From Hydrogenophaga intermedia (GTDB taxonomy: Bacteria; Pseudomonadota; Gammaproteobacteria; Burkholderiales; Burkholderiaceae_C): a DNA stretch of 64,000 nt. Shown here in pieces: positions 1 through 64,000 of this stretch; position 1 is the stretch's first letter, and every line of letters starts with the position of its first letter. The position numbers and the translations under genes were made by a program. Under the pieces are notes generated by a model, which was not told where the DNA came from, made no database searches, and worked only from the letters and a program-made list of their open reading frames with translations. The stretch covers positions 45,501 through 109,500 of the forward strand of contig NZ_CCAE010000011.1 in assembly GCF_000723405.1 (NCBI RefSeq). The letters are read 5' to 3'.

Positions 1-22
1 TGAAGTCTTGTAGGAAGGCTTC

Positions 23-733
23 CTAGACGGCCAGCCACTGCGCGAGCAGCGCCGGATCGGATTGCAGTTGGGCGGGCGTGCCCTCGAACACGATGCGGCC
101 ATGGCCCATCACGCAGACGCGGTCCGACACCTTGAGCGCGATGGCCAGCTTCTGCTCGACCAGGACGACGGACACGCCCTGGGCGCGCATGTCGCGGATG
201 CACTCGGCGACCTGCGCCACGATCATGGGCGCCAGCCCTTCCGTGGGCTCGTCGATCAGGATGACGCGCGGGTTGCCTAGCAGGGAGCGGCAGATCGTGA
301 GCATCTGCTGCTCGCCGCCGGACAGGCTGCCCGCCCGGGTGTGGCGCCGCTCCTCGAGTCGGGGGAAGTAGTCGAACATCTGCCGCAGGGTCCAGCGCGG
401 CGCGCCGGGTGCCGGGGGCTGTTCGCCCATGCGCAGGTTTTCGTCCACGGTGAGGTTGGCAAACACCTCGCGCTCTTCGGGCACATAGGCCAGGCCCGCG
501 CGGCAGATGCGGCTGGGCGGGGAGCCGGTCAGTTCGCGGCCGGCCAGGCGCACGCTGCCCCGGCTGGGCGGCACCAGCCCCATCAGGGCCTTGAGCGTGG
601 TGGAGCGGCCCGAGCCGTTGCGCCCGAGCAGGCTGAGCACCTCGCCCTGGCCGACGCGCAGGCCCACGCCTTGCAGGATGTGGCTCTTGCCGTAGAAGGC
701 GTGCAGGTCGTGCACCTCGAGCAAGTCCGTCAT
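23..733 (-). CDS. livF: LivF-like ABC transporter ATP-binding protein
   Basis: 236 aa, the usual LivF length. It is the second ATPase of a branched-chain amino acid (HAAT-type) importer and hydrolyses ATP at the cytoplasmic face. Visible are the Walker A region GRNGSGRST (about residues 37-45), the signature LSGGEQQ, and Walker B VILIDEPTEGL. Oddly, the Walker A lysine is arginine (codon CGC). The start overlaps the livG stop by 4 nt, and this is the last gene of the minus-strand operon that begins with the SDR near 5716. The family is clear; the real substrate (amino acid, amide, urea or an aromatic acid) cannot be read from the sequence. Confidence 0.93.
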   Translation of the reverse strand: MTDLLEVHDLHAFYGKSHILQGVGLRVGQGEVLSLLGRNGSGRSTTLKALMGLVPPSRGSVRLAGRELTGSPPSRICRAGLAYVPEEREVFANLTVDENLRMGEQPPAPGAPRWTLRQMFDYFPRLEERRHTRAGSLSGGEQQMLTICRSLLGNPRVILIDEPTEGLAPMIVAQVAECIRDMRAQGVSVVLVEQKLAIALKVSDRVCVMGHGRIVFEGTPAQLQSDPALLAQWLAV

Positions 734-1485
734 GCCGCCACCTCCTCGCCCAGGTAGGCCTCGCGCACGCCCCGGTGCTGGCGGATCTCGTCCGGCGTGC
801 CGGTGGCGATGACCTCGCCATACACCAGCACGCTGATGCGGTCGGCCAGCTTGAACACCACGTCCATGTCGTGCTCCACGATCAGCAGCGCACGGCCGGC
901 GGTGACCTCGCGGATCAGATTCAAGGTGTACTCCGTCTCTTCGCTCGACATGCCCGCCATGGGCTCGTCGAGCAGGATGAGCCGGGGATCGGAGGCCACG
1001 GTCATCGCGATCTCCAGCGAGCGCTGCTCGGAGTAGCTGAGTTCACCGGCCAGGCCGGTGGCGCGCGTGTGCAGGCGCACCTGTTCGAGCAGCCGATCCG
1101 TGGCTTCGCGCAGGCCGGGCAAACGCTCGACGCGGCGCCAGAACGCCGTGGGCTGCGGCTGCTGGCGCATCACCGCCAGGCGCACGTTCTCGAACACCGT
1201 CAGCCTGGGGAAGATGTTGGTGATCTGGAACGAGCGCGCCAGGCCCAGGCGGTTCACGCGCTGGGGCGACCAGCCGGTGATGTCGCGCCCCTGGAAGGCC
1301 ACCGTGCCCGAGCTGGCGGCCAGGTTGCCCGAGATCAGGTGAAACAGCGTGGACTTGCCGGCGCCGTTGGGGCCGATGAGGGCGCGGCGCTCGCCCGGCG
1401 CCACCTCGAGGTCGACGCCGCGAATGATCTGCGTGTCGCCAAACGACTTGCACAGCGCCTTGAGTTGCAGGATGGGCTCGGTCAT
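730..1485 (-). CDS. livG: LivG-like ABC transporter ATP-binding protein
   Basis: 251 aa from the ATG at 1485; an upstream in-frame extension exists but lies inside livM and is not needed. Walker A GPNGAGKST sits at about residues 38-46, the signature is LSYSEQRSLEIA (the degenerate form usual in LivG), and Walker B is LILLDEPMAGM with a downstream VEHDMDVV switch histidine. Unlike its partner LivF it has the normal Walker A lysine. It overlaps livM upstream and livF downstream by 4 nt each, so the three are probably translationally coupled. It energises the importer together with LivF. Confidence 0.94.
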   Translation of the reverse strand: MTEPILQLKALCKSFGDTQIIRGVDLEVAPGERRALIGPNGAGKSTLFHLISGNLAASSGTVAFQGRDITGWSPQRVNRLGLARSFQITNIFPRLTVFENVRLAVMRQQPQPTAFWRRVERLPGLREATDRLLEQVRLHTRATGLAGELSYSEQRSLEIAMTVASDPRLILLDEPMAGMSSEETEYTLNLIREVTAGRALLIVEHDMDVVFKLADRISVLVYGEVIATGTPDEIRQHRGVREAYLGEEVAA

Positions 1486-2708
1486 GCGGCGTCTTCCGGG
1501 GTGCGCAGGCGTTTGTGCGCGAAAGCCAGCAGGCCGCCGCCCAGGGCCATCAGGCCCAGCGGCCAGGCCCAGGTGGCCACGCTGGTCACGTCCCAGGTGG
1601 CATCGAGCAGGTTCACGGGCGGCCAGCCCTGCGCCTGGGCGGCCAGGGTGCGGTAGTCCTGCGAGCACAGACGCTGCAGCAGCTCGACCAGGAACACCGC
1701 GCCAGCGGCCAGCAGCAGGGCCGCCAGCAGCCAGGCCAGCAGCAGGGGCAGGGCCCGCGCGGCGCCCAGGCGCCGCACGCGCGACACCGCCAGGCCACCC
1801 AGGCCGACCAGGCCTTGCGGCATGAACATCATCACCAGCACGAACAGCACGCCCTGGTAGAGCAGCCAGGCCTGGGTGGTGTCGGACACGGCATAGCCGA
1901 AGAAGCTCATGAGCGCGGCACCCAGCGCGGGCCCCAGGAACACGCCGACGCCACCGATGTAGCTGTTGAGCACCACGCTGGCCGAGACGGCGGGGTCGAA
2001 CACCACGTAGTTGGCCGCCTCGTTGGCGAGCACCTGCAGCGCGCCCGCCAGGCCCGAGAAGAGGCCGGAGATGGCGAAGGCCGACACGCTGAGGCGGTGC
2101 ACGTCGTAGCCCAGGAATCGCAGGCGGTGGCTGTTCTCGCGCAGGCCCAGCGTCAGGCGCCCGGCCGGCGTGCGCGTGTGGAAGTGCAGCAGCAGCAGCG
2201 AGATCAGCACCCAGACCAGCGTTAGGTAGTACACCTGCGTGGTCGAGCCGAAATTCAGGCCCCAGGCCGGCATGCGCATGGTGGAGATGCCCGATTCACC
2301 ACCGAACAGGCCCTTGAGCTGCGGTGCCAGCGAGTGCAGCAACTCCGCGATGGCCAGGGTGATCATGGCGAAGGCCGTGCCGCTGCGCTGGGTGGCGAAC
2401 CAGCCCGCCACCACGCCGAAGGCCAGGCCCGCACCGGCGCCCACCAACGGCATCAGCGGCGTGGGCAACAGCCCGGTGCCGCCCAGGGCGTTCATGCCGT
2501 GGACGGTGGCAAACGCGCCCACGCCGAAATACGCCGCATGCCCGAAGGAGAGCATGCCGGCGCGACCCGCCAGCAGACCGTAGGCGCTGGCGAACAGGGC
2601 AGCGATCAGCATCTGCACGGCGGCGTTGAGCAACCCCGCCGACAGCAGGAACGGCAACACCGCGAGCAGGGCCACGCCGCCCGACAGGAGGGAGAGGGAG
2701 GTGCGCAT
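1482..2708 (-). CDS. livM: LivM-like ABC transporter permease
   Basis: 408 aa and very hydrophobic, with repeated membrane segments in about residues 10-340. The middle matches the LivM permease pattern (AGMLSFGHAAYFGVGAF, then SYIGGVGVFLGP). The C-terminal 80 residues add a further hydrophobic stretch and a short basic tail, so it is somewhat longer than a minimal LivM. It pairs with LivH to form the inner-membrane channel of the importer. It overlaps livG by 4 nt and starts 8 nt after livH. Confidence 0.92.
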   Translation of the reverse strand: MRTSLSLLSGGVALLAVLPFLLSAGLLNAAVQMLIAALFASAYGLLAGRAGMLSFGHAAYFGVGAFATVHGMNALGGTGLLPTPLMPLVGAGAGLAFGVVAGWFATQRSGTAFAMITLAIAELLHSLAPQLKGLFGGESGISTMRMPAWGLNFGSTTQVYYLTLVWVLISLLLLHFHTRTPAGRLTLGLRENSHRLRFLGYDVHRLSVSAFAISGLFSGLAGALQVLANEAANYVVFDPAVSASVVLNSYIGGVGVFLGPALGAALMSFFGYAVSDTTQAWLLYQGVLFVLVMMFMPQGLVGLGGLAVSRVRRLGAARALPLLLAWLLAALLLAAGAVFLVELLQRLCSQDYRTLAAQAQGWPPVNLLDATWDVTSVATWAWPLGLMALGGGLLAFAHKRLRTPEDAA

Positions 2709-2716
2709 GGGAAGAA

Positions 2717-3658
2717 TCAGCTCTTGTCGCCCAGCAGGCCCTGGGGCCGCAACAGCAGGACGAGCAACATCAGGGCGAATGGCAGCGTGGACGCCAGACT
2801 GGACAGCTTGAGCGTGAGCAGGCCGCCCACGCCTTCGGCCCAGGCCCGCGCGCCCAACAGGCCCAGCAGGTCGGCCAGGCTGTGGTCGATGCCCACCGCC
2901 AGCGAGGTGAGCAGGCCGATCAGCAGGGACGCCAGCATGGCCCCCGCCAGCGAACCCAGGCCGCCGACCACCACCACCACGAAGACCATCACGCCGATCT
3001 CCAGCGCCATGTTCGGGCTCGTGGTGTAGAAGGCGCCGGCAATGGCGCCGGCCAGCCCCGCCAGCGCCGCGCCGACGCCGAACACGCCCATGAACACGAA
3101 CTGCACGTTGTGGCCCAGGGCCTCCACCATGCGCGGCCGGTAGATGGCCGAGCGCACGATGATGCCGACGCGGGTGCGCGTGAGCAGCAGGTAGAGCAGC
3201 GCGAACATCGCCAGGGCCACGCCCCCCATCAGCAGGCGGTACAGGGGGTACTGCTGCCCGCCGAGCGAGAAGGCCGAACCGTCGAGTGCCGCGGGCACCT
3301 GGTAGTTCACCGGAAAGTTGCCGAACAGCAGCTTGATCGACTCGGCCACGATGAACGACAGCCCGAAGGTGAGCAGCAGTTCGTGCGCGTGGCCATGGTG
3401 GTGGACACGCCGCAGGAAGAAGCGCTCCACCACCGCGCCCACGCCGCCGGCCAGCAACATGGCCACCACGACCGCCGCGCCGAAGCCCAGCACGCCCTGC
3501 AGCGTGTAGGCGAAGTAGGCGCCGAGCATGTAGAACGATGCGTGGGCGAAGTTCAGCACCCCCATCATTCCGAACACCAGCGTCAGCCCCGCCGACACCA
3601 TGAACAGCAGCAGACCGTAGATGACGCCGTTGAGCAGCGAGAACAGCAGGGTGTCCAT
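2717..3658 (-). CDS. livH: LivH-like ABC transporter permease
   Basis: 313 aa integral membrane protein with about eight hydrophobic segments. The N-terminal GVIYGLLLFMVSAGLTLVFG and the following GVLNFAHASFYMLGAY are hallmark LivH strings, and VVVGGLGSLAGAM is the cytoplasmic EAA-like loop that contacts the ATPases. It starts 3 nt downstream of the substrate-binding protein gene and is followed closely by livM, as in typical HAAT operons. Confidence 0.94.
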   Translation of the reverse strand: MDTLLFSLLNGVIYGLLLFMVSAGLTLVFGMMGVLNFAHASFYMLGAYFAYTLQGVLGFGAAVVVAMLLAGGVGAVVERFFLRRVHHHGHAHELLLTFGLSFIVAESIKLLFGNFPVNYQVPAALDGSAFSLGGQQYPLYRLLMGGVALAMFALLYLLLTRTRVGIIVRSAIYRPRMVEALGHNVQFVFMGVFGVGAALAGLAGAIAGAFYTTSPNMALEIGVMVFVVVVVGGLGSLAGAMLASLLIGLLTSLAVGIDHSLADLLGLLGARAWAEGVGGLLTLKLSSLASTLPFALMLLVLLLRPQGLLGDKS

Positions 3659-3661
3659 GGC

Positions 3662-4897
3662 TCAGGACGGGCGCTGCATCTTGCAGCTGGCCTGCACGGG
3701 CATGGCGGCGTCTTCGGCGCTGAACACCTTCACCGGCTTGAAGCCCATGTCCGTGCCGTCCACCTTGTAGCGGGCGTCCCGGGTCACGGTGGACACCACC
3801 AGCGGCATCAGGATCTGGTGGTCCGCGGCGCGCATGCTGGCCTCGCCCATGGGGGTCTTCACGCGCGCCGTCTCCATCGCGCGGGCGAAGGCGTTCACGT
3901 TGAGCTTGCCGCCCTCGGGCTTGGTGCGCCGCAGGGCATCGGCCACCATGTCCAGGCCGAACGCCGTCTGCGGTTCGACGAACACGGGCGGGCGGCCCAG
4001 CTTGGCCGAGAAGTCGGCCACGAAGCGCTCGCCGTCGGCGCCACCCGCTTCGCCGTTGAAGGCGTGCACGATGAAGTGCCCCAGGGCGGTGTCACCGGCG
4101 TTGCTGATGTTGCCCGGCTGATCCAGGAAGACCGTGCCGAACGTGGCCTTGAGGCCGGCGCCCTTGGCCGCTTTCATCATCAGCAGCAGGTCGTTGGACC
4201 AGTTGCCGGTGAGCACGGTCTCGGCACCGGAGCTGCCGATCTTGGCGATGTAGGGCGCGAAGTCCTGGATCTTGTTGGTGTCGTGCAGGGTCTTCTCCAC
4301 CACCTGGTAGCCGCCCGCCGTCGCGTTGTCGACGATGGCGGCCTCCATGTCCTGGCCCCAGGAGTAGTTCTGGTTGATGGAATAGACCTTCTTGCCCAGT
4401 GCGTTGGCCTCCTTCATGCCTTTGACCAGCACCTTGGTGCGCACCTGCGCGTTGGGCGCCACGCGGAAGTGGTGGAAGTTGCACTTTTCACCCGTCAGCT
4501 CCAGGGCCTCGGCGCCGACGTTGATGTAGACGATTTCCTTGCCCGGGTTGCGCAGGTTGTGCTTGCGCACGTCTTCGGTGATCTGCCCGCCGATGGCCGA
4601 CGACGCCCCCTGCACGACGATCTGCACGCCGTCGGCGATGGCGGCCTTGAGCTTGTCGGACGCGCCGGCGGGCCCGCCCTGGTTGTCGTACTCGACCAGT
4701 TGCACCGGCTGGCCGTTCCAGCCGCCGGCCGCGTTCATCTTGTCGATAGCGAAGCGCACGCCGGCGCGGAAGGTCTGACCCGTGGAGGCTTGCGGGCCCG
4801 AGAGGGTTTCCAGCAGGCCGATCTTGACCGCGTCGGCGTGCGCGGCCGAGGCGATCAGCAGGGCCGCGGGGAGGGCGGCGAGGCGAAATGAACTCAT
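3662..4897 (-). CDS. Periplasmic substrate-binding protein of the liv-type transporter
   Basis: 411 aa. Residues 1-21 form a Sec signal peptide ending in ASAAHA, with cleavage predicted before DAVKIG. The mature part opens with the type I periplasmic-binding-protein pattern (KIGLLETLSGPQASTG, FAIDKMNAAGG). It captures the ligand in the periplasm and hands it to LivHM. The family covers amino acids, amides and aromatic or short-chain acids, so the ligand is unknown. It lies 27 nt after the SDR gene and 3 nt before livH, within one operon. Confidence 0.92.
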   Translation of the reverse strand: MSSFRLAALPAALLIASAAHADAVKIGLLETLSGPQASTGQTFRAGVRFAIDKMNAAGGWNGQPVQLVEYDNQGGPAGASDKLKAAIADGVQIVVQGASSAIGGQITEDVRKHNLRNPGKEIVYINVGAEALELTGEKCNFHHFRVAPNAQVRTKVLVKGMKEANALGKKVYSINQNYSWGQDMEAAIVDNATAGGYQVVEKTLHDTNKIQDFAPYIAKIGSSGAETVLTGNWSNDLLLMMKAAKGAGLKATFGTVFLDQPGNISNAGDTALGHFIVHAFNGEAGGADGERFVADFSAKLGRPPVFVEPQTAFGLDMVADALRRTKPEGGKLNVNAFARAMETARVKTPMGEASMRAADHQILMPLVVSTVTRDARYKVDGTDMGFKPVKVFSAEDAAMPVQASCKMQRPS

Positions 4898-4924
4898 GGT
4901 TTGTCTCCTGTTGTGGATGGGGGG

Positions 4925-5716
4925 TCAGAGGTACTCGACGTTGCCGTCCACGCTGATCACCTGACCGGTCAGGTTGCGCGCGCCCGGCGAACTCAGGAAC
5001 AGCGCCGTAGCCGCGACGTCGTCGGCGGTGACCATGCGGCGCAGGGAAATCTTGTCCAGGTACTGCTGGCGCATCGCTTGCGGGCTGATGTCCAGCGCGC
5101 TGGCGCGTGCCGCGATGACGCCGTCCATGCGGGCGCCCTCGACCACGCCGGGCAGGATGGCGTTGACTCGCACGCCCTGAGGTCCGAGCTCGATGGCCAA
5201 CGAACGGGTCATGCCCACGATGGCCCACTTGCTGGCGGCGTAGGGCGTGCGGTAGGCATAGCCGAGGCGGCCCGCGACCGAGCCCATGGCGATGAGGCTC
5301 GGGTTTGCGCCCGAGGCCTTGAGCAAGGGCACCGCGCGGCGGGCGAAATGGAACTGGCTGTCCAGGTTGACGGCCAGCGTGCGCTCCCAGGCCGCGGCGT
5401 CGATGTCCTCGATGGCGGCGGTGGGGCCGGCAATGCCGGCGTTGTTGACCAGGACGTCCAGGCCGCCCAGGTGGTGGCGCACGCCCTCGAACACGGCGTC
5501 CACATCGGATGGGACCGAGGCATCGGCCGGCGTGCCGGTGAGGCCCGGGCTCTCGGTGAGCAGCCGGTCCAGGGCCAAGCGGTCGATGTCGCAGACGTGC
5601 ACCTGAGCGCCCGCGGCATGGAAAGCGCGTGCGATGGCGGCGCCGATGCCACCGGCCCCGGCAGTGATCAGCACGCGAAGGCCGGGGGCAGGGCGGAGGG
5701 ATTCGTGGAGGGCCAT
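4925..5716 (-). CDS. SDR-family oxidoreductase
   Basis: 263 aa from the ATG at 5716; a longer reading from 5788 would run through the divergent promoter region and is less likely. This is a classical short-chain dehydrogenase: nucleotide motif TAGAGGIGAAIA (TGxxxGxG-like) near the N terminus, NNAG near residue 90, catalytic Ser with YAASK (Tyr and Lys), and a C-terminal TGQVISVDG. It is an NAD(P)-dependent oxidation/reduction enzyme of unknown substrate. As first gene of the operon with the liv-type importer, it may act on the imported compound; that is inference. Confidence 0.88.
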   Translation of the reverse strand: MALHESLRPAPGLRVLITAGAGGIGAAIARAFHAAGAQVHVCDIDRLALDRLLTESPGLTGTPADASVPSDVDAVFEGVRHHLGGLDVLVNNAGIAGPTAAIEDIDAAAWERTLAVNLDSQFHFARRAVPLLKASGANPSLIAMGSVAGRLGYAYRTPYAASKWAIVGMTRSLAIELGPQGVRVNAILPGVVEGARMDGVIAARASALDISPQAMRQQYLDKISLRRMVTADDVAATALFLSSPGARNLTGQVISVDGNVEYL

Positions 5717-5783
5717 GGGTCGGTCGGTGTGCAAGCTGCGGGCAGTGTCTGCAATGCATCCGTCACGAGCCATGTTCTTTGCG

Positions 5784-5809
5784 CACACAAATACAGGCTT
5801 GTTTGTGTG
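5784..5809. promoter_or_regulatory. Inverted repeat between SDR operon and PucR-type regulator
   Basis: Perfect 8-bp arms CACACAAA (5784-5791) and TTTGTGTG (5802-5809) around a 10-nt spacer, in the intergenic region between two divergent genes. The position is what is expected of an operator for the PucR-type regulator that faces the SDR/liv operon. Function is inferred from position only. Confidence 0.5.
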
Positions 5810-5882
5810 ACGACCTCACATAAGGCACCCCCTTTCGGGTCGGCGGGCTCTGGTACCCTTGCCGCCCAACGCAGGAGGCGCC

Positions 5883-7820
5883 TTGGACATCCCCCCCTCG
5901 ATCGCGCAGACCTTGATTGAGTTGCTGCACCGCGCCGCGCCCGCCGAGGACTTCGCCCAACAGTTGGCCCAGGTCGAGGCCTTGCCGGCCGGTCAGGCCG
6001 ACAAGGCCAGCCTGGTGGAGACGGTGCGCATGGCCATGGCCGTGCACAACCGCATCGAGGTGCTTCAGCAACGCGAGCAGGGCATGGTGGCCCTGATGGA
6101 GTCGGCCCAGGACCTCTCCGAGCAACTCGAACAAGGCAAGTTGCTCGATGCCATGGTGGCCAGGACGCGGCGCCTGCTGGGTGCGGACATGGCCTGGCTC
6201 TCCGAGCTGGACGAGGCGCGTGGCGTGTTCCAGGCGCTGGCCGCCGAAGGCGGGCTGACGCGCAATTCGGTCGCCATGAACATCCGCAGCGACCGGGGCG
6301 TGGCCAGCGTGGTGATGGCCACCCGCATGCCTTTCACCACACCCGACTACCTGCACGACACGCGCTTCAGCCACGACCCCCGCTTCGACGACATCTTCCG
6401 CGCCGAGGGCATCTGCGCCCTGGTGGGCGTGCCGCTGATCTGGCAGGACGAGGTGATCGGCCTGCTGTTCGCGGCGGACCGCTACCCGCGGGTCCACACC
6501 ACGCAGAACATCGCGATCCTGCGCGCGCTGGCCGCCCACGGCGCGCTGGCCCTGAAGAACGCGCGCGACTTCAAGCGCGTCAACCTGGCGCTGGACAAGG
6601 CGGACGAGGCCCGGTCCGAACTGGAGCGCCACATCCGGGGCGTGCAGGCCGCCGCCGACGCGCACGAGGAGATCACCCTGCTGCTGGCCCGGGGCGCCTC
6701 GCTGGCGACGCTGTGTCAGGCGGTGGCGGGCCTGTTGGGTGGCGGCCTGCTGGTGCTGGACGAGCTCAACCAGGTCATCAGCCAGGGCGTGGCCGAGGGT
6801 TACGCGGGCACGGGCGCGCAACGCTACCAGCCCCATGGCGAACACAGCGCCGACCTGGCCCGGGCCCTTCGTCAGGCGCGCCTGTCCGGGCGCTCGGCCC
6901 AGGCCTATGAAGCCGACGGGGAAATCTGCCGCGTCATGCCGGTGATCGGGGGCGACGACGCGCTGGGCGCCATCGTCCTGTTTCACCAGAAGCCACTGGA
7001 AGAGGTGGCCGAGCGCACGTTCGAGCGCAGCTCCAGCGTGATCGGGATCGTGCTGCTGTCGCAGGAGCGCCAGGAGGCCAGCAGCCACCGCGACATGTCG
7101 GCCCTGATGCGCGCCCTGGTGTCGCCGCGGCAGGACGAGCTGGCCCTGCTGGGCGACGGGGCCGAGCGCTTCGGTCTGGACCTCACGCAGCCCCTGTCCC
7201 TGATGATGGTCGAGCTCAATGGGCCGAGCGCCGGCTTCGTGTCCCGGCGCCTGCTGCAGATCCCCGGGGTGAAACCCTGCCTCATCGACGACATCGACGG
7301 CATCGTGGCCGTCGTGTGCAGCACCCTTCGCGCCCAGGAGGTGCGCCAGGCCCTGGCGCTGTGGATGCGCCGGGAAGTGGGCAAGGCCTACCGCGGCGTG
7401 CTGTCGCGGCCCATGAGCTCACCGGCCGAGTTGCCCGCGGTGTTTGCGACGATCAAACGGTCGATGGGCATCCTGCGCCGCCTGGGGCTGCAGGAACAGC
7501 TCATCGGCCAGAACGAGCTGGCGCTGTACTCCACGCTGTTCGAGACCCACGACGCCAGCAGCCTGGAGCAGTTCCTCGATGCCAGCATCGGCCCCTTGAT
7601 CCAGCACGACCGCAAGCGCCAGACGGCCCTCACCGCCACCTTGCTGTGCTTCTTCGACTGCAACCAGAACGCCAGGACCACGGCGCAGCGGCTGAACATC
7701 CACGTCAACACGGTGCGCCAGCGCCTGAGCACCATCGAGGGGCTGCTGGGCCACCTGGGCCAGGCCTCGCGGGCGCTCGAGGTTCACGTGGCGCTGCGGC
7801 TATGGAGCCTGCGCGCCTGA
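5883..7820 (+). CDS. GAF-domain PucR/CdaR-type transcriptional regulator
   Basis: About 645 aa. I chose the TTG at 5883 because AGGAGG lies just upstream (about 5873-5878); another in-frame TTG is at 5859. A GAF-like sensor spans roughly residues 85-230, followed by a long middle region. The C terminus carries the PucR helix-turn-helix (CNQNARTTAQRLNIHVNTVRQR pattern in the last 60 residues), the DNA-binding end of this family. It is divergent from the SDR/liv operon, with an inverted repeat between them, so it probably controls that operon in response to a small ligand. Confidence 0.85.
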   Translation: MDIPPSIAQTLIELLHRAAPAEDFAQQLAQVEALPAGQADKASLVETVRMAMAVHNRIEVLQQREQGMVALMESAQDLSEQLEQGKLLDAMVARTRRLLGADMAWLSELDEARGVFQALAAEGGLTRNSVAMNIRSDRGVASVVMATRMPFTTPDYLHDTRFSHDPRFDDIFRAEGICALVGVPLIWQDEVIGLLFAADRYPRVHTTQNIAILRALAAHGALALKNARDFKRVNLALDKADEARSELERHIRGVQAAADAHEEITLLLARGASLATLCQAVAGLLGGGLLVLDELNQVISQGVAEGYAGTGAQRYQPHGEHSADLARALRQARLSGRSAQAYEADGEICRVMPVIGGDDALGAIVLFHQKPLEEVAERTFERSSSVIGIVLLSQERQEASSHRDMSALMRALVSPRQDELALLGDGAERFGLDLTQPLSLMMVELNGPSAGFVSRRLLQIPGVKPCLIDDIDGIVAVVCSTLRAQEVRQALALWMRREVGKAYRGVLSRPMSSPAELPAVFATIKRSMGILRRLGLQEQLIGQNELALYSTLFETHDASSLEQFLDASIGPLIQHDRKRQTALTATLLCFFDCNQNARTTAQRLNIHVNTVRQRLSTIEGLLGHLGQASRALEVHVALRLWSLRA

Positions 7821-7922
7821 GCGGTCGCGGAGCGCGCCACTGATGTGACACACGCGCGCCGGCCCCGGGGCCACAATGGCCGTTTTCGTCGGTTCAAACA
7901 ACACACACGAGGCAGACAAGAC

Positions 7923-8714
7923 ATGACCCGCACCATCTCCCAACTCTTCGACCTCAAGGGCAAGACCTCCCTCATCACCGGCGGCTCGCGCGGCCTGGGC
8001 CTGCAGATGGCGCACGCGCTGGGCGAGGCCGGCGCGCGCGTGCTGATCAGCTCGCGCAAGCAGGCCGACCTGGAAGAGGCCACGGCCGAACTCAAGGCCG
8101 CCGGCATCGACGCGCAGTGGATCGCCGCCGACGGCCAGAGCGAGGAGGAGTGCCGCCGGCTGGTCGACGAGACGATGAAGCGCCTGGGCAAGATCGACAT
8201 CCTGGTGAACAACGCCGGCGCGGCCTGGGGCGCGGCGGCCGAAGAGCACCCGGTGGACGCCTGGGACAAGGTCATGGACCTCAACGTGCGCAGCTACTTC
8301 ATCCTGAGCCAGGAGGTCGCGCGCCGCAGCATGATCCCGAACAAGGGCGGCAGCATCATCAACACCGCCTCCATCGCCGGCCTGGGTGGCAACCCGCGCG
8401 GCATGAAGACCATCGCCTACAACACCTCCAAGGGTGCGGTCATCAACTTCACGCGCGCGCTCGCGGCCGAGTGGGGCGACCATGGCATCCGCGTCAACGC
8501 CATCTGCCCGGGCTTCTTCCCCAGCAAGATGACACAGGGCACGCTCAAGGCCATGGGCGAGGAGAAGCTCGCCGCGCACGCGCCGCTGGGCCGCCTGGGT
8601 GACGACGAGGACCTGAAAGGCCTGACGCTGCTGTACGCCAGCGACGCCGGCAAGCACATCACCGGCCAGTGGCTGGCCGTGGACGGCGGCGTGTCCATCA
8701 TCACGGGAGGCTGA
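7923..8714 (+). CDS. SDR-family oxidoreductase (FabG/gluconate dehydrogenase type)
   Basis: 263 aa from ATG 7923. TGGSRGLGLQ is the cofactor loop, NNAG is near residue 97, the catalytic Ser lies in NTASIAG, and Tyr-Lys are in YNTSK; TGQWLAVDGG closes the fold. It is an NAD(P)(H)-dependent dehydrogenase of unknown substrate. It is the first of four plus-strand genes (SDR, thioesterase, MDR reductase, acyl-CoA dehydrogenase) spaced by a few to about 20 nt, suggesting a catabolic operon for an acyl or lipid-like substrate. Confidence 0.88.
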   Translation: MTRTISQLFDLKGKTSLITGGSRGLGLQMAHALGEAGARVLISSRKQADLEEATAELKAAGIDAQWIAADGQSEEECRRLVDETMKRLGKIDILVNNAGAAWGAAAEEHPVDAWDKVMDLNVRSYFILSQEVARRSMIPNKGGSIINTASIAGLGGNPRGMKTIAYNTSKGAVINFTRALAAEWGDHGIRVNAICPGFFPSKMTQGTLKAMGEEKLAAHAPLGRLGDDEDLKGLTLLYASDAGKHITGQWLAVDGGVSIITGG

Positions 8715-8718
8715 ACGC

Positions 8719-9147
8719 TTGGAGTTTTCTGTCCGCATTCCCTTCGTCGATCTGCTCGGCTTTCGCCTCACCCGCATGGACGGCGGCGAGGCCGAGATCA
8801 CCTACGAGCCGATCGCCGAGCACCTGAACTCCTTCGATGTGGTGCACGGTGGCGCCAGCATGACCTTGCTGGATGTGGTGATGGCCCACGCCGCGCGATC
8901 GGTGCAGACCGACATGGGCTGCGTCACCATCGAGATGAAGACCAGCTTCATGCGCGCCGCCAAGGGCCCGCTGGTGGCGCGCGGCAAGCTGCTGCACCGC
9001 ACCGCCACCCTGGCCTTCACCGAAGCCAGCGTGTTCGACGCCGCCGGCAAGCTGTGCAGCCACGCCACCGGCACCTTCAAGTTCGTGCCGCGCCTGCCCA
9101 CGGGGCCGGGCGCCGTGAACACCCTCAACCGCATCTCAACCGACTGA
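8719..9147 (+). CDS. PaaI-family hotdog thioesterase
   Basis: 142 aa, starting at TTG 8719 with GGGAGG a few bases upstream inside the end of the SDR gene. The hotdog-fold signature VVHGGASMTLLDVVMAHAA (HGG...D) is at about residues 40-60, and the length is typical of PaaI/YdiI thioesterases, which cleave acyl-CoA thioesters in the cytoplasm. It sits 4 nt after the SDR stop and 17 nt before the reductase, in the same operon. Confidence 0.85.
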   Translation: MEFSVRIPFVDLLGFRLTRMDGGEAEITYEPIAEHLNSFDVVHGGASMTLLDVVMAHAARSVQTDMGCVTIEMKTSFMRAAKGPLVARGKLLHRTATLAFTEASVFDAAGKLCSHATGTFKFVPRLPTGPGAVNTLNRISTD

Positions 9148-9164
9148 ACTCCGGGAGACACACC

Positions 9165-10181
9165 ATGCCCACCAACCGCCAGATCCTGCTCGACAACCGC
9201 CCCAAGGCCGAGGCCACGGTCGACAACTTCAAGCTCGTGAGCAGCGAAACGCCCGCGCTCAAGGACGGCCAGGTGCTCGTGCGCCACCACTTCCTCAGCC
9301 TCGACCCCTACATGCGCGGCCGCATGAACGACAGCAAGAGCTACGCGGCCTCGCAGCCCCTGGGCGAGGTGATGATCGGCGGCACCGTGGGCGAGGTGGT
9401 CGAGTCGAAGAACCCCAAATACGCCGTGGGCGACCAGGTGGTGGGCATGGGCGGCTGGCAGGAGTACAGCGTGGTGGACGCCGAGCAGCCCGGCGCGCTG
9501 CGCAAGGTGGACACCACCCACGTGCCGCTGAGCCACTACCTGGGCGCCGTGGGCATGCCGGGGGTGACGGCCTGGTATGGCCTGGTGAAGATCATCAACC
9601 CCAAGGCCGGCGAAACCGTGGTGGTGAGCGCGGCCACGGGCGCCGTGGGCAGTGCCTTCGGCGCGCTGGCCAAGGCGCGCGGCTGCCGCGCGGTGGGCAT
9701 CGCGGGCGGGCCCGAGAAGTGCAAGTACGCGGTGGAAGAGCTGGGCTTCGACGCCTGCATCGACTACCGCCTGCACAAGGACATGTACTCCCTGGCCAAG
9801 GCACTGAAGGAAGCCTGCCCGAACGGCATCGACGGCTATTTCGAGAACGTGGGCGGGATGATTCTGGACGCCGTGCTGCTGCGCATGAACGCCTTCGGCC
9901 GCATCGCCGTGTGCGGCATGATCGCCGGCTACGACGGCCAGCCGCTGCCCCTGGCCAACCCGGCGCTGATCCTGGTGAACCGGCTCAAGGTGGAAGGCTT
10001 CATCGTGAGCGAACACATGGAGGTGTGGCCCGAGGCGCTGAAGGAGCTGGGCACGCTGGTGGGCACCGGCAAGCTGCGTCCGCGCGAGACGGTGGCGCAG
10101 GGCATCGCGTCGGCGCCCGAGGCTTTCCTGGGTCTGCTCAAGGGCAAGAACTTCGGCAAGCAGCTCGTCAAGCTGATCTGA
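9165..10181 (+). CDS. NADP-dependent MDR oxidoreductase (CurA/prostaglandin-reductase type)
   Basis: 338 aa from ATG 9165. The N terminus (MPTNRQILLDNRPKAEAT) and LDPYMRGRM are the hallmarks of the leukotriene B4 12-hydroxydehydrogenase / CurA branch of zinc-independent medium-chain reductases. The Rossmann loop appears as SAATGAVGSAFGALAK near residue 155, and FENVGG follows. These enzymes reduce the double bond of enals or enones with NADPH. It lies between the thioesterase and the acyl-CoA dehydrogenase in an operon with gaps under 20 nt. Confidence 0.9.
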   Translation: MPTNRQILLDNRPKAEATVDNFKLVSSETPALKDGQVLVRHHFLSLDPYMRGRMNDSKSYAASQPLGEVMIGGTVGEVVESKNPKYAVGDQVVGMGGWQEYSVVDAEQPGALRKVDTTHVPLSHYLGAVGMPGVTAWYGLVKIINPKAGETVVVSAATGAVGSAFGALAKARGCRAVGIAGGPEKCKYAVEELGFDACIDYRLHKDMYSLAKALKEACPNGIDGYFENVGGMILDAVLLRMNAFGRIAVCGMIAGYDGQPLPLANPALILVNRLKVEGFIVSEHMEVWPEALKELGTLVGTGKLRPRETVAQGIASAPEAFLGLLKGKNFGKQLVKLI

Positions 10182-10197
10182 GCGCAAGGAGGTTCAC

Positions 10198-11850
10198 ATG
10201 CAGGCGACGCACGAGGTCTTCAACCAGCCCGCGCCGCTGGTGGATGTGAACCTCTTCGAGACCAACCGCGCCCTGCAGGCCGCGCTGGCCTTCAACGCGC
10301 CGGGGCTGGACACGGCCGGCCTGCGCGCCCTGGGCGCCACCGTGGGCAGCGCGGAGATGCAGACCCACGCGCGCCTGGCCAACGTGTTCACGCCGCAGCT
10401 CAAGACGCACAGCCGCGTGGGCGAGCGCATCGACCAGGTGGAGTTCCACCCCAGCTACCACGCGCTGATGCGCGAGGCCGTGGGCGCCGGGCTGCACGGC
10501 CATGCATTCGCGCCCGAGGAGACCGCGAGCGGCACCGCCCACCTGCGCCGTGCCGCCGGCTTCATGCTCTTCACCGAGCTCGAGCCCTCGGTGCTGTGCC
10601 CCATCTCCATGAGCTACGCGGTCACGCCCGCGCTGCAGGGCAACGCGGCCATCTACCGCGACTGGGCGCCGCAGCTCACCAGCCGCGCGTACGATCCCAC
10701 GCTGAAGGTCTGGCGCGACAAGCCCGGTGCCACCATGGGCATGGGCATGACGGAGAAGCAGGGCGGCTCGGACGTGCGCGCCAACACCACGCGCGCCGAA
10801 CCCGCCGGCAGCGACGGCTGGGGCCAGCGCTTCAGCGTCACCGGCCACAAGTGGTTCTTCTCGGCGCCCATGTGCGACGCCTTCCTCATCCTGGCGCAGA
10901 CGGCTAGCGGGCTGAGTTGTCTGTTCCTGCCGCGTGTGTTGCCCGATGGGAGCGTCAACGCCATCCGCATCCAGCGCCTGAAGGACAAGCTGGGCAACAA
11001 AGCCAACGCCAGTTCCGAGGTGGAGTTCCACGGCGCCAGCGCCTGGCTGGTGGGCGAAGAAGGCCGCGGCGTGCCGCAGATCCTGGCCATGGGGACCATG
11101 ACGCGCCTGGACTGCGCCCTGGGCACCAGCGGCCTGATGCGCCAGGCCCTGTCCATCGCGCTCAACCACACCACGCAGCGCAAGGCCTTTGGCAAGGTCC
11201 TCATCGACCAGCCGCTGATGAAGAACGTGCTGGCCGACCTCGCGCTCGAATCCGAAGCGGCCACCGCGCTCGCTTTGCGCCTGGCGCGCGCCTTCGACCG
11301 CCAGCACGACCCGCATGAGCAGGTGATGGCGCGCCTGCTGACGCCCGTGGCCAAGTTCTGGATCTGCAAGCGCGGCAGCCACTTCGCGCAGGAGGCCATG
11401 GAGTGCCTGGGCGGCAATGGCTACGTGGAGGAGGGTGGCGAGGGCATCATGGCCCGCATCTACCGCGAGATGCCGCTCAACTCCATCTGGGAAGGCGCGG
11501 GCAACATCATGGCGCTTGACTTGCTGCGTGCGATCCGCAAAGCCGACGCCGCCGCCGCGCTGGCCCACGAGTTGGCGCCCGCCAAAGGCATGCACGCCGC
11601 GCTGGACCACCTGGCCGCGCGATTGCCGCTGCGTGTGGAGGAGATGGCCACCGAGATGGAGGCCCGACGCCTGGCGCAGGACGTGGCGCTGGCCGTGCAG
11701 GCCGCGCTGCTGGCGCAGACCGCGCCGGCCGAGGTGTTCAACGCCTTCTGCGATTCGCGTCTGGGGGGGCATTGGGGGTACAGCTTCGGTTCGCTGTCGT
11801 CCGGTGCCGATGTGGACACCATCATCTCGCGTGCCATGCCGCGGGCTTGA
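10198..11850 (+). CDS. aidB: AidB-like acyl-CoA dehydrogenase
   Basis: 550 aa, close to AidB (about 540). The N terminus reads THEVFNQPAPL and later RLANVFTPQL, as in AidB. GMGMTEKQGGSDVRANTT is the flavin/acyl-CoA motif, and CLGGNGYVEE is the second family signature. AidB-type flavoproteins bind FAD, have weak isovaleryl-CoA dehydrogenase activity and bind DNA in the Ada alkylation response. Here it sits in an acyl-metabolism operon rather than beside ada, so a metabolic role is just as likely. Confidence 0.88.
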   Translation: MQATHEVFNQPAPLVDVNLFETNRALQAALAFNAPGLDTAGLRALGATVGSAEMQTHARLANVFTPQLKTHSRVGERIDQVEFHPSYHALMREAVGAGLHGHAFAPEETASGTAHLRRAAGFMLFTELEPSVLCPISMSYAVTPALQGNAAIYRDWAPQLTSRAYDPTLKVWRDKPGATMGMGMTEKQGGSDVRANTTRAEPAGSDGWGQRFSVTGHKWFFSAPMCDAFLILAQTASGLSCLFLPRVLPDGSVNAIRIQRLKDKLGNKANASSEVEFHGASAWLVGEEGRGVPQILAMGTMTRLDCALGTSGLMRQALSIALNHTTQRKAFGKVLIDQPLMKNVLADLALESEAATALALRLARAFDRQHDPHEQVMARLLTPVAKFWICKRGSHFAQEAMECLGGNGYVEEGGEGIMARIYREMPLNSIWEGAGNIMALDLLRAIRKADAAAALAHELAPAKGMHAALDHLAARLPLRVEEMATEMEARRLAQDVALAVQAALLAQTAPAEVFNAFCDSRLGGHWGYSFGSLSSGADVDTIISRAMPRA

Positions 11851-11919
11851 GCTTGGTCTTCGATGAACATGCTTGACGTTCGGTGCGCTCGCAGGCGGCT
11901 GCCTCGCAGGATCGGGCGC

Positions 11920-11999
11920 CAGGGCGCTCTGTTCCGCGAATGTCCCCCGGACCGGCTGCGCCGGTCCTCCTCCTTTATTTCGCTACACAGAGCGCCCTG
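11920..11999. repeat. Palindromic intergenic repeat, copy 1
   Basis: Outer arms CAGGGCGCTCTGT (11920-11932) and ACAGAGCGCCCTG (11987-11999) are exact reverse complements. An inner stem GGACCGG/CCGGTCC lies at 11949-11967, followed by TCCTCCTTTATTT. With copy 2 it has the look of a REP/BIME-type or non-autonomous transposable palindrome. No coding potential is supported here. Confidence 0.7.
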
Positions 12000-12060
12000 T
12001 CACCCGACCCACCCACACAGCGATGGAGTGCCCACCGTTCGTGTGCCGGCATGGTTGCAG

Positions 12061-12162
12061 GCCGAGGACACTGGGTGCCCTGCGCAGCAAAATAAAGGAG
12101 GAGCCAAGGGCGAAGCCCTTGGCGGGGGACATTTGCGGAGCAGGGCACCCAGTGGCCTCGGC
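12061..12162. repeat. Palindromic intergenic repeat, copy 2 (inverted)
   Basis: Outer arms GCCGAGGACACTGGGTGCCCTGC (12061-12083) pair with the complementary stretch at 12140-12162, with one or two mismatches. The inner stem GCCAAGGGC/GCCCTTGGC is at about 12103-12123. The core AAATAAAGGAGGA is the reverse complement of the matching part of copy 1, so the two copies point toward each other. Together they fill most of the 11851-12227 gap. Confidence 0.65.
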
Positions 12163-12227
12163 CATCGCCAACCCGCCCGCGAGAAGCCCCCAACAAACTT
12201 CATCCCCAGCAGGCAGCAAGGCCAAGC

Positions 12228-13202
12228 ATGATTGCCGAGACACCAGCCATGCACGCCACCACCATGCACGACCTGATCCTTCATCACTACCCCATGTCGC
12301 CCTTCGCCGAGAAGGCGCGCCTCATGCTGGGCCACAAGGGCCTCGTCTGGCACAGCGTGTACATCCCCACGGTGATGCCCAAGCCCGACGTGGTGGCGCT
12401 CACCGGCGGCTACCGCAAGACGCCGCTGCTGCAGATCGGCGCCGACATCTACTGCGACACCGCGCTCATCGCCGATGTGCTGGAACACCGCGAGCCCGAG
12501 CCGCCGCTGTTTCCGGTGCATGCGCGCGGCCTGTCGCGCGCTGTCGCGCAGTGGGCCGACTCCTCATTGTTCTGGGCTTCCATGGGCTACACGCTCAGTC
12601 CCAAGGGAGCGGCCAAGATGTTCGCCGGCCTGCCACCCGGCGAGGGACAGGCCTTTGCCGCCGACCGCGCCACCATGCGTCAGAACATGACCCTGCTGCG
12701 CCCCGCCGACGCCACCTGCGCCTACCGCAGCTACCTGCGCCGCCTGGCCAACATGCTCGACGAGCAGCCCTATCTGTTGGGCGAGGTGCCCTGCATCGCC
12801 GACTTCGCGGCCTACCACCCGCTGTGGTTCACGCGCAAGCTCAACCCGGGCCTGGCCGACATCCTGGACGCCACGCCCGACGTGCTGGAGTGGATGGACC
12901 GCCTGGCCGCCATCGGCCACGGCCGCAGCGATCGAATGAGCAGCGCCGACGCCGTGGGCATCGCGCGCGCGGCCACGCCCGAGCCGATCAAGGCCGAGGA
13001 GGTGTTCCAGGACGACCACGGCATTCCCCTGGGCAGCCGCGTGACGATCGCCGCCGAGGCTTTCGGCACCGAGACCAGTGAAGGCGTGCTGCTCGCTGCC
13101 ACGCGCACGCGCTACACCATCGAACGGCACGACGATCGCGCCGGCACGGTGCACGTGCACTTTCCGCGCGTCGGGTACGTGCTGCGCGAGGTGAAGGCTT
13201 GA
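12228..13202 (+). CDS. Glutathione S-transferase family protein
   Basis: 324 aa from ATG 12228; an internal ATG at 12267 (MHDLILHHYP) is an equally good start and would remove a poorly conserved leader. The N-terminal thioredoxin-fold GST domain reads LILHHYPMSPFAEKARLMLG with the cis-Pro region TPLLQIG. A helical C-terminal domain follows, and about 80 extra residues at the end are unlike minimal GSTs. Presumed glutathione-dependent cytoplasmic enzyme. Its stop overlaps the start of the acetyltransferase gene. Confidence 0.78.
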   Translation: MIAETPAMHATTMHDLILHHYPMSPFAEKARLMLGHKGLVWHSVYIPTVMPKPDVVALTGGYRKTPLLQIGADIYCDTALIADVLEHREPEPPLFPVHARGLSRAVAQWADSSLFWASMGYTLSPKGAAKMFAGLPPGEGQAFAADRATMRQNMTLLRPADATCAYRSYLRRLANMLDEQPYLLGEVPCIADFAAYHPLWFTRKLNPGLADILDATPDVLEWMDRLAAIGHGRSDRMSSADAVGIARAATPEPIKAEEVFQDDHGIPLGSRVTIAAEAFGTETSEGVLLAATRTRYTIERHDDRAGTVHVHFPRVGYVLREVKA

Positions 13203-13642
13203 TCGCCTGGCGTTGCGCGCGCTTCGACGAGTTGTCCGCGCGCGAGGTGTACGAGCTGATGCGCCTGCGCAGCGAGGTCTTCGTGGTCGAGCAGCGCTGC
13301 GTCTATCTGGATGCGGACGGTGCCGACCCCGGCTGCTGGCACCTGATGGGCGAGGACGGTGATGAACTGCAGGCCTACGCGCGCCTGGTGCCGGCGGGCC
13401 TGAAGTTCGCCGAGGCCAGCATCGGCCGCGTGGTCTGCGACCCGTCGACGCGCGGCACCGGCCTGGGCCATGCGTTGATGCGCGAGGCCGTGGAGCGCGT
13501 GCGCGCGCTGTGGGGGCCGGGGCCCATCCGCATCGGCGCGCAGGCGCATCTGGAAGGCTTCTACCGGCAGCACGGCTTCCTGCCTGACGGCGCGCCCTAC
13601 GACGAGGACGGCATTCCCCACATCGAGATGCTGCGCCCCTGA
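13199..13642 (+). CDS. elaA: ElaA-like GNAT acetyltransferase
   Basis: 147 aa from TTG 13199, overlapping the GST gene stop. The LRSEVFVVEQRCVYLDADGAD stretch is the ElaA signature, and IGRVVCDPSTRGTGLGHALM contains the acetyl-CoA loop (R-G-T-G-L-G). GNAT enzymes transfer acetyl from acetyl-CoA; ElaA substrates are unknown. Length and motif order match ElaA well. Confidence 0.85.
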   Translation: MIAWRCARFDELSAREVYELMRLRSEVFVVEQRCVYLDADGADPGCWHLMGEDGDELQAYARLVPAGLKFAEASIGRVVCDPSTRGTGLGHALMREAVERVRALWGPGPIRIGAQAHLEGFYRQHGFLPDGAPYDEDGIPHIEMLRP

Positions 13643-13695
13643 GGCGTTGGGCCATCGAGCAAGACAAGCGAATACACACAGAAGGAGACGACACC

Positions 13696-14601
13696 ATGAT
13701 TCAGGATTTCGAGGGCACCACGGCCGTGCTCACCGGCGCGGGCTCGGGCTTTGGCCTCGAGTGCGCGCGCATCGGCGCGCAGCGCGGCATGAAGCTTGTG
13801 CTGGTGGACGTGCAGGCCGACGCGCTGGAGCGCGCCGAAGCCGAGATGAAGGCGGCTGGCGCGACCGTGATGGCGCGGCGCGTGGACGTGTCCGACGCTT
13901 CGCAGATGGAGTCGCTGGCCGAGGAGGTGTACCGCCTGTTCGGCGCGCCGCACTTCGTCTTCAACAACGCGGGCGTGGGCTCGTCGGGGCTGATCTGGGA
14001 GAACTCCGTGCGCGACTGGCAGTGGGTGCTGGGCGTGAACGTCTGGGGCGTGGTGCACGGCGTGCGCCTGTTCACGCCCATGATGCTGGACGCCGCCAAG
14101 GCCGACCCGAACTGGCGCGGCCACATCGTCAACACCGCCAGCATGGCGGGCCTGCTCACGCCGCCCAACATGGGCATCTACAACGTGAGCAAGCACGCGG
14201 TGGTGGCCTTCACCGAAACGCTCTACCAGGACCTGCGCCTGGTCACCGACCAGATCGGCGCCAGCGTGCTGTGCCCGTACTTCGTGCCCACCGGCATCAA
14301 CCAGAGCCACCGCAACAAGCCGGCCGAGATGGCCGACGAACAGCTGACCCGGGCCCAGGTCATCGGCCAGGCCATGAGCGACAAGGCCGTGGGCTCGGGC
14401 AAGGTGACGGCGGCGGAGGTGGCGCACAAGGTGTTCGAGTCCATCGAGGCCGACCGCTTCTATGTGTTCAGCCACCCCAAGGCGCTGGGCAATGTGCGCT
14501 CGCGCATGGAGGCCATCGTGAACGTGCAGAACCCGCCGGACCCCTTCATGGAGCGGCCCGAGGTGGGCGAGCAATTGCGCGCGGCCCTGCGGGGCGCTTG
14601 A
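13696..14601 (+). CDS. SDR-family oxidoreductase
   Basis: 301 aa from ATG 13696, preceded by AAGGAG. TGAGSGFGLECARIG is the cofactor loop, NNAG is at about residue 92, catalytic Ser lies in NTASMAG, and Tyr-Lys are in YNVSK. The length and the long C-terminal tail fit the SDR branch acting on bulky hydrophobic substrates. It stands between elaA and ogt with short gaps. Substrate unknown. Confidence 0.88.
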   Translation: MIQDFEGTTAVLTGAGSGFGLECARIGAQRGMKLVLVDVQADALERAEAEMKAAGATVMARRVDVSDASQMESLAEEVYRLFGAPHFVFNNAGVGSSGLIWENSVRDWQWVLGVNVWGVVHGVRLFTPMMLDAAKADPNWRGHIVNTASMAGLLTPPNMGIYNVSKHAVVAFTETLYQDLRLVTDQIGASVLCPYFVPTGINQSHRNKPAEMADEQLTRAQVIGQAMSDKAVGSGKVTAAEVAHKVFESIEADRFYVFSHPKALGNVRSRMEAIVNVQNPPDPFMERPEVGEQLRAALRGA

Positions 14602-14607
14602 GGCGCC

Positions 14608-15165
14608 ATGGACTCGCCGGCCGAGCGCGGGCACTGCCTGTTCACCACCGCCATCGGCACCTGCGGCATCGCCTGGGGGCCGGCGGGCATCGTGGCCGTG
14701 CAGTTGCCCGACGCGGGCCACGAGGCCACGCGGCAGCGCCTGCTTCGCAACGCAGGCGAGGAGCTGGCGGCCGCCGAGCCACCGCTTCCGGTGCAGGCGG
14801 CCATCGCGGGCGTGCAGGCGCTCATGGCCGGCGAACGGCGCGACCTGCTGGAGGTGGCGCTGGACATGGACCGCGTGAGCGACTTCCACCAGCGCGTCTA
14901 TCACTTCGCGCGCCGCATTCCGCCCGGCCAGACGCGTACCTACGGCGAGGTGGCGCAGGCCCTGGGCGACCCGCAACTGGCGCGCGCGGTGGGGCAGGCC
15001 ATGGGGTCCAACCCCTTCGCACCCATCGTGCCCTGCCACCGTGTGATGGCGGCGGGCGGCAAGCCCGGCGGCTTCTCCGCGCGCGGCGGCGCGGTGACCA
15101 AACTGCGGATGCTGGGGATCGAGGGCGCGCTGGAGCCGGACCTGTTCGGGCCGGACGGCGGTTAG
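14608..15165 (+). CDS. ogt: Methylated-DNA--protein-cysteine methyltransferase
   Basis: 185 aa. The active-site sequence PCHRVMAAGG (acceptor Cys) is preceded by the recognition helix GQTRTYGEVAQALG and VGQAMGSNPFAPIV. It removes O6-alkyl groups from guanine by irreversible transfer to its own cysteine. It ends 4 nt into the convergent DUF72 gene (15162-15165 shared). Confidence 0.92.
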   Translation: MDSPAERGHCLFTTAIGTCGIAWGPAGIVAVQLPDAGHEATRQRLLRNAGEELAAAEPPLPVQAAIAGVQALMAGERRDLLEVALDMDRVSDFHQRVYHFARRIPPGQTRTYGEVAQALGDPQLARAVGQAMGSNPFAPIVPCHRVMAAGGKPGGFSARGGAVTKLRMLGIEGALEPDLFGPDGG

Positions 15166-16223
15166 GCGCTCGCCAGCCGCTCCGCCAACGCCCGCGCCGA
15201 CAACGGCGCGCAACCCTCCGCCTTGTTGCTGATGGTCACGTAGGCGTTCTGCCCCGCGCCGGTGACGCCGCGCACCGTGCGAACGATGAGTTCGCGCGTG
15301 TCCTCGTCCACGTCGTGGATGCGGTCGTACGGCGCGTACTCGCGCTGCGCGTCTTCGTAGCCGTAGGCGCCGTGCAGGGGGTTGAGGTTCCAGCGGCACA
15401 CCAGCGGGCCGGGCCACAGGGCGCGCAGCAGCGGTAACTGGTCCGCCATGCGCGGCATCTTGGCGTGCAGGCCCAGGCAGTAAGTGGCGCCAGCCTCGCG
15501 CAGCACCTCGGCCAGCGCGGGGGCGATGCCCGGGGCGAGCCATTCGGGATCGCGCACCTCCACCGCCACCACGCCATCGGGCGTGGCGCCGCGCACGTCC
15601 GGCAGGGCCTTGAGCATCGCGCGCAGGCGGTCCAGCAACAGCGGCAGGCGCTGCAACTGCATGAAGGGCAGGGGGCTCAACTGGAAGACGAGTGCGCCGA
15701 CCTTGTGGCCCATGCCGGCGAGCGCGGGCTCGATGAATTCCTTCACGGCGACGTCGGGGTCCAGGAACAGCGGGTTGGGCTGGCGGCCCTTGCCGTCCTC
15801 GCTGCGGATCTGCGCGTCGCACACCAGCGCGGGCGCCTTCACGACGAAGCGGAAGTCGGCCGGCACCTGCTCGGCGTAGCGGCGGAACTGCACGTCGGTG
15901 AGGGCGCGGTAGAAGCTGCGGTCGATGCACACCGTGCGCAACAAGGGGTGCTGGCCATAGGCGGTGAGGCCTTGTTTGGACAGCGTGGCGTCGGGGTACT
16001 CGCGGTCCCACACCAGGCCGGTCCAGCCAGGGTATGTCCACGACGAGGTGCCCAGGCGCAGGCGCGGCGGCAGGGCGGCGGCGAGGGCACGCAGGGTGTC
16101 GTCGCGCGGGGCGGGTTGCACGCCCGTGCGCGGGCGGCTGCGCGGCGCCGGGGTGGCGGACGGTGGTGGTGCGGGTGAAGGTGAAGGAGGAGGCGGTGGT
16201 CCGCCGAACAGGTCGTCCTGCAT
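15162..16223 (-). CDS. DUF72 domain-containing protein
   Basis: 353 aa from ATG 16223. The first 45 residues are Pro/Ala-rich and low-complexity (FGGPPPPPSPSP); the DUF72 TIM-barrel-like domain follows (LRLGTSSWTYPGW, YGQHPLLRTVCIDRSFYR, FVVKAP, VAVEVRDPEWL, YVTISNKAEG). The biochemical role of DUF72 (YecE-like) is not established. It lies 8 nt downstream of the GlxA-type regulator gene on the same strand. Confidence 0.85.
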   Translation of the reverse strand: MQDDLFGGPPPPPSPSPAPPPSATPAPRSRPRTGVQPAPRDDTLRALAAALPPRLRLGTSSWTYPGWTGLVWDREYPDATLSKQGLTAYGQHPLLRTVCIDRSFYRALTDVQFRRYAEQVPADFRFVVKAPALVCDAQIRSEDGKGRQPNPLFLDPDVAVKEFIEPALAGMGHKVGALVFQLSPLPFMQLQRLPLLLDRLRAMLKALPDVRGATPDGVVAVEVRDPEWLAPGIAPALAEVLREAGATYCLGLHAKMPRMADQLPLLRALWPGPLVCRWNLNPLHGAYGYEDAQREYAPYDRIHDVDEDTRELIVRTVRGVTGAGQNAYVTISNKAEGCAPLSARALAERLASA

Positions 16224-16231
16224 CGTGCGCG

Positions 16232-17203
16232 TCAGCCCGCGTGGAAGCGCCGGCGGTACTCGCCGGGCGTGAGGCCCACGATGCGGGCGAAGACCTTGCG
16301 GAAGGCGCCAGCGTCGCTGTAGCCCACGTCCCAGGCGATGCGGTCCACCGGCAGGCGGCCGAACTGCAGCATCTCGCGCGCCTTGCCCACGCGCAGGCGC
16401 TGGCAGTACTCGGTGGTGGTCATGCCGGTGGCCTTCTGGAAGCGGCGCAGGAAGGTGCGCTCCTCCAGCCCGGCGCGCGCCGCGAGTGTGGGCAGGGCGA
16501 TGTCCTTCGCGTCGGTGGCCTGCAGCCAGTGCTGCACCTTGAGCACGGCCGCGTCGCCGTGCCGCAACCGGGGCGAAAAGGCGCTGTAGTAGCGCTGCTC
16601 GCGCCCGGGCGGGTCGACCAGCAGCGAGCGCGCCGTCTCCACCATCACGGTGGCGCCCAGGGTGCGGTCGATCAGTCGCATGCCCAGGTCCGTCCAGGCC
16701 ATGGCGCCGCCGGCGGTGAGGATGTCGCCGTCGTCGACGATGAGCTGGTCGGTGTCGAGCTGCACGCCGGGGAAGCGGTCCTGGAAGGGCTCGGCGTAGC
16801 GCCAGTGCGTGGTGATGGTGCGCCCGGCAAGCAGGCCGGTTTCGCCGAGCACGAAGGCGCCGGCGCACACGGACGCCAGGGCCACGCCGGCCGTGTGCTG
16901 CTTGCGCAGCCAGGCGCCGAGGGGCGCCGCTGCCTCGCGTGGCAGGGGCGGGTTCAGGCTGGGGGGCAGCACCAGCACGGCGGGTGTGCGGTCGGGGCCG
17001 GGGGCGCTGTCGAACACACGCGTGGGCGGGCCCTTGTCTTGCGGCTGCCAGTGGGTGATGCGCAGCGTGGCGGCGCTTTGCCCCACCCGGCGCGCGGCGG
17101 TGCGAGAGGCGAAGTCGAACAGGTCGCTCATGCCCAGCACGGCGGCCAACTGCGCGCCGGGGTAGAGCACCAGGCCGATTTCCATGGGGTCGGGGGCAGG
17201 CAT
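16232..17203 (-). CDS. GlxA-family AraC-type transcriptional regulator
   Basis: 323 aa from ATG 17203 (an ATG at 17185 is also possible). The N-terminal DJ-1/PfpI-like domain includes the nucleophile-elbow region [25 protein letters not shown]. The C-terminal AraC helix-turn-helix pair reads [21 protein letters not shown] and [18 protein letters not shown]. It is divergently transcribed from an isochorismatase-family hydrolase, a pairing common for GlxA-type regulators, so that gene is the probable target. Confidence 0.88.
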
Positions 17204-17305
17204 GTGTCGATTCTGCCCTCTGGAATGTCGATGCCGCCACTTTCCCGGGTGCGCGACGGTGCGGATCATTGCCGTCGTCCCGAACCGGGATGCGAACCCT
17301 GACCC

Positions 17306-17863
17306 ATGGAGAACCGAATGCCCCAGCGCGCCCTGCTCGTGATCGACCTGCAGAACGAGTACTTCCCCACCGGCAAACTGCCCCTCGTCGGCATCGAAAC
17401 CGCCACCGCCAACGCGGCGCGCGTGATCGCCGACGCGCGCGCCAACGGCGTGCCGGTGATCCACGTGCGGCACGAAGCCGCCAAGGCCGATGCCCCGGTG
17501 TTCACCCCCGGCACGCCGAACACGCAGATCCACGCCTCGGTGGCGCCGGTTGAAGGGGAGGCGGTGATCGTCAAGCACTTTCCCAATTCGTTTCGCGAGA
17601 CGCCGCTGAAGGCGCTGCTGGACGAGGAGGGCGTGCGCGAACTGGTGATCGTGGGCGCGATGAGCCACATGTGCATCGACGCCGGCGCGCGTGCCGCCGC
17701 CGACCTGGGCTACACCGTGACGGTGGTGCACGACGCCTGCGCCACGCGTGATCTGGTGTTCGGCGGCCAGACGGTGCCGGCCGCGCAGGTGCACGCGGCG
17801 TTCATGTCGGCGCTGGGGACTTACGCCACGTTGAGCACGACGGAGCAGGTGCTGGCGCGCTGA
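17306..17863 (+). CDS. Isochorismatase-family cysteine hydrolase
   Basis: 185 aa (ATG 17306; ATG 17318 also in frame). Catalytic Asp is in [11 protein letters not shown], Lys in VKHFPNSF, and the nucleophilic Cys in [19 protein letters not shown], the full triad of the cysteine hydrolase (nicotinamidase/isochorismatase) fold. The substrate is unknown. It is divergent from the GlxA-type regulator, with about 100 nt between them. Confidence 0.9.
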
Positions 17864-17939
17864 AAATTCGCCCCAACAGCCTGTGGCAAACTCCCGCGCT
17901 TCGTGAAAGAGCAGCCCCTGATCCGGGCCCGGGAGACCC

Positions 17940-20273
<2,334 letters not shown>

Positions 20274-20334
20274 GCGGCGCATCAAGTTCCGCCGCGGCCT
20301 GCCGATAGGGCAGGAAAGGACAACTCCGCCCACC

Positions 20335-21162
20335 ATGGAACTTGAAGCGCTCCTGAACTACCCCGGTGCCCTGCCGGCGATGTCCCGCACCGTCGCCGAC
20401 CTGATGTCGGAGATGAACAAGGACGACCCGAGCCCCAAGCGGGTGGCCGAACTCGTGGGGCAGGACCCCTCGCTCACCACCCGGGTGCTGCGGCTGTCCA
20501 ACTCGTCCTTCTTCCGCGCCAGCCGCAAGATCGGCAGCGCCGAGGAGGCCGTGGCCATGCTGGGCATGACGCACGTGCGCTCCCTCGTCATGGCCGCCGC
20601 GCTCGGATCCAGCTTCAAGAATGTGCCCGGCGTGAACCTGCCGCAGTTCTGGCGCTACAGCCTGCGCGTGGCCGACATCTCCAAATCCCTGGCGGCCGTG
20701 TTGCGCCAGCAGGAGGCCAACGCCTACACAGCCGGTCTGATCCACGCCATCGGGGACCTGGTGATGCACATCGCCATGCCCGACGACATCGGCCCGCTGG
20801 ACATGGGCACGCCGCCGCTGGACCTGCAGCGCGCCCAGGCCGAGCGCAACCGTTTCGGCTACACGTATGCCGAGGTCGGCGCGGGCATGGTGGAGCGCTG
20901 GAACTTCCCCACCGCCATCGTCAGCGCCCTCAAGCACCAGACGGCGCCGTTCGACGGCGACGTGTACGACCCGCTGGCGGGCATCCTGCACCTGGCCTCC
21001 TGGCGCGCGCGGGCCGAGGAAATCCAGCTCGACGACGGCGGCCTGGCCGCCACTTTCCCTGACATGGTGGGTTTGACGCTGGGCCTGGACCTGGGCAGCG
21101 TGCTGGGCAAGGACCCGGCCGAATGGGAGTTCACCGACGTGCTGTCCGCCTTCCTGGACTGA
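20335..21162 (+). CDS. HDOD domain protein (first of a tandem pair)
   Basis: 275 aa from ATG 20335. It shows the HDOD fold: LPAMSRTVADLM, VGQDPSLTTRVLRLSNSSFF, and AYTAGLIHAIGDLVMH in place of the HD dyad. HDOD proteins lack the metal phosphohydrolase residues and act as signalling or scaffold proteins. It resembles the next gene through most of its length, so the two look like a tandem duplication. Confidence 0.88.
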   Translation: MELEALLNYPGALPAMSRTVADLMSEMNKDDPSPKRVAELVGQDPSLTTRVLRLSNSSFFRASRKIGSAEEAVAMLGMTHVRSLVMAAALGSSFKNVPGVNLPQFWRYSLRVADISKSLAAVLRQQEANAYTAGLIHAIGDLVMHIAMPDDIGPLDMGTPPLDLQRAQAERNRFGYTYAEVGAGMVERWNFPTAIVSALKHQTAPFDGDVYDPLAGILHLASWRARAEEIQLDDGGLAATFPDMVGLTLGLDLGSVLGKDPAEWEFTDVLSAFLD

Positions 21163-21268
21163 GTCCGGCGCAGGCCAGTTACATATGCCCCCGATAGTTC
21201 TAAAGAATCGCAGCCAGGGAACGATAAACAAGACAAACCACCGACGCACCACACGCAAGAGGATCGCC

Positions 21269-22132
21269 ATGCACCTCGACAAACTGCTCAAGCAACCCCA
21301 GGCCCTGCCGTCCGTTCCCAAGGTCGTGCGGCGCCTGATCGACACCTTCGAGCAAGCCGAGGTGGACCCCATGCTGGTGGCCTCGCTGATCGAGGAGGAC
21401 CCGGTCCTCACGGCCAAGCTGCTCAAGACCGCCAACTCGGCCTTCTTTGGCCTGTCGCGCAACGTCACGAACGCGCGCGAGGCGATGAACATCCTGGGCC
21501 TGATCAAGGTGCGCGCCCTGGTGGTGGCCAGCGCCCTGGGCGAAGGCTTTCACACGGTGGGTGGCGTCAACCTCAACCAGTTCTGGCGCTACAGCCTGAA
21601 CACGGCCAACCTGTCGCGCTACATCGCGCTGCCCATCCGCATCGACGAGAACACCGCCTTTACTGCCGGCCTGATCCACGCCATCGGCGAGCTGGTGATG
21701 CACGTGGGCATGCCCGAGGCCATGATCGAACTCGATCGCAACGTGCCCATGCTCGACCTCAAGCGCGCCAAGGCCGAGCGCAGCCTGTTCGGCTACAGCT
21801 ACGCCGAGGTGGGCGCAGCGCTGGCGCGCGAGTGGAAGTTCCCGCGTCGCATGATCAACGCCATCGAGCACCAGTCGGCGCCCTTCGACAACGACGTGTA
21901 CGAACCCATCGCGGGCGTCATCCACGTCGGCTCCTGGCGCGCCCGCGCCGAGGAGGCGGACCTGCGCGGCGAGCTGCTGATCAACACCTACCCGGACCCG
22001 GTGGGCGTGGTGCTGGGCATCGACCCGGACACCGTGGTGGCCGAGCGGATCCCGTCGATCTCGCGGCACCCGGTGGAAGCGGACGAGCCGCAGGTCGAGT
22101 CGTTCAAGGATTCCGTGCCCCACGGAACTTGA
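21269..22132 (+). CDS. HDOD domain protein (second of a tandem pair)
   Basis: 287 aa from ATG 21269, with AAGAGGA about 6 nt upstream deciding the start. Same layout as the upstream paralogue: LPSVPKVVRRLIDTF, IEEDPVLTAKLLKTANSAFF, FTAGLIHAIGELVMH, and SYAEVGAALAREWKFP. Regulatory rather than catalytic by family. About 100 nt separates the paralogues, so each may have its own promoter. Confidence 0.88.
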   Translation: MHLDKLLKQPQALPSVPKVVRRLIDTFEQAEVDPMLVASLIEEDPVLTAKLLKTANSAFFGLSRNVTNAREAMNILGLIKVRALVVASALGEGFHTVGGVNLNQFWRYSLNTANLSRYIALPIRIDENTAFTAGLIHAIGELVMHVGMPEAMIELDRNVPMLDLKRAKAERSLFGYSYAEVGAALAREWKFPRRMINAIEHQSAPFDNDVYEPIAGVIHVGSWRARAEEADLRGELLINTYPDPVGVVLGIDPDTVVAERIPSISRHPVEADEPQVESFKDSVPHGT

Positions 22133-22167
22133 GCCTACCCGACGGCGCTCGGTGACAATCCGGGCCC

Positions 22168-23265
22168 ATGCGAGCGCTGCGACTGTATGCCGGCCCTTCG
22201 GCCCTGGCCCACCTGACCGAACGGGGTCTGCGTCCCTCGGACGTCGGTGTCGTTCCGGCGGCGGCGGGTGGCCCCAAGGGCTTGATCCTCGGCCCCATCG
22301 ACCGCCTGCTGTTCGGCCACTGGCTGGCCGACGCACCACAAACCATCCACCTGGTGGGCTCTTCCATCGGCGCCTGGCGCATGGCCACGGCCTGCCTGCC
22401 CGACGCGCGGGGCAGCTTCGAGCGGCTCGAGCACGACTACATCCACCAGCACTTCGAGCTGCCGGCCGGGCAGCGGCGGCCCACGCCTCAGCAACTGAGC
22501 GAGCAGTTCTCGCTCAATCTGCGCACGTTCTACGGCGGGCGCGTGGAGCCGGTGCTGCAGCACCCGCGCTGGCGGTTGCACGTCGTCACCGCGCGCGGGC
22601 GCCGCCTGCTGGCCAGCGACGGCCGCTGGCGCACGCCGCTGGGCTACCTGGGCGCGTTCGCGGCCAACGCGGTTCACCGTCCGGCGCTGGGCGGCTGGCT
22701 GGAGCGCGTGGTGTTCTCCGGGCCAGACGCCACGGCCGGCACCACCAGCGCCTTGCCCTTCGCCACGCACGACCTGCGCACGCGCCAGATTCCCATGGGG
22801 CCGCACAACTTCATGCAGGCCCTGCAGGCCAGTTGCTCCATTCCGTTCATGCTGCGTCCGGTGGTGGACATCCCGGGCGCGCCGCACGGCCCGTACTGGG
22901 ACGGCGGCATCACCGACTACCACCTGCACCTGCACTACCGGCATGAGGCCTCGGCGCCGATCGTGCTGTATCCGCATTTTCAGAAAGCGGTGGTACCGGG
23001 CTGGCTCGACAAGGCCTGGAAGCGCCGCCACCGCAGCAGCACCGCGCTGGACCACATGCTGGTGGTGGCGCCCGACCCCGATTGGGTGAGAAAGACCCTG
23101 CCCGACGGCAAGCTGCCCGACCGCAACGACTTCGTGCGCTACGGCCAGGATCTGGCGGCGCGGGTGAAGGCCTGGGGTGAGGCGGTGACGGCGGCCCGGC
23201 AACTGGGCGATGAGCTGGGGGAGTGGCTGGCGAAGCCGGACGTCGGGCGGGTGGAGCCGCTCTGA
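22168..23265 (+). CDS. Patatin-like phospholipase family protein
   Basis: 365 aa. The nucleophile elbow GSSIGAW (GxSxG) is near residue 60 after the oxyanion loop AAAGGPKGL; the dyad Asp is in YWDGGITDYH near residue 250. Patatin enzymes are Ser-Asp acyl hydrolases of lipids. No signal peptide is visible. It ends about 40 nt before trhO. Confidence 0.82.
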   Translation: MRALRLYAGPSALAHLTERGLRPSDVGVVPAAAGGPKGLILGPIDRLLFGHWLADAPQTIHLVGSSIGAWRMATACLPDARGSFERLEHDYIHQHFELPAGQRRPTPQQLSEQFSLNLRTFYGGRVEPVLQHPRWRLHVVTARGRRLLASDGRWRTPLGYLGAFAANAVHRPALGGWLERVVFSGPDATAGTTSALPFATHDLRTRQIPMGPHNFMQALQASCSIPFMLRPVVDIPGAPHGPYWDGGITDYHLHLHYRHEASAPIVLYPHFQKAVVPGWLDKAWKRRHRSSTALDHMLVVAPDPDWVRKTLPDGKLPDRNDFVRYGQDLAARVKAWGEAVTAARQLGDELGEWLAKPDVGRVEPL

Positions 23266-23306
23266 GCGCTTGCGAGGCCAGACAGAGCGCGCGGGATAAT
23301 CCCCCG

Positions 23307-24362
23307 GTGACCGCGCCCTACCTCACCGCCGCTCTCTACAAGTTCGTCGACCTGCACGACCACGCCGACTGGCGCGAGCCGCTCATCGAGCGGTGCCGCG
23401 AACACCAGGTCAAGGGCACCTTGCTGCTGGCGCCCGAGGGCATCAATGGCACCATCGCCGGCCCCGAGGCGGGCGTGCAGGCCGTGCTGGCCTGGCTGCG
23501 GCGCGATGCGCGACTGGCCGACCTGGAGCACAAGGCCTCGTGGTCCGACCGCCCGCCGTTCCACCGCCTCAAGGTGCGGCTCAAGCGCGAGATCGTCACC
23601 CTGCGCGTGCCCGGCCTGCGGCCGCAGGAGCACGCGGGCCACTACGTGAAGCCCGAGGACTGGAACGCGCTGATCGCGCAGCCGGACGTGCTGCTCATCG
23701 ACACCCGCAACGACTACGAAGTGAAGATCGGCAGCTTCGACGGCGCGATCAATCCAGGCATCGGCGCCTTCACCGATCTGCCCGGCTGGTTGGCGCGCCA
23801 GCCAGCCTTGCAAGGCGCCACCAAACCGCGCGTGGCCATGTTCTGCACGGGTGGCATCCGCTGCGAGAAGTCCACGGCCTTGCTGCGCATGCAGGGCTTC
23901 GAGGAGGTCTACCACCTCGAAGGCGGCATCCTGAAGTACCTGGAGCAAGTGCCCGAAAGCGAGAGCCGCTGGCAAGGCGAGTGCTTCGTGTTCGACGAGC
24001 GTGTGAGCGTGGGCCACGGCCTGCGCCCGGGCGCGCACGCGCTGTGCCGTTCGTGCCGCTGGCCGCTCAGCCAGGCCGATCGCGCCTCTCCGCTGTTCCA
24101 GGAAGGCGTGAGCTGCCCCCACTGCCATGCCCAGCGCGACGACGGCGACCGCGAGCGTCTGGCCGAGCGCCAGCGGCAGGTGGTGCTGGCGCGCGAACGG
24201 GGCGTTGCGCACATCGGCGCCGACGCCATGCCCCCGGCCAACTCGGCCACATTGGCCACATCGGAGGGTGGCGAGCGGGCCGGCCAAGGCAAGCCAGACG
24301 CCACGCAGGCTCAGGGCGCCCAGAGCCAGCCGAGGTCCGCCTCGGGTTCGGCCACGCGGTAG
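23307..24362 (+). CDS. trhO: tRNA uridine hydroxylase (rhodanese-like)
   Basis: 351 aa from GTG 23307. It has an N-terminal acylphosphatase-like region (GTLLLAPEGINGTIAG), a rhodanese domain with LIDTRNDYEVKIGSF and active-site CTGGIRCEKS, and a C-terminal region with four cysteines (CRSC...CPHC). The TrhO/YceA family makes 5-hydroxyuridine at tRNA position 34. Its last 52 nt overlap the convergent regulator gene, giving it a non-conserved tail. Confidence 0.93.
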   Translation: MTAPYLTAALYKFVDLHDHADWREPLIERCREHQVKGTLLLAPEGINGTIAGPEAGVQAVLAWLRRDARLADLEHKASWSDRPPFHRLKVRLKREIVTLRVPGLRPQEHAGHYVKPEDWNALIAQPDVLLIDTRNDYEVKIGSFDGAINPGIGAFTDLPGWLARQPALQGATKPRVAMFCTGGIRCEKSTALLRMQGFEEVYHLEGGILKYLEQVPESESRWQGECFVFDERVSVGHGLRPGAHALCRSCRWPLSQADRASPLFQEGVSCPHCHAQRDDGDRERLAERQRQVVLARERGVAHIGADAMPPANSATLATSEGGERAGQGKPDATQAQGAQSQPRSASGSATR

Positions 24363-26545
24363 GGCTCGGGCGACGACGCCGAGAGTACGCCGTACGGGCG
24401 CCGATGCAACTGGCTCAGTCGCTGGCCGTTGGATGAGCGCTGCAGCCAGGCGCCGGCCTGAGACAGTGCCTGATCGAGTGCCTGCGCGCTGGGCGGGCGG
24501 CGCCACAGCATGGCGGTGGCCGCCGCCATCGCCAGTTGGCGTTTGACGCTCGAGGATGGCGCGGTCTGCCAGGCGCGCAGCATGAACTGGGTGGCCTGCG
24601 GCATGTCGCGATCGAGCAGTGCGAGGGTGGCGTCGGCGGCCAGGGCAATGGCCGCGATGCTGCGGTTGTGCTGCCGCGTGTGGCCGCTGATGGTGTCGCG
24701 CAGTGCCGACAGCGCGGTGCGCGATCGCGTTTGCCAGGCCGTGTCGATGGCGAACAGCCAGGCCTCGTCGCGAAACCACAGGCTGCAGTGCGACAGCACA
24801 GGCAGGGCTTTTTCCACCAGCCCCCAGGCCATTTGGGGCTGCGCGTTCAGCCGCAGACGGCGCGCCTGAAGCCAGTCGTTCACGGCACGCCAGCGGGGCA
24901 GGCCGGCGATGGCCAGGTGGTCCAGGCCCTGCAGGCAGGCGTCGAGCCGGATGCGGTCATCCAGACGGGCGGCCAGGTCGCCCAGCGCGAGCCGGCTGAG
25001 CAGGCGCGGGGTGAGCCACGGCGAGCGCTCGGCGAGGTCATGGGCGCGTGTCCATTCGTTCAGGGCGGTGTCCAGGTCGCCATCGGCGTGACGCATCTGA
25101 CCCGACAGGGCGTGCAGCAGGGCCTGCAGGCCCTCGCAGCCCGGTGCGACGTTGCTGCCCGCGTCGCTGGTGCGGTGAAACGCCAGCCCGCTCGGTGCGT
25201 CCCGTGCGATCTGGCGGTGCAGGTTGGCCAACCGGTGCCAGCGGCGAATTCCGGCGGAGCCATCGACGATCGGCGCGTCGCGCAGATGGCGCCACCAGAC
25301 CGGCGCCGCCCAGTCGGCGCCCACGGCAACCATCAGGTGTTCGGCGATGGCACCGGCGCGCACCGCCAGAGAGGTGGTGGTGGCGTGGTCGAAGTGGGTG
25401 AGCGCGCGGTCCACAAGGTGGGCTACGCGACGTGGATCACCAGCGGTCCATTCGTAGACAGCCAGGCACAGGTCGGACCAGCCTTCGAGGCGGCTGGCGT
25501 CCACCCGGGAGGCACGCCGTCGAAGTTCGTTCGACTCCTGGGGCGTGCGCGGGTCGCCTCGCCAGGCGCCTTCCATGAGGATGTCGGCCTCGGCGTCCAG
25601 GCTGCGCTCGACCAGGGAGCGGCACCACAGGGCGGGCAGGTGCTGGCTGCACGACGCCATTTGCGGTGGCGGGTGGCCGACCAGGGCCGCCAGGCGTTCC
25701 CAACGGCGTTCCACTTCGCCGGGGGACGTGGACAGCAGGATCTGGCGCAGACGCAGCGCCAGGGCGGTCGAACCTGCGGCCCGCCACGCCGCTTCGAATG
25801 GCGAGCCGGCGCTGGCGGTGACGCGGGTGCGCCAGTCGGGTGCAGCGAGATCGACCTCCAGCACGAAGACCGGCGGACCATCGCCTCCGTCGGACTCCGT
25901 GTCCGCCAGACGCAGCAACCCGCTGGCCTGCACCGTGTCGTCGTGCAGGTTCGTCGCACGTTCCGTGTCGATGGGCTGCACGCCGTGCGCCTGCAGCGAG
26001 AGGACGCTGAAGCCGGCGAGGGCGCCGGGGAGCCACGGCGGCAGGTCGAGTCCGTGGGCGAGACGGGGCGCCAGCCAAAGCACCGCGAGCAGCGCCGGGC
26101 CACGACCGTTGAGCCCCGGGGCCACACGGCGGTGGCGCACTTCACCCACCACGCGGTAGCCCACGCGGTGCACGGTCTGAACGGGGCAATCGAAGCCGGG
26201 GACGTCGCTCAGCGACTTGCGCACCTTGAGTACGGCCTGGGCGATGACCGAGTCCGTCACGCAGCGGCGCTGCCACACCTGCTCCAGCAGTTCTTCCTTG
26301 CTGACGACCCGACCGTGGTGCTTGAGCAGGTAGTGCAACAGGTCGAAAGCCCGCCGCTCCATCGGGCGCAGCACGCCGTCGCACATGAGTTCGCGGTGGT
26401 CCGAGCGCAGCACGAAGGGGCCGAACGTGAATTCGTCTCCGCCGGCCGGTGCCTGTCCGGCGGGCGGGATGGCAGCAACGACCGGGGCCTTCGCGGGCAA
26501 TTCGGGGGCGGCTTTGACACGCCCCGCTGCGCTGTGCTTTCGCAT
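24311..26545 (-). CDS. Large winged-helix (OmpR/CadC-type) regulator
   Basis: 744 aa. An OmpR-type winged helix spans about residues 38-135 (RAFDLLHYLLKHHGRVVSKEELLEQVW, VHRVGYRVVG). A short hydrophobic stretch near 150-185 (PALLAVLWLAPRLAHG) might be one membrane segment, as in CadC-like regulators. The remaining 550 residues are Ala/Trp/Arg-rich, helical and TPR-like, with no recognised catalytic motif. It is convergent with trhO, overlapping it by 52 nt. Target genes are unknown; the Fe-ADH gene lies upstream on the same strand. Confidence 0.72.
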   Translation of the reverse strand: MRKHSAAGRVKAAPELPAKAPVVAAIPPAGQAPAGGDEFTFGPFVLRSDHRELMCDGVLRPMERRAFDLLHYLLKHHGRVVSKEELLEQVWQRRCVTDSVIAQAVLKVRKSLSDVPGFDCPVQTVHRVGYRVVGEVRHRRVAPGLNGRGPALLAVLWLAPRLAHGLDLPPWLPGALAGFSVLSLQAHGVQPIDTERATNLHDDTVQASGLLRLADTESDGGDGPPVFVLEVDLAAPDWRTRVTASAGSPFEAAWRAAGSTALALRLRQILLSTSPGEVERRWERLAALVGHPPPQMASCSQHLPALWCRSLVERSLDAEADILMEGAWRGDPRTPQESNELRRRASRVDASRLEGWSDLCLAVYEWTAGDPRRVAHLVDRALTHFDHATTTSLAVRAGAIAEHLMVAVGADWAAPVWWRHLRDAPIVDGSAGIRRWHRLANLHRQIARDAPSGLAFHRTSDAGSNVAPGCEGLQALLHALSGQMRHADGDLDTALNEWTRAHDLAERSPWLTPRLLSRLALGDLAARLDDRIRLDACLQGLDHLAIAGLPRWRAVNDWLQARRLRLNAQPQMAWGLVEKALPVLSHCSLWFRDEAWLFAIDTAWQTRSRTALSALRDTISGHTRQHNRSIAAIALAADATLALLDRDMPQATQFMLRAWQTAPSSSVKRQLAMAAATAMLWRRPPSAQALDQALSQAGAWLQRSSNGQRLSQLHRRPYGVLSASSPEPYRVAEPEADLGWLWAP

Positions 26546-26636
26546 GACGGCTCTTCCTCACCTGAAAAGGCGATTACAGCACTGCGAAAGTCATCAATTT
26601 TTCGTGAACATAAATACAAAAGAACTACAAAAGTTC

Positions 26637-27779
26637 TCAAGCCATCATGGAGGCCTCCAGCATCGCCTCGTAGTCCTGCGGCGAGGCGAGGCGGGGGTTG
26701 GTCTTGTGGCAGTGGTCGGCCAGCGCGCCGTCAATGATTCGATCGAAGAGGGCGCGGTCCACGCCCATGGCCGCCAGGCCTTTGGGCAGGCCCAGACGGG
26801 CGCTCATCTCGGCCACGGCGGCCGGCACCTCCTGACCGGCGTTCAGCCCCATGGCCTGGGCCATCCGGTCGAGGCGTTGCTCGCGCTGCATGCTGTCGGC
26901 CTCGGCGTTGAAGCGGATGACGGCCGGCAGGAACACGGCGTTGAGCGTGCCGTGGTGCAGGCGCGGGTTGAGCCCGCCCAGGCTGTGGCTGAGGCTGTGC
27001 ACGCATCCCAGGCCTTTCTGGAAGGCCATGGCGCCCTGCATGCTGGCGCTCATCATGTTCAGGCGGGCCTCGCGGTCGCTGCCGTCGCGCGTGGCGCGCT
27101 CGATGTGGAACCAGCCGCGGCGCAGGCCGTCGAGCGCGATGCCATCCGCTGGCGGATTGAAGGCCGCACTCATGAAGGTTTCCATGCAGTGGGCGATGGC
27201 GTCCATGCCGGTGGCGGCGGTGAGCAGCGGTGGCAGGCCCAGGGTGAGCTCGGGGTCGAGCAGGGCGGTGCGCGGCACCAGGTGCCAGCTGTGAAAGCCC
27301 AGCTTGCGGCCGTCGTCGACGATGAGGATGGCGCCGCGCGCGACCTCGCTGCCGGTGCCGGCGGTGGTGGGCACGGCGATCAGGGGCGGCACGGCGGCGG
27401 TGATTTTCGGCGAGCCGCCTTCAATGGTGGCGTAGGTCTTGAGCGGGCCTTCGTGCGCGGCGGCGATGGCCACGCCCTTGGCGCAGTCGATGGCGCTGCC
27501 ACCGCCCAGCGCGATCAGGCCGTCGCAGCGTTCCTGGCGGTAGATCTCGACGGCCGCGCGCACGGCGGCCTCGGTGGGGTTGGAGGGGGTCTGGTCGAAC
27601 ACGGCGGCGGGCGTGCCCTGAAGGGCCGCTTGCAGCTTGTCGAGCAGGCCCGCGTTGCGCACCCCGGCGTCGGTCACGATCAGCGGGTGGCGCATGCCGA
27701 TGCGCTCGCACTCGGCGGGCAACTGCGACAAGGCCCCGTAGTCGATGAGGATGTTTGTCACGTAAAGGATCTGGGCCAT
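26637..27779 (-). CDS. Iron-containing alcohol dehydrogenase
   Basis: 380 aa, typical of group III Fe-ADHs. GGGSAIDCAKG is the dinucleotide loop, TTAGTGSEV follows, and metal ligands lie in AIAHCMETF, CVHSLSHSLGG and HHGTLNAVF. It oxidises alcohols or reduces aldehydes with NAD(P). The gene stands alone, divergent from the esterase at 27864, with a gap of about 85 nt that must hold both promoters. Confidence 0.92.
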   Translation of the reverse strand: MAQILYVTNILIDYGALSQLPAECERIGMRHPLIVTDAGVRNAGLLDKLQAALQGTPAAVFDQTPSNPTEAAVRAAVEIYRQERCDGLIALGGGSAIDCAKGVAIAAAHEGPLKTYATIEGGSPKITAAVPPLIAVPTTAGTGSEVARGAILIVDDGRKLGFHSWHLVPRTALLDPELTLGLPPLLTAATGMDAIAHCMETFMSAAFNPPADGIALDGLRRGWFHIERATRDGSDREARLNMMSASMQGAMAFQKGLGCVHSLSHSLGGLNPRLHHGTLNAVFLPAVIRFNAEADSMQREQRLDRMAQAMGLNAGQEVPAAVAEMSARLGLPKGLAAMGVDRALFDRIIDGALADHCHKTNPRLASPQDYEAMLEASMMA

Positions 27780-27863
27780 GTCGGTCTCCGGTTATGGTTC
27801 GGGGCAGCGAAAACTATACGGACGCGCCGCGTTTGCGCGGTCGCCGAGCCGACAAGCCCACCC

Positions 27864-28850
27864 ATGTCCCACCACCCCGATCCGCGCGCGCGGCTGACGC
27901 CGGCGATGCGCGGCGTGATCGACCGCATCGCGCGCGCCGGCCACCCCCCGTTCCATGCGCTCACCCCCGAGCAGGCGCGCCAGGCCTATGCGGCCGGTGC
28001 GGGCGTGCTGGAAGTGTCGCCCCCTGCGATGGCCCGCACGCAGGACCTGCGCATTCGCACGCGCGATGGCGCCGAACTGCCCGCGCGCCTGTACCTGCCG
28101 ATCGAGGCGGACGGCCTGCCGGTGCTGCTCTACTTCCACGGCGGCGGTTTCACCATCGGCAGCATCGCCACGCACGAGCCGCTGTGCCGAACGCTGGCGC
28201 GCCTGGCGGGCTGCGCGGTGCTGTCGGTGGACTACCGGCTGGCGCCCGAGCGCAAGTTCCCCGGCGCGGTGCACGACGCCTGGGACAGCCTGGCCTGGCT
28301 GCGCGCCGAAGCCAGCGCCCTCGGCCTGGACGCCGCGCGCATTGCCGTGGGTGGCGACAGCGCGGGTGGCACGCTGGCCATCGCGACCGCGCTGCAGGCG
28401 CGCGACGCGGGCTGGCCGCTGGCGCTGCAACTGCTGTTCTACCCGGGTTGCGCGGGCCACCAGGACACGCCCTCGCACCGCACCTACGCGCACGGTTTCA
28501 TCCTGGACGAGCCGAGCATCAGCTACTTCTTCGGCCACTACTTGCGCAGCCCGGCAGACCGCGACGACTGGCGCTTTGCGCCACTGGACGGGCGCGACGA
28601 GCAGGGTGAACTGAAAGACCTGGACGGCGCGGCCCCGGTGTGGATGGGTTTGGCCGAGTGCGACCCGCTGGTGGACGAGGGCGTGGCCTTCGGCGACCGC
28701 TTGCGCCTGGCGGGCGTGCCGGTGGATCTGGAAATCTACGCCGGCGTGGTGCACAACTTCGTGCAGTTCGGCCGCGCCATACCCGAGGCGCGCACCGCGC
28801 ACCAGCACGCCGCGAAGGCCTTGAAGAACGCTTTTGGAGGAGATGACTGA
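27864..28850 (+). CDS. HSL-type alpha/beta hydrolase (esterase/lipase)
   Basis: 328 aa from ATG 27864; the reading frame is open much further upstream but that part is antisense to the Fe-ADH gene. The oxyanion motif is YFHGGGFTIG, the nucleophile elbow GGDSAGG, the Asp is in GLAECDPLVDEG and the His in VVHNFVQFG, all of the hormone-sensitive-lipase family. It ends 1 nt before the thioesterase-GNAT gene, so the two are likely cotranscribed. Confidence 0.9.
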   Translation: MSHHPDPRARLTPAMRGVIDRIARAGHPPFHALTPEQARQAYAAGAGVLEVSPPAMARTQDLRIRTRDGAELPARLYLPIEADGLPVLLYFHGGGFTIGSIATHEPLCRTLARLAGCAVLSVDYRLAPERKFPGAVHDAWDSLAWLRAEASALGLDAARIAVGGDSAGGTLAIATALQARDAGWPLALQLLFYPGCAGHQDTPSHRTYAHGFILDEPSISYFFGHYLRSPADRDDWRFAPLDGRDEQGELKDLDGAAPVWMGLAECDPLVDEGVAFGDRLRLAGVPVDLEIYAGVVHNFVQFGRAIPEARTAHQHAAKALKNAFGGDD

Positions 28851-28851
28851 C

Positions 28852-29721
28852 ATGACCACCCGACTGACCCGCGACGACTTCCGCTTCTTCCACCGCCTGC
28901 GCGTGCGCTGGGCCGAGGTGGACATGCAGAAGATCGTGTTCAACGCGCACTACCTGATGTACTTCGACACCGCCATCAGCGACTACTGGCGCGCGCTGGC
29001 GTTGCCGTACGAGGAGTCCATGCACTCGCTGGACGGCGACCTGTACGTGGTGAAGGCCACGGTGGAGTACCACGCCTCGGCCCGCGCCGACGAGCAGATC
29101 GACGTGGCGATGAAGTGCAGCCGCGTGGGCACCAGCTCCATGGCCTTCACGGGCGCCATCTTCCGGGGCGACGAGCACCTGATCACCGGCGAGATCGTCT
29201 ACGTGTTCGCCGACCCGGCGACGCAGCGCTCGCGCCCCGTGCCGCAGGCGCTGCGCGACATCCTGCTGGGCCACGAGGCGGGCGAGGACATGTTGGACCT
29301 GCGCGTGGGCGGCTGGGACGAGTTGGGCGAGGGCGCCCGGCAACTGCGCGCCGAGGTTTTCGTGCAGGAGCAGGGCATTCCGCTGGAACTGGAGATGGAC
29401 GAGGCCGACGCGACGGCGGTGCACGCGGTAGCGCGCAACCGCCTGGGCCGCGTGGTGGCCACGGGCCGGCTGCTGCGCGGCGAGCCCGGCGTGGGCAAGA
29501 TCGGCCGCATGGCGGTGCACCGCGTGTTGCGGGGCGGCAGCCTGGGCCGGCGGGTGCTGTTCGCGCTGATGGACGCGGCCCGCGCGCGCGGCGACCGCGA
29601 GGTGGTGCTGAACGCGCAGCGCAGCGCGGTGGGCTTCTACGCCCGCCTGGGGTTTGCCACGCGCGGAGAGCCGTACGAGGAGGCCGGCATCCCGCACCAG
29701 ACCATGGTCAAGGCACTCTGA
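28852..29721 (+). CDS. YbgC-type thioesterase fused to a GNAT domain
   Basis: 289 aa. Residues 1-140 are a 4HBT hotdog thioesterase (RWAEVDMQKIVFNAHYLMYFD, the Y/V-F-N-A-H region with active-site Asp). Residues about 145-289 are an ElaA-like acetyltransferase (AEVFVQEQGIPLELEMDEAD, GRMAVHRVLRGGSLGRRV, NAQRSAVGFYARLGF). Both domains look complete. Starting at ATG 28852 places it 1 nt after the esterase stop. The last 14 nt overlap the convergent NRDE gene. Confidence 0.87.
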   Translation: MTTRLTRDDFRFFHRLRVRWAEVDMQKIVFNAHYLMYFDTAISDYWRALALPYEESMHSLDGDLYVVKATVEYHASARADEQIDVAMKCSRVGTSSMAFTGAIFRGDEHLITGEIVYVFADPATQRSRPVPQALRDILLGHEAGEDMLDLRVGGWDELGEGARQLRAEVFVQEQGIPLELEMDEADATAVHAVARNRLGRVVATGRLLRGEPGVGKIGRMAVHRVLRGGSLGRRVLFALMDAARARGDREVVLNAQRSAVGFYARLGFATRGEPYEEAGIPHQTMVKAL

Positions 29722-30529
29722 TCCGCTCTTGCCGGTGCGCGTGCGCGGACAGCGCGGGCGTGCCAGCGGCACCGTCGTGCGTCCACTCGTCGATGCGCAG
29801 CTCGCCGTCGGCGCCCAGGCGCAGCAGGGTGGAGCTGCGCGTGCCGTAGGCGTGGTCGGGCCAGCGCACGAAGGGGCTGGAGAGCACGCGCTCCACCTCG
29901 TCGGGCACGCCGGTGCGCGGCAGGTCGGCGTCGGCCGCGAGCGTGGTGTCGATGAGCGCGCCGGTGAGCGATGCGGGCTGTTCGTCACTGCTTTTCAGCG
30001 CATCGCCCAGGGCTTGGGCGAGCCGGCGCGCCTTGGGCCAGGGCGTGTTCAGGGTGGCGTTGGACAGGGTGTGCACGCCGGGCGCAATGGCCCGCCAGTG
30101 CCGCTCGGGCGCCTGCTCGGCGTGCGGCGCGTCGGGGCGGCGGTTGCCGATCCAGGCCCATTCGCCCCGGCGCAGGTCGCCCACCACCAGGTTGAAGCCG
30201 GCGTAGGCGGCGGGATCCAGGGTGTCGACGAAGCCGGTGCTGTCGGTGTCGCTCTGCAGCCAGCGCGAGACCAGTTCGCCCCGGCTGCGGCCACGGTGCT
30301 CGGCGCCGGGCTGGCGCACATTGGTGAGCCAGGCGATGCGCCCGGTCGGGCCCAGGCCCAGCCAGGTGCCGCCGTCGCGCAGGTCACGCCCGCCGATGAC
30401 GGGGGTGCCGTCGTCCAGCGCCCAGCGGTGCAGCGCGGCCGTGGGGCGGGCCCAGTACTCGTCGCGGTTGGCGGCCACCAGCAGGGGCACGCCGGGCGCG
30501 GCGTCGATCGCGAAGGCGATCAGGCACAT
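29708..30529 (-). CDS. NRDE (TANGO2-like) family protein
   Basis: 273 aa. It begins MCLIAFAID with the signature AANRDEYWARPT (NRDE), then GGRDLRDGGTWLGLGPTGRIAWLTN. The family is TANGO2-like; the N-terminal Cys2 suggests an Ntn-hydrolase style nucleophile, but the function is not settled. The start is immediately next to the end of the folate-binding ygfZ-like gene on the same strand. Confidence 0.85.
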   Translation of the reverse strand: MCLIAFAIDAAPGVPLLVAANRDEYWARPTAALHRWALDDGTPVIGGRDLRDGGTWLGLGPTGRIAWLTNVRQPGAEHRGRSRGELVSRWLQSDTDSTGFVDTLDPAAYAGFNLVVGDLRRGEWAWIGNRRPDAPHAEQAPERHWRAIAPGVHTLSNATLNTPWPKARRLAQALGDALKSSDEQPASLTGALIDTTLAADADLPRTGVPDEVERVLSSPFVRWPDHAYGTRSSTLLRLGADGELRIDEWTHDGAAGTPALSAHAHRQERIRVP

Positions 30530-30530
30530 C

Positions 30531-31445
30531 TCAGATGTCGTCGAGCAGGGGGTAGGGCAGCGGCAGCAGGTGCAGCGTGGCCTCGCCCGCGCGCAACGGG
30601 GCGCCGTCGGCCGAGCCGGTCTGCATGGAGACGATGGCGTCCCAGCCAGCTTGCGGGTTGGGCGCGGCCTGCACCACGGTGCCGGTGGGTTGCTCGGCGT
30701 CGCTGGCGTGGAAGACTTCCTGGCCGGCCTGCAGGGGCGCGTCGGCGTGCGCCAGGTAGGCGCGGCGCTTGAGCGTGCCGCGGAACTGGCTGCGCGCCAC
30801 CACCTCTTGGCCGGGGTAGCAGCCCTTCTTGAAGTTCACGCCGCCCACCGATTCGTAGTTGAGCATCTGCGGCACGAAGGCCTCGACCACGGGCTGGCTC
30901 AGGGTGGCCACGCCGCTGATCACCTCCAGCCAGTCCCATTGCGCTTCGGTGAGCGCGGGGGCAGCGGGCGCCGCGTCGGGCGGCCCCACCCACAGGGCGC
31001 GCGGGGTGGCCCCGGCGGGGTACAGGCGGACCACGCTGACGTCGCCTTCGGCCAGGTGGCTCCAGGGCGTGGTGCCGAGCCCGGCGGGCACCGCGTCGCC
31101 GGCCAGGCCACGCAGCGCGAACTCGTCGCTGGCGTCGCGCAGTTTCACCTTGGCGCGCAGCACGAACATCTGCAGGCGCTTGAGCGTGGCGGGCAGCAGG
31201 TCGCGGCGGCAGACGAGCAGGATGCGGTCGTGCGCGCGCTTGAAGGCGACGAAGCTGGCCAGCATGCGCCCCTTGGCGGTGCACAAGGCGGCCAGGCGCG
31301 CCTCGCTCACGCCGAGCAGGGCGAAGTCCTGCGTGAGCTGGCTGTGGAGGAAGGACGCGGCCTCGTCACCTTCGGCGGCGATCACGCCGAGCGAGGGCAG
31401 GGGGGCCGCACCGTGCAGGGAGGTGGGGGAAGTGTCTTGGGACAT
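30531..31445 (-). CDS. ygfZ: YgfZ/GcvT-like folate-binding protein
   Basis: 304 aa from ATG 31445. The conserved KGCYPGQEVVAR (K-G-C-[YF]-x-G-Q-E) motif near residue 215 is diagnostic of YgfZ, with a GcvT-like fold before it (LTQDFALLGVSEARLAALCTAKGRMLA). YgfZ proteins use tetrahydrofolate in assembly or repair of some iron-sulfur proteins. It is divergent from mltG, with a gap of about 75 nt. Confidence 0.9.
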   Translation of the reverse strand: MSQDTSPTSLHGAAPLPSLGVIAAEGDEAASFLHSQLTQDFALLGVSEARLAALCTAKGRMLASFVAFKRAHDRILLVCRRDLLPATLKRLQMFVLRAKVKLRDASDEFALRGLAGDAVPAGLGTTPWSHLAEGDVSVVRLYPAGATPRALWVGPPDAAPAAPALTEAQWDWLEVISGVATLSQPVVEAFVPQMLNYESVGGVNFKKGCYPGQEVVARSQFRGTLKRRAYLAHADAPLQAGQEVFHASDAEQPTGTVVQAAPNPQAGWDAIVSMQTGSADGAPLRAGEATLHLLPLPYPLLDDI

Positions 31446-31521
31446 GCGCGCTGAATTATCATGGTCCGTCTGTCGCGCCGTCGCCGCCCGGCGCCTTCTC
31501 CCTGTCCCTAGCAAGCCTTCA

Positions 31522-32529
31522 ATGCGCCTGTTCAAGAACCTGGTGGTCGTCCCCCTGCTGCTCCTGGGCCTGGCCTATATGGCCGCCCACTGGTGGGTCC
31601 ACCATCCCCTGAGCCTGCCGGCCACGGCCAGCGACAGCGCGCCGCTCGAATTCGAGATCCCGGCGGGCACGTCCGCGCGCGGCGCGGCCAACCGCATCGA
31701 AGCCGCTGGCGTGCGGGCGCCTGCCGCGCTGCTGTACGCCTGGTTCCGCCTCTCCGGCGAGTCGCGGGGCATCAAGGCCGGGGTCTACGAAATCGCCCCG
31801 GGCACCACGCCGCGCGGCCTGCTGAGCAAGCTGGTGCGCGGTGAGCAGGCCATGGTCAATGCCCAGATCATCGAGGGCTGGACCGCGCGCCAGGCCATCG
31901 ACGCGCTGCGACGCTCGCCCGACCTGACGCAGGACCTGGAAGGCCTCAGCCTGGAGCAGACCATGGAGCGCATCGGCTACCCGGGCCAGCACATCGAAGG
32001 CCGCTTCTTCCCCGACACCTACCGCGTCACCAAGCGCACGCCCGTGTCCACCGTGCTGCGCCAGGCCGCTCGCGCCATGGACGAGCGCCTGGCCGAGGCC
32101 TGGGCGCAGCGCGACCCTGGCGTGCCGCTGCAGTCACCCGAAGAGGCGCTGATCCTCGCCAGCATCGTCGAGAAGGAAACCGGCCAGCCGGCAGACCGCG
32201 GGCGCATTGCCGGCGTGTTCGCCAACCGGCTGCGCATCGGCATGCGGCTGCAGACCGACCCGAGCGTGATCTATGGCCTGGGCGACGCCTTCAACGGCAA
32301 CTTGCGCCGTACGCACCTTGACACCGACACGCCCTACAACACCTACACGCGCGCCGGCCTGCCGCCCACGCCCATCGCGCTGCCGGGCATGGCGTCCATC
32401 ATGGCGGCCGTGCAGCCGGCCCGCACCAACGCCATGTACTTCGTCTCGCGCGGCGACGGCTCCAGCCATTTCAGCGCCACGCTCAACGAGCACAACGCCG
32501 CCGTGCGCCGCTTCATCCTGCGCCGCTGA
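31522..32529 (+). CDS. mltG: Endolytic transglycosylase MltG
   Basis: 335 aa from ATG 31522. An N-terminal membrane anchor spans residues 6-25 ([16 protein letters not shown]); the YceG/MltG domain follows with the catalytic Glu in [11 protein letters not shown], plus [26 protein letters not shown] and the ending SRGDGSHFS-like string. It cleaves nascent glycan strands at the inner membrane. The stop overlaps the tmk start, as in many Burkholderiales. Confidence 0.95.
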
Positions 32530-33173
32530 TGCCCATGTCGTCCACCGGTCTGTTCATCAGCTTCGAAGGCATCGACGGTGCGGGCAAGTCCACGCACATC
32601 GACATGCTGGCCAAGGCCTTCGACGCCGCCGGCCGGCGCGTGGTGCTCACGCGCGAGCCGGGCGGCACGCCACTGGCCGAGAAGCTGCGCAGCCTGGTGC
32701 TCAACGACCCGATGGACCCGCTGAGCGAGTCGCTGCTGATGTTCGCCGCGCGGCGCGATCACCTGCAGCGGGTGATCGAGCCCGCATTGGCGCGAGGCGA
32801 TGTGGTGCTGTGCGACCGATTCACGGACGCCACTTTCGCCTACCAGGGCCACGGGCGCGGTTTCGACCTGGCCGTGCTCGGTCAGCTCGAGCGCTGGGTG
32901 CAGGCCAGCACCGACGGCGGCCTGCGCCAGCCCGACCTGACCCTGTGGTTCGACCTGCCGGCGGCGGTGGCGGCCGAGCGCCTGGCCGGCGCCCGCGTGC
33001 CCGACCGCTTCGAGGCGCAACCGCAGGCCTTCTTCGAGCGCGTGAGCGAAGGTTACGCGGCGCGTGCCCAGGCCGAGCCCGCGCGCTTCGTGCGCATCGA
33101 CGCGAACCAGCCGCGCGAGCGCGTGGCGGCGATGGTTCGCCAGGCCTTCGAGCAACGCGGTTGGCTGGCATGA
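32529..33173 (+). CDS. tmk: Thymidylate kinase
   Basis: 214 aa. P-loop [12 protein letters not shown] at residues 11-22, then the TMP-binding [10 protein letters not shown] and the [16 protein letters not shown] motif. It phosphorylates dTMP to dTDP. ATG 32529 shares a base with the mltG stop; a second in-frame ATG sits two codons later. Confidence 0.96.
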
Positions 33174-33204
33174 AGGCCCCCACGCTCCACCGCTGCGCGG
33201 GTCG

Positions 33205-33325
33205 CGAGGCCTTGCAGGCCGCGACGCTGCCGGAGTCAGCGTCTCTTCGCCCGACCAAGCCTGCGCAGGCAGGCTTGGAGCCGCGGGGCTCAGCCCCGAA
33301 GGGGCTGATTCGCCTTGGGGCGGCC
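33205..33325. repeat. Palindrome-rich spacer between tmk and holB
   Basis: The 166-nt gap between two normally adjacent genes holds several short inverted repeats: GGTCGCGAGGCC...GGCCGCGACGC, AAGCCTGC gcag GCAGGCTT and GGGGCTcaGCCCC. This has the look of a REP-like intergenic element. No ORF is supported. Confidence 0.45.
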
Positions 33326-33339
33326 GTGCGCCGAATCCC

Positions 33340-34347
33340 ATGAGCGACACCGCGCTGGCCCCCTGGCTGCAACGCCAGTTGCAATCGCTGCTGACCTGGC
33401 GTACCCACGCCGTGCTGCTGGCCGGTCCTTCGGGTCTGGGTCAGTACGAACTGGGCCTGGCCCTGGCGCGTGCCTGGCTGTGCGAACGCCCCCAACCCAC
33501 CGGCGCCTGCGGCCAATGCCCCAGTTGCCACGCCATCGACGTGCGCACGCACGCCGACCTGTGCGTGCTGATGCCCGAGACCCTGAGCCTGGAGCTGGCC
33601 TGGCCGCTGGACGAATCGACCCAGCGCGAACTCGACGACAAGAAGCGCAAGCCCAGCAAGGCCATCCGTGTGGAGGCCGCGCGCCAGGCCGTGGCATTCA
33701 CCCAGACCACCAGCGCTCGCGGCGGCACGCAAGTGGTGCTGGTCTATCCGGCCGAGCGGCTCAACGTCGAGTCCGCGAACACCCTGCTGAAGACGCTGGA
33801 AGAACCCAGCCCGAGCGTGCGCTTCGTGCTCGCCACCGAGGCCGCGCACCTGCTCCTGCCCACCATCCGCAGCCGCTGCCAGACGCACACCCTGCAGTGG
33901 CCCGACGAGGCCGAGGCCTTGCCCTGGCTGCAGGCGGCCGCCGAGACGACGCCCGCCGCCGCCCAGGCTTGGTGGCGCGCCTCCGGTGGCCGGCCCGACG
34001 AAGCCCTGGCCCTGTCGCGTCGCGGGTTCACCCCGGAGCAATGGGCCGGTTTGCCGCAGGCTCTGGCGCGCGGCGACTGGAAGGTGCTGGGCGAACAGGC
34101 GCCGGCGCAGCAACTCGACGTGTTGCAAAAGCTCTGCCACGACCTCATGGCCCGAGCGGCCGGTGCGGCGCCGCGCTTCTTCCCGGCCGAGCAGTTGCCA
34201 CCGTCGCCACCCTGGCGCGTGCTGGCGCGCTGGTCGGACGAACTCACGCAGGCGGCCCGCAGCGTGGAGCACCCCTACCAGGCCGGGCTGCTGCAGGAGG
34301 CCTGGGCGGCGCGGGCGCGTCAGGCCCTGGCGACCGCTGGTCGCTGA
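33340..34347 (+). CDS. holB: DNA polymerase III delta' subunit
   Basis: 335 aa from ATG 33340. Clamp-loader fold: GPSGLGQYELGLALARAWLC replaces the P-loop (degenerate, no lysine, as expected for the non-ATPase delta'). The four-cysteine zinc site CGQCPSCH follows, then SANTLLKTLEEPS and TIRSRCQTH (the SRC motif). It is part of the clamp loader at the replication fork. Position after tmk is the standard context. Confidence 0.93.
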   Translation: MSDTALAPWLQRQLQSLLTWRTHAVLLAGPSGLGQYELGLALARAWLCERPQPTGACGQCPSCHAIDVRTHADLCVLMPETLSLELAWPLDESTQRELDDKKRKPSKAIRVEAARQAVAFTQTTSARGGTQVVLVYPAERLNVESANTLLKTLEEPSPSVRFVLATEAAHLLLPTIRSRCQTHTLQWPDEAEALPWLQAAAETTPAAAQAWWRASGGRPDEALALSRRGFTPEQWAGLPQALARGDWKVLGEQAPAQQLDVLQKLCHDLMARAAGAAPRFFPAEQLPPSPPWRVLARWSDELTQAARSVEHPYQAGLLQEAWAARARQALATAGR

Positions 34348-34442
34348 AGTGCAACCGGCTGCATCGCCACGCTGAAAACTGCACGACCGCCGCGCTCTGT
34401 TATCGGCCTTTCGGCCGTGCCCCTGCCCCTACACTCGACCGC

Positions 34443-34814
34443 ATGAGCACCAACCCGTCCACCACCGGCGCCGCCGCGCGGCCCAGCGTCATCCAGCTCT
34501 CGATCAAGGAAAAGGCCGCGCTCTATGCCGCCTACGTGCCCCTGTTCGCCGACGGTGGCATCTTCATTCCCTCTTCGCGCGAGTACCGCCTGGGCGACGA
34601 CGTCTACGTGCTGCTGAGCCTGCCCGACGACCCGCAGCGCTACCCGGTGGCGGGCAAGGTCGCTTGGGTCACCCCGGCCAAGGCCCAGGGTGGTCGCACG
34701 CAAGGCGTGGGCATCCGCTTCCCGGCCGACGAGAAATCGAAACAGCTCAAGCTCAAGATCGAGGAGATCCTGGGCGCCAACGTGAACTCCGAGCGCCAGA
34801 CGCAGACGCTCTGA
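34443..34814 (+). CDS. PilZ domain protein
   Basis: 123 aa from ATG 34443. Reads as a stand-alone type IV pilus PilZ protein: FADGGIFIPSSREYRLGDDVYVLLSLPD then GKVAWVTPAK and GVGIRFP. The N-terminal RxxxR c-di-GMP motif is not evident, which is usual for the pilus-biogenesis PilZ branch. It sits between holB and tatD and is followed by a terminator. Confidence 0.9.
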   Translation: MSTNPSTTGAAARPSVIQLSIKEKAALYAAYVPLFADGGIFIPSSREYRLGDDVYVLLSLPDDPQRYPVAGKVAWVTPAKAQGGRTQGVGIRFPADEKSKQLKLKIEEILGANVNSERQTQTL

Positions 34815-34831
34815 TCCGGTTCGCCCCGCGA

Positions 34832-34871
34832 AACGCCTCACCGCCGCCCGGCCGTGGGGCGTTGTGTTTTT
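34832..34871 (+). terminator. Rho-independent terminator after the pilZ gene
   Basis: Stem AACGCCTCA (34832-34840) pairs with TGGGGCGTT (34855-34863, one G-U pair) around a GC-rich loop that can fold further, followed by GTGTTTTT. It separates pilZ from tatD, whose start lies only 17 nt downstream. Confidence 0.6.
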
Positions 34872-34887
34872 GGGGGATCATTGGCGG

Positions 34888-35694
34888 ATGTTCACCGACT
34901 CGCATTGCCACCTGAATTTCCCCGAGCTGCGCGAGCAGTTCCCCGCCATCCTGCAGGCCATGGCCGACGCCCAGGTGGACCGCGCGCTGTGCATTTGCAC
35001 CACGATGGAAGAGTTTGACGATGTCCACGCCCTGGCGCGTGACCATGCCCACCTGTGGGCCACCGTGGGCGTGCACCCCGACAGCGAAGACGTGATCGAG
35101 CCCTCTCTGCAGGACTTGCTCGACGGCGCGGCGCGGCCCAAGGTGGTGGGCATCGGCGAAACCGGCCTGGACTACTACCGCTTGGGTGATCGCAGCCTGG
35201 CCGACATGGAGTGGCAGCGCGAGCGCTTTCGCGTGCACATTCGCGCCGCGCGCCAGACGGGGCTGCCGTTGGTGATCCATACGCGCAGCGCCTCGGACGA
35301 CACGCTGGACATCCTGCGCGAGGAGGGCGGTTTCGGCACGGGTGACGGGCGTGCGCCAGCCCGGGGCGTGTTCCACTGCTTCACCGAGACTGCGGAGGTC
35401 GCGCGCGCCGCGCTCGACCTGAATTTCTACATCTCGTTCTCGGGCATCCTGACCTTCCGCAACGCCGCCGACCTGCGCGAGACCGCGCGCCTCGTGCCGC
35501 TGGAGCGGCTGCTGATCGAAACCGACAGCCCCTACCTGGCGCCCGTTCCGCACCGGGGCAAGGTCAACACCCCGGCCCTGGTGCCGCACGTGGCCGCGCA
35601 GGTGGCCGAACTCAAGGGGCTGCCCGTCGAGGCCGTGGCCGAGGCCACCAGCCGCAACTTCGAGCGACTCTTCGATCGCGTGATGGTCGCCTGA
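34888..35694 (+). CDS. TatD-family metal-dependent hydrolase
   Basis: 268 aa from ATG 34888. The TIM-barrel amidohydrolase signature is complete: FTDSHCHL, VHPD, GIGETGLDYY, LVIHTRSA, VFHCFTE and ETDSPYLAPVPHRG. TatD-type enzymes are metal-dependent nucleases/hydrolases in the cytoplasm. Typical Burkholderiales position after holB-pilZ. Confidence 0.94.
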   Translation: MFTDSHCHLNFPELREQFPAILQAMADAQVDRALCICTTMEEFDDVHALARDHAHLWATVGVHPDSEDVIEPSLQDLLDGAARPKVVGIGETGLDYYRLGDRSLADMEWQRERFRVHIRAARQTGLPLVIHTRSASDDTLDILREEGGFGTGDGRAPARGVFHCFTETAEVARAALDLNFYISFSGILTFRNAADLRETARLVPLERLLIETDSPYLAPVPHRGKVNTPALVPHVAAQVAELKGLPVEAVAEATSRNFERLFDRVMVA

Positions 35695-35717
35695 ATTTCG
35701 GGTTTTACATTAACAAC

Positions 35718-36386
35718 ATGAAAAAGCGCCTTGTTCTGAAATGCCTTCTGGCCTTGGGCGTGTGCAGCCCTGGCGCCTGGGCCAGTTCGTACGACGACTT
35801 CTTTTCCGCCATCAAGCGCAACGACCCGGACACCCTTGCCAGCCTGGCCCAACGCGGCTTCGACCTCAACACCCTGGACCCCGGCGGCCAGCACCCGCTG
35901 TACCTGGCGCTGCGCGATGAGTCCGACCGCGTGGCCATGTTCCTGCTGAGCCGGCCCGAGGTGAAGGTCGAGCACCGCAACGCCAAGGGCGAATCGCCCC
36001 TGATGATGGCCGCGCTCAAGGGCAAGCTGGAGCTCGTGCGCCGGCTCATCGATCGCAAGGCCGAGGTGAACAAGCCCGGCTGGGCACCGTTGCACTACGC
36101 CGCCACCCAGCCCGGCGAGGCCAGTCTGCCTGTGGTGCGCCTGCTGCTGGAGCACCACGCCTTCATCGACGCCCAATCGCCCAACGGCAGCACGCCGCTG
36201 ATGATGGCCGCGCTCTACGGCAACCCGAAGGTGGTGCGACTCTTGCTCGACGAGGGCGCCGACACGGCGATGAAAAACGAGCAGGGGCTCAGTGCCATCG
36301 ATTTCGCGCACCGGGCGGGCCGCAAGGAAACCGCTGACGCCATCGCCGCCGCCATCCGCGCCAAGCAGTCGACCGGCCGCTGGTAG
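35718..36386 (+). CDS. Exported ankyrin-repeat protein
   Basis: 222 aa. Residues 1-22 form a signal peptide (KKRLVLKCLLALGVCSPGAWA). Four to five ankyrin repeats follow (GQHPLYLALRDESDRVAMFLL, KGESPLMMAALKGKLELVRRL, WAPLHYAATQ, NGSTPLMMAALYGNPKVVRLL). It is probably a periplasmic protein-protein interaction module and lies 23 nt after tatD. Confidence 0.88.
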   Translation: MKKRLVLKCLLALGVCSPGAWASSYDDFFSAIKRNDPDTLASLAQRGFDLNTLDPGGQHPLYLALRDESDRVAMFLLSRPEVKVEHRNAKGESPLMMAALKGKLELVRRLIDRKAEVNKPGWAPLHYAATQPGEASLPVVRLLLEHHAFIDAQSPNGSTPLMMAALYGNPKVVRLLLDEGADTAMKNEQGLSAIDFAHRAGRKETADAIAAAIRAKQSTGRW

Positions 36387-36494
36387 ACCCATGCCGCGTC
36401 AGGCTGGTGTCAGCGTAGGTGTATCCCACATGCCCGCCGCTCGGCCATGCGCGGACAATGCGCAGGTTTTTTGCATCCCCAGGAGACAGACGTC

Positions 36495-36980
36495 GTGAAA
36501 ATAGCGAGCCAGAAGGACTTCGCGTCCGGCCTCATGTTCACCATCGTAGGCATAGCCTTCGGGGTGGGCGCCACCAACTTCGATATCGGCAGCGCGGCCC
36601 GCATGGGGCCGGGCTATTTCCCCTTGTTGCTGGGCATCCTGCTGGCCGTTCTGGGCGTCGTCATCACGCTCCAGTCGTTCGGCAGCCACATCGGCGACCA
36701 ATCGCTGGGGGGCATCGCCTGGCGACCGCTGATCTTCATCCTCGGCGCCAACCTGGCCTTCGGCGCACTGCTGGTGGGCATTCCTTCCTGGGGCATTCCA
36801 CACTTCGGGCTCATCGTGGCCATCTATGGCCTGGTGCTGATTTCCGGCTACGCGCGCCCGGGCCACAAGCTCAAGGAATCGGTCATTCTGGCCACGGCGC
36901 TGGCCATTGGCAGCTACGGCGCCTTCGTCTACGCCCTCAATCTGCAGTTCCCGGTTCTGCCGTGGTTCCTGGGCCACTGA
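36495..36980 (+). CDS. tctB: TctB-like small permease subunit
   Basis: 161 aa from GTG 36495, preceded by AGGAGA. Four hydrophobic segments and the TctB pattern GVGATNFDIGSAARMGPGYFP. It is the small membrane subunit of a tripartite tricarboxylate transporter and is followed 21 nt later by tctA. No TctC-type periplasmic binding protein is encoded beside it. Confidence 0.9.
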   Translation: MKIASQKDFASGLMFTIVGIAFGVGATNFDIGSAARMGPGYFPLLLGILLAVLGVVITLQSFGSHIGDQSLGGIAWRPLIFILGANLAFGALLVGIPSWGIPHFGLIVAIYGLVLISGYARPGHKLKESVILATALAIGSYGAFVYALNLQFPVLPWFLGH

Positions 36981-37001
36981 TCACGGAGACAAGAGAACAC
37001 C

Positions 37002-38513
37002 ATGGAATTGCTTGAACACCTCTCACTGGGCTTCAGCGTCGCCTTCACCGGGCAGAACCTGCTGTACGCCTTCGTCGGCTGCCTGCTGGGCACCCTCATC
37101 GGCGTGCTGCCGGGCCTGGGCCCGCTGGCCACCATCGCCATGCTGCTGCCCGTCACCTACGGGCTGGAGCCCGTGTCGGCGCTGATCATGTTGGCCGGCA
37201 TCTACTACGGCGCCCAGTACGGTGGCTCCACCACCGCCATTCTGGTCAACCTGCCGGGCGAATCGTCCTCGGTGGTGACCGTGATCGACGGCTACCAGAT
37301 GGCGCGCAAGGGCAGGGCGGGTCCCGCGCTGGCGGCCGCCGGCCTGGGCTCCTTCTTTGCAGGCTGCGTGGCCACGCTGGTGCTGGCCGCTTTCGCGCCG
37401 CCGCTCACCGAAATCGCCCTGAGCTTCGGCCCCGCCGAATACTTCTCGCTCATGGTGGTGGGCCTGATCGGCGCCGTGGTGCTGGCCTCGGGTTCGCTGA
37501 TCAAGGCGCTGGCCATGATCGTGCTGGGCCTGCTCATCGGTCTCATCGGCACCGACATCAACTCGGGCGTGGCGCGTTTCTCGTTCGACATTCCCGAACT
37601 CACCGACGGCGTGAGCTTCGTGGTCATCGCCATGGGTCTGTTCGGCTACGGCGAGATCATCAGCAACCTTTCGCACGACGAGTCCAAGCGCGAGGTCTTC
37701 ACCGCCAAAGTCACCGGCATCATGCCGACCGCCGAGGACTTCAAGCGCATGTTCCCCGCCGTGCTGCGTGGCACGGCCCTCGGTTCGGCCCTGGGCATCC
37801 TGCCGGGCGGCGGTTCGTTGCTGTCGGCGTTTGCTGCCTACACCATCGAGAAGAAGACCAAGCTCAAGCCGGGCGAAGTGCCGTTCGGCCAGGGCAACAT
37901 CCGCGGCGTGGCCGCGCCCGAGTCGGCCAACAACGCCGGTTCGCAGACGTCGTTCATCCCGCTGCTCACGCTGGGCATTCCGCCCAACGCCGTGATGGCG
38001 CTGATGGTGGGTGCCATGACCATCCACAACATCCAGCCCGGCCCGCAGGTGATGACCAGCAACCCGGACCTGTTCTGGGGCCTGATCGCCTCGATGTGGA
38101 TCGGCAACGCCATGCTGATCATCCTGAACCTGCCCCTGATCGGCATGTGGATCAAGCTGCTGACGGTGCCTTACAAATGGCTGTACCCGGCCATCGTGCT
38201 GTTCTGCGCCATTGGCGTGTACTCCACCAACAACAACAGCTTCGACATCTGGATGGTCGCGCTGTTCGGCCTCATCGGCTACATCTTCATCAAGCTCGGC
38301 TGCGAACCCGCGCCGCTGCTGCTGGGCTTGATTCTTGGCCCGATGATGGAGGAGTACCTGCGCCGCGCGCTGCTCATCTCGCGCGGTGATTGGGCCGTGT
38401 TCGTCACGCGCCCGATCTCGGCCTCGCTGCTGGTGGTCGCCGTGCTGCTCTTGATCATCGTGCTCTTGCCATCGGTGAAGAAGAAGCGGGAAGAGGCGTT
38501 CGTGGAGGAGTGA
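37002..38513 (+). CDS. tctA: TctA-like large permease subunit
   Basis: 503 aa with about 12 membrane segments. Signature regions are LPGLGPLATIAMLLP, GIYYGAQYGGSTTAILVNLPGE and PGGGSLLSAFAAYTIEKK. It is the large transport subunit for a carboxylate driven by the ion gradient. Binding-protein partners (Bug family) are usually encoded elsewhere in Burkholderiales in large numbers. A strong terminator follows. Confidence 0.95.
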   Translation: MELLEHLSLGFSVAFTGQNLLYAFVGCLLGTLIGVLPGLGPLATIAMLLPVTYGLEPVSALIMLAGIYYGAQYGGSTTAILVNLPGESSSVVTVIDGYQMARKGRAGPALAAAGLGSFFAGCVATLVLAAFAPPLTEIALSFGPAEYFSLMVVGLIGAVVLASGSLIKALAMIVLGLLIGLIGTDINSGVARFSFDIPELTDGVSFVVIAMGLFGYGEIISNLSHDESKREVFTAKVTGIMPTAEDFKRMFPAVLRGTALGSALGILPGGGSLLSAFAAYTIEKKTKLKPGEVPFGQGNIRGVAAPESANNAGSQTSFIPLLTLGIPPNAVMALMVGAMTIHNIQPGPQVMTSNPDLFWGLIASMWIGNAMLIILNLPLIGMWIKLLTVPYKWLYPAIVLFCAIGVYSTNNNSFDIWMVALFGLIGYIFIKLGCEPAPLLLGLILGPMMEEYLRRALLISRGDWAVFVTRPISASLLVVAVLLLIIVLLPSVKKKREEAFVEE

Positions 38514-38547
38514 TCCACCGCTACACGCGCTCTGCGTCCAAGTAAAA

Positions 38548-38580
38548 AAGAGCCCCCGATCGACAGATCGGGGGCTCTTT
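38548..38580. terminator. Strong bidirectional terminator after tctA
   Basis: A perfect 14-bp stem AAGAGCCCCCGATC (38548-38561) / GATCGGGGGCTCTT (38566-38579) with a 4-nt loop. Read on the minus strand it is followed by a run of six T, so it can also end transcription of the convergent small gene at 38603-38872. Confidence 0.9.
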
Positions 38581-38602
38581 GCTTGGGCTGTGCCGAAGGC
38601 GA

Positions 38603-38872
38603 TCAGTGATTCGGCGTGGGCTGGGCCGGGCGCAGCGGGACAGCTCGCCCACGCAGATCGATGCCAAGCTGCCTCGACAAATTGGCGACCGATTGAATGC
38701 CGGCCTCGCGGCGTTGCAACGGACTCGGCCGACTCGGCCGGCCCATCACGGCGGCCTGAACGGCGGCCTGCTGATCGACCTTGATCAATGCCGTCTTCGT
38801 CGATGCGTTCGCGGCGGGCGAGGCGGCCATTCCGATGGCCGAAGGCGGTGTATTGGGACGGTGGATTCTCAT
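38603..38872 (-). CDS. Small hypothetical protein next to a chaperone-like gene
   Basis: 89 aa from ATG 38872. Ala/Pro/Arg-rich, without cysteine or membrane segment; middle part helical (ALIKVDQQAAVQAAV), end basic. No family recognised. It starts 32 nt after the stop of the CesT-like gene on the same strand, so the two are likely cotranscribed. A secretion substrate or partner of that chaperone is conceivable but not shown. Confidence 0.6.
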   Translation of the reverse strand: MRIHRPNTPPSAIGMAASPAANASTKTALIKVDQQAAVQAAVMGRPSRPSPLQRREAGIQSVANLSRQLGIDLRGRAVPLRPAQPTPNH

Positions 38873-38904
38873 GGCGCGTGTGTTTTCGGGGCAAACAGGC
38901 AAGG

Positions 38905-39351
38905 TCAGGCAAAAAGGCCCAGTTCGGGAATGACGTCGCCGCATGTGCCCGACGCCGTGGGTTGGTTCACGACTTCTCGCCACAGGGTGATCTGGCTGGC
39001 CACGTCATCCAGGTAGACGGCCAGCGGCTGCGGCGCATCGGGGTCCATGGGCCAACTGGCCAGCAGTTCGTAGCGCTGATCCTGGGTCAGCGTGATGGTG
39101 GGCACAGGGATCACGCCGTGGCAGCGAAGGATGAGATCGTTGATCGAGCTGCGCTGAATGGCGTCTTTCACAAGGCCGAGTTCGGCGCGAAACAGGAACT
39201 CGGCGTGGGCAGCGTCGTACTCGACGTCGACGATGGACTCATCGGCCAATACGATCATCCAGGTCGCGTCGGTGGCTTCCCGAATGACCGCCCATACGCT
39301 TGACTGCTCAGCGGCGCGGTGAAGGCAATGCTCGACGGCTTCCAGGTTCAT
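38905..39351 (-). CDS. CesT-like (type III secretion chaperone-like) protein
   Basis: 148 aa from ATG 39351; an upstream in-frame ATG exists but the internal one begins the conserved-looking part. It is acidic, with the alternating pattern of class I secretion chaperones (AEQSSVWAVIREATDATWMIVLAD, VDVEYDAAHAEFLFRAELG). No secretion apparatus is in the window. It could equally be an unrelated small acidic protein. It lies about 120 nt left of the prophage boundary. Confidence 0.5.
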   Translation of the reverse strand: MNLEAVEHCLHRAAEQSSVWAVIREATDATWMIVLADESIVDVEYDAAHAEFLFRAELGLVKDAIQRSSINDLILRCHGVIPVPTITLTQDQRYELLASWPMDPDAPQPLAVYLDDVASQITLWREVVNQPTASGTCGDVIPELGLFA

Positions 39352-39471
39352 GCGCGGCTCCGTGGGTTCGATGTCTGACCTTCGGTGTCCTTGGGGGTAT
39401 GGACAGGCGGCGTTGGGTAACGGCGTTTTGATCGAGGGTTCACGATCTGCACATCTCAAATAGTTCTACGA

Positions 39472-39483
39472 TGTATATTATGT
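39472..39483. other. attL, dif-like core
   Basis: TGTATATTATGT here continues as TAACC. It equals the central hexamer (TGTATA) plus the XerD arm of the dif consensus (TTATGTTAA). The outward (XerC-side) 11 nt, 39461-39471, match dif poorly. It is the left member of the 12-bp direct repeat that bounds the prophage. Confidence 0.75.
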
Positions 39484-39529
39484 TAACCAGGCTGCGCGGC
39501 CGGTTGACGCTCATGCCGGTGGCCGCCTG

Positions 39530-39649
39530 ATGCTGCGCGCGCTGCTGCACCTGGCCCGCGCCCTGGCCCTCACCCCCCTGGGCTGGTCCATCCTGGCGCT
39601 GTGCTGGGTTCTCGTCTTCGTGCTGGCGGCCGTGGCCGCCTTGTCCTAA
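39530..39649 (+). CDS. Small prophage membrane protein (39 aa)
   Basis: MLRALLHLARALALTPLGWS start followed by a single hydrophobic helix, ending AAVAALS. Its ATG (39530) overlaps a TGA that is in frame with the regulator only when the element is circular (see attL/attR finding). Thus in the excised genome it would be the gene directly downstream of the repressor. Function unknown; a superinfection or lysogeny membrane factor is one possibility. Confidence 0.6.
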   Translation: MLRALLHLARALALTPLGWSILALCWVLVFVLAAVAALS

Positions 39650-39679
39650 AGCCGCGGCTCAGCCGGCCGACATCCTGTC

Positions 39680-40033
39680 ATGTTCCGCGCGCCTTCGGCT
39701 GCTGGTCTGCCGCCCTTCGCCTGGCTGCTGCACGACCAGCAGGCGGCCCGCCCGCATGTCGCCCGGCATCTTGGCCTGTCCACACGCACGCTCGCGCGCT
39801 ACGAGGCCACGCAGCAGGCGCCGCGCGCCGTCATGCTGGCGCTGTACTGGGAAAGCCGCTGGGGGCGCTCTGCGGCCGACGCCGAGGCCGCGACAGCCGC
39901 CGACGTGCACCGGGGCCATGCGCAGGCCCTGGCCAACGAAAACGCCGCCCTGCGGCGGCGTATCGCGGTGCTGGAGCGGGAATTGACCCAGGCCCAGCCC
40001 GAGGCTGCGAACTTGCCTTTCTGGCGCGCCTGA
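39680..40033 (+). CDS. Helix-turn-helix protein with C-terminal coiled coil
   Basis: 117 aa. A helix-turn-helix-like segment at about residues 22-50 (HVARHLGLSTRTLARYEATQQ) is followed by a leucine-zipper-like helix (ALANENAALRRRIAVLEREL). Probably a small dimeric DNA-binding regulator of the prophage. It is convergent with the late operon; the stop codons are adjacent (40031-40033 and 40034-40036). In the circular form it is third in a repressor - small membrane protein - HTH row. Confidence 0.7.
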   Translation: MFRAPSAAGLPPFAWLLHDQQAARPHVARHLGLSTRTLARYEATQQAPRAVMLALYWESRWGRSAADAEAATAADVHRGHAQALANENAALRRRIAVLERELTQAQPEAANLPFWRA

Positions 40034-40153
40034 TCAGCGCTTGGCCTTCGCCTTCACGATGCGCCCGCCCTTGGCGTAGCGAAAGCCCTTCTTCAAGCGG
40101 CCTTTGCCCTTGGTGGCGGCGGACTTGCTCACCGCGCGTTTCTTCGTTGCCAT
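40034..40153 (-). CDS. Tiny highly basic protein (39 aa)
   Basis: Begins MATKKRAVSKSAATKGKGR; 15 of 39 residues are Lys or Arg and there is no acidic residue. Such proteins bind nucleic acid or sit at the membrane-DNA interface in virions. The start overlaps the preceding stop (ATGA). Last gene of the late operon. Role in genome condensation is inference. Confidence 0.65.
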   Translation of the reverse strand: MATKKRAVSKSAATKGKGRLKKGFRYAKGGRIVKAKAKR

Positions 40154-40317
40154 CACGTTGCTCCAGGTGGTTGCGCACCGTCCCACTGCCGCTTGATCCA
40201 GGCGCGCACGCCGGGCAGTTGACCGATGACGAGGGCGGCCAGCAAAGCGCCGGCCAGGACGATGACGGCCTCGCGGCCGACCTCGGGGACTGAGGGGATG
40301 ATCTTGCGCACGCTCAC
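40153..40317 (-). CDS. Small membrane protein (54 aa)
   Basis: Starts at GTG 40317 inside the previous stop (GTGA). A single hydrophobic helix (EAVIVLAGALLAALVIGQL) is followed by a basic segment (RAWIKRQWDG). It fits a virion membrane protein or lysis accessory protein of the tailless phage. Not similar to anything I recognise. Confidence 0.6.
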   Translation of the reverse strand: MSVRKIIPSVPEVGREAVIVLAGALLAALVIGQLPGVRAWIKRQWDGAQPPGAT

Positions 40318-40457
40318 GGCTTGCGCTCCAGATGGGCCACGCGCGTTTCCAGGCGGTCCACGTCCGCGCGCAACCAATCGAGCTTGGTGGACACCACGCC
40401 CCACATGACGGCCCCGTTCACCAGGGCCGTGACCGCGATGCTCACCAACTGGCTCAC
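40314..40457 (-). CDS. Small membrane/coiled-coil protein (47 aa)
   Basis: GTG start at 40457 overlaps the stop of the holin-like gene (GTGA). The N-terminal half is hydrophobic (SIAVTALVNGAVMWGVV) and the C-terminal half is a heptad-like helix (LRADVDRLETRVAHLE). The shape recalls small spanin-like or virion membrane proteins. No family assigned. Confidence 0.6.
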   Translation of the reverse strand: MSQLVSIAVTALVNGAVMWGVVSTKLDWLRADVDRLETRVAHLERKP

Positions 40458-40621
40458 GGCTGCTTTTTCTCAGGCAGCGCGATGGCGGCCAGGCCGGTGA
40501 CGCCCAGCACGACTTGCGCGATCAGGTCCATGGTGCCGGGCGGCAGGCCGAAGACGATGCCCAGGGCCGACAGGCCGGCCCAGGTCGAAGGTTCCTTGAT
40601 GCGGTTCAGAAAGGCGTGCAT
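40454..40621 (-). CDS. Holin-like two-helix membrane protein (55 aa)
   Basis: ATG 40621. Starts MHAFLNRIKEPSTWAGLSAL; two hydrophobic helices separated by a short turn, and a charged tail PEKKQP. The start NRIKEPSTWAGL and the two-helix form resemble phage proteins often annotated as holins. It lies in the same operon as the transglycosylase, so a lysis role is reasonable; it could also be a capsid-membrane protein. Confidence 0.6.
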   Translation of the reverse strand: MHAFLNRIKEPSTWAGLSALGIVFGLPPGTMDLIAQVVLGVTGLAAIALPEKKQP

Positions 40622-40624
40622 GCG

Positions 40625-40915
40625 CTAGCTCCAGAGGTAGTTGAGGAAGTCCTTCGCAGGACAGGAGAACGACGCCGCCCAGGTGTTGCCCGCCTCGCGG
40701 TCAAGCTGGCATTGCGTCTTGTTGGTGGCCGGGATGCCCACCAGTTCACCGATGCCGACGACAGCGCCCGAGGCGGTGCCGTCGATGAAATCGACCGCGG
40801 CTTCACCGAGGCTTGCGCCCACGCCGCGCGCGCCGCCCTCGCGCGTCATGGCCCACACCAGCGCGAGCAGCACGGCGCCGGCACCCACGATGTAGACGGG
40901 AGACACGCGCACCAC
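40625..40915 (-). CDS. Small membrane protein (about 96 aa)
   Basis: Start taken at GTG 40915, just after the stop of the upstream gene; GTG 40912 and 40906 are alternatives. One N-terminal hydrophobic helix (VYIVGAGAVLLALVWAM) is followed by a Gly/Ala-rich amphipathic region and a C-terminal part with two cysteines (QCQLDREAGNTWAASFSC). Probably embedded in the internal virion membrane by analogy with PM2. Function unknown. Confidence 0.55.
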   Translation of the reverse strand: MVRVSPVYIVGAGAVLLALVWAMTREGGARGVGASLGEAAVDFIDGTASGAVVGIGELVGIPATNKTQCQLDREAGNTWAASFSCPAKDFLNYLWS

Positions 40916-40916
40916 G

Positions 40917-41183
40917 TCAGGCCCCCGCGCCCGGCGCCTGCCAGACCATCTGCCCGTTTTGGTAGTAGTTTCCGCTGGGGTCGATGGCGACACCGTTTTC
41001 GAAGTAGCGCCACCCGTTGTTAAAGGCCTTGCCCGCCGAGTCGAAGATTTCATCGACCCAATCGAGCGGCTTGCCGGTGTCGCGCGGCGCGTTCACGCGC
41101 GGCGTGGTCTGGCTGCGCCAGATCATGTACACGGCGATGCCGGCCAGGCCGAGAACGAGCATTTCGGTGGTTTGCAGCTTCAT
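40917..41183 (-). CDS. Membrane-anchored small protein (88 aa)
   Basis: ATG 41183. N-terminal hydrophobic helix (EMLVLGLAGIAVYMIW), then a soluble tail with aromatic residues (WVDEIFDSAGKAFNNGWRYF, GNYYQNGQMVW). Eight nt after the lysin gene in the late operon. Looks like a virion membrane protein; no family recognised. Confidence 0.6.
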   Translation of the reverse strand: MKLQTTEMLVLGLAGIAVYMIWRSQTTPRVNAPRDTGKPLDWVDEIFDSAGKAFNNGWRYFENGVAIDPSGNYYQNGQMVWQAPGAGA

Positions 41184-41191
41184 GGTTTTCC

Positions 41192-41857
41192 TCAGGCGAA
41201 GGTGCCACCGGCCGAGGCGAACACGCCTCGGGCCGTGGCAAGGGAAATGACGGGTTGACCGTAGGGCGAGCCGGGCATGCTGGCCCACTCGCGGGCGATC
41301 TTCTGCAACGCCAGATCGACGCGCCCGGCCTTGGCGTCATCGAGTGCGCCGCGCGCTGCGATGCGGCCGACGATGGCGCGATCCTGGCTTGCAGGGGTGA
41401 AGTCGGTCAGACCCATGATGCGGGCCGTCTCGTCCCACGTGGACGCCAGGAACTGGCCGGCGCCGGCAGCCGTGCTGGTGATGGGCTTGCCGCCCAGCAT
41501 GCGCGTGATGCGCTGGCGCGGGTGGTCGGCGAAGCTGGTGAACAGGCCACCGCCGAACAGGGTTCGATAGCCGTCTTCGCCCGCCGTGCCCTCGCCGCGG
41601 CGGATCACAGCCACCAGCGCGCGCACGTTGGGGTGCGCCACGTCGGCCGCCGTGACGGTGCGCATCTTGGAGAGGTCAAGCCGCATGGTGATGGTGTCGA
41701 TGATGGTTTCGGCCGCCTCGGTCACTTCCTCGGCGATGCCCTCGCCCGCTTGCACAGCGGACGCCCACAGGTCGGCCGCCTCCTGCTCGCGGCGCATGAG
41801 CAGCCAGGCGCCGGCCGCGAGCAGGCCCGCCGACGCGATGAGGAACGCAGGTCGCAT
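41192..41857 (-). CDS. Membrane-anchored lambda-R-like lytic transglycosylase
   Basis: 221 aa. A hydrophobic N-terminal helix (residues 4-19, AFLIASAGLLAAGAWLL) precedes a domain in the style of phage lambda endolysin R (GH104): VIRRGEGTAGEDGY with the likely catalytic Glu, LFTSFADHPRQ, TSTAAGAGQFL, LTDFTPASQDR and REWASMPGSPYGQ. It should cleave peptidoglycan. In PM2-like viruses such an enzyme may sit in the virion for entry as well as act in lysis; the membrane anchor suits either role. Confidence 0.85.
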   Translation of the reverse strand: MRPAFLIASAGLLAAGAWLLMRREQEAADLWASAVQAGEGIAEEVTEAAETIIDTITMRLDLSKMRTVTAADVAHPNVRALVAVIRRGEGTAGEDGYRTLFGGGLFTSFADHPRQRITRMLGGKPITSTAAGAGQFLASTWDETARIMGLTDFTPASQDRAIVGRIAARGALDDAKAGRVDLALQKIAREWASMPGSPYGQPVISLATARGVFASAGGTFA

Positions 41858-41860
41858 GGA

Positions 41861-42544
41861 TCACAGCAGGGTGTACCGTGCATGGCGGAACCAGGCGCCG
41901 CCGCCCGCCGTGCTGCTGATGAAGAACAGTCCCAAGCCCGGCGCGATGCGGCGCGGCTGCTGAAGATCGATGTTGGCGATCTGCACGGACCCCGATTGAG
42001 AGAACACCGATTGCGCGATGACATCGCCGTCACCCACCCCGGTCGGCGCGGTCGCTTTCGCTACGAAGGCCTGCACGATGGTGGCGGACGACGTTGCGTC
42101 GCTTGCGCCCGCGCTCCACAGAATGGCCCCGTTGGGGTTGGCGGCGGCATTGAACACCGTCAGCGGCGTGACGGCCGCGACCGTGGCACCGGTTGACCAG
42201 TTGTGAGTCGGCAGCACGGGGCGCATGCTCTCGTCTGCCAGCAGCACCGATCCCACCACCTGAACATCCCCCACTGGCGCCTTGTCGTAGGCCACCGTGT
42301 TGCCCAGGCGCGTGACGAACTGCACCACCTGAGTCGATGCGCTGTGCAGGCGCACGCGATCAAAGGTGCCGACCTCGAATTTCTCGGCGTAGCCCTCGCC
42401 CACGTCCACGGCTTCGGCGACCTCGCGCCCTCCGCTGTAGAACTCCAGCGTCAGCGGCCCGGCCGCCTCCAAGATGCGCAGGAAGTTGCACACGCCATAG
42501 AACTCTTGCGGCACGCCGGCTTGCAGGGTGATGGTCATCGACAT
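41861..42544 (-). CDS. Putative minor capsid/spike protein (227 aa)
   Basis: 227 aa, beta-rich by composition (many V, T, G, S; almost no Lys), with no membrane helix or signal peptide. Begins MSMTITLQAGVPQEFYGVCN and ends in an aromatic-rich strand (GGGAWFRHARYTLL). Lies among the structural genes, between the lysin and a C-terminally anchored membrane protein. A penton, spike or second jelly-roll protein is the natural guess; not established. Confidence 0.6.
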   Translation of the reverse strand: MSMTITLQAGVPQEFYGVCNFLRILEAAGPLTLEFYSGGREVAEAVDVGEGYAEKFEVGTFDRVRLHSASTQVVQFVTRLGNTVAYDKAPVGDVQVVGSVLLADESMRPVLPTHNWSTGATVAAVTPLTVFNAAANPNGAILWSAGASDATSSATIVQAFVAKATAPTGVGDGDVIAQSVFSQSGSVQIANIDLQQPRRIAPGLGLFFISSTAGGGAWFRHARYTLL

Positions 42545-42546
42545 GG

Positions 42547-42963
42547 TCAGCCCTTGCGATTCACGAAGTAGAAGCCGGCCACCACCGCCACGACGACGGC
42601 CAGCACGATGATGGTTCGCTGATCGAGCGCCCCCGACTTGTCGGCCTCGGCCTGCGCGTAGGCATCGGCCACCGACTTCTGCGTTTGGCCGATGAGGCTC
42701 TGCCCCTGCGTGAAGATGTTGTGCGCCGCATCGATCAGGTCGGCGTAGCCCTCGCCCAGGTTGGCAATGGACAGGTCCACCGTATCGAGGCCGCGCGACA
42801 CCAGCCCGCCGTCGGTGATCTGCACCGCGTTGCCCGCGCCGCTGATCCCCACGGAGCCCGCCGTGACGCGGTTGTCTTCGCTGGTGTTCGCGCTCTTGGA
42901 ACTGCCCCCGATGCAGGGGCAGTGATGGCCCAAGGCCTTGCGCTTCAACTCGTAGACGTTCAT
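42547..42963 (-). CDS. Structural protein with C-terminal membrane helix (138 aa)
   Basis: 138 aa from ATG 42963. The N terminus contains CPCIGG. A polar central part (SIANLGEGYADLIDAAHNIF) is followed by a strong C-terminal helix (IIVLAVVVAVVAGFYFV) with a basic tail. The tail-anchored form fits a protein linking the capsid to the internal membrane. Its start overlaps the GNAT-like gene stop by 4 nt. Confidence 0.6.
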   Translation of the reverse strand: MNVYELKRKALGHHCPCIGGSSKSANTSEDNRVTAGSVGISGAGNAVQITDGGLVSRGLDTVDLSIANLGEGYADLIDAAHNIFTQGQSLIGQTQKSVADAYAQAEADKSGALDQRTIIVLAVVVAVVAGFYFVNRKG

Positions 42964-43337
42964 GGCTTGATGGCCTTCACCAAAACGAACCCCGCGCCCA
43001 CGGTGCGCGTGATCCGGTATCCGTGTTTCTTCGCTCGGCGCACCAGGCCACGGCGCACCGTCTGAAAGCCCACCAGGCGACAGCCGCGCGCCAGCGCCTG
43101 GCACTCCACCGCATGCAGGCCCTCGGCCGTCATGCCCTGCCCCTGCCCCGCAGCCGCGTGAATCCAGCCCACGCCGTCAACGAAGGACACCGACAGGAAC
43201 AGCCGGCCGCAGGCGGTGCACAGTTCGAAGCACTCGCCGGCCGCCGCCGCGCCTTCGGGGGTTTCGACGCCCTCGGGGTCCAGGCCCGCGCAAAGCGCGA
43301 AGGCCTGCGCAGCCTGGTCCCGGGTGGTCGGCGTCAT
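42960..43337 (-). CDS. GNAT-like small protein (125 aa)
   Basis: 125 aa. The second half (GWIHAAAGQGQGMTAEGLHA, RLVGFQTVRRGLVRRAKKHGYRI) looks like the end of an acetyltransferase fold, with a phage-type FxTxRxGLxRxAxxxGY pattern. The first half has two Cys pairs (CFELCTACG). Similar proteins occur in small tailless and filamentous phages, role unknown. Overlaps both neighbours by 4 nt. Confidence 0.5.
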   Translation of the reverse strand: MTPTTRDQAAQAFALCAGLDPEGVETPEGAAAAGECFELCTACGRLFLSVSFVDGVGWIHAAAGQGQGMTAEGLHAVECQALARGCRLVGFQTVRRGLVRRAKKHGYRITRTVGAGFVLVKAIKP

Positions 43338-43534
43338 TTCTTGCGCTTGAAGTAGCTGACCGCGATCAACGCGCCGACCAGCAGCACCGCATAGGGCAGG
43401 TACTGCGCCATGTCGCCGCTGCCGCCCGTGTTCACGCCGCCAGAGCCGAAATTCACGACCCAGCCGCTGGAGTTGGCCGCCGACGAGGCGTTCGAAGGAC
43501 CGCCGCCGCCTGCGCTGCCGCTGATGGGCATCAT
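43334..43534 (-). CDS. Gly/Ser-rich protein with C-terminal membrane helix (66 aa)
   Basis: 66 aa. A flexible Gly/Ser/Asn-rich N-terminal half (GSAGGGGPSNASSAANSSG) is followed by one hydrophobic helix (YLPYAVLLVGALIAVSYF) and a basic end RKK. Tail-anchored virion membrane protein type. No family assigned. Confidence 0.6.
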   Translation of the reverse strand: MMPISGSAGGGGPSNASSAANSSGWVVNFGSGGVNTGGSGDMAQYLPYAVLLVGALIAVSYFKRKK

Positions 43535-43538
43535 GGGC

Positions 43539-43778
43539 TCAGTCCTTCAGCGCGAAGACCGCCACGACGGCGCCCAGGGCCAGCAGCACCACCACGCCCG
43601 GGCTCATGCCGAACATGGTCTGCGGTGCCACCGTCTGCGGCTGTCCTTCGTTGTAGAGGCCGAGTTCACCCAGCGCCTGGAGCCGCAGTTTCTGCAACTC
43701 ATAGGGCTGGGTGAACTTGGCGTCAGCCGCCTTGTTCAGCAGCGAACTGCTGACGTTTTGGAACCACTCTTCCCACAT
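43539..43778 (-). CDS. Small protein with C-terminal membrane helix (79 aa)
   Basis: 79 aa from ATG 43778. Soluble N-terminal half with amphipathic helices (WFQNVSSSLLNKAADAKF), then a C-terminal hydrophobic helix (GVVVLLALGAVVAVFAL). It lies 15 nt after the capsid gene. Likely a capsid-associated membrane protein; in PM2, small membrane proteins lie beneath the P2 shell. Confidence 0.6.
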   Translation of the reverse strand: MWEEWFQNVSSSLLNKAADAKFTQPYELQKLRLQALGELGLYNEGQPQTVAPQTMFGMSPGVVVLLALGAVVAVFALKD

Positions 43779-43793
43779 GGGGCGGCCCTCGCT

Positions 43794-44621
43794 TTACAGG
43801 TTGCCCAGCGGGTCGAGGTACTCCACCAGCACCGTGCCGGAGCCCGCGCCCGAGAAGTCGAGCAGGAATTCCAGCGACTTCGCGTTGCGGGTGTCGAGCG
43901 CCTTCTTGATGTTGCCATCGAGCACGAAATCGATGGTGTAGACGTTGGCCTGCGGCACGCGCTTGGCCTTGGTCTGGTCGAAGCTGTTTTCAGCGGCCAC
44001 CGATTCGTGGATCACCAGGCCGTCTTCCTTCATGGTCGCGCCGGTCACGGTGCCGGTGTGGAACACGTGGATGCGCTTGATGATGGAACCGGTGTTGCCG
44101 AAGGGCAGGTTCACTGCCAGGCGGCCACCGGTGGACTGACTGAACGGGTAGCTCAGCAGTTTGCTGATGAGCGCAGCGAACGGGGCCGCCGCGCCGTCGC
44201 GGGTCTTCTGCTGCGCGCTCTCGATCAGGATCGGCGTGATCACCGGGGCGGTGGCGCCCGCAATGGTGACTTCGCTGGTGATGTTGGCGATGCCCTGCGA
44301 GGTGTCGAAGGCGCCGACCATGCGGTCAAGCTCCGCGATCATGGAGTAGTCCGCGAACTGGATGTCGAGGAAGGCGGCGGCGGTGGACTCGCCGCGATAG
44401 GCGTTGATCGCGTCCAGTTGGGCGCCCGTGGCCTCAAGAATCACCTTGCCATTGGCCTTGAGCTTGAGCAGCGAAATCATGGCCTTGGTGAGGGCCGTGC
44501 CGCCCAGCTTCAGGCGCAGGTTTTCCAGCGTGCGCCCGGGCGTGACCTGGTTGGTGGCGGTGCCGCTGGGCACCACGTTGGAGAAGGGCAGGCCGTAGCG
44601 CGTGAGTTTTCCGACGGACAT
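43794..44621 (-). CDS. Double-jelly-roll major capsid protein (PM2 P2-like)
   Basis: 275 aa (PM2 P2 is about 269), with no signal peptide or membrane segment. Rich in beta-strand-like stretches separated by loops. The C-terminal part has the pattern YTIDFVLDGNIKKAL then LEFLLDF and VLVEYLDPLG, which from memory closely follows the end of PM2 P2 (YTIDF-L-G ... EIIVEY). The first third has GRTLENLRLKLGG and VILEATG, again with P2-like spacing. The protein would form the trimeric capsomers around an internal membrane. No other capsid candidate of this size exists in the element. A structure prediction would settle it. Confidence 0.82.
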   Translation of the reverse strand: MSVGKLTRYGLPFSNVVPSGTATNQVTPGRTLENLRLKLGGTALTKAMISLLKLKANGKVILEATGAQLDAINAYRGESTAAAFLDIQFADYSMIAELDRMVGAFDTSQGIANITSEVTIAGATAPVITPILIESAQQKTRDGAAAPFAALISKLLSYPFSQSTGGRLAVNLPFGNTGSIIKRIHVFHTGTVTGATMKEDGLVIHESVAAENSFDQTKAKRVPQANVYTIDFVLDGNIKKALDTRNAKSLEFLLDFSGAGSGTVLVEYLDPLGNL

Positions 44622-44657
44622 GGTTGTTCCTTGGTGGTCAGAGGGTGGCGGCAGCGC

Positions 44658-44810
44658 TTACAGCACTTCGCGGATGTAGGGCGTGCGGCGCGCGACGGCC
44701 ACAGCCGCGACGGCCACGGCACCGGCCTTGCCGTAGGTGCCGCCGTACTTCCAGGCGGCAAAGGCGATGGCGGCGGCAATGCCGTACTTCATGAGGGTGG
44801 CTTGGTCCAT
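44658..44810 (-). CDS. Small membrane protein (50 aa)
   Basis: 50 aa from ATG 44810 (a longer frame upstream is not needed). Begins MDQATLMKYGIAAAIAFAAW and continues as Ala/Gly/Val-rich hydrophobic sequence with a basic end. First gene after the internal terminator and upstream of the capsid gene, so it may be the first gene of the late unit. Probably a virion membrane protein. Confidence 0.6.
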   Translation of the reverse strand: MDQATLMKYGIAAAIAFAAWKYGGTYGKAGAVAVAAVAVARRTPYIREVL

Positions 44811-44903
44811 TGCGAACGATCCTTGAGGGTTGGTGCAGGTACACATGGGGTTGGTCGCCGCGCTCGGTGACGCCCTGCGCTTGCGTGGCCTCAATTGCAG
44901 GCG

Positions 44904-44925
44904 AAAAAAAACCGCCCGTGGGCGG
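44904..44925 (-). terminator. Intrinsic terminator inside the prophage
   Basis: On the minus strand the stem CCGCCC/GGGCGG (44912-44925, 2-nt loop) is followed by eight T (44911-44904). It lies between the packaging ATPase gene and the capsid block. It should therefore separate the early/replication transcript from the late structural one, or reduce read-through into it. Confidence 0.75.
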
Positions 44926-44960
44926 CTGTAACCGGTACGGGGACCGGATGGCTTCTGCGA

Positions 44961-45569
44961 TCAGAAACGGAGCTTGCCGGTGGTGATTTGCTTGGTGAGC
45001 CGGTCAGCAATGACGAACTCCAGGGGCTTCAAGGCGCCCAGCTTTTCCACCGGGATCATGGTCTTGCGGTTCATGTAGAACACGTCCTCGCCGCCCATGG
45101 CAAAGCACACGTAGCGGGTGGCGTTGCCGATCGCCGTCTTGTCGGCCTCGGCCCAGCGCTGCGAGATGGCATAGATGGTGATCCCGCGCTTGAGCCCGCG
45201 GCGGATCAGGATGCCCCAATTGCCCGGGGCCTTGCTCGGCGTCGTCACGTCGGCCAGTTCCTCGGCGATGGCGTCGAGCGGTTCCACGTAGCGGCCCGCG
45301 TACATCACGCACCCGCACCAGAAATCGAACTCGGCCTTCAGGTCGCCCCCGGCCACGTAGGCGATGCGCTGCGCCCCGCCCTTCTTCGCCCACTCCAGAA
45401 GCTGCGCGCGCGTCGTCACCTTGCGCCAGCCGGGCAGCGCCGCCCACTGGTCTTCAGGGTCCCATGCCCACACTCGTCGCCTCGCCTTGACCTGGCGCGC
45501 GGTCCACGCGGTTTTGCCAGAGCGCGAGGCGCCGCTGATGACGTTCAGTTCGCCGTCGATGGTCTTCAT
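44961..45569 (-). CDS. Genome-packaging ATPase (PRD1 P9 / PM2 P9-like)
   Basis: 202 aa. Walker A GASRSGKT at residues 13-20; an acidic Walker-B-like stretch LDAIAEELADV near residue 100; a downstream ITIYAISQRWAEADK with the sensor Gln/Arg typical of FtsK/HerA-type packaging ATPases. It is only about 200 aa and lacks the C-terminal membrane helix of inovirus Zot proteins, which argues for the tailless icosahedral class. It would translocate DNA into a preformed capsid. Overlaps the upstream gene by 4 nt. Confidence 0.8.
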   Translation of the reverse strand: MKTIDGELNVISGASRSGKTAWTARQVKARRRVWAWDPEDQWAALPGWRKVTTRAQLLEWAKKGGAQRIAYVAGGDLKAEFDFWCGCVMYAGRYVEPLDAIAEELADVTTPSKAPGNWGILIRRGLKRGITIYAISQRWAEADKTAIGNATRYVCFAMGGEDVFYMNRKTMIPVEKLGALKPLEFVIADRLTKQITTGKLRF

Positions 45570-46129
45570 TGGACCGGCCCGCTTCCGAAGGTCACGGCCG
45601 GCCCCGTGCGCTCGGGCGCGGGCGGCGGCGCTGGCACGGGCGCCGCGATGTCGATGCCCTGTTCCTTCGCCGTCGCTTCAATCGGCCGGCGCTTCTTCCA
45701 CTCGGCCAGGTCCGCGCTAACGCCGTTGTAGGTGGCCCAGGCCAGCGGCCCGACGACGGCCACGCAGGCGATTTCCGCGCCGTACTGGCCCATTAGCCCA
45801 TCGCCCAGCCATCCATGCTTCTCGCACAGCGCGCCGATGGCCCCGGACGCGGCGCCGATGGCCTCGGGGGTGTAGATGGTCTTCAAGCTGGGCAGCGCGG
45901 GCGACAGCACCGCGACCACCATGCCCATGAGGCCCGCGATTTCCTCTTGCAGGGTCGGCCCCTTCGGTTCCTGTTCCTGCGTGGCGAGCGCCTGACCTGG
46001 CGCCCCGCCCTGCCCCGCCGCCGCTTCCAGCGCCGCCAGGTCGGCCGCCTGTTCGTCGCTGGCCGGCGCCTCGCCGTTGGCCGCAATGTCACGCTCCACG
46101 GCCTGCGTGTTGGTATTGCTCGGCCTCAT
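45566..46129 (-). CDS. Prophage membrane-associated protein (187 aa)
   Basis: 187 aa from ATG 46129. Acidic, Ala/Gln-rich N-terminal 65 residues, then hydrophobic segments (GLMGMVVAVLSPALPSL; EIACVAVVGPLAWATY), a basic KKRR and a Pro-rich tail. Sits directly before the ATPase with a 4-nt overlap; it may be an assembly or membrane-targeting factor. No family recognised. Confidence 0.65.
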   Translation of the reverse strand: MRPSNTNTQAVERDIAANGEAPASDEQAADLAALEAAAGQGGAPGQALATQEQEPKGPTLQEEIAGLMGMVVAVLSPALPSLKTIYTPEAIGAASGAIGALCEKHGWLGDGLMGQYGAEIACVAVVGPLAWATYNGVSADLAEWKKRRPIEATAKEQGIDIAAPVPAPPPAPERTGPAVTFGSGPVQ

Positions 46130-46455
46130 CGCGCACCCCCTGCCATGAAGTGCAACGCGTCGGCCAGGCCGGTGCGCTTGGGTGCTGCGGGCGGCGGCGG
46201 GGGCTCCGCGACCGGGGCCGGCGCAGCAACGGGCGCGGCCGGCGCGGGCGCAGGCGCCGCAGTGGCCAGCCGCTTCGCGTGGTTGGCTTCGAACAGCGCC
46301 ACGCGCTCGGGGTCCGGCCCGACGCGCAACTGCTGGCGGCACGTTGCGGTGCAGAAGCCGAACGGGTCGCCGTTCTTGTCGCTGGTGATCCGCATGCCTC
46401 CCGGCGTGCCGCAGGAGGGGCAATCGATGTAGCCCCGCACGACCTTATCGGACAT
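46126..46455 (-). CDS. Zinc-ribbon protein with Ala/Pro-rich tail (109 aa)
   Basis: 109 aa. The N-terminal zinc ribbon has CPSCG ... CTATC spaced as two ligand pairs; after residue 65 it is a Pro/Ala linker and a short C-terminal helix (TGLADALHFMAGGAR). Possible nucleic-acid-binding protein of the replication module. Overlaps neighbours at both ends. Confidence 0.65.
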   Translation of the reverse strand: MSDKVVRGYIDCPSCGTPGGMRITSDKNGDPFGFCTATCRQQLRVGPDPERVALFEANHAKRLATAAPAPAPAAPVAAPAPVAEPPPPPAAPKRTGLADALHFMAGGAR

Positions 46456-46648
46456 GGTTGCGCTCCAACTCGGACACCTTGAACTTGCGCGTCTCGTCCA
46501 CGGGCGCGTCGTCCTTCACGCCCTGCACGCGCACCGTGGCCCAGCCGCCCGCCACGCCCGGGTGGCGCTCCTGCACCACGCCCACCATGCCGGCCAGGTC
46601 GCCCGCTTTCACGCGCGCCACGTCATGCACCTTGAAATCGTCCTTCAT
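46445..46648 (-). CDS. KOW-like small protein (67 aa)
   Basis: 67 aa. FKVHDVARVKAGDLAGMVGVV resembles a KOW/SH3-like beta strand, followed by WATVRVQG. Its 5' end overlaps the methylase gene by 26 nt and its 3' end overlaps the zinc-ribbon gene by 11 nt, showing how compact this module is. Function unknown. Confidence 0.6.
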   Translation of the reverse strand: MKDDFKVHDVARVKAGDLAGMVGVVQERHPGVAGGWATVRVQGVKDDAPVDETRKFKVSELERNHVR

Positions 46649-47414
46649 GCTCTACCCCTTCCGTTGGCCCCCCGGCCCTCTGAAGCACTTCACCGTCGCC
46701 CTCGGCGGTGGGATCCCACCGCCGGGCGTGCAGGTGCTGCAGCACCTGCAAAACTGCCGTCTGTTCGTGGGGCCCCATCGCCGAAAACTTCGCGGCCCAG
46801 CGCTGCGCCTTGCGCTTGATGCGCTCGCGGTCGCGGTAGTCGTTGCCGGCGAACTGCACGTCATGCAGCGCCACGGCGGCGGGGTCATAGTTCATCCACA
46901 GCGTCTCCGTTGCCACGCCGCGCCGCGTCATGGCCTGGAAATCGTGCTGGTGCGCCTCGCGCAAGCTGCTCGCATCGTCATAGAGCGCGCAGCGGTAGCC
47001 ACTGAGCATCCAGCGCACACCTCGATCTGTCATCGCCGGAAGCAGCGAGCCCACCAGGTGCCCATGGTCGGCATCGCTCATTTCGAACCGGTACAGGTCC
47101 ACGTCCTTTCGCGCCTGGTGCACGTAGGGCGGGTCCAGATACACGAACCAGCCATCACCCATCGCCGGCAGCAGCGATGCGAGCTCAGCCAGCGCATCGA
47201 CGTTGCGGACGATGGTCGACGGCCTGGCCAGCACCGCCAGCTTTGCCGCCTGCTCGGGATCTCGCTCCATCAGGATTGACGATGCCGCCGGCTTGAGGCG
47301 CCGGTAGATGGCCGCGCTGCCCGCGAACGCTTCAACAAAGGTGGTGCACGCCGGCGCGCGGTTGATGATGGTCTGAAAGACCCCTGCCCCGTTCTTGCCG
47401 CCCTGGTACCGCAT
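46623..47414 (-). CDS. Dam-like DNA adenine N6-methyltransferase
   Basis: 263 aa. MRYQGGKNGAG and FVEAFAGSAAIYRRL form the AdoMet-binding motif X-I region, and DPPYVHQARK is catalytic motif IV (DPPY). It should methylate adenine in a short palindrome on phage DNA, for protection or control of replication. Two nt after the initiator gene stop. The C-terminal 40 residues are charged and overlap the next gene. Confidence 0.9.
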   Translation of the reverse strand: MRYQGGKNGAGVFQTIINRAPACTTFVEAFAGSAAIYRRLKPAASSILMERDPEQAAKLAVLARPSTIVRNVDALAELASLLPAMGDGWFVYLDPPYVHQARKDVDLYRFEMSDADHGHLVGSLLPAMTDRGVRWMLSGYRCALYDDASSLREAHQHDFQAMTRRGVATETLWMNYDPAAVALHDVQFAGNDYRDRERIKRKAQRWAAKFSAMGPHEQTAVLQVLQHLHARRWDPTAEGDGEVLQRAGGPTEGVEHEGRFQGA

Positions 47415-47416
47415 CG

Positions 47417-49555
47417 TCAGACCTCCACCGCCGTCGGCGGCGATGCCCAGTTGAAGAACCGCCCCAACTTGCGCCGATGGGTGTTCACAACCCCGAACAG
47501 GCGCGGCCCCGTATCCATGTGCCGCCGATCCAACGTGTCGAGCGTTGGCGTCGGCGTGCAGTTATTGACACGGGTCCAAGGCGGCAGCGCTTCGCGCAGC
47601 CGCGATGCGGCCTCCCGCTCTTGCTGTAGCCGTTCCAGGCGCGCGGCCGTCTCCTGCGCGGCCCTGGCGTCATGCGCGTGAATGAGCCCTTGCAGGCGCG
47701 CGCAGTGGGCCTCCACCGCGTCCAGCGCCCCGCCCTTGCTGATGACGATCCACTCGGCCCGCTCGGACTCAATGACCGTCTGCGCCGGGCTGCGGAAGTG
47801 CCCGCCCAGGCCGCGCGCCGCGATGTGGGCCGGTGCGGGTACGGATACGGAGCCCAGGCCCTGCACGCCCAGCACGCGCGCGGGCGACGGCTCCCCGTAA
47901 CTGTTGGCCGCCTCGCGCTCCACCCGGTACAGGCGCACGGCCTGCCGCGCGCGCCGGCACGTTGGGCCGCCCTGCGCCATGGTGTAGCGCTGCCAGGCCA
48001 GGGCCTTGCGCTCACCCGGCTCCACCAGTTGCAGGTTTACCGCCCGGGTGGCCTGGCGCAGGTTGTCCGCCGTCTGCTCGGCCTCCATGTGCTCGGGGTG
48101 CAGCCGGCGCAGTTCGCGCCACACCGTCACGGGCGGCCCGCCGATCTGCTGAAACTGGCGGATGCCCCACACGCGCGCCCAGGTGACGACGGCGGCCGTC
48201 GCCTCCACGATCGGGTTGCCATACAGGTCGTATTGCATCGCGAAGCCGTCCACGCCCTTGGCTATGTACTTCGCGATGTAGCCGGCCGCGCTGCCCTTCT
48301 CCCCGTCGATGGCCTTGATCTTGACGCGCCGCTCCCGGGCGCCCTTCTCGTCCGGGCTGTCGTTCTCTAGGAAGTAGCGGCGCAAGCCGTCATCGAACAC
48401 CGGCACCGCATCGGTGGGCACCTTGCACAGCTTGCGCATCTCCACGCGCTCCGTCATCGGCGCGAAGAAACACAGAATGTTCCAGTGCGGGGTGCCATCG
48501 TGGTGCGGCTCCGTGGTGCGAAAGCCATAGACCCGCAGGCCCTCGCGCTCCCAATGGGCGCACAGCCGGCGCCACTGCGCTGCCAGGTACTGCTGCGCCT
48601 CGCGCGGCCGGGTGCCGTCGTACTTCCGGTTTTCCACCACCTTGCCGCTGTCCAGGTGGGTGAACCTGTGCATGCGGCTGGGGCAGGTGAGCACGGCCCA
48701 GCGCTTCACGTGGCCCAGGGCATCGGCGCAGGCTTCGAAGCCAGCAACCCGCGTCATCAACTCGCCGCGTCGGATCACCGGATTGGCGACGGACTTCTCT
48801 GCGACGGCCGCCAGGGTCATTTCCTGGCCGTGGTCGTTGACGGCCAGGGTGTGCGCCAGCATGGCCGCGTTCGCGCGCTGGCGCTCGGCGTGCACCTTGC
48901 GCGACTCGGCCGACACGTAGCAGTCGGCGCGCGCGTGGACCAGGCCCAGGCCGATTGCGCAGACCTCCACGGTGCGCGCGTGCACGCGGCGGAAGACCTT
49001 GCGCCAAAACTTCTCGTCGCGCAGGCGCGCCAGGCGCCCCGCGTCCGTCATCGTGGGGCCGTCGGGCCACAGGTCCAGCAAGCCGCGCCCGGCCATCACC
49101 GTGCGCGAGAGGCGCCGCTTCAACTCGGCCAGGCAGCGGGCCAGGTACTCAGCGGGCATGTGCGCCCAGCGCTGGCGGTACTGGCCGTCTGCGCTGGCCT
49201 GCATGTCGCCATGGTCGCGGGCCTCCTGCCTCGCCAGCTTGCACAGGTCGGAGTCGCCCATGCTGGGCGCGATGCCCACGCGGCGGCCCGCCTCCAACTC
49301 CGACAGGCGACGACTGAGCCACATGTCGGCCGGCCCGTGGGTGGCGCCCCTGTCGGCCAGGGTCTGCGCGTGCTTTCGCCACTCGCCCACCATGCGCGCG
49401 GCCCACCTCGGCGGCAGCAGCTCCAGGCGCGGCGCGGCCCAATGCGGGGTGCGCGCGCTGTAGTCCTCCACGACCGGCGCGCGCGCGGCTCCGGTGTAGC
49501 CGGCGACGTTGGCGAAGGGGCCGATGTGGGCGGCCTTGGCGCGGGGCTTTTTCAC
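47417..49555 (-). CDS. Rolling-circle replication initiator (phage GPA / PM2 P12 type)
   Basis: 712 aa from GTG 49555, whose start overlaps an upstream stop (GTGA). The metal-binding HUH-like string PHWNILCFF is at about residue 360. The paired catalytic tyrosines YIAKYIAKG are at about residue 425, the superfamily I arrangement of phiX174 A, P2 A and PM2 P12. It nicks the plus origin, stays bound through tyrosine and ligates the displaced circle. The C-terminal 200 residues are charged and poorly conserved. Replication by this route needs a circular template, in line with the proposed excision. Confidence 0.92.
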   Translation of the reverse strand: MKKPRAKAAHIGPFANVAGYTGAARAPVVEDYSARTPHWAAPRLELLPPRWAARMVGEWRKHAQTLADRGATHGPADMWLSRRLSELEAGRRVGIAPSMGDSDLCKLARQEARDHGDMQASADGQYRQRWAHMPAEYLARCLAELKRRLSRTVMAGRGLLDLWPDGPTMTDAGRLARLRDEKFWRKVFRRVHARTVEVCAIGLGLVHARADCYVSAESRKVHAERQRANAAMLAHTLAVNDHGQEMTLAAVAEKSVANPVIRRGELMTRVAGFEACADALGHVKRWAVLTCPSRMHRFTHLDSGKVVENRKYDGTRPREAQQYLAAQWRRLCAHWEREGLRVYGFRTTEPHHDGTPHWNILCFFAPMTERVEMRKLCKVPTDAVPVFDDGLRRYFLENDSPDEKGARERRVKIKAIDGEKGSAAGYIAKYIAKGVDGFAMQYDLYGNPIVEATAAVVTWARVWGIRQFQQIGGPPVTVWRELRRLHPEHMEAEQTADNLRQATRAVNLQLVEPGERKALAWQRYTMAQGGPTCRRARQAVRLYRVEREAANSYGEPSPARVLGVQGLGSVSVPAPAHIAARGLGGHFRSPAQTVIESERAEWIVISKGGALDAVEAHCARLQGLIHAHDARAAQETAARLERLQQEREAASRLREALPPWTRVNNCTPTPTLDTLDRRHMDTGPRLFGVVNTHRRKLGRFFNWASPPTAVEV

Positions 49556-49737
49556 TGCGCGCCTCGGTGGCAGTGGTGTGTCCGCCCGGCTACTTTCCGC
49601 ATTTTCCGGGCTGCATTCCTTGGTCGCTCACTCCCCGATGCCGGGGTTTCGCCGCACCGCATCAGTCTGTCTGCCGCCGGCCGTTCATGACGGACGGGCC
49701 TCCAGTCATGGGGCGGCCACACCGCTGCCACTGTCAC
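49552..49737 (-). CDS. Possible small gene upstream of the initiator (61 aa)
   Basis: GTG at 49737 overlaps the upstream stop and its own TGA (49554-49552) overlaps the initiator GTG, so both junctions are GTGA as elsewhere in this operon. The product is basic and has Cys/His residues at the C terminus (RTHHCHRG). Composition is not strongly protein-like. The same stretch holds a candidate replication origin, so it may be only partly or not coding. Confidence 0.4.
   Translation of the reverse strand: MTVAAVWPPHDWRPVRHERPAADRLMRCGETPASGSERPRNAARKMRKVAGRTHHCHRGAQ
49557..49572. other. Candidate rolling-circle origin (nick site)
   Basis: GCGCGCCTCGGTGGCA, immediately 5' of the initiator gene. 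From memory it resembles the P2 origin core (GCGCCTCGG before the nick) used by a related initiator. Position and likeness are the only evidence. Confidence 0.35.
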
Positions 49738-49904
49738 CGCGCCCCCTGGCCCTGCTCGGCCACGCGGCGCCACTGCGCATCCCACGCGGCGCGGATGTCG
49801 GCCGGCAGCTTGTCCCAGCCGGCCGGGCGCGGCCAGGCCATCAGACGCGGCCGATGCTCGGCGGGGATCAGCACCCCCGTGGCTGACTGGCGCCAGGCCG
49901 TCAT
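49734..49904 (-). CDS. Small prophage protein (56 aa)
   Basis: ATG 49904 overlaps the upstream stop (ATGA). Begins MTAWRQSATGVLIPAEHRPR; Trp- and Arg-rich (GWDKLPADIRAAWDAQWRRVAEQG), without membrane helix. Early-region protein of unknown function. Confidence 0.6.
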   Translation of the reverse strand: MTAWRQSATGVLIPAEHRPRLMAWPRPAGWDKLPADIRAAWDAQWRRVAEQGQGAR

Positions 49905-50245
49905 GCTGCCCGCCTGCAACCGATACAGCCGCCCAGGGCGCCGGAACACTCGCCCTCGGGGTAGTTGCAGCCCGAGGCGGCGCAGGCCGTGCGCTTCACC
50001 ACGGCCAGCGGCGCCGCCTTGATGCGCAAGGCGCTGGCGATGCCCTCGGACACGCGGTCCGCCGCGATGCCGGCCGCCTCGGCGGCTTGCTCCAGGCCGA
50101 ACAGCAGCGCGCCGGTCTGGTCGGGCGTGAGCACGTCGCCCGCGACGACGACGCCGGCCAGCGTCACGTCCACGCGCACGCCCTTGCCGGGCGCCGGTTG
50201 CACGACCAGCGCGCGGCCGGCCGTGAGCTTGATGGTGGTTTTCAT
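49901..50245 (-). CDS. Early prophage protein with C-terminal cysteine cluster (114 aa)
   Basis: 114 aa. The first two-thirds are beta-rich (VRVDVTLAGVVVAGDVLTPDQ); the C terminus has CAASGCNYPEGEC...CIGC, likely a zinc site. Starts in overlap with the upstream gene. No family recognised; a DNA-binding or replication accessory role is possible. Confidence 0.65.
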   Translation of the reverse strand: MKTTIKLTAGRALVVQPAPGKGVRVDVTLAGVVVAGDVLTPDQTGALLFGLEQAAEAAGIAADRVSEGIASALRIKAAPLAVVKRTACAASGCNYPEGECSGALGGCIGCRRAA

Positions 50246-50463
50246 GCCGGCACCCCGCGCGGTGTGCCGATGCGGCGCTCGGCCGCCATGCGGCGCAGCT
50301 TGTCGCCGGCCCGCCCGGGCTTGCCCGGGACGCGCGAGCGGCCGAGGCCGCGATGGTCGTAGCCCTTGAACGGCGCCGGCTGCGCCAGCCGCACCGACTC
50401 GGCGAACGGCACCGCGCTGGCGGCCACCAGGCCAGCGAGTGCCGCGAGGAATCCGCCCCTCAT
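50242..50463 (-). CDS. Small basic early protein (73 aa)
   Basis: 73 aa with an N-terminal hydrophobic stretch (GGFLAALAGLVAASAVPFA) that could be a signal or membrane segment, then an Arg/Lys-rich tail. Two nt after the first early gene and overlapping the next. Unknown function. Confidence 0.55.
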   Translation of the reverse strand: MRGGFLAALAGLVAASAVPFAESVRLAQPAPFKGYDHRGLGRSRVPGKPGRAGDKLRRMAAERRIGTPRGVPA

Positions 50464-50465
50464 GG

Positions 50466-50702
50466 TCAGATCGCCGCCGTAAGGATTTCGGCCTTGCCCT
50501 CGGCCTCTTCCAGCGCCGCGCGCAGGCGGCGCGACTGGTCGGGCGTGAGGTGGAAATCGAAACTCATCGGCCCGCTGTTGTGCGACAGGACGACGACGAA
50601 CGGGTCATCCTTCTTTTCGCTGCACTGGCCGACGGCCGCGACCCTGAGTTGCCCTTGGTGCTCGAAATGGCCCGTGAGCCGGGCAATCGTGAAACTCGAC
50701 AT
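50466..50702 (-). CDS. First early prophage gene (78 aa hypothetical)
   Basis: 78 aa from ATG 50702 (an in-frame ATG at 50717 would add five residues). Mixed alpha/beta: FTIARLTGHFEHQGQLRVAA, FDFHLTPDQSRRLRAALEEA. It is the promoter-proximal gene of the minus-strand early operon, facing the repressor across the operator region, so it is probably the first gene expressed on induction. Confidence 0.65.
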   Translation of the reverse strand: MSSFTIARLTGHFEHQGQLRVAAVGQCSEKKDDPFVVVLSHNSGPMSFDFHLTPDQSRRLRAALEEAEGKAEILTAAI

Positions 50703-50805
50703 GGAACCCACCTTCACCCCCCCTGCCCTCTGAAATCGAAGGCGCCGGGCACGGTCCAGAAGGTGGGGGGATGATGAGAAACCGCCCCGGCGCGGGACGG
50801 ATGGT

Positions 50806-50850
50806 ATGGCAAGCCATTGCCACAGGCAATCGGATTGCCATAGGGCAACC
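50806..50850. promoter_or_regulatory. Prophage operator: nested TTGCC/GGCAA inverted repeats
   Basis: ATGGCAA (50806-50812) pairs with TTGCCAT (50835-50841), and inside them ATTGCC (50816-50821) pairs with GGCAAT (50825-50830) across ACA; a further GGCAA is at 50844-50848. Five copies of one half-site in 45 nt, in the gap between the repressor and the divergent early operon, is the expected layout of a phage switch operator. Confidence 0.65.
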
Positions 50851-50922
50851 GTTTACACATACGGCGTACCCTTACCGTTACAGGCCCTCGGAGGCCCTCT
50901 CAACCCCTATCCGAAACGGAGG

Positions 50923-50979
50923 TTATCCACATGGCCGCAAGCATCGCCGCTCTACTGGACAAGGCAAAGGTTATCCACA
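50923..50979 (+). promoter_or_regulatory. Two consensus DnaA boxes at the repressor start
   Basis: TTATCCACA occurs exactly at 50923-50931 and 50971-50979, same orientation, 48 nt apart. The first spans the repressor ATG and follows its GGAGG ribosome-binding site (50919-50923). These are perfect matches to the strong DnaA box and could couple repressor expression or phage replication to the host initiator. Confidence 0.6.
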
Positions 50980-51236
50980 AGCTGCCCAGCGACTACAAGC
51001 TGGCGCTCGTAATGGGCGTCAGCCACCGGTCGGTTGCCAACTACAGGGACGGCAAGACCCTTCCCGACGCTCGGGTAATCCGGTTGATTTGCGACCTGAC
51101 TGGTGATGACCCCGCGATTCTGGCGGCCGAGGTCGAGGAACAACGCGCCACCACGGACGAGGCGAGAGCCCTCTGGCACCAAGTTGCACAGCGCCTTCAG
51201 CAAGCCCGGGCGACGAACGGTCTGTATATTATGTAA
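50931..51236 (+). CDS. Prophage repressor (HTH, DUF3693-like)
   Basis: 101 aa in the integrated state. Cro/CI-type helix-turn-helix: PSDYKLALVMGVSHRSVANYRDGKTLPDARVIRLICDLTGDDP style, with the DUF3693-like end (EEQRATTDEARALWHQVAQRL). Divergent from the early operon, so it is the likely lysogeny repressor. The last codons (Leu-Tyr-Ile-Met-stop) lie in the attR core. When the ends are joined the frame continues for 15 codons and stops in overlap with the 39-aa gene start. Confidence 0.82.
   Translation: MAASIAALLDKAKVIHKLPSDYKLALVMGVSHRSVANYRDGKTLPDARVIRLICDLTGDDPAILAAEVEEQRATTDEARALWHQVAQRLQQARATNGLYIM
51223..51234. other. attR, dif-like core
   Basis: Second copy of TGTATATTATGT, followed by AAATA. 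Matches the dif centre and most of the XerD arm. It overlaps the last codons of the repressor gene, whose stop TAA begins with the last base of the repeat. Confidence 0.75.
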
Positions 51237-51467
51237 ATATAAGAATGTGGTGGCCCACGCTTGACCTTGACACCGCCGAGACAAGCAAAGTTGTAATGCT
51301 CAAGACCAGTAAAGTTGTTAACGGGTCGACTGAAGCTTTCACGATACTCCGCTGCTGAAGTCATTGCTAAGCACTTGACAAGTGGCACCAGAGGCCGCCG
51401 GCACCCGCTGCCCCATTGGCAGACCAGCCTCAACTTCCGAGCCGACGGTCCTTGGAACGGCCTGGAT

Positions 51468-51739
51468 GGCTACCGAGGGTAAATCTGTTCACTTTTCATC
51501 CCAAAATCAGTTCCACGGCGCGCGTCGTCGAGCGAATGGCCACCATAGGAATAGATTTCGATGAGGTAGCGTCTCTCTGAACGGAATGGCGTTTGGTGGC
51601 CATACCGAGAACAAGATCCAAGCGCTTGGCGAGCATGGGCACGGTGTCTCTCTCATACCGCCGCCAAAAACTGACGGTATTGCTGGTGCTATCGCTGTTC
51701 GACAACGTGCGCATCCTGTAATGCGCTCGAGCTGTCGAG
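51468..51739. repeat. 270-bp direct repeat, copy 1
   Basis: Begins GGCTACCGAGGGTAAATC and ends near the CTCGAG-containing stretch. Copy 2 starts 285 nt downstream with only scattered substitutions and a 1-nt deletion. No intact gene spans it; short minus-strand frames suggest the tail of a lost gene. The 51237-52533 interval holds this pair and no gene I can support. Confidence 0.75.
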
Positions 51740-51752
51740 TGCTTCGTACGGT

Positions 51753-52023
51753 GGCTACCGAGGGTAAATCTGTTCACTTTTCATCCCAAAATCAGTTCCA
51801 CGGCGCGCGTCGTCGAGCGAATGGCCACCATAGGAATAGATTTTGATGAGGTAGCGACTCTCTGAACGGAATGGCGTTTGGCGGCCATACCGAGAACAAG
51901 ATCCAAGCGCTTGGCGAGCATGGGCACGGTGTCTCTCTCATATCGCCGCAAAAACTGACGGCATGGCTGGTGCTATCGCTGTTCGACAACGTGCGCATCC
52001 TGTAATGCGCTCGTGCTCTCGAG
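51753..52023. repeat. 270-bp direct repeat, copy 2
   Basis: Near-identical to copy 1, diverging after GCGCTCG. Just past its end the minus strand could encode a hydrophobic fragment (VVQAVCVAIMAAVIIWLKLY), probably debris of a small membrane protein gene. Confidence 0.75.
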
Positions 52024-52379
52024 TGTTGGTACAGTTTGAGCCAGATGATCACGGCCGCCATGATCGCCACGCAGACCGCTTGCACGACCCACTTGACGCA
52101 CCAGGCGGCAAACTTCCAGCGAACAGGCTAACGGGCCCAGTCAAAAGTGCTCCATACTGCGCATCCGTTCATGCGCAAATTCTTGCGTCACGACTCGCGC
52201 AACAGGCACATTTGTCGGCCGCGTCAGCTGAGTCGAAGCCGAGCCGCAGGCTGCTGAATGGGTGGTGTCCAGTCCCGCGGCCCCGACGCGCCCTCTTCCT
52301 AGTGTTGCTGGTTCGACCATCGCGCTGGCGGTGGCGTTGCTGGGCCTGAAGGCGCTGGAGGCGACACCGGAATCTTTTT

Positions 52380-52409
52380 CCAAGGGCGCTCCTGCGAAAG
52401 TATTGGACG
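52380..52409. repeat. 30-bp dispersed repeat, copy 1
   Basis: CCAAGGGCGCTCCTGCGAAA and the following TATTGGACG recur at 53843-53872 with two mismatches. Origin unknown: shared promoter or leader, recombination site, or transposon relic. Confidence 0.6.
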
Positions 52410-52533
52410 CGGCCCATTCTTTGTGAGCGTGCACAGCTCGAGAGGACCCAGAAGAGGCGCCTCGATTGCGCGTGTGGGGCTAACATGCAGACCCAAGGCC
52501 GATTCCGAGATCCTGCCGACTTTCCTGGTAGCA

Positions 52534-53010
52534 ATGGTCCTTTTCTTCGACACCGAATTCACGGACTTCCTCGACATCGATCTCATCTCGATCGGGCTTG
52601 TAAGTGAGGATGGCCACCATACCTTCTACGCCGAGCGCAGTGACTATCGCGCTGCAGCCTGCAGCGAGTTCGTTCGACAGGTCGTAGTACCACTGCTCGG
52701 CAAGTGGCCGGATCGGATTTTCACGAGGGAAGCACTTTCGCGCGAGCTCTACTCTTGGCTCGCAAGTCTGCACGGCAGGGTCCTATTGGCATGCGACTCG
52801 GCACATGATCGGGATTTGCTCCTGGACGCGCTGGAAGGTGAGCTGCCCACGAACGTCCTGGCCAGGCCTCTCTCCCTAGCTAACTACCACGCTGATCCGG
52901 TCTTCAATGCGGCTGAAAGCAAATACTTTCAGGACAACGGTGTCACTCGGCACCACGCCCTGCACGACGCGCTGGGACTGAGGGCTGGTTGGCTGGGTCA
53001 GCGCGGCTGA
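52534..53010 (+). CDS. RNase T-like DEDDh exonuclease
   Basis: 158 aa from ATG 52534; the frame is open further upstream but the conserved part starts here (MVLFFDTEFTDF). The DEDDh set is visible: D and E in FDTEFT, D in LLACDSAHDRDLL, and HxAxxD in RHHALHDALG. It is a 3'-5' exonuclease of the DnaQ fold acting on RNA or DNA, similar in build to stand-alone Rv2179c-type enzymes. It stands alone next to the SRAP fragment; phage or island origin is likely. Confidence 0.75.
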   Translation: MVLFFDTEFTDFLDIDLISIGLVSEDGHHTFYAERSDYRAAACSEFVRQVVVPLLGKWPDRIFTREALSRELYSWLASLHGRVLLACDSAHDRDLLLDALEGELPTNVLARPLSLANYHADPVFNAAESKYFQDNGVTRHHALHDALGLRAGWLGQRG

Positions 53011-53193
53011 CCGACGGGCGCGAAGGTCTCGAGCTTCACCATGCTCATCGTCAATGTCGACAACCACGAGCTGTTCAAGCTGTTTCACAAGCCCAGCGAT
53101 GAGAAGTGCATGGTCGTGATCCTTCGCGAGGATCAGTACGACGAGTGGCTGGATGAATCGGCCGCCAAATCCATGAAGTTCATGCGCCAGTAG
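53011..53193 (+). pseudogene. SRAP (YedK/HMCES-like) C-terminal fragment
   Basis: The frame entering at 53011 encodes AKVSSFTMLIVNVDNHELFK then HKPSDEKCMVVIL and YDEWLD, ending at TAG 53191-53193. This is the C-terminal quarter of an SOS-response-associated peptidase (abasic-site cross-linking protein), including its HKPxDEKR-like region. The N-terminal Cys2 catalytic part is missing. ATG 53041 could start a 50-aa remnant. Confidence 0.7.
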
Positions 53194-53423
53194 CGGCCTC
53201 GTCGGTCTCCTCCAGCGCGCACGTCACTGGCTCCTCAAACAGGCCCCGGATTGCTGTCACCCTCTCTTGGTCCAGAGACAGACCTCGGGCGATGCGATGG
53301 GCTGCGACGACATCCAGCGCCAGACGCATGCTGGCTCTGAGTTCTTCAGGGTTTCAGGCGATCGACGTTCATCCTCGTCGTTCTCGGCTGGAATGGGCCG
53401 CAGAAAGGGTGTTGGAGAACGGG

Positions 53424-53813
53424 TCAAGGCTTCATTGCCACCCAGGTGGTCGACTTCGCGTGGATTGCGAACTCCTTCTTCGTGGCGCCTGCCTTGCTCC
53501 GTCGGATCCAGGTCTCACCGGACGGCAACTGGTACGTGACACCTACCTCGGGAGGACAGCCGGCACTGTCGAGATCATTGCGCTCCTTGGGACGTGCGCC
53601 GGACGGGCCGCCGACCAGCTCCTGGAGCGTCGCCTCCGCCTCGAAAGACTTCATCATCTTGATCAAGTGGATGACAGCATCCTTCTTGGTCTTTCCCATG
53701 TGAGCGAGCTTGTCAGATAGGAAGTTCATCGTGGATTCGAACTCCTTTGTCGACTGCTCTTCTGCCTGCTTCATCAATTGCTCCGCGTATTCGCGGAGTT
53801 CGGTGGCGCTCAT
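53424..53813 (-). CDS. H-NS-like nucleoid protein
   Basis: 129 aa from ATG 53813. N-terminal coiled-coil oligomerisation region (ELREYAEQLMKQAEEQSTKEFE), then a linker, and a C-terminal part TYQLPSGETWIRRSKAGATKKEF that parallels the Y..P.G.TW.G.G..P.W DNA-binding core of H-NS/Bv3F proteins but lacks the usual GRGRxPxW. It may act as an island-borne silencer. The 30-bp repeat copy 2 lies just upstream. Confidence 0.65.
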   Translation of the reverse strand: MSATELREYAEQLMKQAEEQSTKEFESTMNFLSDKLAHMGKTKKDAVIHLIKMMKSFEAEATLQELVGGPSGARPKERNDLDSAGCPPEVGVTYQLPSGETWIRRSKAGATKKEFAIHAKSTTWVAMKP

Positions 53814-53842
53814 GCGGGATGTATCTCGTTCAGTGTTGGTCA

Positions 53843-53872
53843 CCAAGGGCGCTCCTGAGAAGGTATTGGACG
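53843..53872. repeat. 30-bp dispersed repeat, copy 2
   Basis: CCAAGGGCGCTCCTGAGAAG and the following TATTGGACG, two mismatches from copy 1. It lies 30 nt upstream of the H-NS-like start, within the 53814-54108 gap, which otherwise holds no gene I can support. Confidence 0.6.
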
Positions 53873-54108
53873 TAGAGAAATTGGCCTGACAGGCGAATGG
53901 CGATGCGAAAGGCGAAGCGCACCCACCCGGGCCAGATGCAGATTTCGGCAAGGAATGAATGAGTCTATTCCACCGGACCGGGTCAACTCCCATCACGACA
54001 TTCCCATAGACGGTCACCTGTCTGCGTCCCATAATTGGTCACCATTGTTTTTGTAGGCTCGATTCGATAGTCTTTGTTGTTCTGAACGGATCAACGACCG
54101 AGTCGCAC

Positions 54109-54627
54109 GTGGGCAAGACATTGTCAATTTCAAGTTCGCCGAGGGGCGACGTCACGCTGTTCCTGGATGTTGATGGCGTGCTGCATCGCCGTGAACTAGG
54201 CGCCGAGAAGTTCACTGCCTTGCCGCAGCTACAAGAATCGATCCGCCGACACCCTCGGCTGGAAGTAGTCATCTCCAGTTCCTGGCGCGAGGTCTTCGAT
54301 TTCGAGGACCTCGTCGAGCTCTTCGATGAAGATCTGCGCCAGCAGATCGTCGGCACTACGCCTGTGCTGGATCTGGACACGGAGTTCGTCCGCCAGCGCG
54401 AGTGCGAGCAATGGATGGACACTCATCGACCCTCGGACCAAGAGTGGCTTGCCGTCGAAGACGAGCAAGCATTGTTCGAGCCTGGTTGCCCCCAGTTGCT
54501 ACTCGTCGACGGCAGCAAAGGGCTGCAGGTCGAGGACCTGAGGCGCCTGGATGAGCGCATCTCGGAGGCCTTGGCACGAGTGCCCGAACTCAAGCTGGCG
54601 CGATGGCGCTGCTGGCGCGCGGCATGA
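54109..54627 (+). CDS. HAD-superfamily phosphatase (Swiss-army-knife RNA-repair type)
   Basis: 172 aa, starting at GTG 54109. Motif I TLFLDVDGVLHRR (DxDGV), motif II VISSSWREVF, and an acidic motif IV region LAVEDEQALF. This matches the compact HAD branch found in RNA-repair style operons. It would remove phosphate from a small molecule or nucleic-acid end. It is followed by a zinc-ribbon gene and two metallophosphoesterases on the same strand. Confidence 0.72.
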   Translation: MGKTLSISSSPRGDVTLFLDVDGVLHRRELGAEKFTALPQLQESIRRHPRLEVVISSSWREVFDFEDLVELFDEDLRQQIVGTTPVLDLDTEFVRQRECEQWMDTHRPSDQEWLAVEDEQALFEPGCPQLLLVDGSKGLQVEDLRRLDERISEALARVPELKLARWRCWRAA

Positions 54628-54739
54628 AGCCTGAGGATGTAAGTTCCCCGGACTGGAAAGAGGCAGACCACGGCATGGGCGCAGGGCAACGTGTCGCCCT
54701 CTTCGGCGCAATGCGCACGGGGCGCAAACAGAGGACCAC

Positions 54740-55147
54740 ATGAACCACGAACACAACCAACAGCTGTTCGAGCGCTATCCGAAGATCTTCGAACATCGCG
54801 AGCGACTCTGGTGTCGAGACGGCTGGTTCGATTTGATCCACGCCCTGTGCGGGAAGCTTCAGGAGATCTCTGATCGCACCGGGTCTCAGGTCGTGGCTCG
54901 CCAGGCTAAGGAGAAATTCGGCGGTTTGCGCTTCTATGTGGATGGAGCCACGACGGAGCACGACAAGGCCATTGCAGAGGCTGAAACCGCCTCGCATCAC
55001 ACATGTGAAGTCTGTGGGAAGCCGGGAGAGATCAAAGTCGCATCTGGGTATGTGCAATGCCGCTGCCCTGCCCATATGCCCGAAGGGGCTATCACCCTGG
55101 AGGAGCAAAGGCAAGCTCTTCGAAAGGCCCACGATGATCTGGCCTAG
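54740..55147 (+). CDS. Zinc-ribbon hypothetical protein (135 aa)
   Basis: 135 aa from ATG 54740. The C-terminal zinc ribbon has CEVCG and CRCP pairs (HHTCEVCGKPGEI, YVQCRCPAH); the centre reads QAKEKFGGLRFYVDG, a pattern common in phage and island proteins of unknown function. Located 9 nt before the first metallophosphoesterase. Confidence 0.68.
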   Translation: MNHEHNQQLFERYPKIFEHRERLWCRDGWFDLIHALCGKLQEISDRTGSQVVARQAKEKFGGLRFYVDGATTEHDKAIAEAETASHHTCEVCGKPGEIKVASGYVQCRCPAHMPEGAITLEEQRQALRKAHDDLA

Positions 55148-55156
55148 GACGGGGCA

Positions 55157-55894
55157 ATGATTCTGTTCTGCGGTGACCCTCATGGTCGCTTTGACCACAT
55201 CCTGGAGGCCGCCGACAGGCACCAGGTTTGGGCAGTCGTCTTGCTCGGTGATCTGGAGGCGCCGGCGCCGCTGAGCCAGGTGCTGGCCCCGATCAAGGAG
55301 ATCACCTGGCTCATCCATGGCAACCATGACACCGACTCTGATCTCAGCTTCGCGCACCTGTGGGACGACGAGCTGGGGCAGAGGAGGAGCCTGCACGGCC
55401 AGGTGGTGGAGCTACCTGGTGGTGTGCGTGTGGCGGGCCTGGGCGGGGTTTTTCGGGAGTCGGTGTGGCACCCGGATCCTGGCTCGAAGAACCGCGGTCA
55501 GCCGTTCTTTCACAGCCCGCAGGAGCACGCCGCGCGTACGCCGCGGCAGGACCGCTGCAGGGGGATGCAGCACCGAAAACACTGGAGCTCGATCTATCCT
55601 GAAGTCATCGACAAGATGGCTGATCTCAGGGCGGACGTGCTGGTGACCCACGAGGCACCTGGCTACCACCCGCACGGCTTCGAAATTCTGGACACGCTGG
55701 CGCGATCGATGCGCGCGCGTACGACTGTACATGGCCATCAACACGATCGCCTGGACAGCTCAGCACGCTGGCCGGCACAGGGGTTCCAGAGTCACGGTGT
55801 GGGGCTGCGAGGGATCACGGCATTGACCCCAGAGGGCGAGATGGTTGTCATTCAGCCAGGCGAGCTGGACGAGGCCAGGACCTGGAGGGTTTGA
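55157..55894 (+). CDS. Calcineurin-like metallophosphoesterase 1
   Basis: 245 aa. Metal-binding motifs in order: GDPHGRFDHI (D, H), LLGDLEA (GD), IHGNHDTDS (GNHD), VLVTHEAPGYH (H), VHGHQHDR (GHxH). It is a binuclear metal phosphodiesterase or phosphatase. The start MILFCGDPHG resembles Ap4A-hydrolase-like or nucleic-acid enzymes. It ends 3 nt before the second enzyme. Confidence 0.85.
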   Translation: MILFCGDPHGRFDHILEAADRHQVWAVVLLGDLEAPAPLSQVLAPIKEITWLIHGNHDTDSDLSFAHLWDDELGQRRSLHGQVVELPGGVRVAGLGGVFRESVWHPDPGSKNRGQPFFHSPQEHAARTPRQDRCRGMQHRKHWSSIYPEVIDKMADLRADVLVTHEAPGYHPHGFEILDTLARSMRARTTVHGHQHDRLDSSARWPAQGFQSHGVGLRGITALTPEGEMVVIQPGELDEARTWRV

Positions 55895-55897
55895 GGA

Positions 55898-56725
55898 ATG
55901 CGCGCACTGGTTCTTTCCGATCTTCACCTCGAGTTCCACGGCTTCGAGACGGTGCACAACGGCCGCCGGATTGATGACGGGGTTGACGTGGTCGTCTTGG
56001 CGGGGGATATCGCTGCGGGGAACGACGGCATCGGGTGGGCCCGCAGGGCGTTCCCAAGCAAAGAAATCGTCTACGTGGTGGGCAACCACGAGTTCTATGG
56101 GGCGGTCTACGAGCTGCGAATGGAGGACCTGCGCGCCGCGGCGGAGATCGAAGGCGTGCATTTCCTCGAGCGCGACCGAGCGACGATCTCGGGCATCACC
56201 TTTCTCGGCGCAACCCTGTGGACCGACTTCAAGCTGTTCGACGAGCTGGAGTTTTCGATGGAGGAGGCGTACTACGGTCTGAACGACTTCGGTGCCATCA
56301 AGACCCACCTGCCCCGTGGCGAAGAAGAGGCGTACCAGATTGGCGTCTACCCGGGTCAGTCACCCTCTCGCTCGCGCAACTTCTTGCCGATCGATTCCGC
56401 GAAGATCCATGCGACGACTGTCGACTGGTTGAACGACGAGCTGGCCGCTGTAGAGTCAGCGAGGACGATTGTGGTGACCCACCACGCACCGCACAGAATG
56501 TCGATCCATCCGAGGTACCAGGCCGATGGGCTGACGCCTGCCTTCGCTTCAGATTTGGAACACTTGATGGGCCGCAGCCGGTACTGGATCCATGGCCATA
56601 TGCACGACAGCCAGCGCTACGTCGTCAACGGAACCGAGGTCGTTCTTAATCCGCGCGGCTACCCCATGTTCAGCGGCGGCTTTGAGAACAAGAACTTCGA
56701 TCCAACGCTGGCGATCGAGATCTGA
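55898..56725 (+). CDS. Calcineurin-like metallophosphoesterase 2
   Basis: 275 aa. Motifs LVLSDLHLEFHG (DxH), VLAGDIAAG (GD), VVGNHEFYG (GNHE), IVVTHHAPH (H) and YWIHGHMHDS (GHxH). It belongs to a different subfamily from its neighbour (YfcE/DR1281-like start). Having two non-identical enzymes 3 nt apart suggests successive steps or two substrates. The next gene starts 2 nt after its stop. Confidence 0.87.
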   Translation: MRALVLSDLHLEFHGFETVHNGRRIDDGVDVVVLAGDIAAGNDGIGWARRAFPSKEIVYVVGNHEFYGAVYELRMEDLRAAAEIEGVHFLERDRATISGITFLGATLWTDFKLFDELEFSMEEAYYGLNDFGAIKTHLPRGEEEAYQIGVYPGQSPSRSRNFLPIDSAKIHATTVDWLNDELAAVESARTIVVTHHAPHRMSIHPRYQADGLTPAFASDLEHLMGRSRYWIHGHMHDSQRYVVNGTEVVLNPRGYPMFSGGFENKNFDPTLAIEI

Positions 56726-56727
56726 AC

Positions 56728-56994
56728 ATGGCCAAGCTACCTGACCCGCTGCCGACTGCCAACGTCGCCGGATTCGTGGCAGAACTTGCACGCGAGCATG
56801 GCGTGGTCGTTATTCGAACAAAACTCGATCAGGTCGCAGAGAAACTGACTGAGCTTTCAGGCGATGACGTCAGGCTCGATGCCACTGAGCTCGCCCTGTT
56901 GAACCTCACGGAGCGCGGAATCATCACCGCCCGGGAGATGAACGTGCTCATTCTGAACCACATTCGCGAGCAGCGCCGATCTGGGTTGTCGTGA
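56728..56994 (+). CDS. Small hypothetical protein (88 aa)
   Basis: 88 aa, acidic and helical (NVAGFVAELAREHGVVVIRT, LLNLTERGIITAREMNVLIL), resembling an antitoxin or small DNA-binding partner in size. Two nt after metallophosphoesterase 2, same operon. No family assigned. Confidence 0.6.
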   Translation: MAKLPDPLPTANVAGFVAELAREHGVVVIRTKLDQVAEKLTELSGDDVRLDATELALLNLTERGIITAREMNVLILNHIREQRRSGLS

Positions 56995-57018
56995 CGTCCG
57001 CCAGGCGACTACTTGCTT

Positions 57019-57312
57019 ATGCCACTACCAAAATCCTTCTCCAATCTCACGGCTGGATTCCCCGACCAGATTCCACCCATGTATCAGGCAATGCACCGTG
57101 CCGCGATCTCAATGTACCAATCGCGAGGCGTGGACTTGGTGCTATATCAGGACTTTCTGCGCACGAGGCAAGAGGTCTTCGGTGGAAGTACCGGGGCCGA
57201 GTTCTTGCTCGGCCGTGCTGCCAACCCTGCGTTGCGAGATCTCGGACCGGAAGAACTGGCCGCGCTATTCCTGGAGATTGCTGAAGAAGATCTGCACAGA
57301 GCGACGTCATGA
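57019..57312 (+). CDS. Small hypothetical protein (97 aa)
   Basis: 97 aa from ATG 57019 (MPLPKSFSNLTAGFP). Helical, with YQAMHRAAISMYQSRGVDLV and LGPEELAALFLEIAEEDLHR. Last gene of the cluster starting at 54109; 24 nt after the preceding stop. Unknown. Confidence 0.55.
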   Translation: MPLPKSFSNLTAGFPDQIPPMYQAMHRAAISMYQSRGVDLVLYQDFLRTRQEVFGGSTGAEFLLGRAANPALRDLGPEELAALFLEIAEEDLHRATS

Positions 57313-57418
57313 GGTGCCAGCTGGCAGACCAACCTTAATTTCCGAGCGGACAGGCCCGGAACGTCCTGGACACCGCGGTTTTCAAGCTCCCGGCAGTTCC
57401 CACCGTCAGTTAGCCCTG

Positions 57419-57575
57419 TCGCCGGCAACCTCCAACCAGTTTTGACCCCTGCTTGGGCCTGTCCGAACCAAATTGACCGGTACTTGGCGTAGCGCACCCA
57501 GACCCAGTTAACCCAGTCGCCGGCGGGCGTTGACCAGCTTTTACCCCTCTTGGGCTTGTCCGAATCGAATTGACC
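57419..57575. repeat. Diverged pair of 60-bp direct repeats
   Basis: 57419-57478 and 57516-57575 both start GTCGCCGGC, share CCCCT..TTGGGC.TGTCCGAA and end AATTGACC. Such repeated ends are seen at insertion sequences of several families. A looser copy of the upstream stretch (GGCAGACCA.CCT.AA.TTCCGAG) occurs at 51419 and 57322. The 57313-57643 gap otherwise holds nothing I can support. Confidence 0.5.
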
Positions 57576-57643
57576 AGGCTCTGCCACCATGACTCTGGGC
57601 AGGAGTGCTGGCTAGATATACAGCCCATGAGATGATGCGGCGT

Positions 57644-57958
57644 ATGAATGATGTCGTGACGCCGTTGATCCCGGTGGCTTATGACGGGCGCGAGCAGGCG
57701 CTGGTCAAGCACCGACTGCTCGAGGACTATCTCGAGAAGCTCTTCTTGATCATTGGCATGGGGTCGAAGAACGGAGGCGGCAGCATTGAGCTCTGCTACG
57801 TCGATTGCTTCGCCGGCCCCTGGGGCGATCCGTCCGAGGATATGCAATCCACCTCGATCGCGATCTCGCTTACCACGCTCGACACCTGCCGCCAAAAGCT
57901 GGCGAGCATGGGCGTGTACGTCAAGATTCGGGCGCTCTATGTGGAAGCCAGGCGTGTC
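57644..57958 (+). pseudogene. Truncated TcmP-like (three-Cys-motif partner) gene
   Basis: From ATG 57644 the product reads MNDVVTPLIPVAYDGREQAL, then KHRLLEDYLEKLF and LCYVDCFAGPWGDPS, typical of the N-terminal third of TcmP proteins. After VEARRV (57958) the sequence jumps to DNA whose coding strand is the other one (LexA-like gene). The real C-terminal two-thirds are missing. An out-of-family tail continues to 58264. Confidence 0.65.
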
Positions 57959-58183
57959 GAACAGCGGCAGCTCAAAAAAGCGGGCTGTCGGCACCAGCTT
58001 CCCACCGGGGGCAGGCTGCAGGAAACCGGCGATCGAGAGTCGCTCTGCAAGCTTCACCGCCGCAGTCTTGGCTCGAAAACCCAATACCTTGCCCATGCCG
58101 GCATAGGACGGCAGAACGCCGTACCTTGCGTAATGGTCTCGCAGCCGGCTCAGGTGCGTTGCGTCGGTGTTAGGGTGTCCCAT
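57955..58183 (-). pseudogene. Truncated LexA/UmuD-like regulator
   Basis: From ATG 58183: HLSRLRDHYARYGVLPSYAG, then MGKVLGFRAKTAAVKLAERL and PGGKLVPTARFFELPL, the winged-helix N-terminal domain of LexA-type S24 proteins. The autoproteolysis domain is absent: near 57955 the frame runs antisense into the TcmP-like gene. The two fragments abut tail to tail, which points to a deletion joining two genes. Confidence 0.6.
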
Positions 58184-58194
58184 GCGGGCATTTT

Positions 58195-58212
58195 GGTGTA
58201 CGAACGTACACC
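58195..58212. promoter_or_regulatory. Palindromic operator of the LexA-like gene
   Basis: GGTGTACG AA CGTACACC, a perfect 8-bp inverted repeat with 2-nt centre, 12 nt upstream of the LexA-like ATG. Placement and symmetry suggest the autoregulatory site of that protein. Confidence 0.55.
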
Positions 58213-58273
58213 TTGCAAGGCGCATGTGGCGTGGCTGCGACTTCCTGCGGACTCAAAGGCGTAACCTGAGGAG

Positions 58274-59245
58274 TCAGTTCATACCCACCAGCTCAAGGTG
58301 TCGGACCTTGAGCTTCCTCGAGCTGGGCAAAACGTCGATTGAGAGCACCAGTCGTCGCAACGATGTGGCGTCGTTCGAGAACCAGCCCAAAAGCCTATCT
58401 ACTTTTGGCGGAGCACCAGGTGGCGGTGGGACAACAAGGCCAGGCACCGAAGACAGCCCGGTTGCACCGTACGCATTGAGGCTGTGGCAGATGGCGCCTG
58501 CTGCGAGATCTGCTATGGCGACAAAGTCCTCAAGGTCACGCTTGCCGGTGTCGGATGCCGTCGTGGCAACCCGCAGGTGGCCCAATCGGTGTTGCAAGTA
58601 GTGGCTAGCAATGTTCCCGAAGGCATTGGTGAAGAGCGTGTGGCGCTCGACGTTCGCTGCGATTTCGTCTTCATCGGTGATCCACAGGACGTCCTGCAGT
58701 TCACGAGAAAGGCCAGCGAGAACAAGGGCCATGACATGGCAAATTCGCAGCACCCGCTCCTGCGTGCGCGCCGGCCACTCGATGAGTTTTTTGAACTCGT
58801 CAGGCACCTCTGGCTGCACCTCATCTGCGTCGAATATCGAGCCGATTTGCTTGTCGAAGAGCACGACCAATAGCAGGCCGGGGATCAGGTCAGCGGCGGA
58901 TAGGAAGTCAGGAAGTGCTGCCACGCGCAGTTTGTCGTTCAACGACTTGAAGGACATCCGGCGCCCGTCGGGAAGATGTGCTTTCCGGCACCGCACCCGA
59001 GCTTCGTCCCATGGTCTGAGCTTCATTGCGTCGGCAATAACGAAGGCCAGCGATTCGTACTGAGAGGAAGGATGCTGCCCACCGTAGTCGGAGCCGACGA
59101 GGATCTGCGTTGCAGTGTCGAAACTTGGCAGCGCCCCGTGCCTATGCATGTCGAGCGTCTTGAACACCCGGTTCAGGACGTTCATGGACCGCAGGTCAGG
59201 CCGATCGCCTAGGCGCCAGTTGTGCGCCAAGGGTGAGGCGATCAC
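58274..59245 (-). CDS. Hypothetical protein downstream of kfrA (DUF3800-like?)
   Basis: 323 aa. ATG 59245 overlaps the kfrA stop by 4 nt. The start TATQILVGSDYGGQHPSSQY followed by ESLAFVIAD resembles the first acidic strand of DUF3800/RNase-H-like proteins, but the remaining acidic residues are not convincing. The rest is helical with several Trp (KLIEWPARTQERVLRICH). Unknown function; the tight coupling to kfrA suggests a plasmid or island maintenance role. Confidence 0.6.
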   Translation of the reverse strand: MIASPLAHNWRLGDRPDLRSMNVLNRVFKTLDMHRHGALPSFDTATQILVGSDYGGQHPSSQYESLAFVIADAMKLRPWDEARVRCRKAHLPDGRRMSFKSLNDKLRVAALPDFLSAADLIPGLLLVVLFDKQIGSIFDADEVQPEVPDEFKKLIEWPARTQERVLRICHVMALVLAGLSRELQDVLWITDEDEIAANVERHTLFTNAFGNIASHYLQHRLGHLRVATTASDTGKRDLEDFVAIADLAAGAICHSLNAYGATGLSSVPGLVVPPPPGAPPKVDRLLGWFSNDATSLRRLVLSIDVLPSSRKLKVRHLELVGMN

Positions 59246-60294
59246 GCGGCGTCCCTCTTGCGCTTCGAGCCTCGCCGACTTGCATGGGCGACCTCGACTT
59301 CGCTGGAGCCTGCTTGCTTCCTAGAGGGGCCCAGCTTGGCCGCGAGCTCAGACAGCAGTACTTCCTGCGCGGTGCGTCCAACCAACTCCCGTTGCGCGGC
59401 GACAAGCTCAGCCTCGAGCTGCCGGATACGGACATCCCGTTCATCTACGAGTGCTTGCAAGCTCAGCTCTTGTTGCCGCGAGTCGACCTTGAGCTGCGCC
59501 AGCCGGTCCGCCACGGCGGTCAGTTGCTCGGACGCTGAGATTTGGGCCTTGAGGGCCTCCTCGAAGCGCTTGGCAACGGATTCGGTCGATTTCTCGGCCT
59601 TTACTCGTAGTTGCCGCTCGCGTTCAATCTCCCGGGCAGCGCGCCGCTCGGCGCCTTGCGCTCGCTCATCCGCCGCGCCGACGGTGGCCGCGAGTCGTTG
59701 GTTGAGTTCTGCCATCTGCTCGGCGGCGCGCTGGCGCTCTTCGATCAGCCGCACTTTCTCGTGCGCTAGCGCCTCACGAACCTCCTGGAGCCGGGCGCGC
59801 TCGGCCGCCAGTTCTTCGTGCGCCTGCCGCAGCACCTGAGCCTGTTCGGCCAGCTCGCCCTGTAGCTTGCTCGCCTTGGCACTCGCTTCGAATGCAGCTG
59901 CACCAGCAATCTCGGCACGCTCCTTCTCGGATTCGACGTTGGCCACGGCATCCGCCAGGCCTTGGCGCAGTCGCTCTTCGAAATCCCCCCTCGTCTGGGC
60001 GAGGGCCGTCTCCCAGAAGTGTCGGGCGGCTTGCAGCACGGGGTCGGGCACGCCGGCGGGAGCCGCGAAAGCCCCAGGATCCTGGATGCGCCGCCCCAGG
60101 TGCTTGAACCACTGCTCCAGCAGCGGCCCCACGGTGTTGGGTGAGCCGCTGCCCAGGTGCTGGCGCACCCGCTCGATCGTGGGTTTTTCGCCCGCAAGCA
60201 GCACGGCGTCGGCCGCGGCCCAGACGTCTTCACGCTGCACGCCGCGGCGTGGGCGGATCTCGTCTGCGCTGACGCTCGAACTTTTGATTTGCAT
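59242..60294 (-). CDS. kfrA: KfrA-like DNA-binding coiled-coil protein
   Basis: 350 aa. The N-terminal KfrA domain (residues 15-130: GVQREDVWAAADAVLLAGEK, VRQHLGSGSPNTVGPLLEQW) has the helix-turn-helix that binds its own promoter. Residues 120-320 form a long Ala/Glu/Arg coiled coil, and the C terminus is basic (RRGSKRKRD). KfrA is a plasmid-encoded autoregulated protein linked to stable maintenance. It is divergent from a tyrosine recombinase, with a palindrome in between. Confidence 0.85.
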   Translation of the reverse strand: MQIKSSSVSADEIRPRRGVQREDVWAAADAVLLAGEKPTIERVRQHLGSGSPNTVGPLLEQWFKHLGRRIQDPGAFAAPAGVPDPVLQAARHFWETALAQTRGDFEERLRQGLADAVANVESEKERAEIAGAAAFEASAKASKLQGELAEQAQVLRQAHEELAAERARLQEVREALAHEKVRLIEERQRAAEQMAELNQRLAATVGAADERAQGAERRAAREIERERQLRVKAEKSTESVAKRFEEALKAQISASEQLTAVADRLAQLKVDSRQQELSLQALVDERDVRIRQLEAELVAAQRELVGRTAQEVLLSELAAKLGPSRKQAGSSEVEVAHASRRGSKRKRDAA

Positions 60295-60320
60295 CGCCCT
60301 GCTCCGGTGGTTAAATTACC

Positions 60321-60343
60321 CACGATAAGAGATTGTTATCGTG
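60321..60343. promoter_or_regulatory. Inverted repeat between kfrA and the recombinase
   Basis: CACGATAA (60321-60328) and TTATCGTG (60336-60343), perfect 8-bp arms with 7-nt spacer, 27 nt upstream of the kfrA ATG in an AT-rich divergent promoter region. Best read as the KfrA operator. Confidence 0.65.
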
Positions 60344-60419
60344 CCTTATCGGCTTGATTTGTACGATTTCACACTTAGTACATATCAAATATCTCACCAC
60401 ACCGGCCTGAGCACAACAC

Positions 60420-61487
60420 ATGGCGCTGCCCGCCCTCCTCAAGACCCCCGCCCTGGCGCCGCATGAGCTGAGCGCCGTGGCCGAGCAAGCCGTCGCGGAG
60501 CTGCTGCGCGAGGGCGAGTCCGCCAACACCCAGCGCAGTTATCAGGGCGCGCTGCGCTACTGGGCCGCCTGGTATGCGATGCGCTATGGCGATCAGATCG
60601 CGTTGCCGCTGCCCGCAGCCTGCGTGCTGCAGTTCATCGTCGACCACGCCCAGCGCACGACCCCCAAAGGCCTGGTGCACGAGCTGCCGCTCGAGATCGA
60701 CCAGGCGCTTGTCAGCAGCGGCTTCAAGGGAAAACTCGGGCCCCTGGCCAACAATACGCTCGTGCACCGCGTCGCCGTGCTGTCAAAAGCCCACCAGGTC
60801 AAGGAGCTCAAAAATCCGTGCCGCGACCCCAAGGTGCGCGAGTTGCTCTCGCGCACGCGCAAGGCCTACGCCAAGCGCGGCGAGCTGCCCAAGAAAAAGG
60901 ACGCGCTCACTAAGGATCCTTTGAAACTGCTGCTGTCCACCTGCGACGATTCGCTGCGCGGAAAACGCGACCGCGCCCTCCTCCTCTTCGCCTGGGCGAG
61001 CGGCGGGCGGCGGCGCTCCGAAGTCGCGGCCGCGGACATGAAGTTCTTGAAGAAGCTGGGGCCAGGAGAGTTTTCTTACGAGCTCGCATACTCGAAGACC
61101 AACCAGAGCGGAGCCGATCGGCCCGAGAACCACAAGCCGGTGCGGGGTGCGGCCGGCGCGGCGCTGCAGGAGTGGCTTGCAGCAGCACGGATCCGCGAGG
61201 GCGCCCTCTTCCGCCGCGTGCTCAAGGGCGGCAAGCTGGGGGCGCCGCTGTCCGCCGCGGCTGTGCGCGACATCGTCAACGAGCGCTGTCGGCTGGCCGG
61301 CGCCGAGGGCCAGTACTCAGCTCACTCCTTGCGCTCAGGCTTTGTCACCGAAGCGGTGTCGCAGCAGGTGCCACTGCCCGAGACGATGGCGATGACGGGT
61401 CACCGCAGTGTCGCCAGCGTGGTGGCGTACGCTCGTCAACTTGCCATGGACCACTCGAAAGTTGGCACCCTCTTCGGCGACTCGTAA
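60420..61487 (+). CDS. Tyrosine recombinase/integrase
   Basis: 355 aa from ATG 60420. N-terminal SAM-like core-binding domain (NTQRSYQGALRYWAAWYAMR). Catalytic domain with Arg in ASGGRRRSEVAA, a Lys-containing beta hairpin, HSLRSGF (HxxR), TGHRS (second His) and the nucleophile in VVAYARQLA. All catalytic positions are present. It lacks XerC/D-like length and is probably the integrase or resolvase of the kfrA-bearing island. It is not linked to the prophage. Confidence 0.9.
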   Translation: MALPALLKTPALAPHELSAVAEQAVAELLREGESANTQRSYQGALRYWAAWYAMRYGDQIALPLPAACVLQFIVDHAQRTTPKGLVHELPLEIDQALVSSGFKGKLGPLANNTLVHRVAVLSKAHQVKELKNPCRDPKVRELLSRTRKAYAKRGELPKKKDALTKDPLKLLLSTCDDSLRGKRDRALLLFAWASGGRRRSEVAAADMKFLKKLGPGEFSYELAYSKTNQSGADRPENHKPVRGAAGAALQEWLAAARIREGALFRRVLKGGKLGAPLSAAAVRDIVNERCRLAGAEGQYSAHSLRSGFVTEAVSQQVPLPETMAMTGHRSVASVVAYARQLAMDHSKVGTLFGDS

Positions 61488-61634
61488 GCCAGGAGACGAC
61501 CAATAGCGGCCTGATTGCGGTTGCGCCAAGAAATGAACTCGAGGCATGCTTCACTTCACGATCGTGAGCCGTGACATCGTTGCGTGATTTCTCGCATTCT
61601 CGGTATGCTCTGAGGTATCTTTGCGACCGTCTGC

Positions 61635-61784
61635 TTGGAACTGTGGGATTGGTCTGAGCGGTCGGCACCAACGAAGCTAGGGCAGTGCCGACTATCGCTG
61701 TTGCCAGCCAAGGGGCGCGAAGACGCAGCCAGGCTCAGGCATGAACACATCACCGATGAGTTAGTGACTTCCGGAGAATCTTGA
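61635..61784 (+). CDS. Possible small coupled gene (49 aa)
   Basis: TTG 61635 to TGA 61782-61784, directly abutting the next start. Charged helical product (KGREDAARLRHEHITDELV). Only the coupling and the composition support it. Nothing else is seen in the 61488-61784 gap. Confidence 0.3.
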   Translation: MELWDWSERSAPTKLGQCRLSLLPAKGREDAARLRHEHITDELVTSGES

Positions 61785-62021
61785 TTGAATACGCTGTCGC
61801 TAACACTCAACCTGGCATCCATTGCTTGCGGCCTGGGCTCCGTGGCATGCTGGTTCATGTCCACGCGAATTTCTTGGCCGAACACCATGCACGACGGGGG
61901 TCAAGCCCAGATCAAAGCCATGCTCCGACAATCCTCGCTCAGTGGCTGGGGCGCGATACTCGCAGCGGCCTCCGTGAGCATGCTGGCGATCGACAATGTT
62001 TTGAAGCTGCTGATGCAGTGA
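61785..62021 (+). CDS. Small two-helix membrane protein (78 aa)
   Basis: 78 aa from TTG 61785, preceded by CCGGAGA. Helices at about 5-24 (LTLNLASIACGLGSVACWFM) and 51-70 (GWGAILAAASVSMLAIDNVL) separated by a polar loop. No family recognised. It lies 58 nt before the glycosyltransferase gene on the same strand and may be a partner in an envelope-modification unit. Confidence 0.6.
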   Translation: MNTLSLTLNLASIACGLGSVACWFMSTRISWPNTMHDGGQAQIKAMLRQSSLSGWGAILAAASVSMLAIDNVLKLLMQ

Positions 62022-62079
62022 TTTTGGTCTGGATCAGTATCTGATTTAACAACAGCGGCTCGCCGCGCTTGGAGGGGAA

Positions 62080-63063
62080 ATGTCGAGTTTGATATCGGTG
62101 GTAATGCCTTGCCTGAACGCGGGCCGTTATCTTCAGGAAGCCGTGGATTCTGTCCTGGGGCAGCAACTGCCCGCGCCGTGGCAACTCGAACTGCTACTCG
62201 TCGATGACGGTTCGCGAGACCCACTCACCTTGGAACTCATTGACAAGGCCCGCTCGGATCCACGGGTCCGGGTCTTGGTCAATGACAAGCCCGGCGGCGT
62301 CTCGCGTGCGCGCAACCAAGCGATCAGTGCCGCGCAAGGCACTCTCATCGCTTTCCACGATGCCGACGACAAGTGGCAGGCTGGTCACCTGGCGACTCAT
62401 ATCCGTTTGCTGCAGGACGATAGTGTGGCGTTTTCGGCCACCGACTACGACTACATCGACGCGGAAGGTCAGACGATCGCAACAGACTGCCTCTGGTCCA
62501 ACCGTCGCAAGGGGCCGAAGCTGCGAGAAAAGCTGGGAGAGGGGTCGAGCGCGATATTCTCCAAGCCCACCGAACTGTTCATCACCATGTGCCCGGCCTG
62601 GATCTGTGCGCTGGTGGTTCGCCGCGATGCCCTGGGAGGCTCACGTCCCTTTAACGAAGATCTCGCACTGGCAGAGGATCTGGAGCTTTGGATTCGTTTG
62701 GCGCTCAATCACAACTTTGCCTTCGGCCGCGCGACGACTGCCCAGTATCGCAAGGTGGGTACTTCGCTTACGAACTCCGCAGGCCCATCTCGCCTGGACA
62801 TGGCGACCGCGAAAATGTACGAAGGCCTTGCTGCGCGGCCCGAGTTCGCGGCCTACGTACCGCTTATCCGCCACACCGCAAACACGCACCATCTGTCTGC
62901 GGCCTACGGGCTCAAACTTCTGGGGAAGCGACTGCAATCTTTCGCATGCATCGCAAACGCGGTGCGCAGCCTACCGATGGATCGCAGAGCCTATCGACAG
63001 TTGCTGACGCTTCCTTTGCCGACGCGGCAGAGTGCAACCGCAACCGCCGCGACACCAACATAG
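62080..63063 (+). CDS. Family 2 glycosyltransferase
   Basis: 327 aa from ATG 62080 with GGAGGGG directly upstream. GT-A fold: SVVMPCLNAGRYLQEAVDSV, LLVDDGSRD, GVSRARNQAI and FHDADDKW (DxD). Later EDLALAEDLELWIRLAL carries the ED acceptor-site motif. It transfers a sugar from an NDP donor, most likely in O-antigen, capsule or protein glycosylation. No membrane segment. The pair with a second, broken glycosyltransferase suggests a former surface polysaccharide cluster. Confidence 0.88.
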   Translation: MSSLISVVMPCLNAGRYLQEAVDSVLGQQLPAPWQLELLLVDDGSRDPLTLELIDKARSDPRVRVLVNDKPGGVSRARNQAISAAQGTLIAFHDADDKWQAGHLATHIRLLQDDSVAFSATDYDYIDAEGQTIATDCLWSNRRKGPKLREKLGEGSSAIFSKPTELFITMCPAWICALVVRRDALGGSRPFNEDLALAEDLELWIRLALNHNFAFGRATTAQYRKVGTSLTNSAGPSRLDMATAKMYEGLAARPEFAAYVPLIRHTANTHHLSAAYGLKLLGKRLQSFACIANAVRSLPMDRRAYRQLLTLPLPTRQSATATAATPT

Positions 63064-63130
63064 TCGTCTGAGTAGCTCACTCTGACCAAGGACGAGTCGA
63101 TCTTTCGTGCCGGCTCGCTTCATCGTCGGT

Positions 63131-63497
63131 TCACAGGCGTTTGATCGCCTCTTCAACTTCCTGAGCAAAAGAATCCTTTGGCAGGCGCCTTTGGGCGGTG
63201 AACCGAACTTCCTTGCAAGCCAACCAGAGGTGCTGGCCATCCAGTAGACGGTCGAGCGCGACGTCAACGTTCCTTGACAGATTCTTGCTATCTATCCACC
63301 AACCGAGACGTTGCTTGTGGAGTCGTTGAGCTACCATCTGTTTCTCTACGTCAGTTGGAAGGAGAAGCTGGGGAGTGCCCGCCAAGACGGATTGAGTGGC
63401 CAAACCAACCGATGCATAGCTGATGACGAAGGATGGTCTTGCCCCAGAAGTGGCTCCGCAAATCTGAACAGGTGAGATAAAGCAGGCTCCGTGCATT
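63131..63497 (-). pseudogene. Glycosyltransferase C-terminal fragment cut by an IS
   Basis: Minus-strand frame ending at 63131: PSFVISYASVGLATQSVLAG then TPQLLLPTDVEKQMVAQRL matches the UDP-sugar-binding C-terminal lobe of GT1/GT28 (MurG/UGT-like) enzymes. The upstream two-thirds are missing because the IS3-family element begins at about 63498. Whether the rest lies beyond the element cannot be seen. Confidence 0.65.
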
Positions 63498-63535
63498 GAG
63501 CTGGTCCGATGCGGGCTGGCGAGAAGGAGCTTGTG

Positions 63536-63850
63536 ATGAACAAGAAGGCATCTGGGCGGCGCACGCGCCGCTCCCACAGCGCAGCGTTCAAGGCCAAGGT
63601 GGCGCTGGCTGCGCTGCGCGAGGACAAGACCATGGCCGAACTCTGCAAGGAGTTCGAGCTGCACCCCACGCAGATCAACGAATGGAAGCGCCAGCTGCTT
63701 GATCGCGCGGCCGACGTCTTCGGCGCCGGCTCGGCCCCCCAGCCGGTCGATCTGGCCCCGCTGCACGCCAAGATCGGGCAGCTGGCGCTGGAGAATGATT
63801 TTTTAGAAAGCGCGCTCACCAAGGCGGGATTGCTGAGCGCAAAGCGATGA
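63536..63850 (+). CDS. IS3-family transposase OrfA
   Basis: 104 aa from ATG 63536, chosen for the AAGGAG 8 nt upstream. HTH region [20 protein letters not shown] and [16 protein letters not shown], followed by a leucine-zipper helix ([20 protein letters not shown]) used to dimerise with OrfB. It binds the IS ends. The stop overlaps the orfB ATG (ATGA at 63847-63850). Confidence 0.92.
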
Positions 63851-64000
63851 TCGACCGTGAGCACCCCTTGAGCGTGGTGCGCTAGGCCCGACTGCTGGAG
63901 ATCAGCCGCGGCGCTGTCTACTACCAGCCCCGCCCCACCAGCGAGAGTGACCTGGCGCTCATGCGCCGCATCGACGAGCTGCACCTGGAGCATCCCTTCA
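63847..64000 (+). pseudogene. IS3-family transposase OrfB, nonsense mutation, partial
   Basis: Reads [35 protein letters not shown]. TAG at 63883-63885 takes the place of the usual Gln/Lys codon (CAG to TAG is one change). The window ends before the DDE catalytic core. With the stop, this copy probably cannot transpose by itself. Confidence 0.8.

Follow-up and report, generated by a model that had tools for sequence, protein, structure and literature searches.

A Vinavirales-type prophage between two dif-like sites in Hydrogenophaga intermedia, with a predicted XerD-arm mode of integration

The chromosome of Hydrogenophaga intermedia carries, in the window analyzed here (the whole stretch of 64,000 nucleotides), an element of 11.75 kb (about 11.8 kb) that we interpret, with a probability of roughly 0.9, as a prophage with Vinavirales capsid and packaging genes, located between two dif-like cores and likely inserted by the host recombinases XerC and XerD. 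Direct sequence support comes from the gene content, the P2-type capsid sequence, the P9-type ATPase, the GPA-type initiator, and the dif half-site-like ends. What is added here is the predicted mode of integration at dif; the betaproteobacterial PM2-like viruses themselves are already known. The degree of novelty that the earlier note had assigned to the element is not supported: PM2-like betaproteobacterial prophages are in print (clade D, reported in PMC9502842), and 979 capsid homologues are present in the database. Because such viruses are known from related bacteria, the docking mode is of more interest than the virus.

The 5.29-Mb genome has two copies of the word TGTATATTATGTWAA, which coincide exactly with the ends of the element; 23 of 35 congeners have it as a single copy. 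The end sites TGTATATTATGTTAA at 39472 and TGTATATTATGTAAA at 51223 were the sole two matches in the genome at up to one mismatch, and a control pattern for this search gave 0 matches. The left junction (39461..39488, plus strand) comprises the host XerC arm TAGTTCTACGA, the centre TGTATA, and the phage-side XerD arm TTATGTTAACC; in the lysogen, it would serve as the functional dif. The right junction (51212..51239, plus strand) comprises a degenerate phage-side XerC arm GACGAACGGTC, the centre TGTATA, and the host XerD arm TTATGTAAATA. Of the two dif arms, the element thus retains that of XerD. A Pfam scan of the 27 element ORFs matched no integrase family, and therefore host XerC/XerD probably inserted the element. 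The host XerC match lies below the model cut-off of 335, a value that only 2 of 14 control genomes exceed. By sequence, the element shares with IMEX the lack of a recognized integrase of its own, insertion at dif, and a dif-like attP.

The element DNA would presumably be circular before integration, and for lysogeny, attP, consisting of the centre TGTATA and the XerD arm without an XerC arm, would recombine with dif, so that the late-gene end would carry a complete dif and the opposite end a poor copy. The HTH genes adjoining both junctions may regulate the integration cycle. One encodes a 117-aa HTH-like protein next to the left junction (39680..40033, plus strand, opposite to the late genes), with relatives at the corresponding position of 11 further elements; the other encodes an HTH regulator, the end of which overlaps the right junction (50931..51236, plus strand; PHROG 638; similar to NO16 gp06, probability 98). 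The gene at 39680 was considered as a candidate Xer-activating factor but is only noted here, as its iterated search strayed to the second HTH gene and Pfam gave only weak HTH matches; a literature search for XafT returned no usable match.

The major capsid protein (43794..44621, minus strand, as are all genes below unless noted) belongs to the P2 family by Pfam, and its predicted structure is a PM2-like double jelly roll, with a weaker match to FLiP, which is not the nearest fold. The adjoining gene encodes the packaging ATPase (44961..45569), which contains the Walker A motif GASRSGKT, lacks a hydrophobic segment, and is matched by PHROGs and by the profiles of PM2 P9 and NO16 P9 but by no Pfam family. 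The 275-aa capsid gene and the 202-aa ATPase without a membrane helix were found where the earlier note had placed them, and its suggestion of an integrated PM2-like element is supported by both proteins. The two outcomes that it had named as fatal, a capsid fold other than a double jelly roll and clustering of the ATPase with inovirus Zot proteins, did not occur. The replication initiator (47417..49555) is a Phage_GPA protein (PF05840, 1.3e-62) similar to PM2 P12 (probability 100 over 534 columns). The HUH-like and YxxxY motifs attributed to it were both located, as HHDGTPHW and YIAKY; a strict HxH pattern was not present at the expected place, where HHDGTPHW is read instead. An initiator of the GPA/HUH type, together with the reported integration of filamentous phages at dif (PMC4246890), could suggest a satellite or inovirus-like element that uses Xer and replicates in the filamentous manner. 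This reading is refuted by the P2-type capsid, the P9-type ATPase, and the lack of any Zot/pI family match for the ATPase in the Pfam and PHROGs scans, with no such match in the P9 profile comparisons either.

In agreement with the earlier note, the Pfam scan of the 27 ORFs matched no portal, terminase, or tail family. In a PHROGs scan of 10 element ORFs, the ATPase family carries the label "terminase large subunit" and the second match of the lysin the label "tail fiber protein/lysozyme", which we read as P9-type ATPase and lysozyme families, respectively. The endolysin (41192..41857; PHROG 90) has an N-terminal hydrophobic segment, in agreement with its earlier description as membrane anchored; PM2 P5 is not among its best three profile matches, all of probability 1 or less. 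A T4-lysozyme-like endolysin is reported for betaproteobacterial phages (PMC9502842); the lysin here matches PHROG 90. The claim of about ten small proteins with one or two membrane helices stands as to the many small ORFs; given that 11 of the 27 ORFs contain a single Kyte-Doolittle segment above 1.6 each, "one or two" slightly overstates the helix number.

Downstream of the capsid gene are genes for a 79-aa (43539..43778; place of PM2 P3) and a 66-aa predicted membrane protein (43334..43534; place of PM2 P4/P8; NO16 gp17, probability 70), a GNAT-like protein (42960..43337; NO16 gp16, probability 88; PHROG 610 at 9.5e-4), a 169-aa protein with a C-terminal hydrophobic segment (42547..43056; place of PM2 gp j), and a spike (P1) candidate (41861..42544). 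Prediction of the spike structure gave a poor model (pLDDT 67), with a well-modeled N-terminal beta domain and a poor, variable C-terminal part, and the best PDB match (E-value 1.7e-3) is to an unrelated enzyme, so that the protein is kept as a positional candidate only. The late genes, with counts among 22 compared elements that include this one, encode proteins of 123 aa (40917..41288; 12/22) and, each with a hydrophobic segment, of 142 aa (40625..41053; 21/22), 55 aa (40454..40621; 12/22), 47 aa (40314..40457; 2/22), and 83 aa (40153..40404; 10/22). They are followed by a 50-aa lysine-rich ORF (40034..40186; 79% identity over 33 residues to an NO16 reading frame) and, on the plus strand, a 39-aa ORF identified as hydrophobic by the segment scan (39530..39649). 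Between the capsid and ATPase genes lies a 53-aa ORF (44658..44819; place of PM2 P7; 13/22). The ATPase gene is preceded by a 208-aa ORF with one hydrophobic segment (45566..46192; place of PM2 ORF h; 21/22), a 109-aa ORF (46126..46455; position of PM2 P13/P14; sub-cut-off zinc-finger match, 0.0055), and a 67-aa ORF (46445..46648; sub-cut-off KOW match, 0.0038). A D12-class adenine DNA methyltransferase (46623..47414) is found in this element only, among the 22. Beyond the initiator are ORFs of 71 aa (49734..49949; 3/22), 114 aa (49901..50245; 8/22), 73 aa (50242..50463; this element only), and 83 aa (50466..50717; 2/22).

The capsid and ATPase families are present in all 22 elements, and four further families (142-aa, spike candidate, GNAT-like, and ORF h-like) in 21 each, which argues that these ORFs are genes rather than chance reading frames. 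P3, P7, P8, the spike, and the late proteins are candidates assigned by position, with profile matches to PM2 at 24% (gp j) or lower. In the proposed cycle, the GPA initiator would nick the circle and start rolling-circle replication, the ATPase would fill with DNA a capsid whose inner membrane is built using the small membrane proteins, and lysis of the cell would be brought about by the anchored endolysin together with the small late proteins.

The element has two hallmarks of Vinavirales, a P2-type double-jelly-roll capsid and a P9-type ATPase gene next to the capsid gene. Of the nine signature genes common to members (PMC12451628), those for the MCP, ATPase, HTH, and GNAT-like proteins were recognized by profile and the rest by position only. 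The prophage measures 11.75 kb, whereas Vinavirales genomes are close to 10 kb and, in PM2, consist of circular dsDNA; among nine related IMG/VR contigs of 9.6-11.8 kb, six have terminal direct repeats. The P2 fold, the P9 and P12 homologues, the PM2 gene order, and the dif-like site of PM2 itself, which was previously reported (PMC9966536) and in which we read an intact XerD arm, all recall Corticoviridae, the family of PM2 in which the earlier note had placed the element. The capsid tree makes true membership very improbable: PM2 clusters separately with GXT1010 (99/91), and a 97/99 branch separates them from the rows of the window, the autolykiviruses, and four others. Furthermore, the records listed by tblastn with the window capsid (E 0.01) included 22 from Vibrio phages but not PM2. 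In this tree, which has a midpoint root and some long branches, the element belongs to a largely betaproteobacterial group without PM2 (4 of 12 rows labeled "beta" are IMG/VR contigs without a known host). NO16 and VruC (Asemoviridae) lie across the 97/99 branch, four autolykivirus rows and D526 form a separate group (94/93), and the placement of Jorvik is unsure because of its very long branch (7.37) and deviating composition. Because the capsid did not cluster with Corticoviridae, Autolykiviridae, or Asemoviridae, nor, as far as its unsure placement shows, with Jorvik, the prophage possibly represents a separate genus or family. Such a capsid gene was found in 9 of 399 sampled host-family genomes, this one included.

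The closest comparison is with prophages at dif in an uncultured Hydrogenophaga MAG of the same GTDB genus (NZ_OY288119, G013), which share the gene order and are 79% (capsid) and 81% (initiator) identical. These prophages, two tandem copies with 6 mismatches over 11,243 compared positions, differ in having an attP that carries an XerC arm and lies in the opposite orientation, and in giving no D12 methyltransferase match. By its described hosts (mainly Betaproteobacteria) and PM2-like type, clade D of Vinavirales, published in 2022, resembles the present element; that source describes the integration mechanism of Vinavirales prophages as unclear except for one gut group (PMC9502842). For NO16 (Asemoviridae), dif-based integration has been proposed (PMC9966536); its P2, P9, HTH, and GNAT-like genes match, whereas its capsid is only 26% identical, the GPA initiator has no match, and its dif-like site combines an XerC arm with a poor XerD arm, in contrast to the XerD arm found here. 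Jorvik (Mestraviridae), reported to be temperate with a dif-like attP (PMC10589892), shares the P9-type ATPase (probability 98) but has a capsid gene of 987 nt, compared to 828 nt here, that is not among the best three profile matches, and its record lists an M15 peptidase and a different replicase. The Vibrio cholerae IMEX (CTX, VGJ, and TLC) and the gonococcal GGI, which use host XerC/XerD at dif, likewise lack an integrase; their attP is described with an XerC arm (PMC4246890, PMC5357621), unlike the XerD arm kept here. In the literature searched, including passages of PMC5357621, PMC9765430, and PMC4246890, we found no description of XerD-arm elements, although we do not claim their absence from print; a search for tailless Burkholderiales prophages gave no match by name.

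Across relatives, a dif-like site is present at the late-gene end in 16 of 17 elements, of XerD type in nine and XerC type in seven; none was found in G123. This set counts the G013 tandem copies once and leaves out L011 and the 3.5-kb G124 C6 contig because both are without host flanks. For two of the 16 (L008 and G124), neither end has a good XerC arm, so that neither is clearly the complete site. An unusual late-end XerC arm is also seen in G261 and G150. Weak partner half-sites were found in G442 (3/15 mismatches) and G269 (4/15); the partner query contained the centre, so that agreement at the centre is partly built in. The poor XerC arm of the right junction suggests that excision may be rare, and the element might accordingly be a decayed or domesticated dif remnant that no longer makes virus. 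We consider this rather unlikely: all 275 capsid and 202 ATPase residues align with L002 and L003, contigs resembling free circles, and the element retains most of the structural and late families found in its clade. The absence of internal stops is not evidence against a remnant, since the ORFs were listed by that criterion.

Together with the 9 of 399 sampled host-family genomes that carry such a capsid gene, the element indicates repeated settlement of the betaproteobacterial chromosome-dimer-resolution site by PM2-like tailless phages. We propose, at about even odds, that dif is a two-sided dock, in which an XerC-arm attP would integrate at the XerC side and a mirror-image XerD-arm attP, as here, at the XerD side. 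If so, the late genes would face dif with both attP types and, therefore, one complete dif would be left and virus transcription would be co-directional with the replication fork. The XerD-arm attP would then be a fourth mode of Xer hijacking and, if it works, would offer a natural means to test whether XerC or XerD must bind tightly for hijacking. Two unrelated viruses could also share one dif. In G063, two different prophages of this kind are arranged head-to-head, and between them is the only dif-like site found in that genome, which would itself be built from one half-site of each virus; the outer site of element 1 was missed by the partner search and is visible only at 4/15 mismatches. 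Among the 10 contigs without flanks (nine from IMG/VR and L011), attP is mostly unclear. No exact arm word was found in L003, L111, L112, and L011, and the exact XerC-arm word of L110 is on the strand opposite to the predicted one, contrary to the pattern. Exact but short XerC-arm words are located on the predicted strand in L002, L043, L044, and L109, and in L108 a clean site of XerD type adjoins the HTH gene, again on the predicted strand.

The element (39472-51234) is a compact set of ORFs flanked by dif-like sites. Read from the right, the first gene is an HTH regulator (50931-51236, plus strand), after which come four small ORFs, an initiator of 712 aa and a D12 adenine methyltransferase (46623-47414). 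Next are ORFs of 67, 109 and 208 aa, the second of which has a weak zinc-finger match, and then the ATPase, another small ORF (53 aa) and the capsid gene. The capsid gene is followed by two predicted small membrane proteins, a GNAT-like protein, a protein of 169 aa, the spike candidate and a lysin whose N-terminus is hydrophobic. Beyond the lysin, six more small late ORFs lie on the minus strand, and two short ORFs at the left end are on the plus strand. This order is the same as that of PM2 (P12, P13/P14, h, P9, P7, P2, P3, P4/P8, j, P1, P5, P6, k, l), with the small genes paired to individual PM2 names by position. The anatomy proposed in the earlier note was right. The methyltransferase has no match in any of the 21 other elements or in five further IMG/VR contigs and is therefore probably a recent accessory gene. 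Three related loci (L043, L044, and L008) carry an extra gene after the spike candidate with a putative tail-collar-like motif, which suggests that receptor-binding parts are exchanged.

A protein cluster search with the capsid yielded 979 matching clusters (E <= 1e-3), the best 120 of which are 74-100% identical to it. Among the 120 matches listed, many are on contigs with a longest length of 10-12 kb, and three carry the name "major capsid protein P2" (two from Hydrogenophaga and one from Polaromonas). One scan of one-genome-per-species contigs gave eight loci, from Hydrogenophaga (two tandem copies), Comamonas, Lacisediminimonas, Propionivibrio, Nitrosospira, Massilia and one further betaproteobacterium. 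With the own genome counted, a capsid gene of this type is present in 9 of 399 sampled genomes of the host family (8 of 141 genera) and in 3 of 67 genomes of the host genus. Three IMG/VR scans added nine related contigs; six of the nine carry terminal direct repeats, so free circular forms of clade members probably exist. In a capsid tree of 25 rows, limited by midpoint rooting and by long branches (Jorvik, PE002B, and two from the genome G063), the element groups (93/97) with 11 close relatives, namely seven from betaproteobacterial genomes and four from IMG/VR contigs of unknown host. Within this group, it pairs (100/99) with the capsid of G013, an uncultured Hydrogenophaga MAG in the same genus as the host. 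PM2, GXT1010, NO16, VruC, Jorvik, and the autolykiviruses fall outside, so that the placement in Corticoviridae first proposed was too strong. So was the claim of novelty, given the 979 capsid clusters and the mainly betaproteobacterial prophages described as clade D (PMC9502842). The virus is a Vinavirales-type prophage (current families of the order: PMC12451628) that belongs to a largely betaproteobacterial group and possibly represents a genus or family of its own. A 50-aa lysine-rich ORF (40034-40186) matches a reading frame in Vibrio phage NO16 at 79% identity across 33 residues, whereas capsid identity between the two is only 26%.

With at most one mismatch, TGTATATTATGTWAA occurs twice in the 5,288,135-base genome, at 39472 and 51223; a control pattern has no match in the same genome. 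The exact pattern, sought in 60 genomes including the own, is present in 30. It occurs once in 23 of 35 congeners, is absent in 12 and is never found twice; six of 24 same-order genomes contain it, one of them (G039) in two copies. The congeners' dif sites are mostly TTCYACRA-TGTATA-TTATGTWAA. The left neighbor of the element is a tctA-type gene (PF01970). Of 29 dif loci compared, 10 have homology to this gene next to dif, and in five the homologous stretch covers 627-1431 bases at 80-90%. Comparison with one genome, G022 (89.6% over 1431 bases beside a dif of ACATTCCACGA-TGTATA-TTATGTAAATATAAG), indicates that the arm of host origin is XerC at the left junction and XerD at the right. The phage would therefore bring a XerD arm, TTATGTTAACC, and on the XerC side a sequence unlike the XerC arm, GACGAACGGTC.

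The two tandem 11.2-kb copies in G013 (six mismatches over 11,243 compared positions) occupy the same kind of site, but their attP, ATTCCACGA-TGTATA-GCGGGTTGAC, keeps the XerC arm, lacks the XerD arm and has the opposite orientation. We examined 17 elements with flanks: the window element, L008, L009, L010, L012, L013, G013, both from G063 and those of eight other family-survey genomes. In these eight, the top-scoring position of a site matrix fell at the late-gene end in seven (scores 10.0-28.6, against -2.0 to 9.6 for the best of five shuffles per region, 4.8 in the weakest, G124); in G124 the two ends were tied, and G123 had no dif-like site by this matrix. Overall, a dif-like site is present at the late-gene end in 16 of the 17 elements, and in 14 of them it is clearly better than the site at the other end; neither end is clearly better in L008 and G124. 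Nine late-end sites lie opposite the capsid strand (window, L008, L009, L012, G195, G124, G261, G150, and G063 element 1), with the centre and XerD arm common to both ends, G063 element 1 being without a clear partner. The other seven (L010, L013, G013, G313, G063 element 2, G442, and G269) are on the capsid strand and share the XerC arm and centre, weakly so in G442 and G269. If the late end holds a complete site, the arm type is fixed by strand; the non-trivial content is the better site at the late end and the use of both strands. Centres vary between elements (TGTATA, TCTATA, TCTGTA, TTCACA, TGTGTA, and TGCATA) and are identical at both ends of every element with a partner, an agreement that the search itself favored. 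In 12 of the 17 elements, the late-end site has an HTH-like gene within about 220 bp, encoded on the opposite strand (39680-40033 in the window); this gene may regulate integration or excision.

In published work, NO16 uses dif and PM2 has a dif-like site (PMC9966536), the attP of Jorvik is dif-like (PMC10589892), and a few tailless prophages of Vibrio are inserted at dif (PMC11630473); PMC9502842 calls integration unclear except in one gut group. The three classes of Xer-exploiting V. cholerae phages and the gonococcal island have been described as carrying a XerC arm (PMC4246890, PMC5357621). In the PM2 site as published, the XerD arm is better preserved than the XerC arm, and a XerD-type site is therefore already in print, as sequence. 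The portions seen of the literature on these dif sites contain no discussion of arm polarity, and we consider the docking pattern at dif the part worth pursuing.

A single dif may be shared. The sole dif-like site found in G063 (at most two mismatches) sits between two head-to-head PM2-like prophages (L054, contig C72, 2100-19999, continuing into L055), whose capsids are 25% and 36% identical to that of the window element; one keeps the XerC arm and the other the XerD arm. In the Lacisediminimonas locus (L009, 16000-19900), GNAT-like, spike-like and late-gene homologs on the opposite strand past the dif-like site suggest that another prophage lies head-to-head with the first. In L008, the att-flanking HTH gene recurs past the outer junction, which suggests a tandem neighbor. 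The two dif cores of G039 lie 7.9 kb apart on the same strand (L038, C1:3509228-3517149), possibly marking another element at dif.

Pfam scans identified no recombinase family in the 27 ORFs of the element. The host genome encodes XerD (357 bits, above cut-off) and a XerC-like gene that scores below its cut-off (320 versus 335 bits). About 9 kb to the right of the prophage, a tyrosine-recombinase-like gene (60420-61487, 355 aa; XerC model, 40.6 bits) is possibly part of another mobile element. Directly to the right of the element and outside it, 51467-52025 consists of two tandem copies of about 280 bp that are 95-98% identical.
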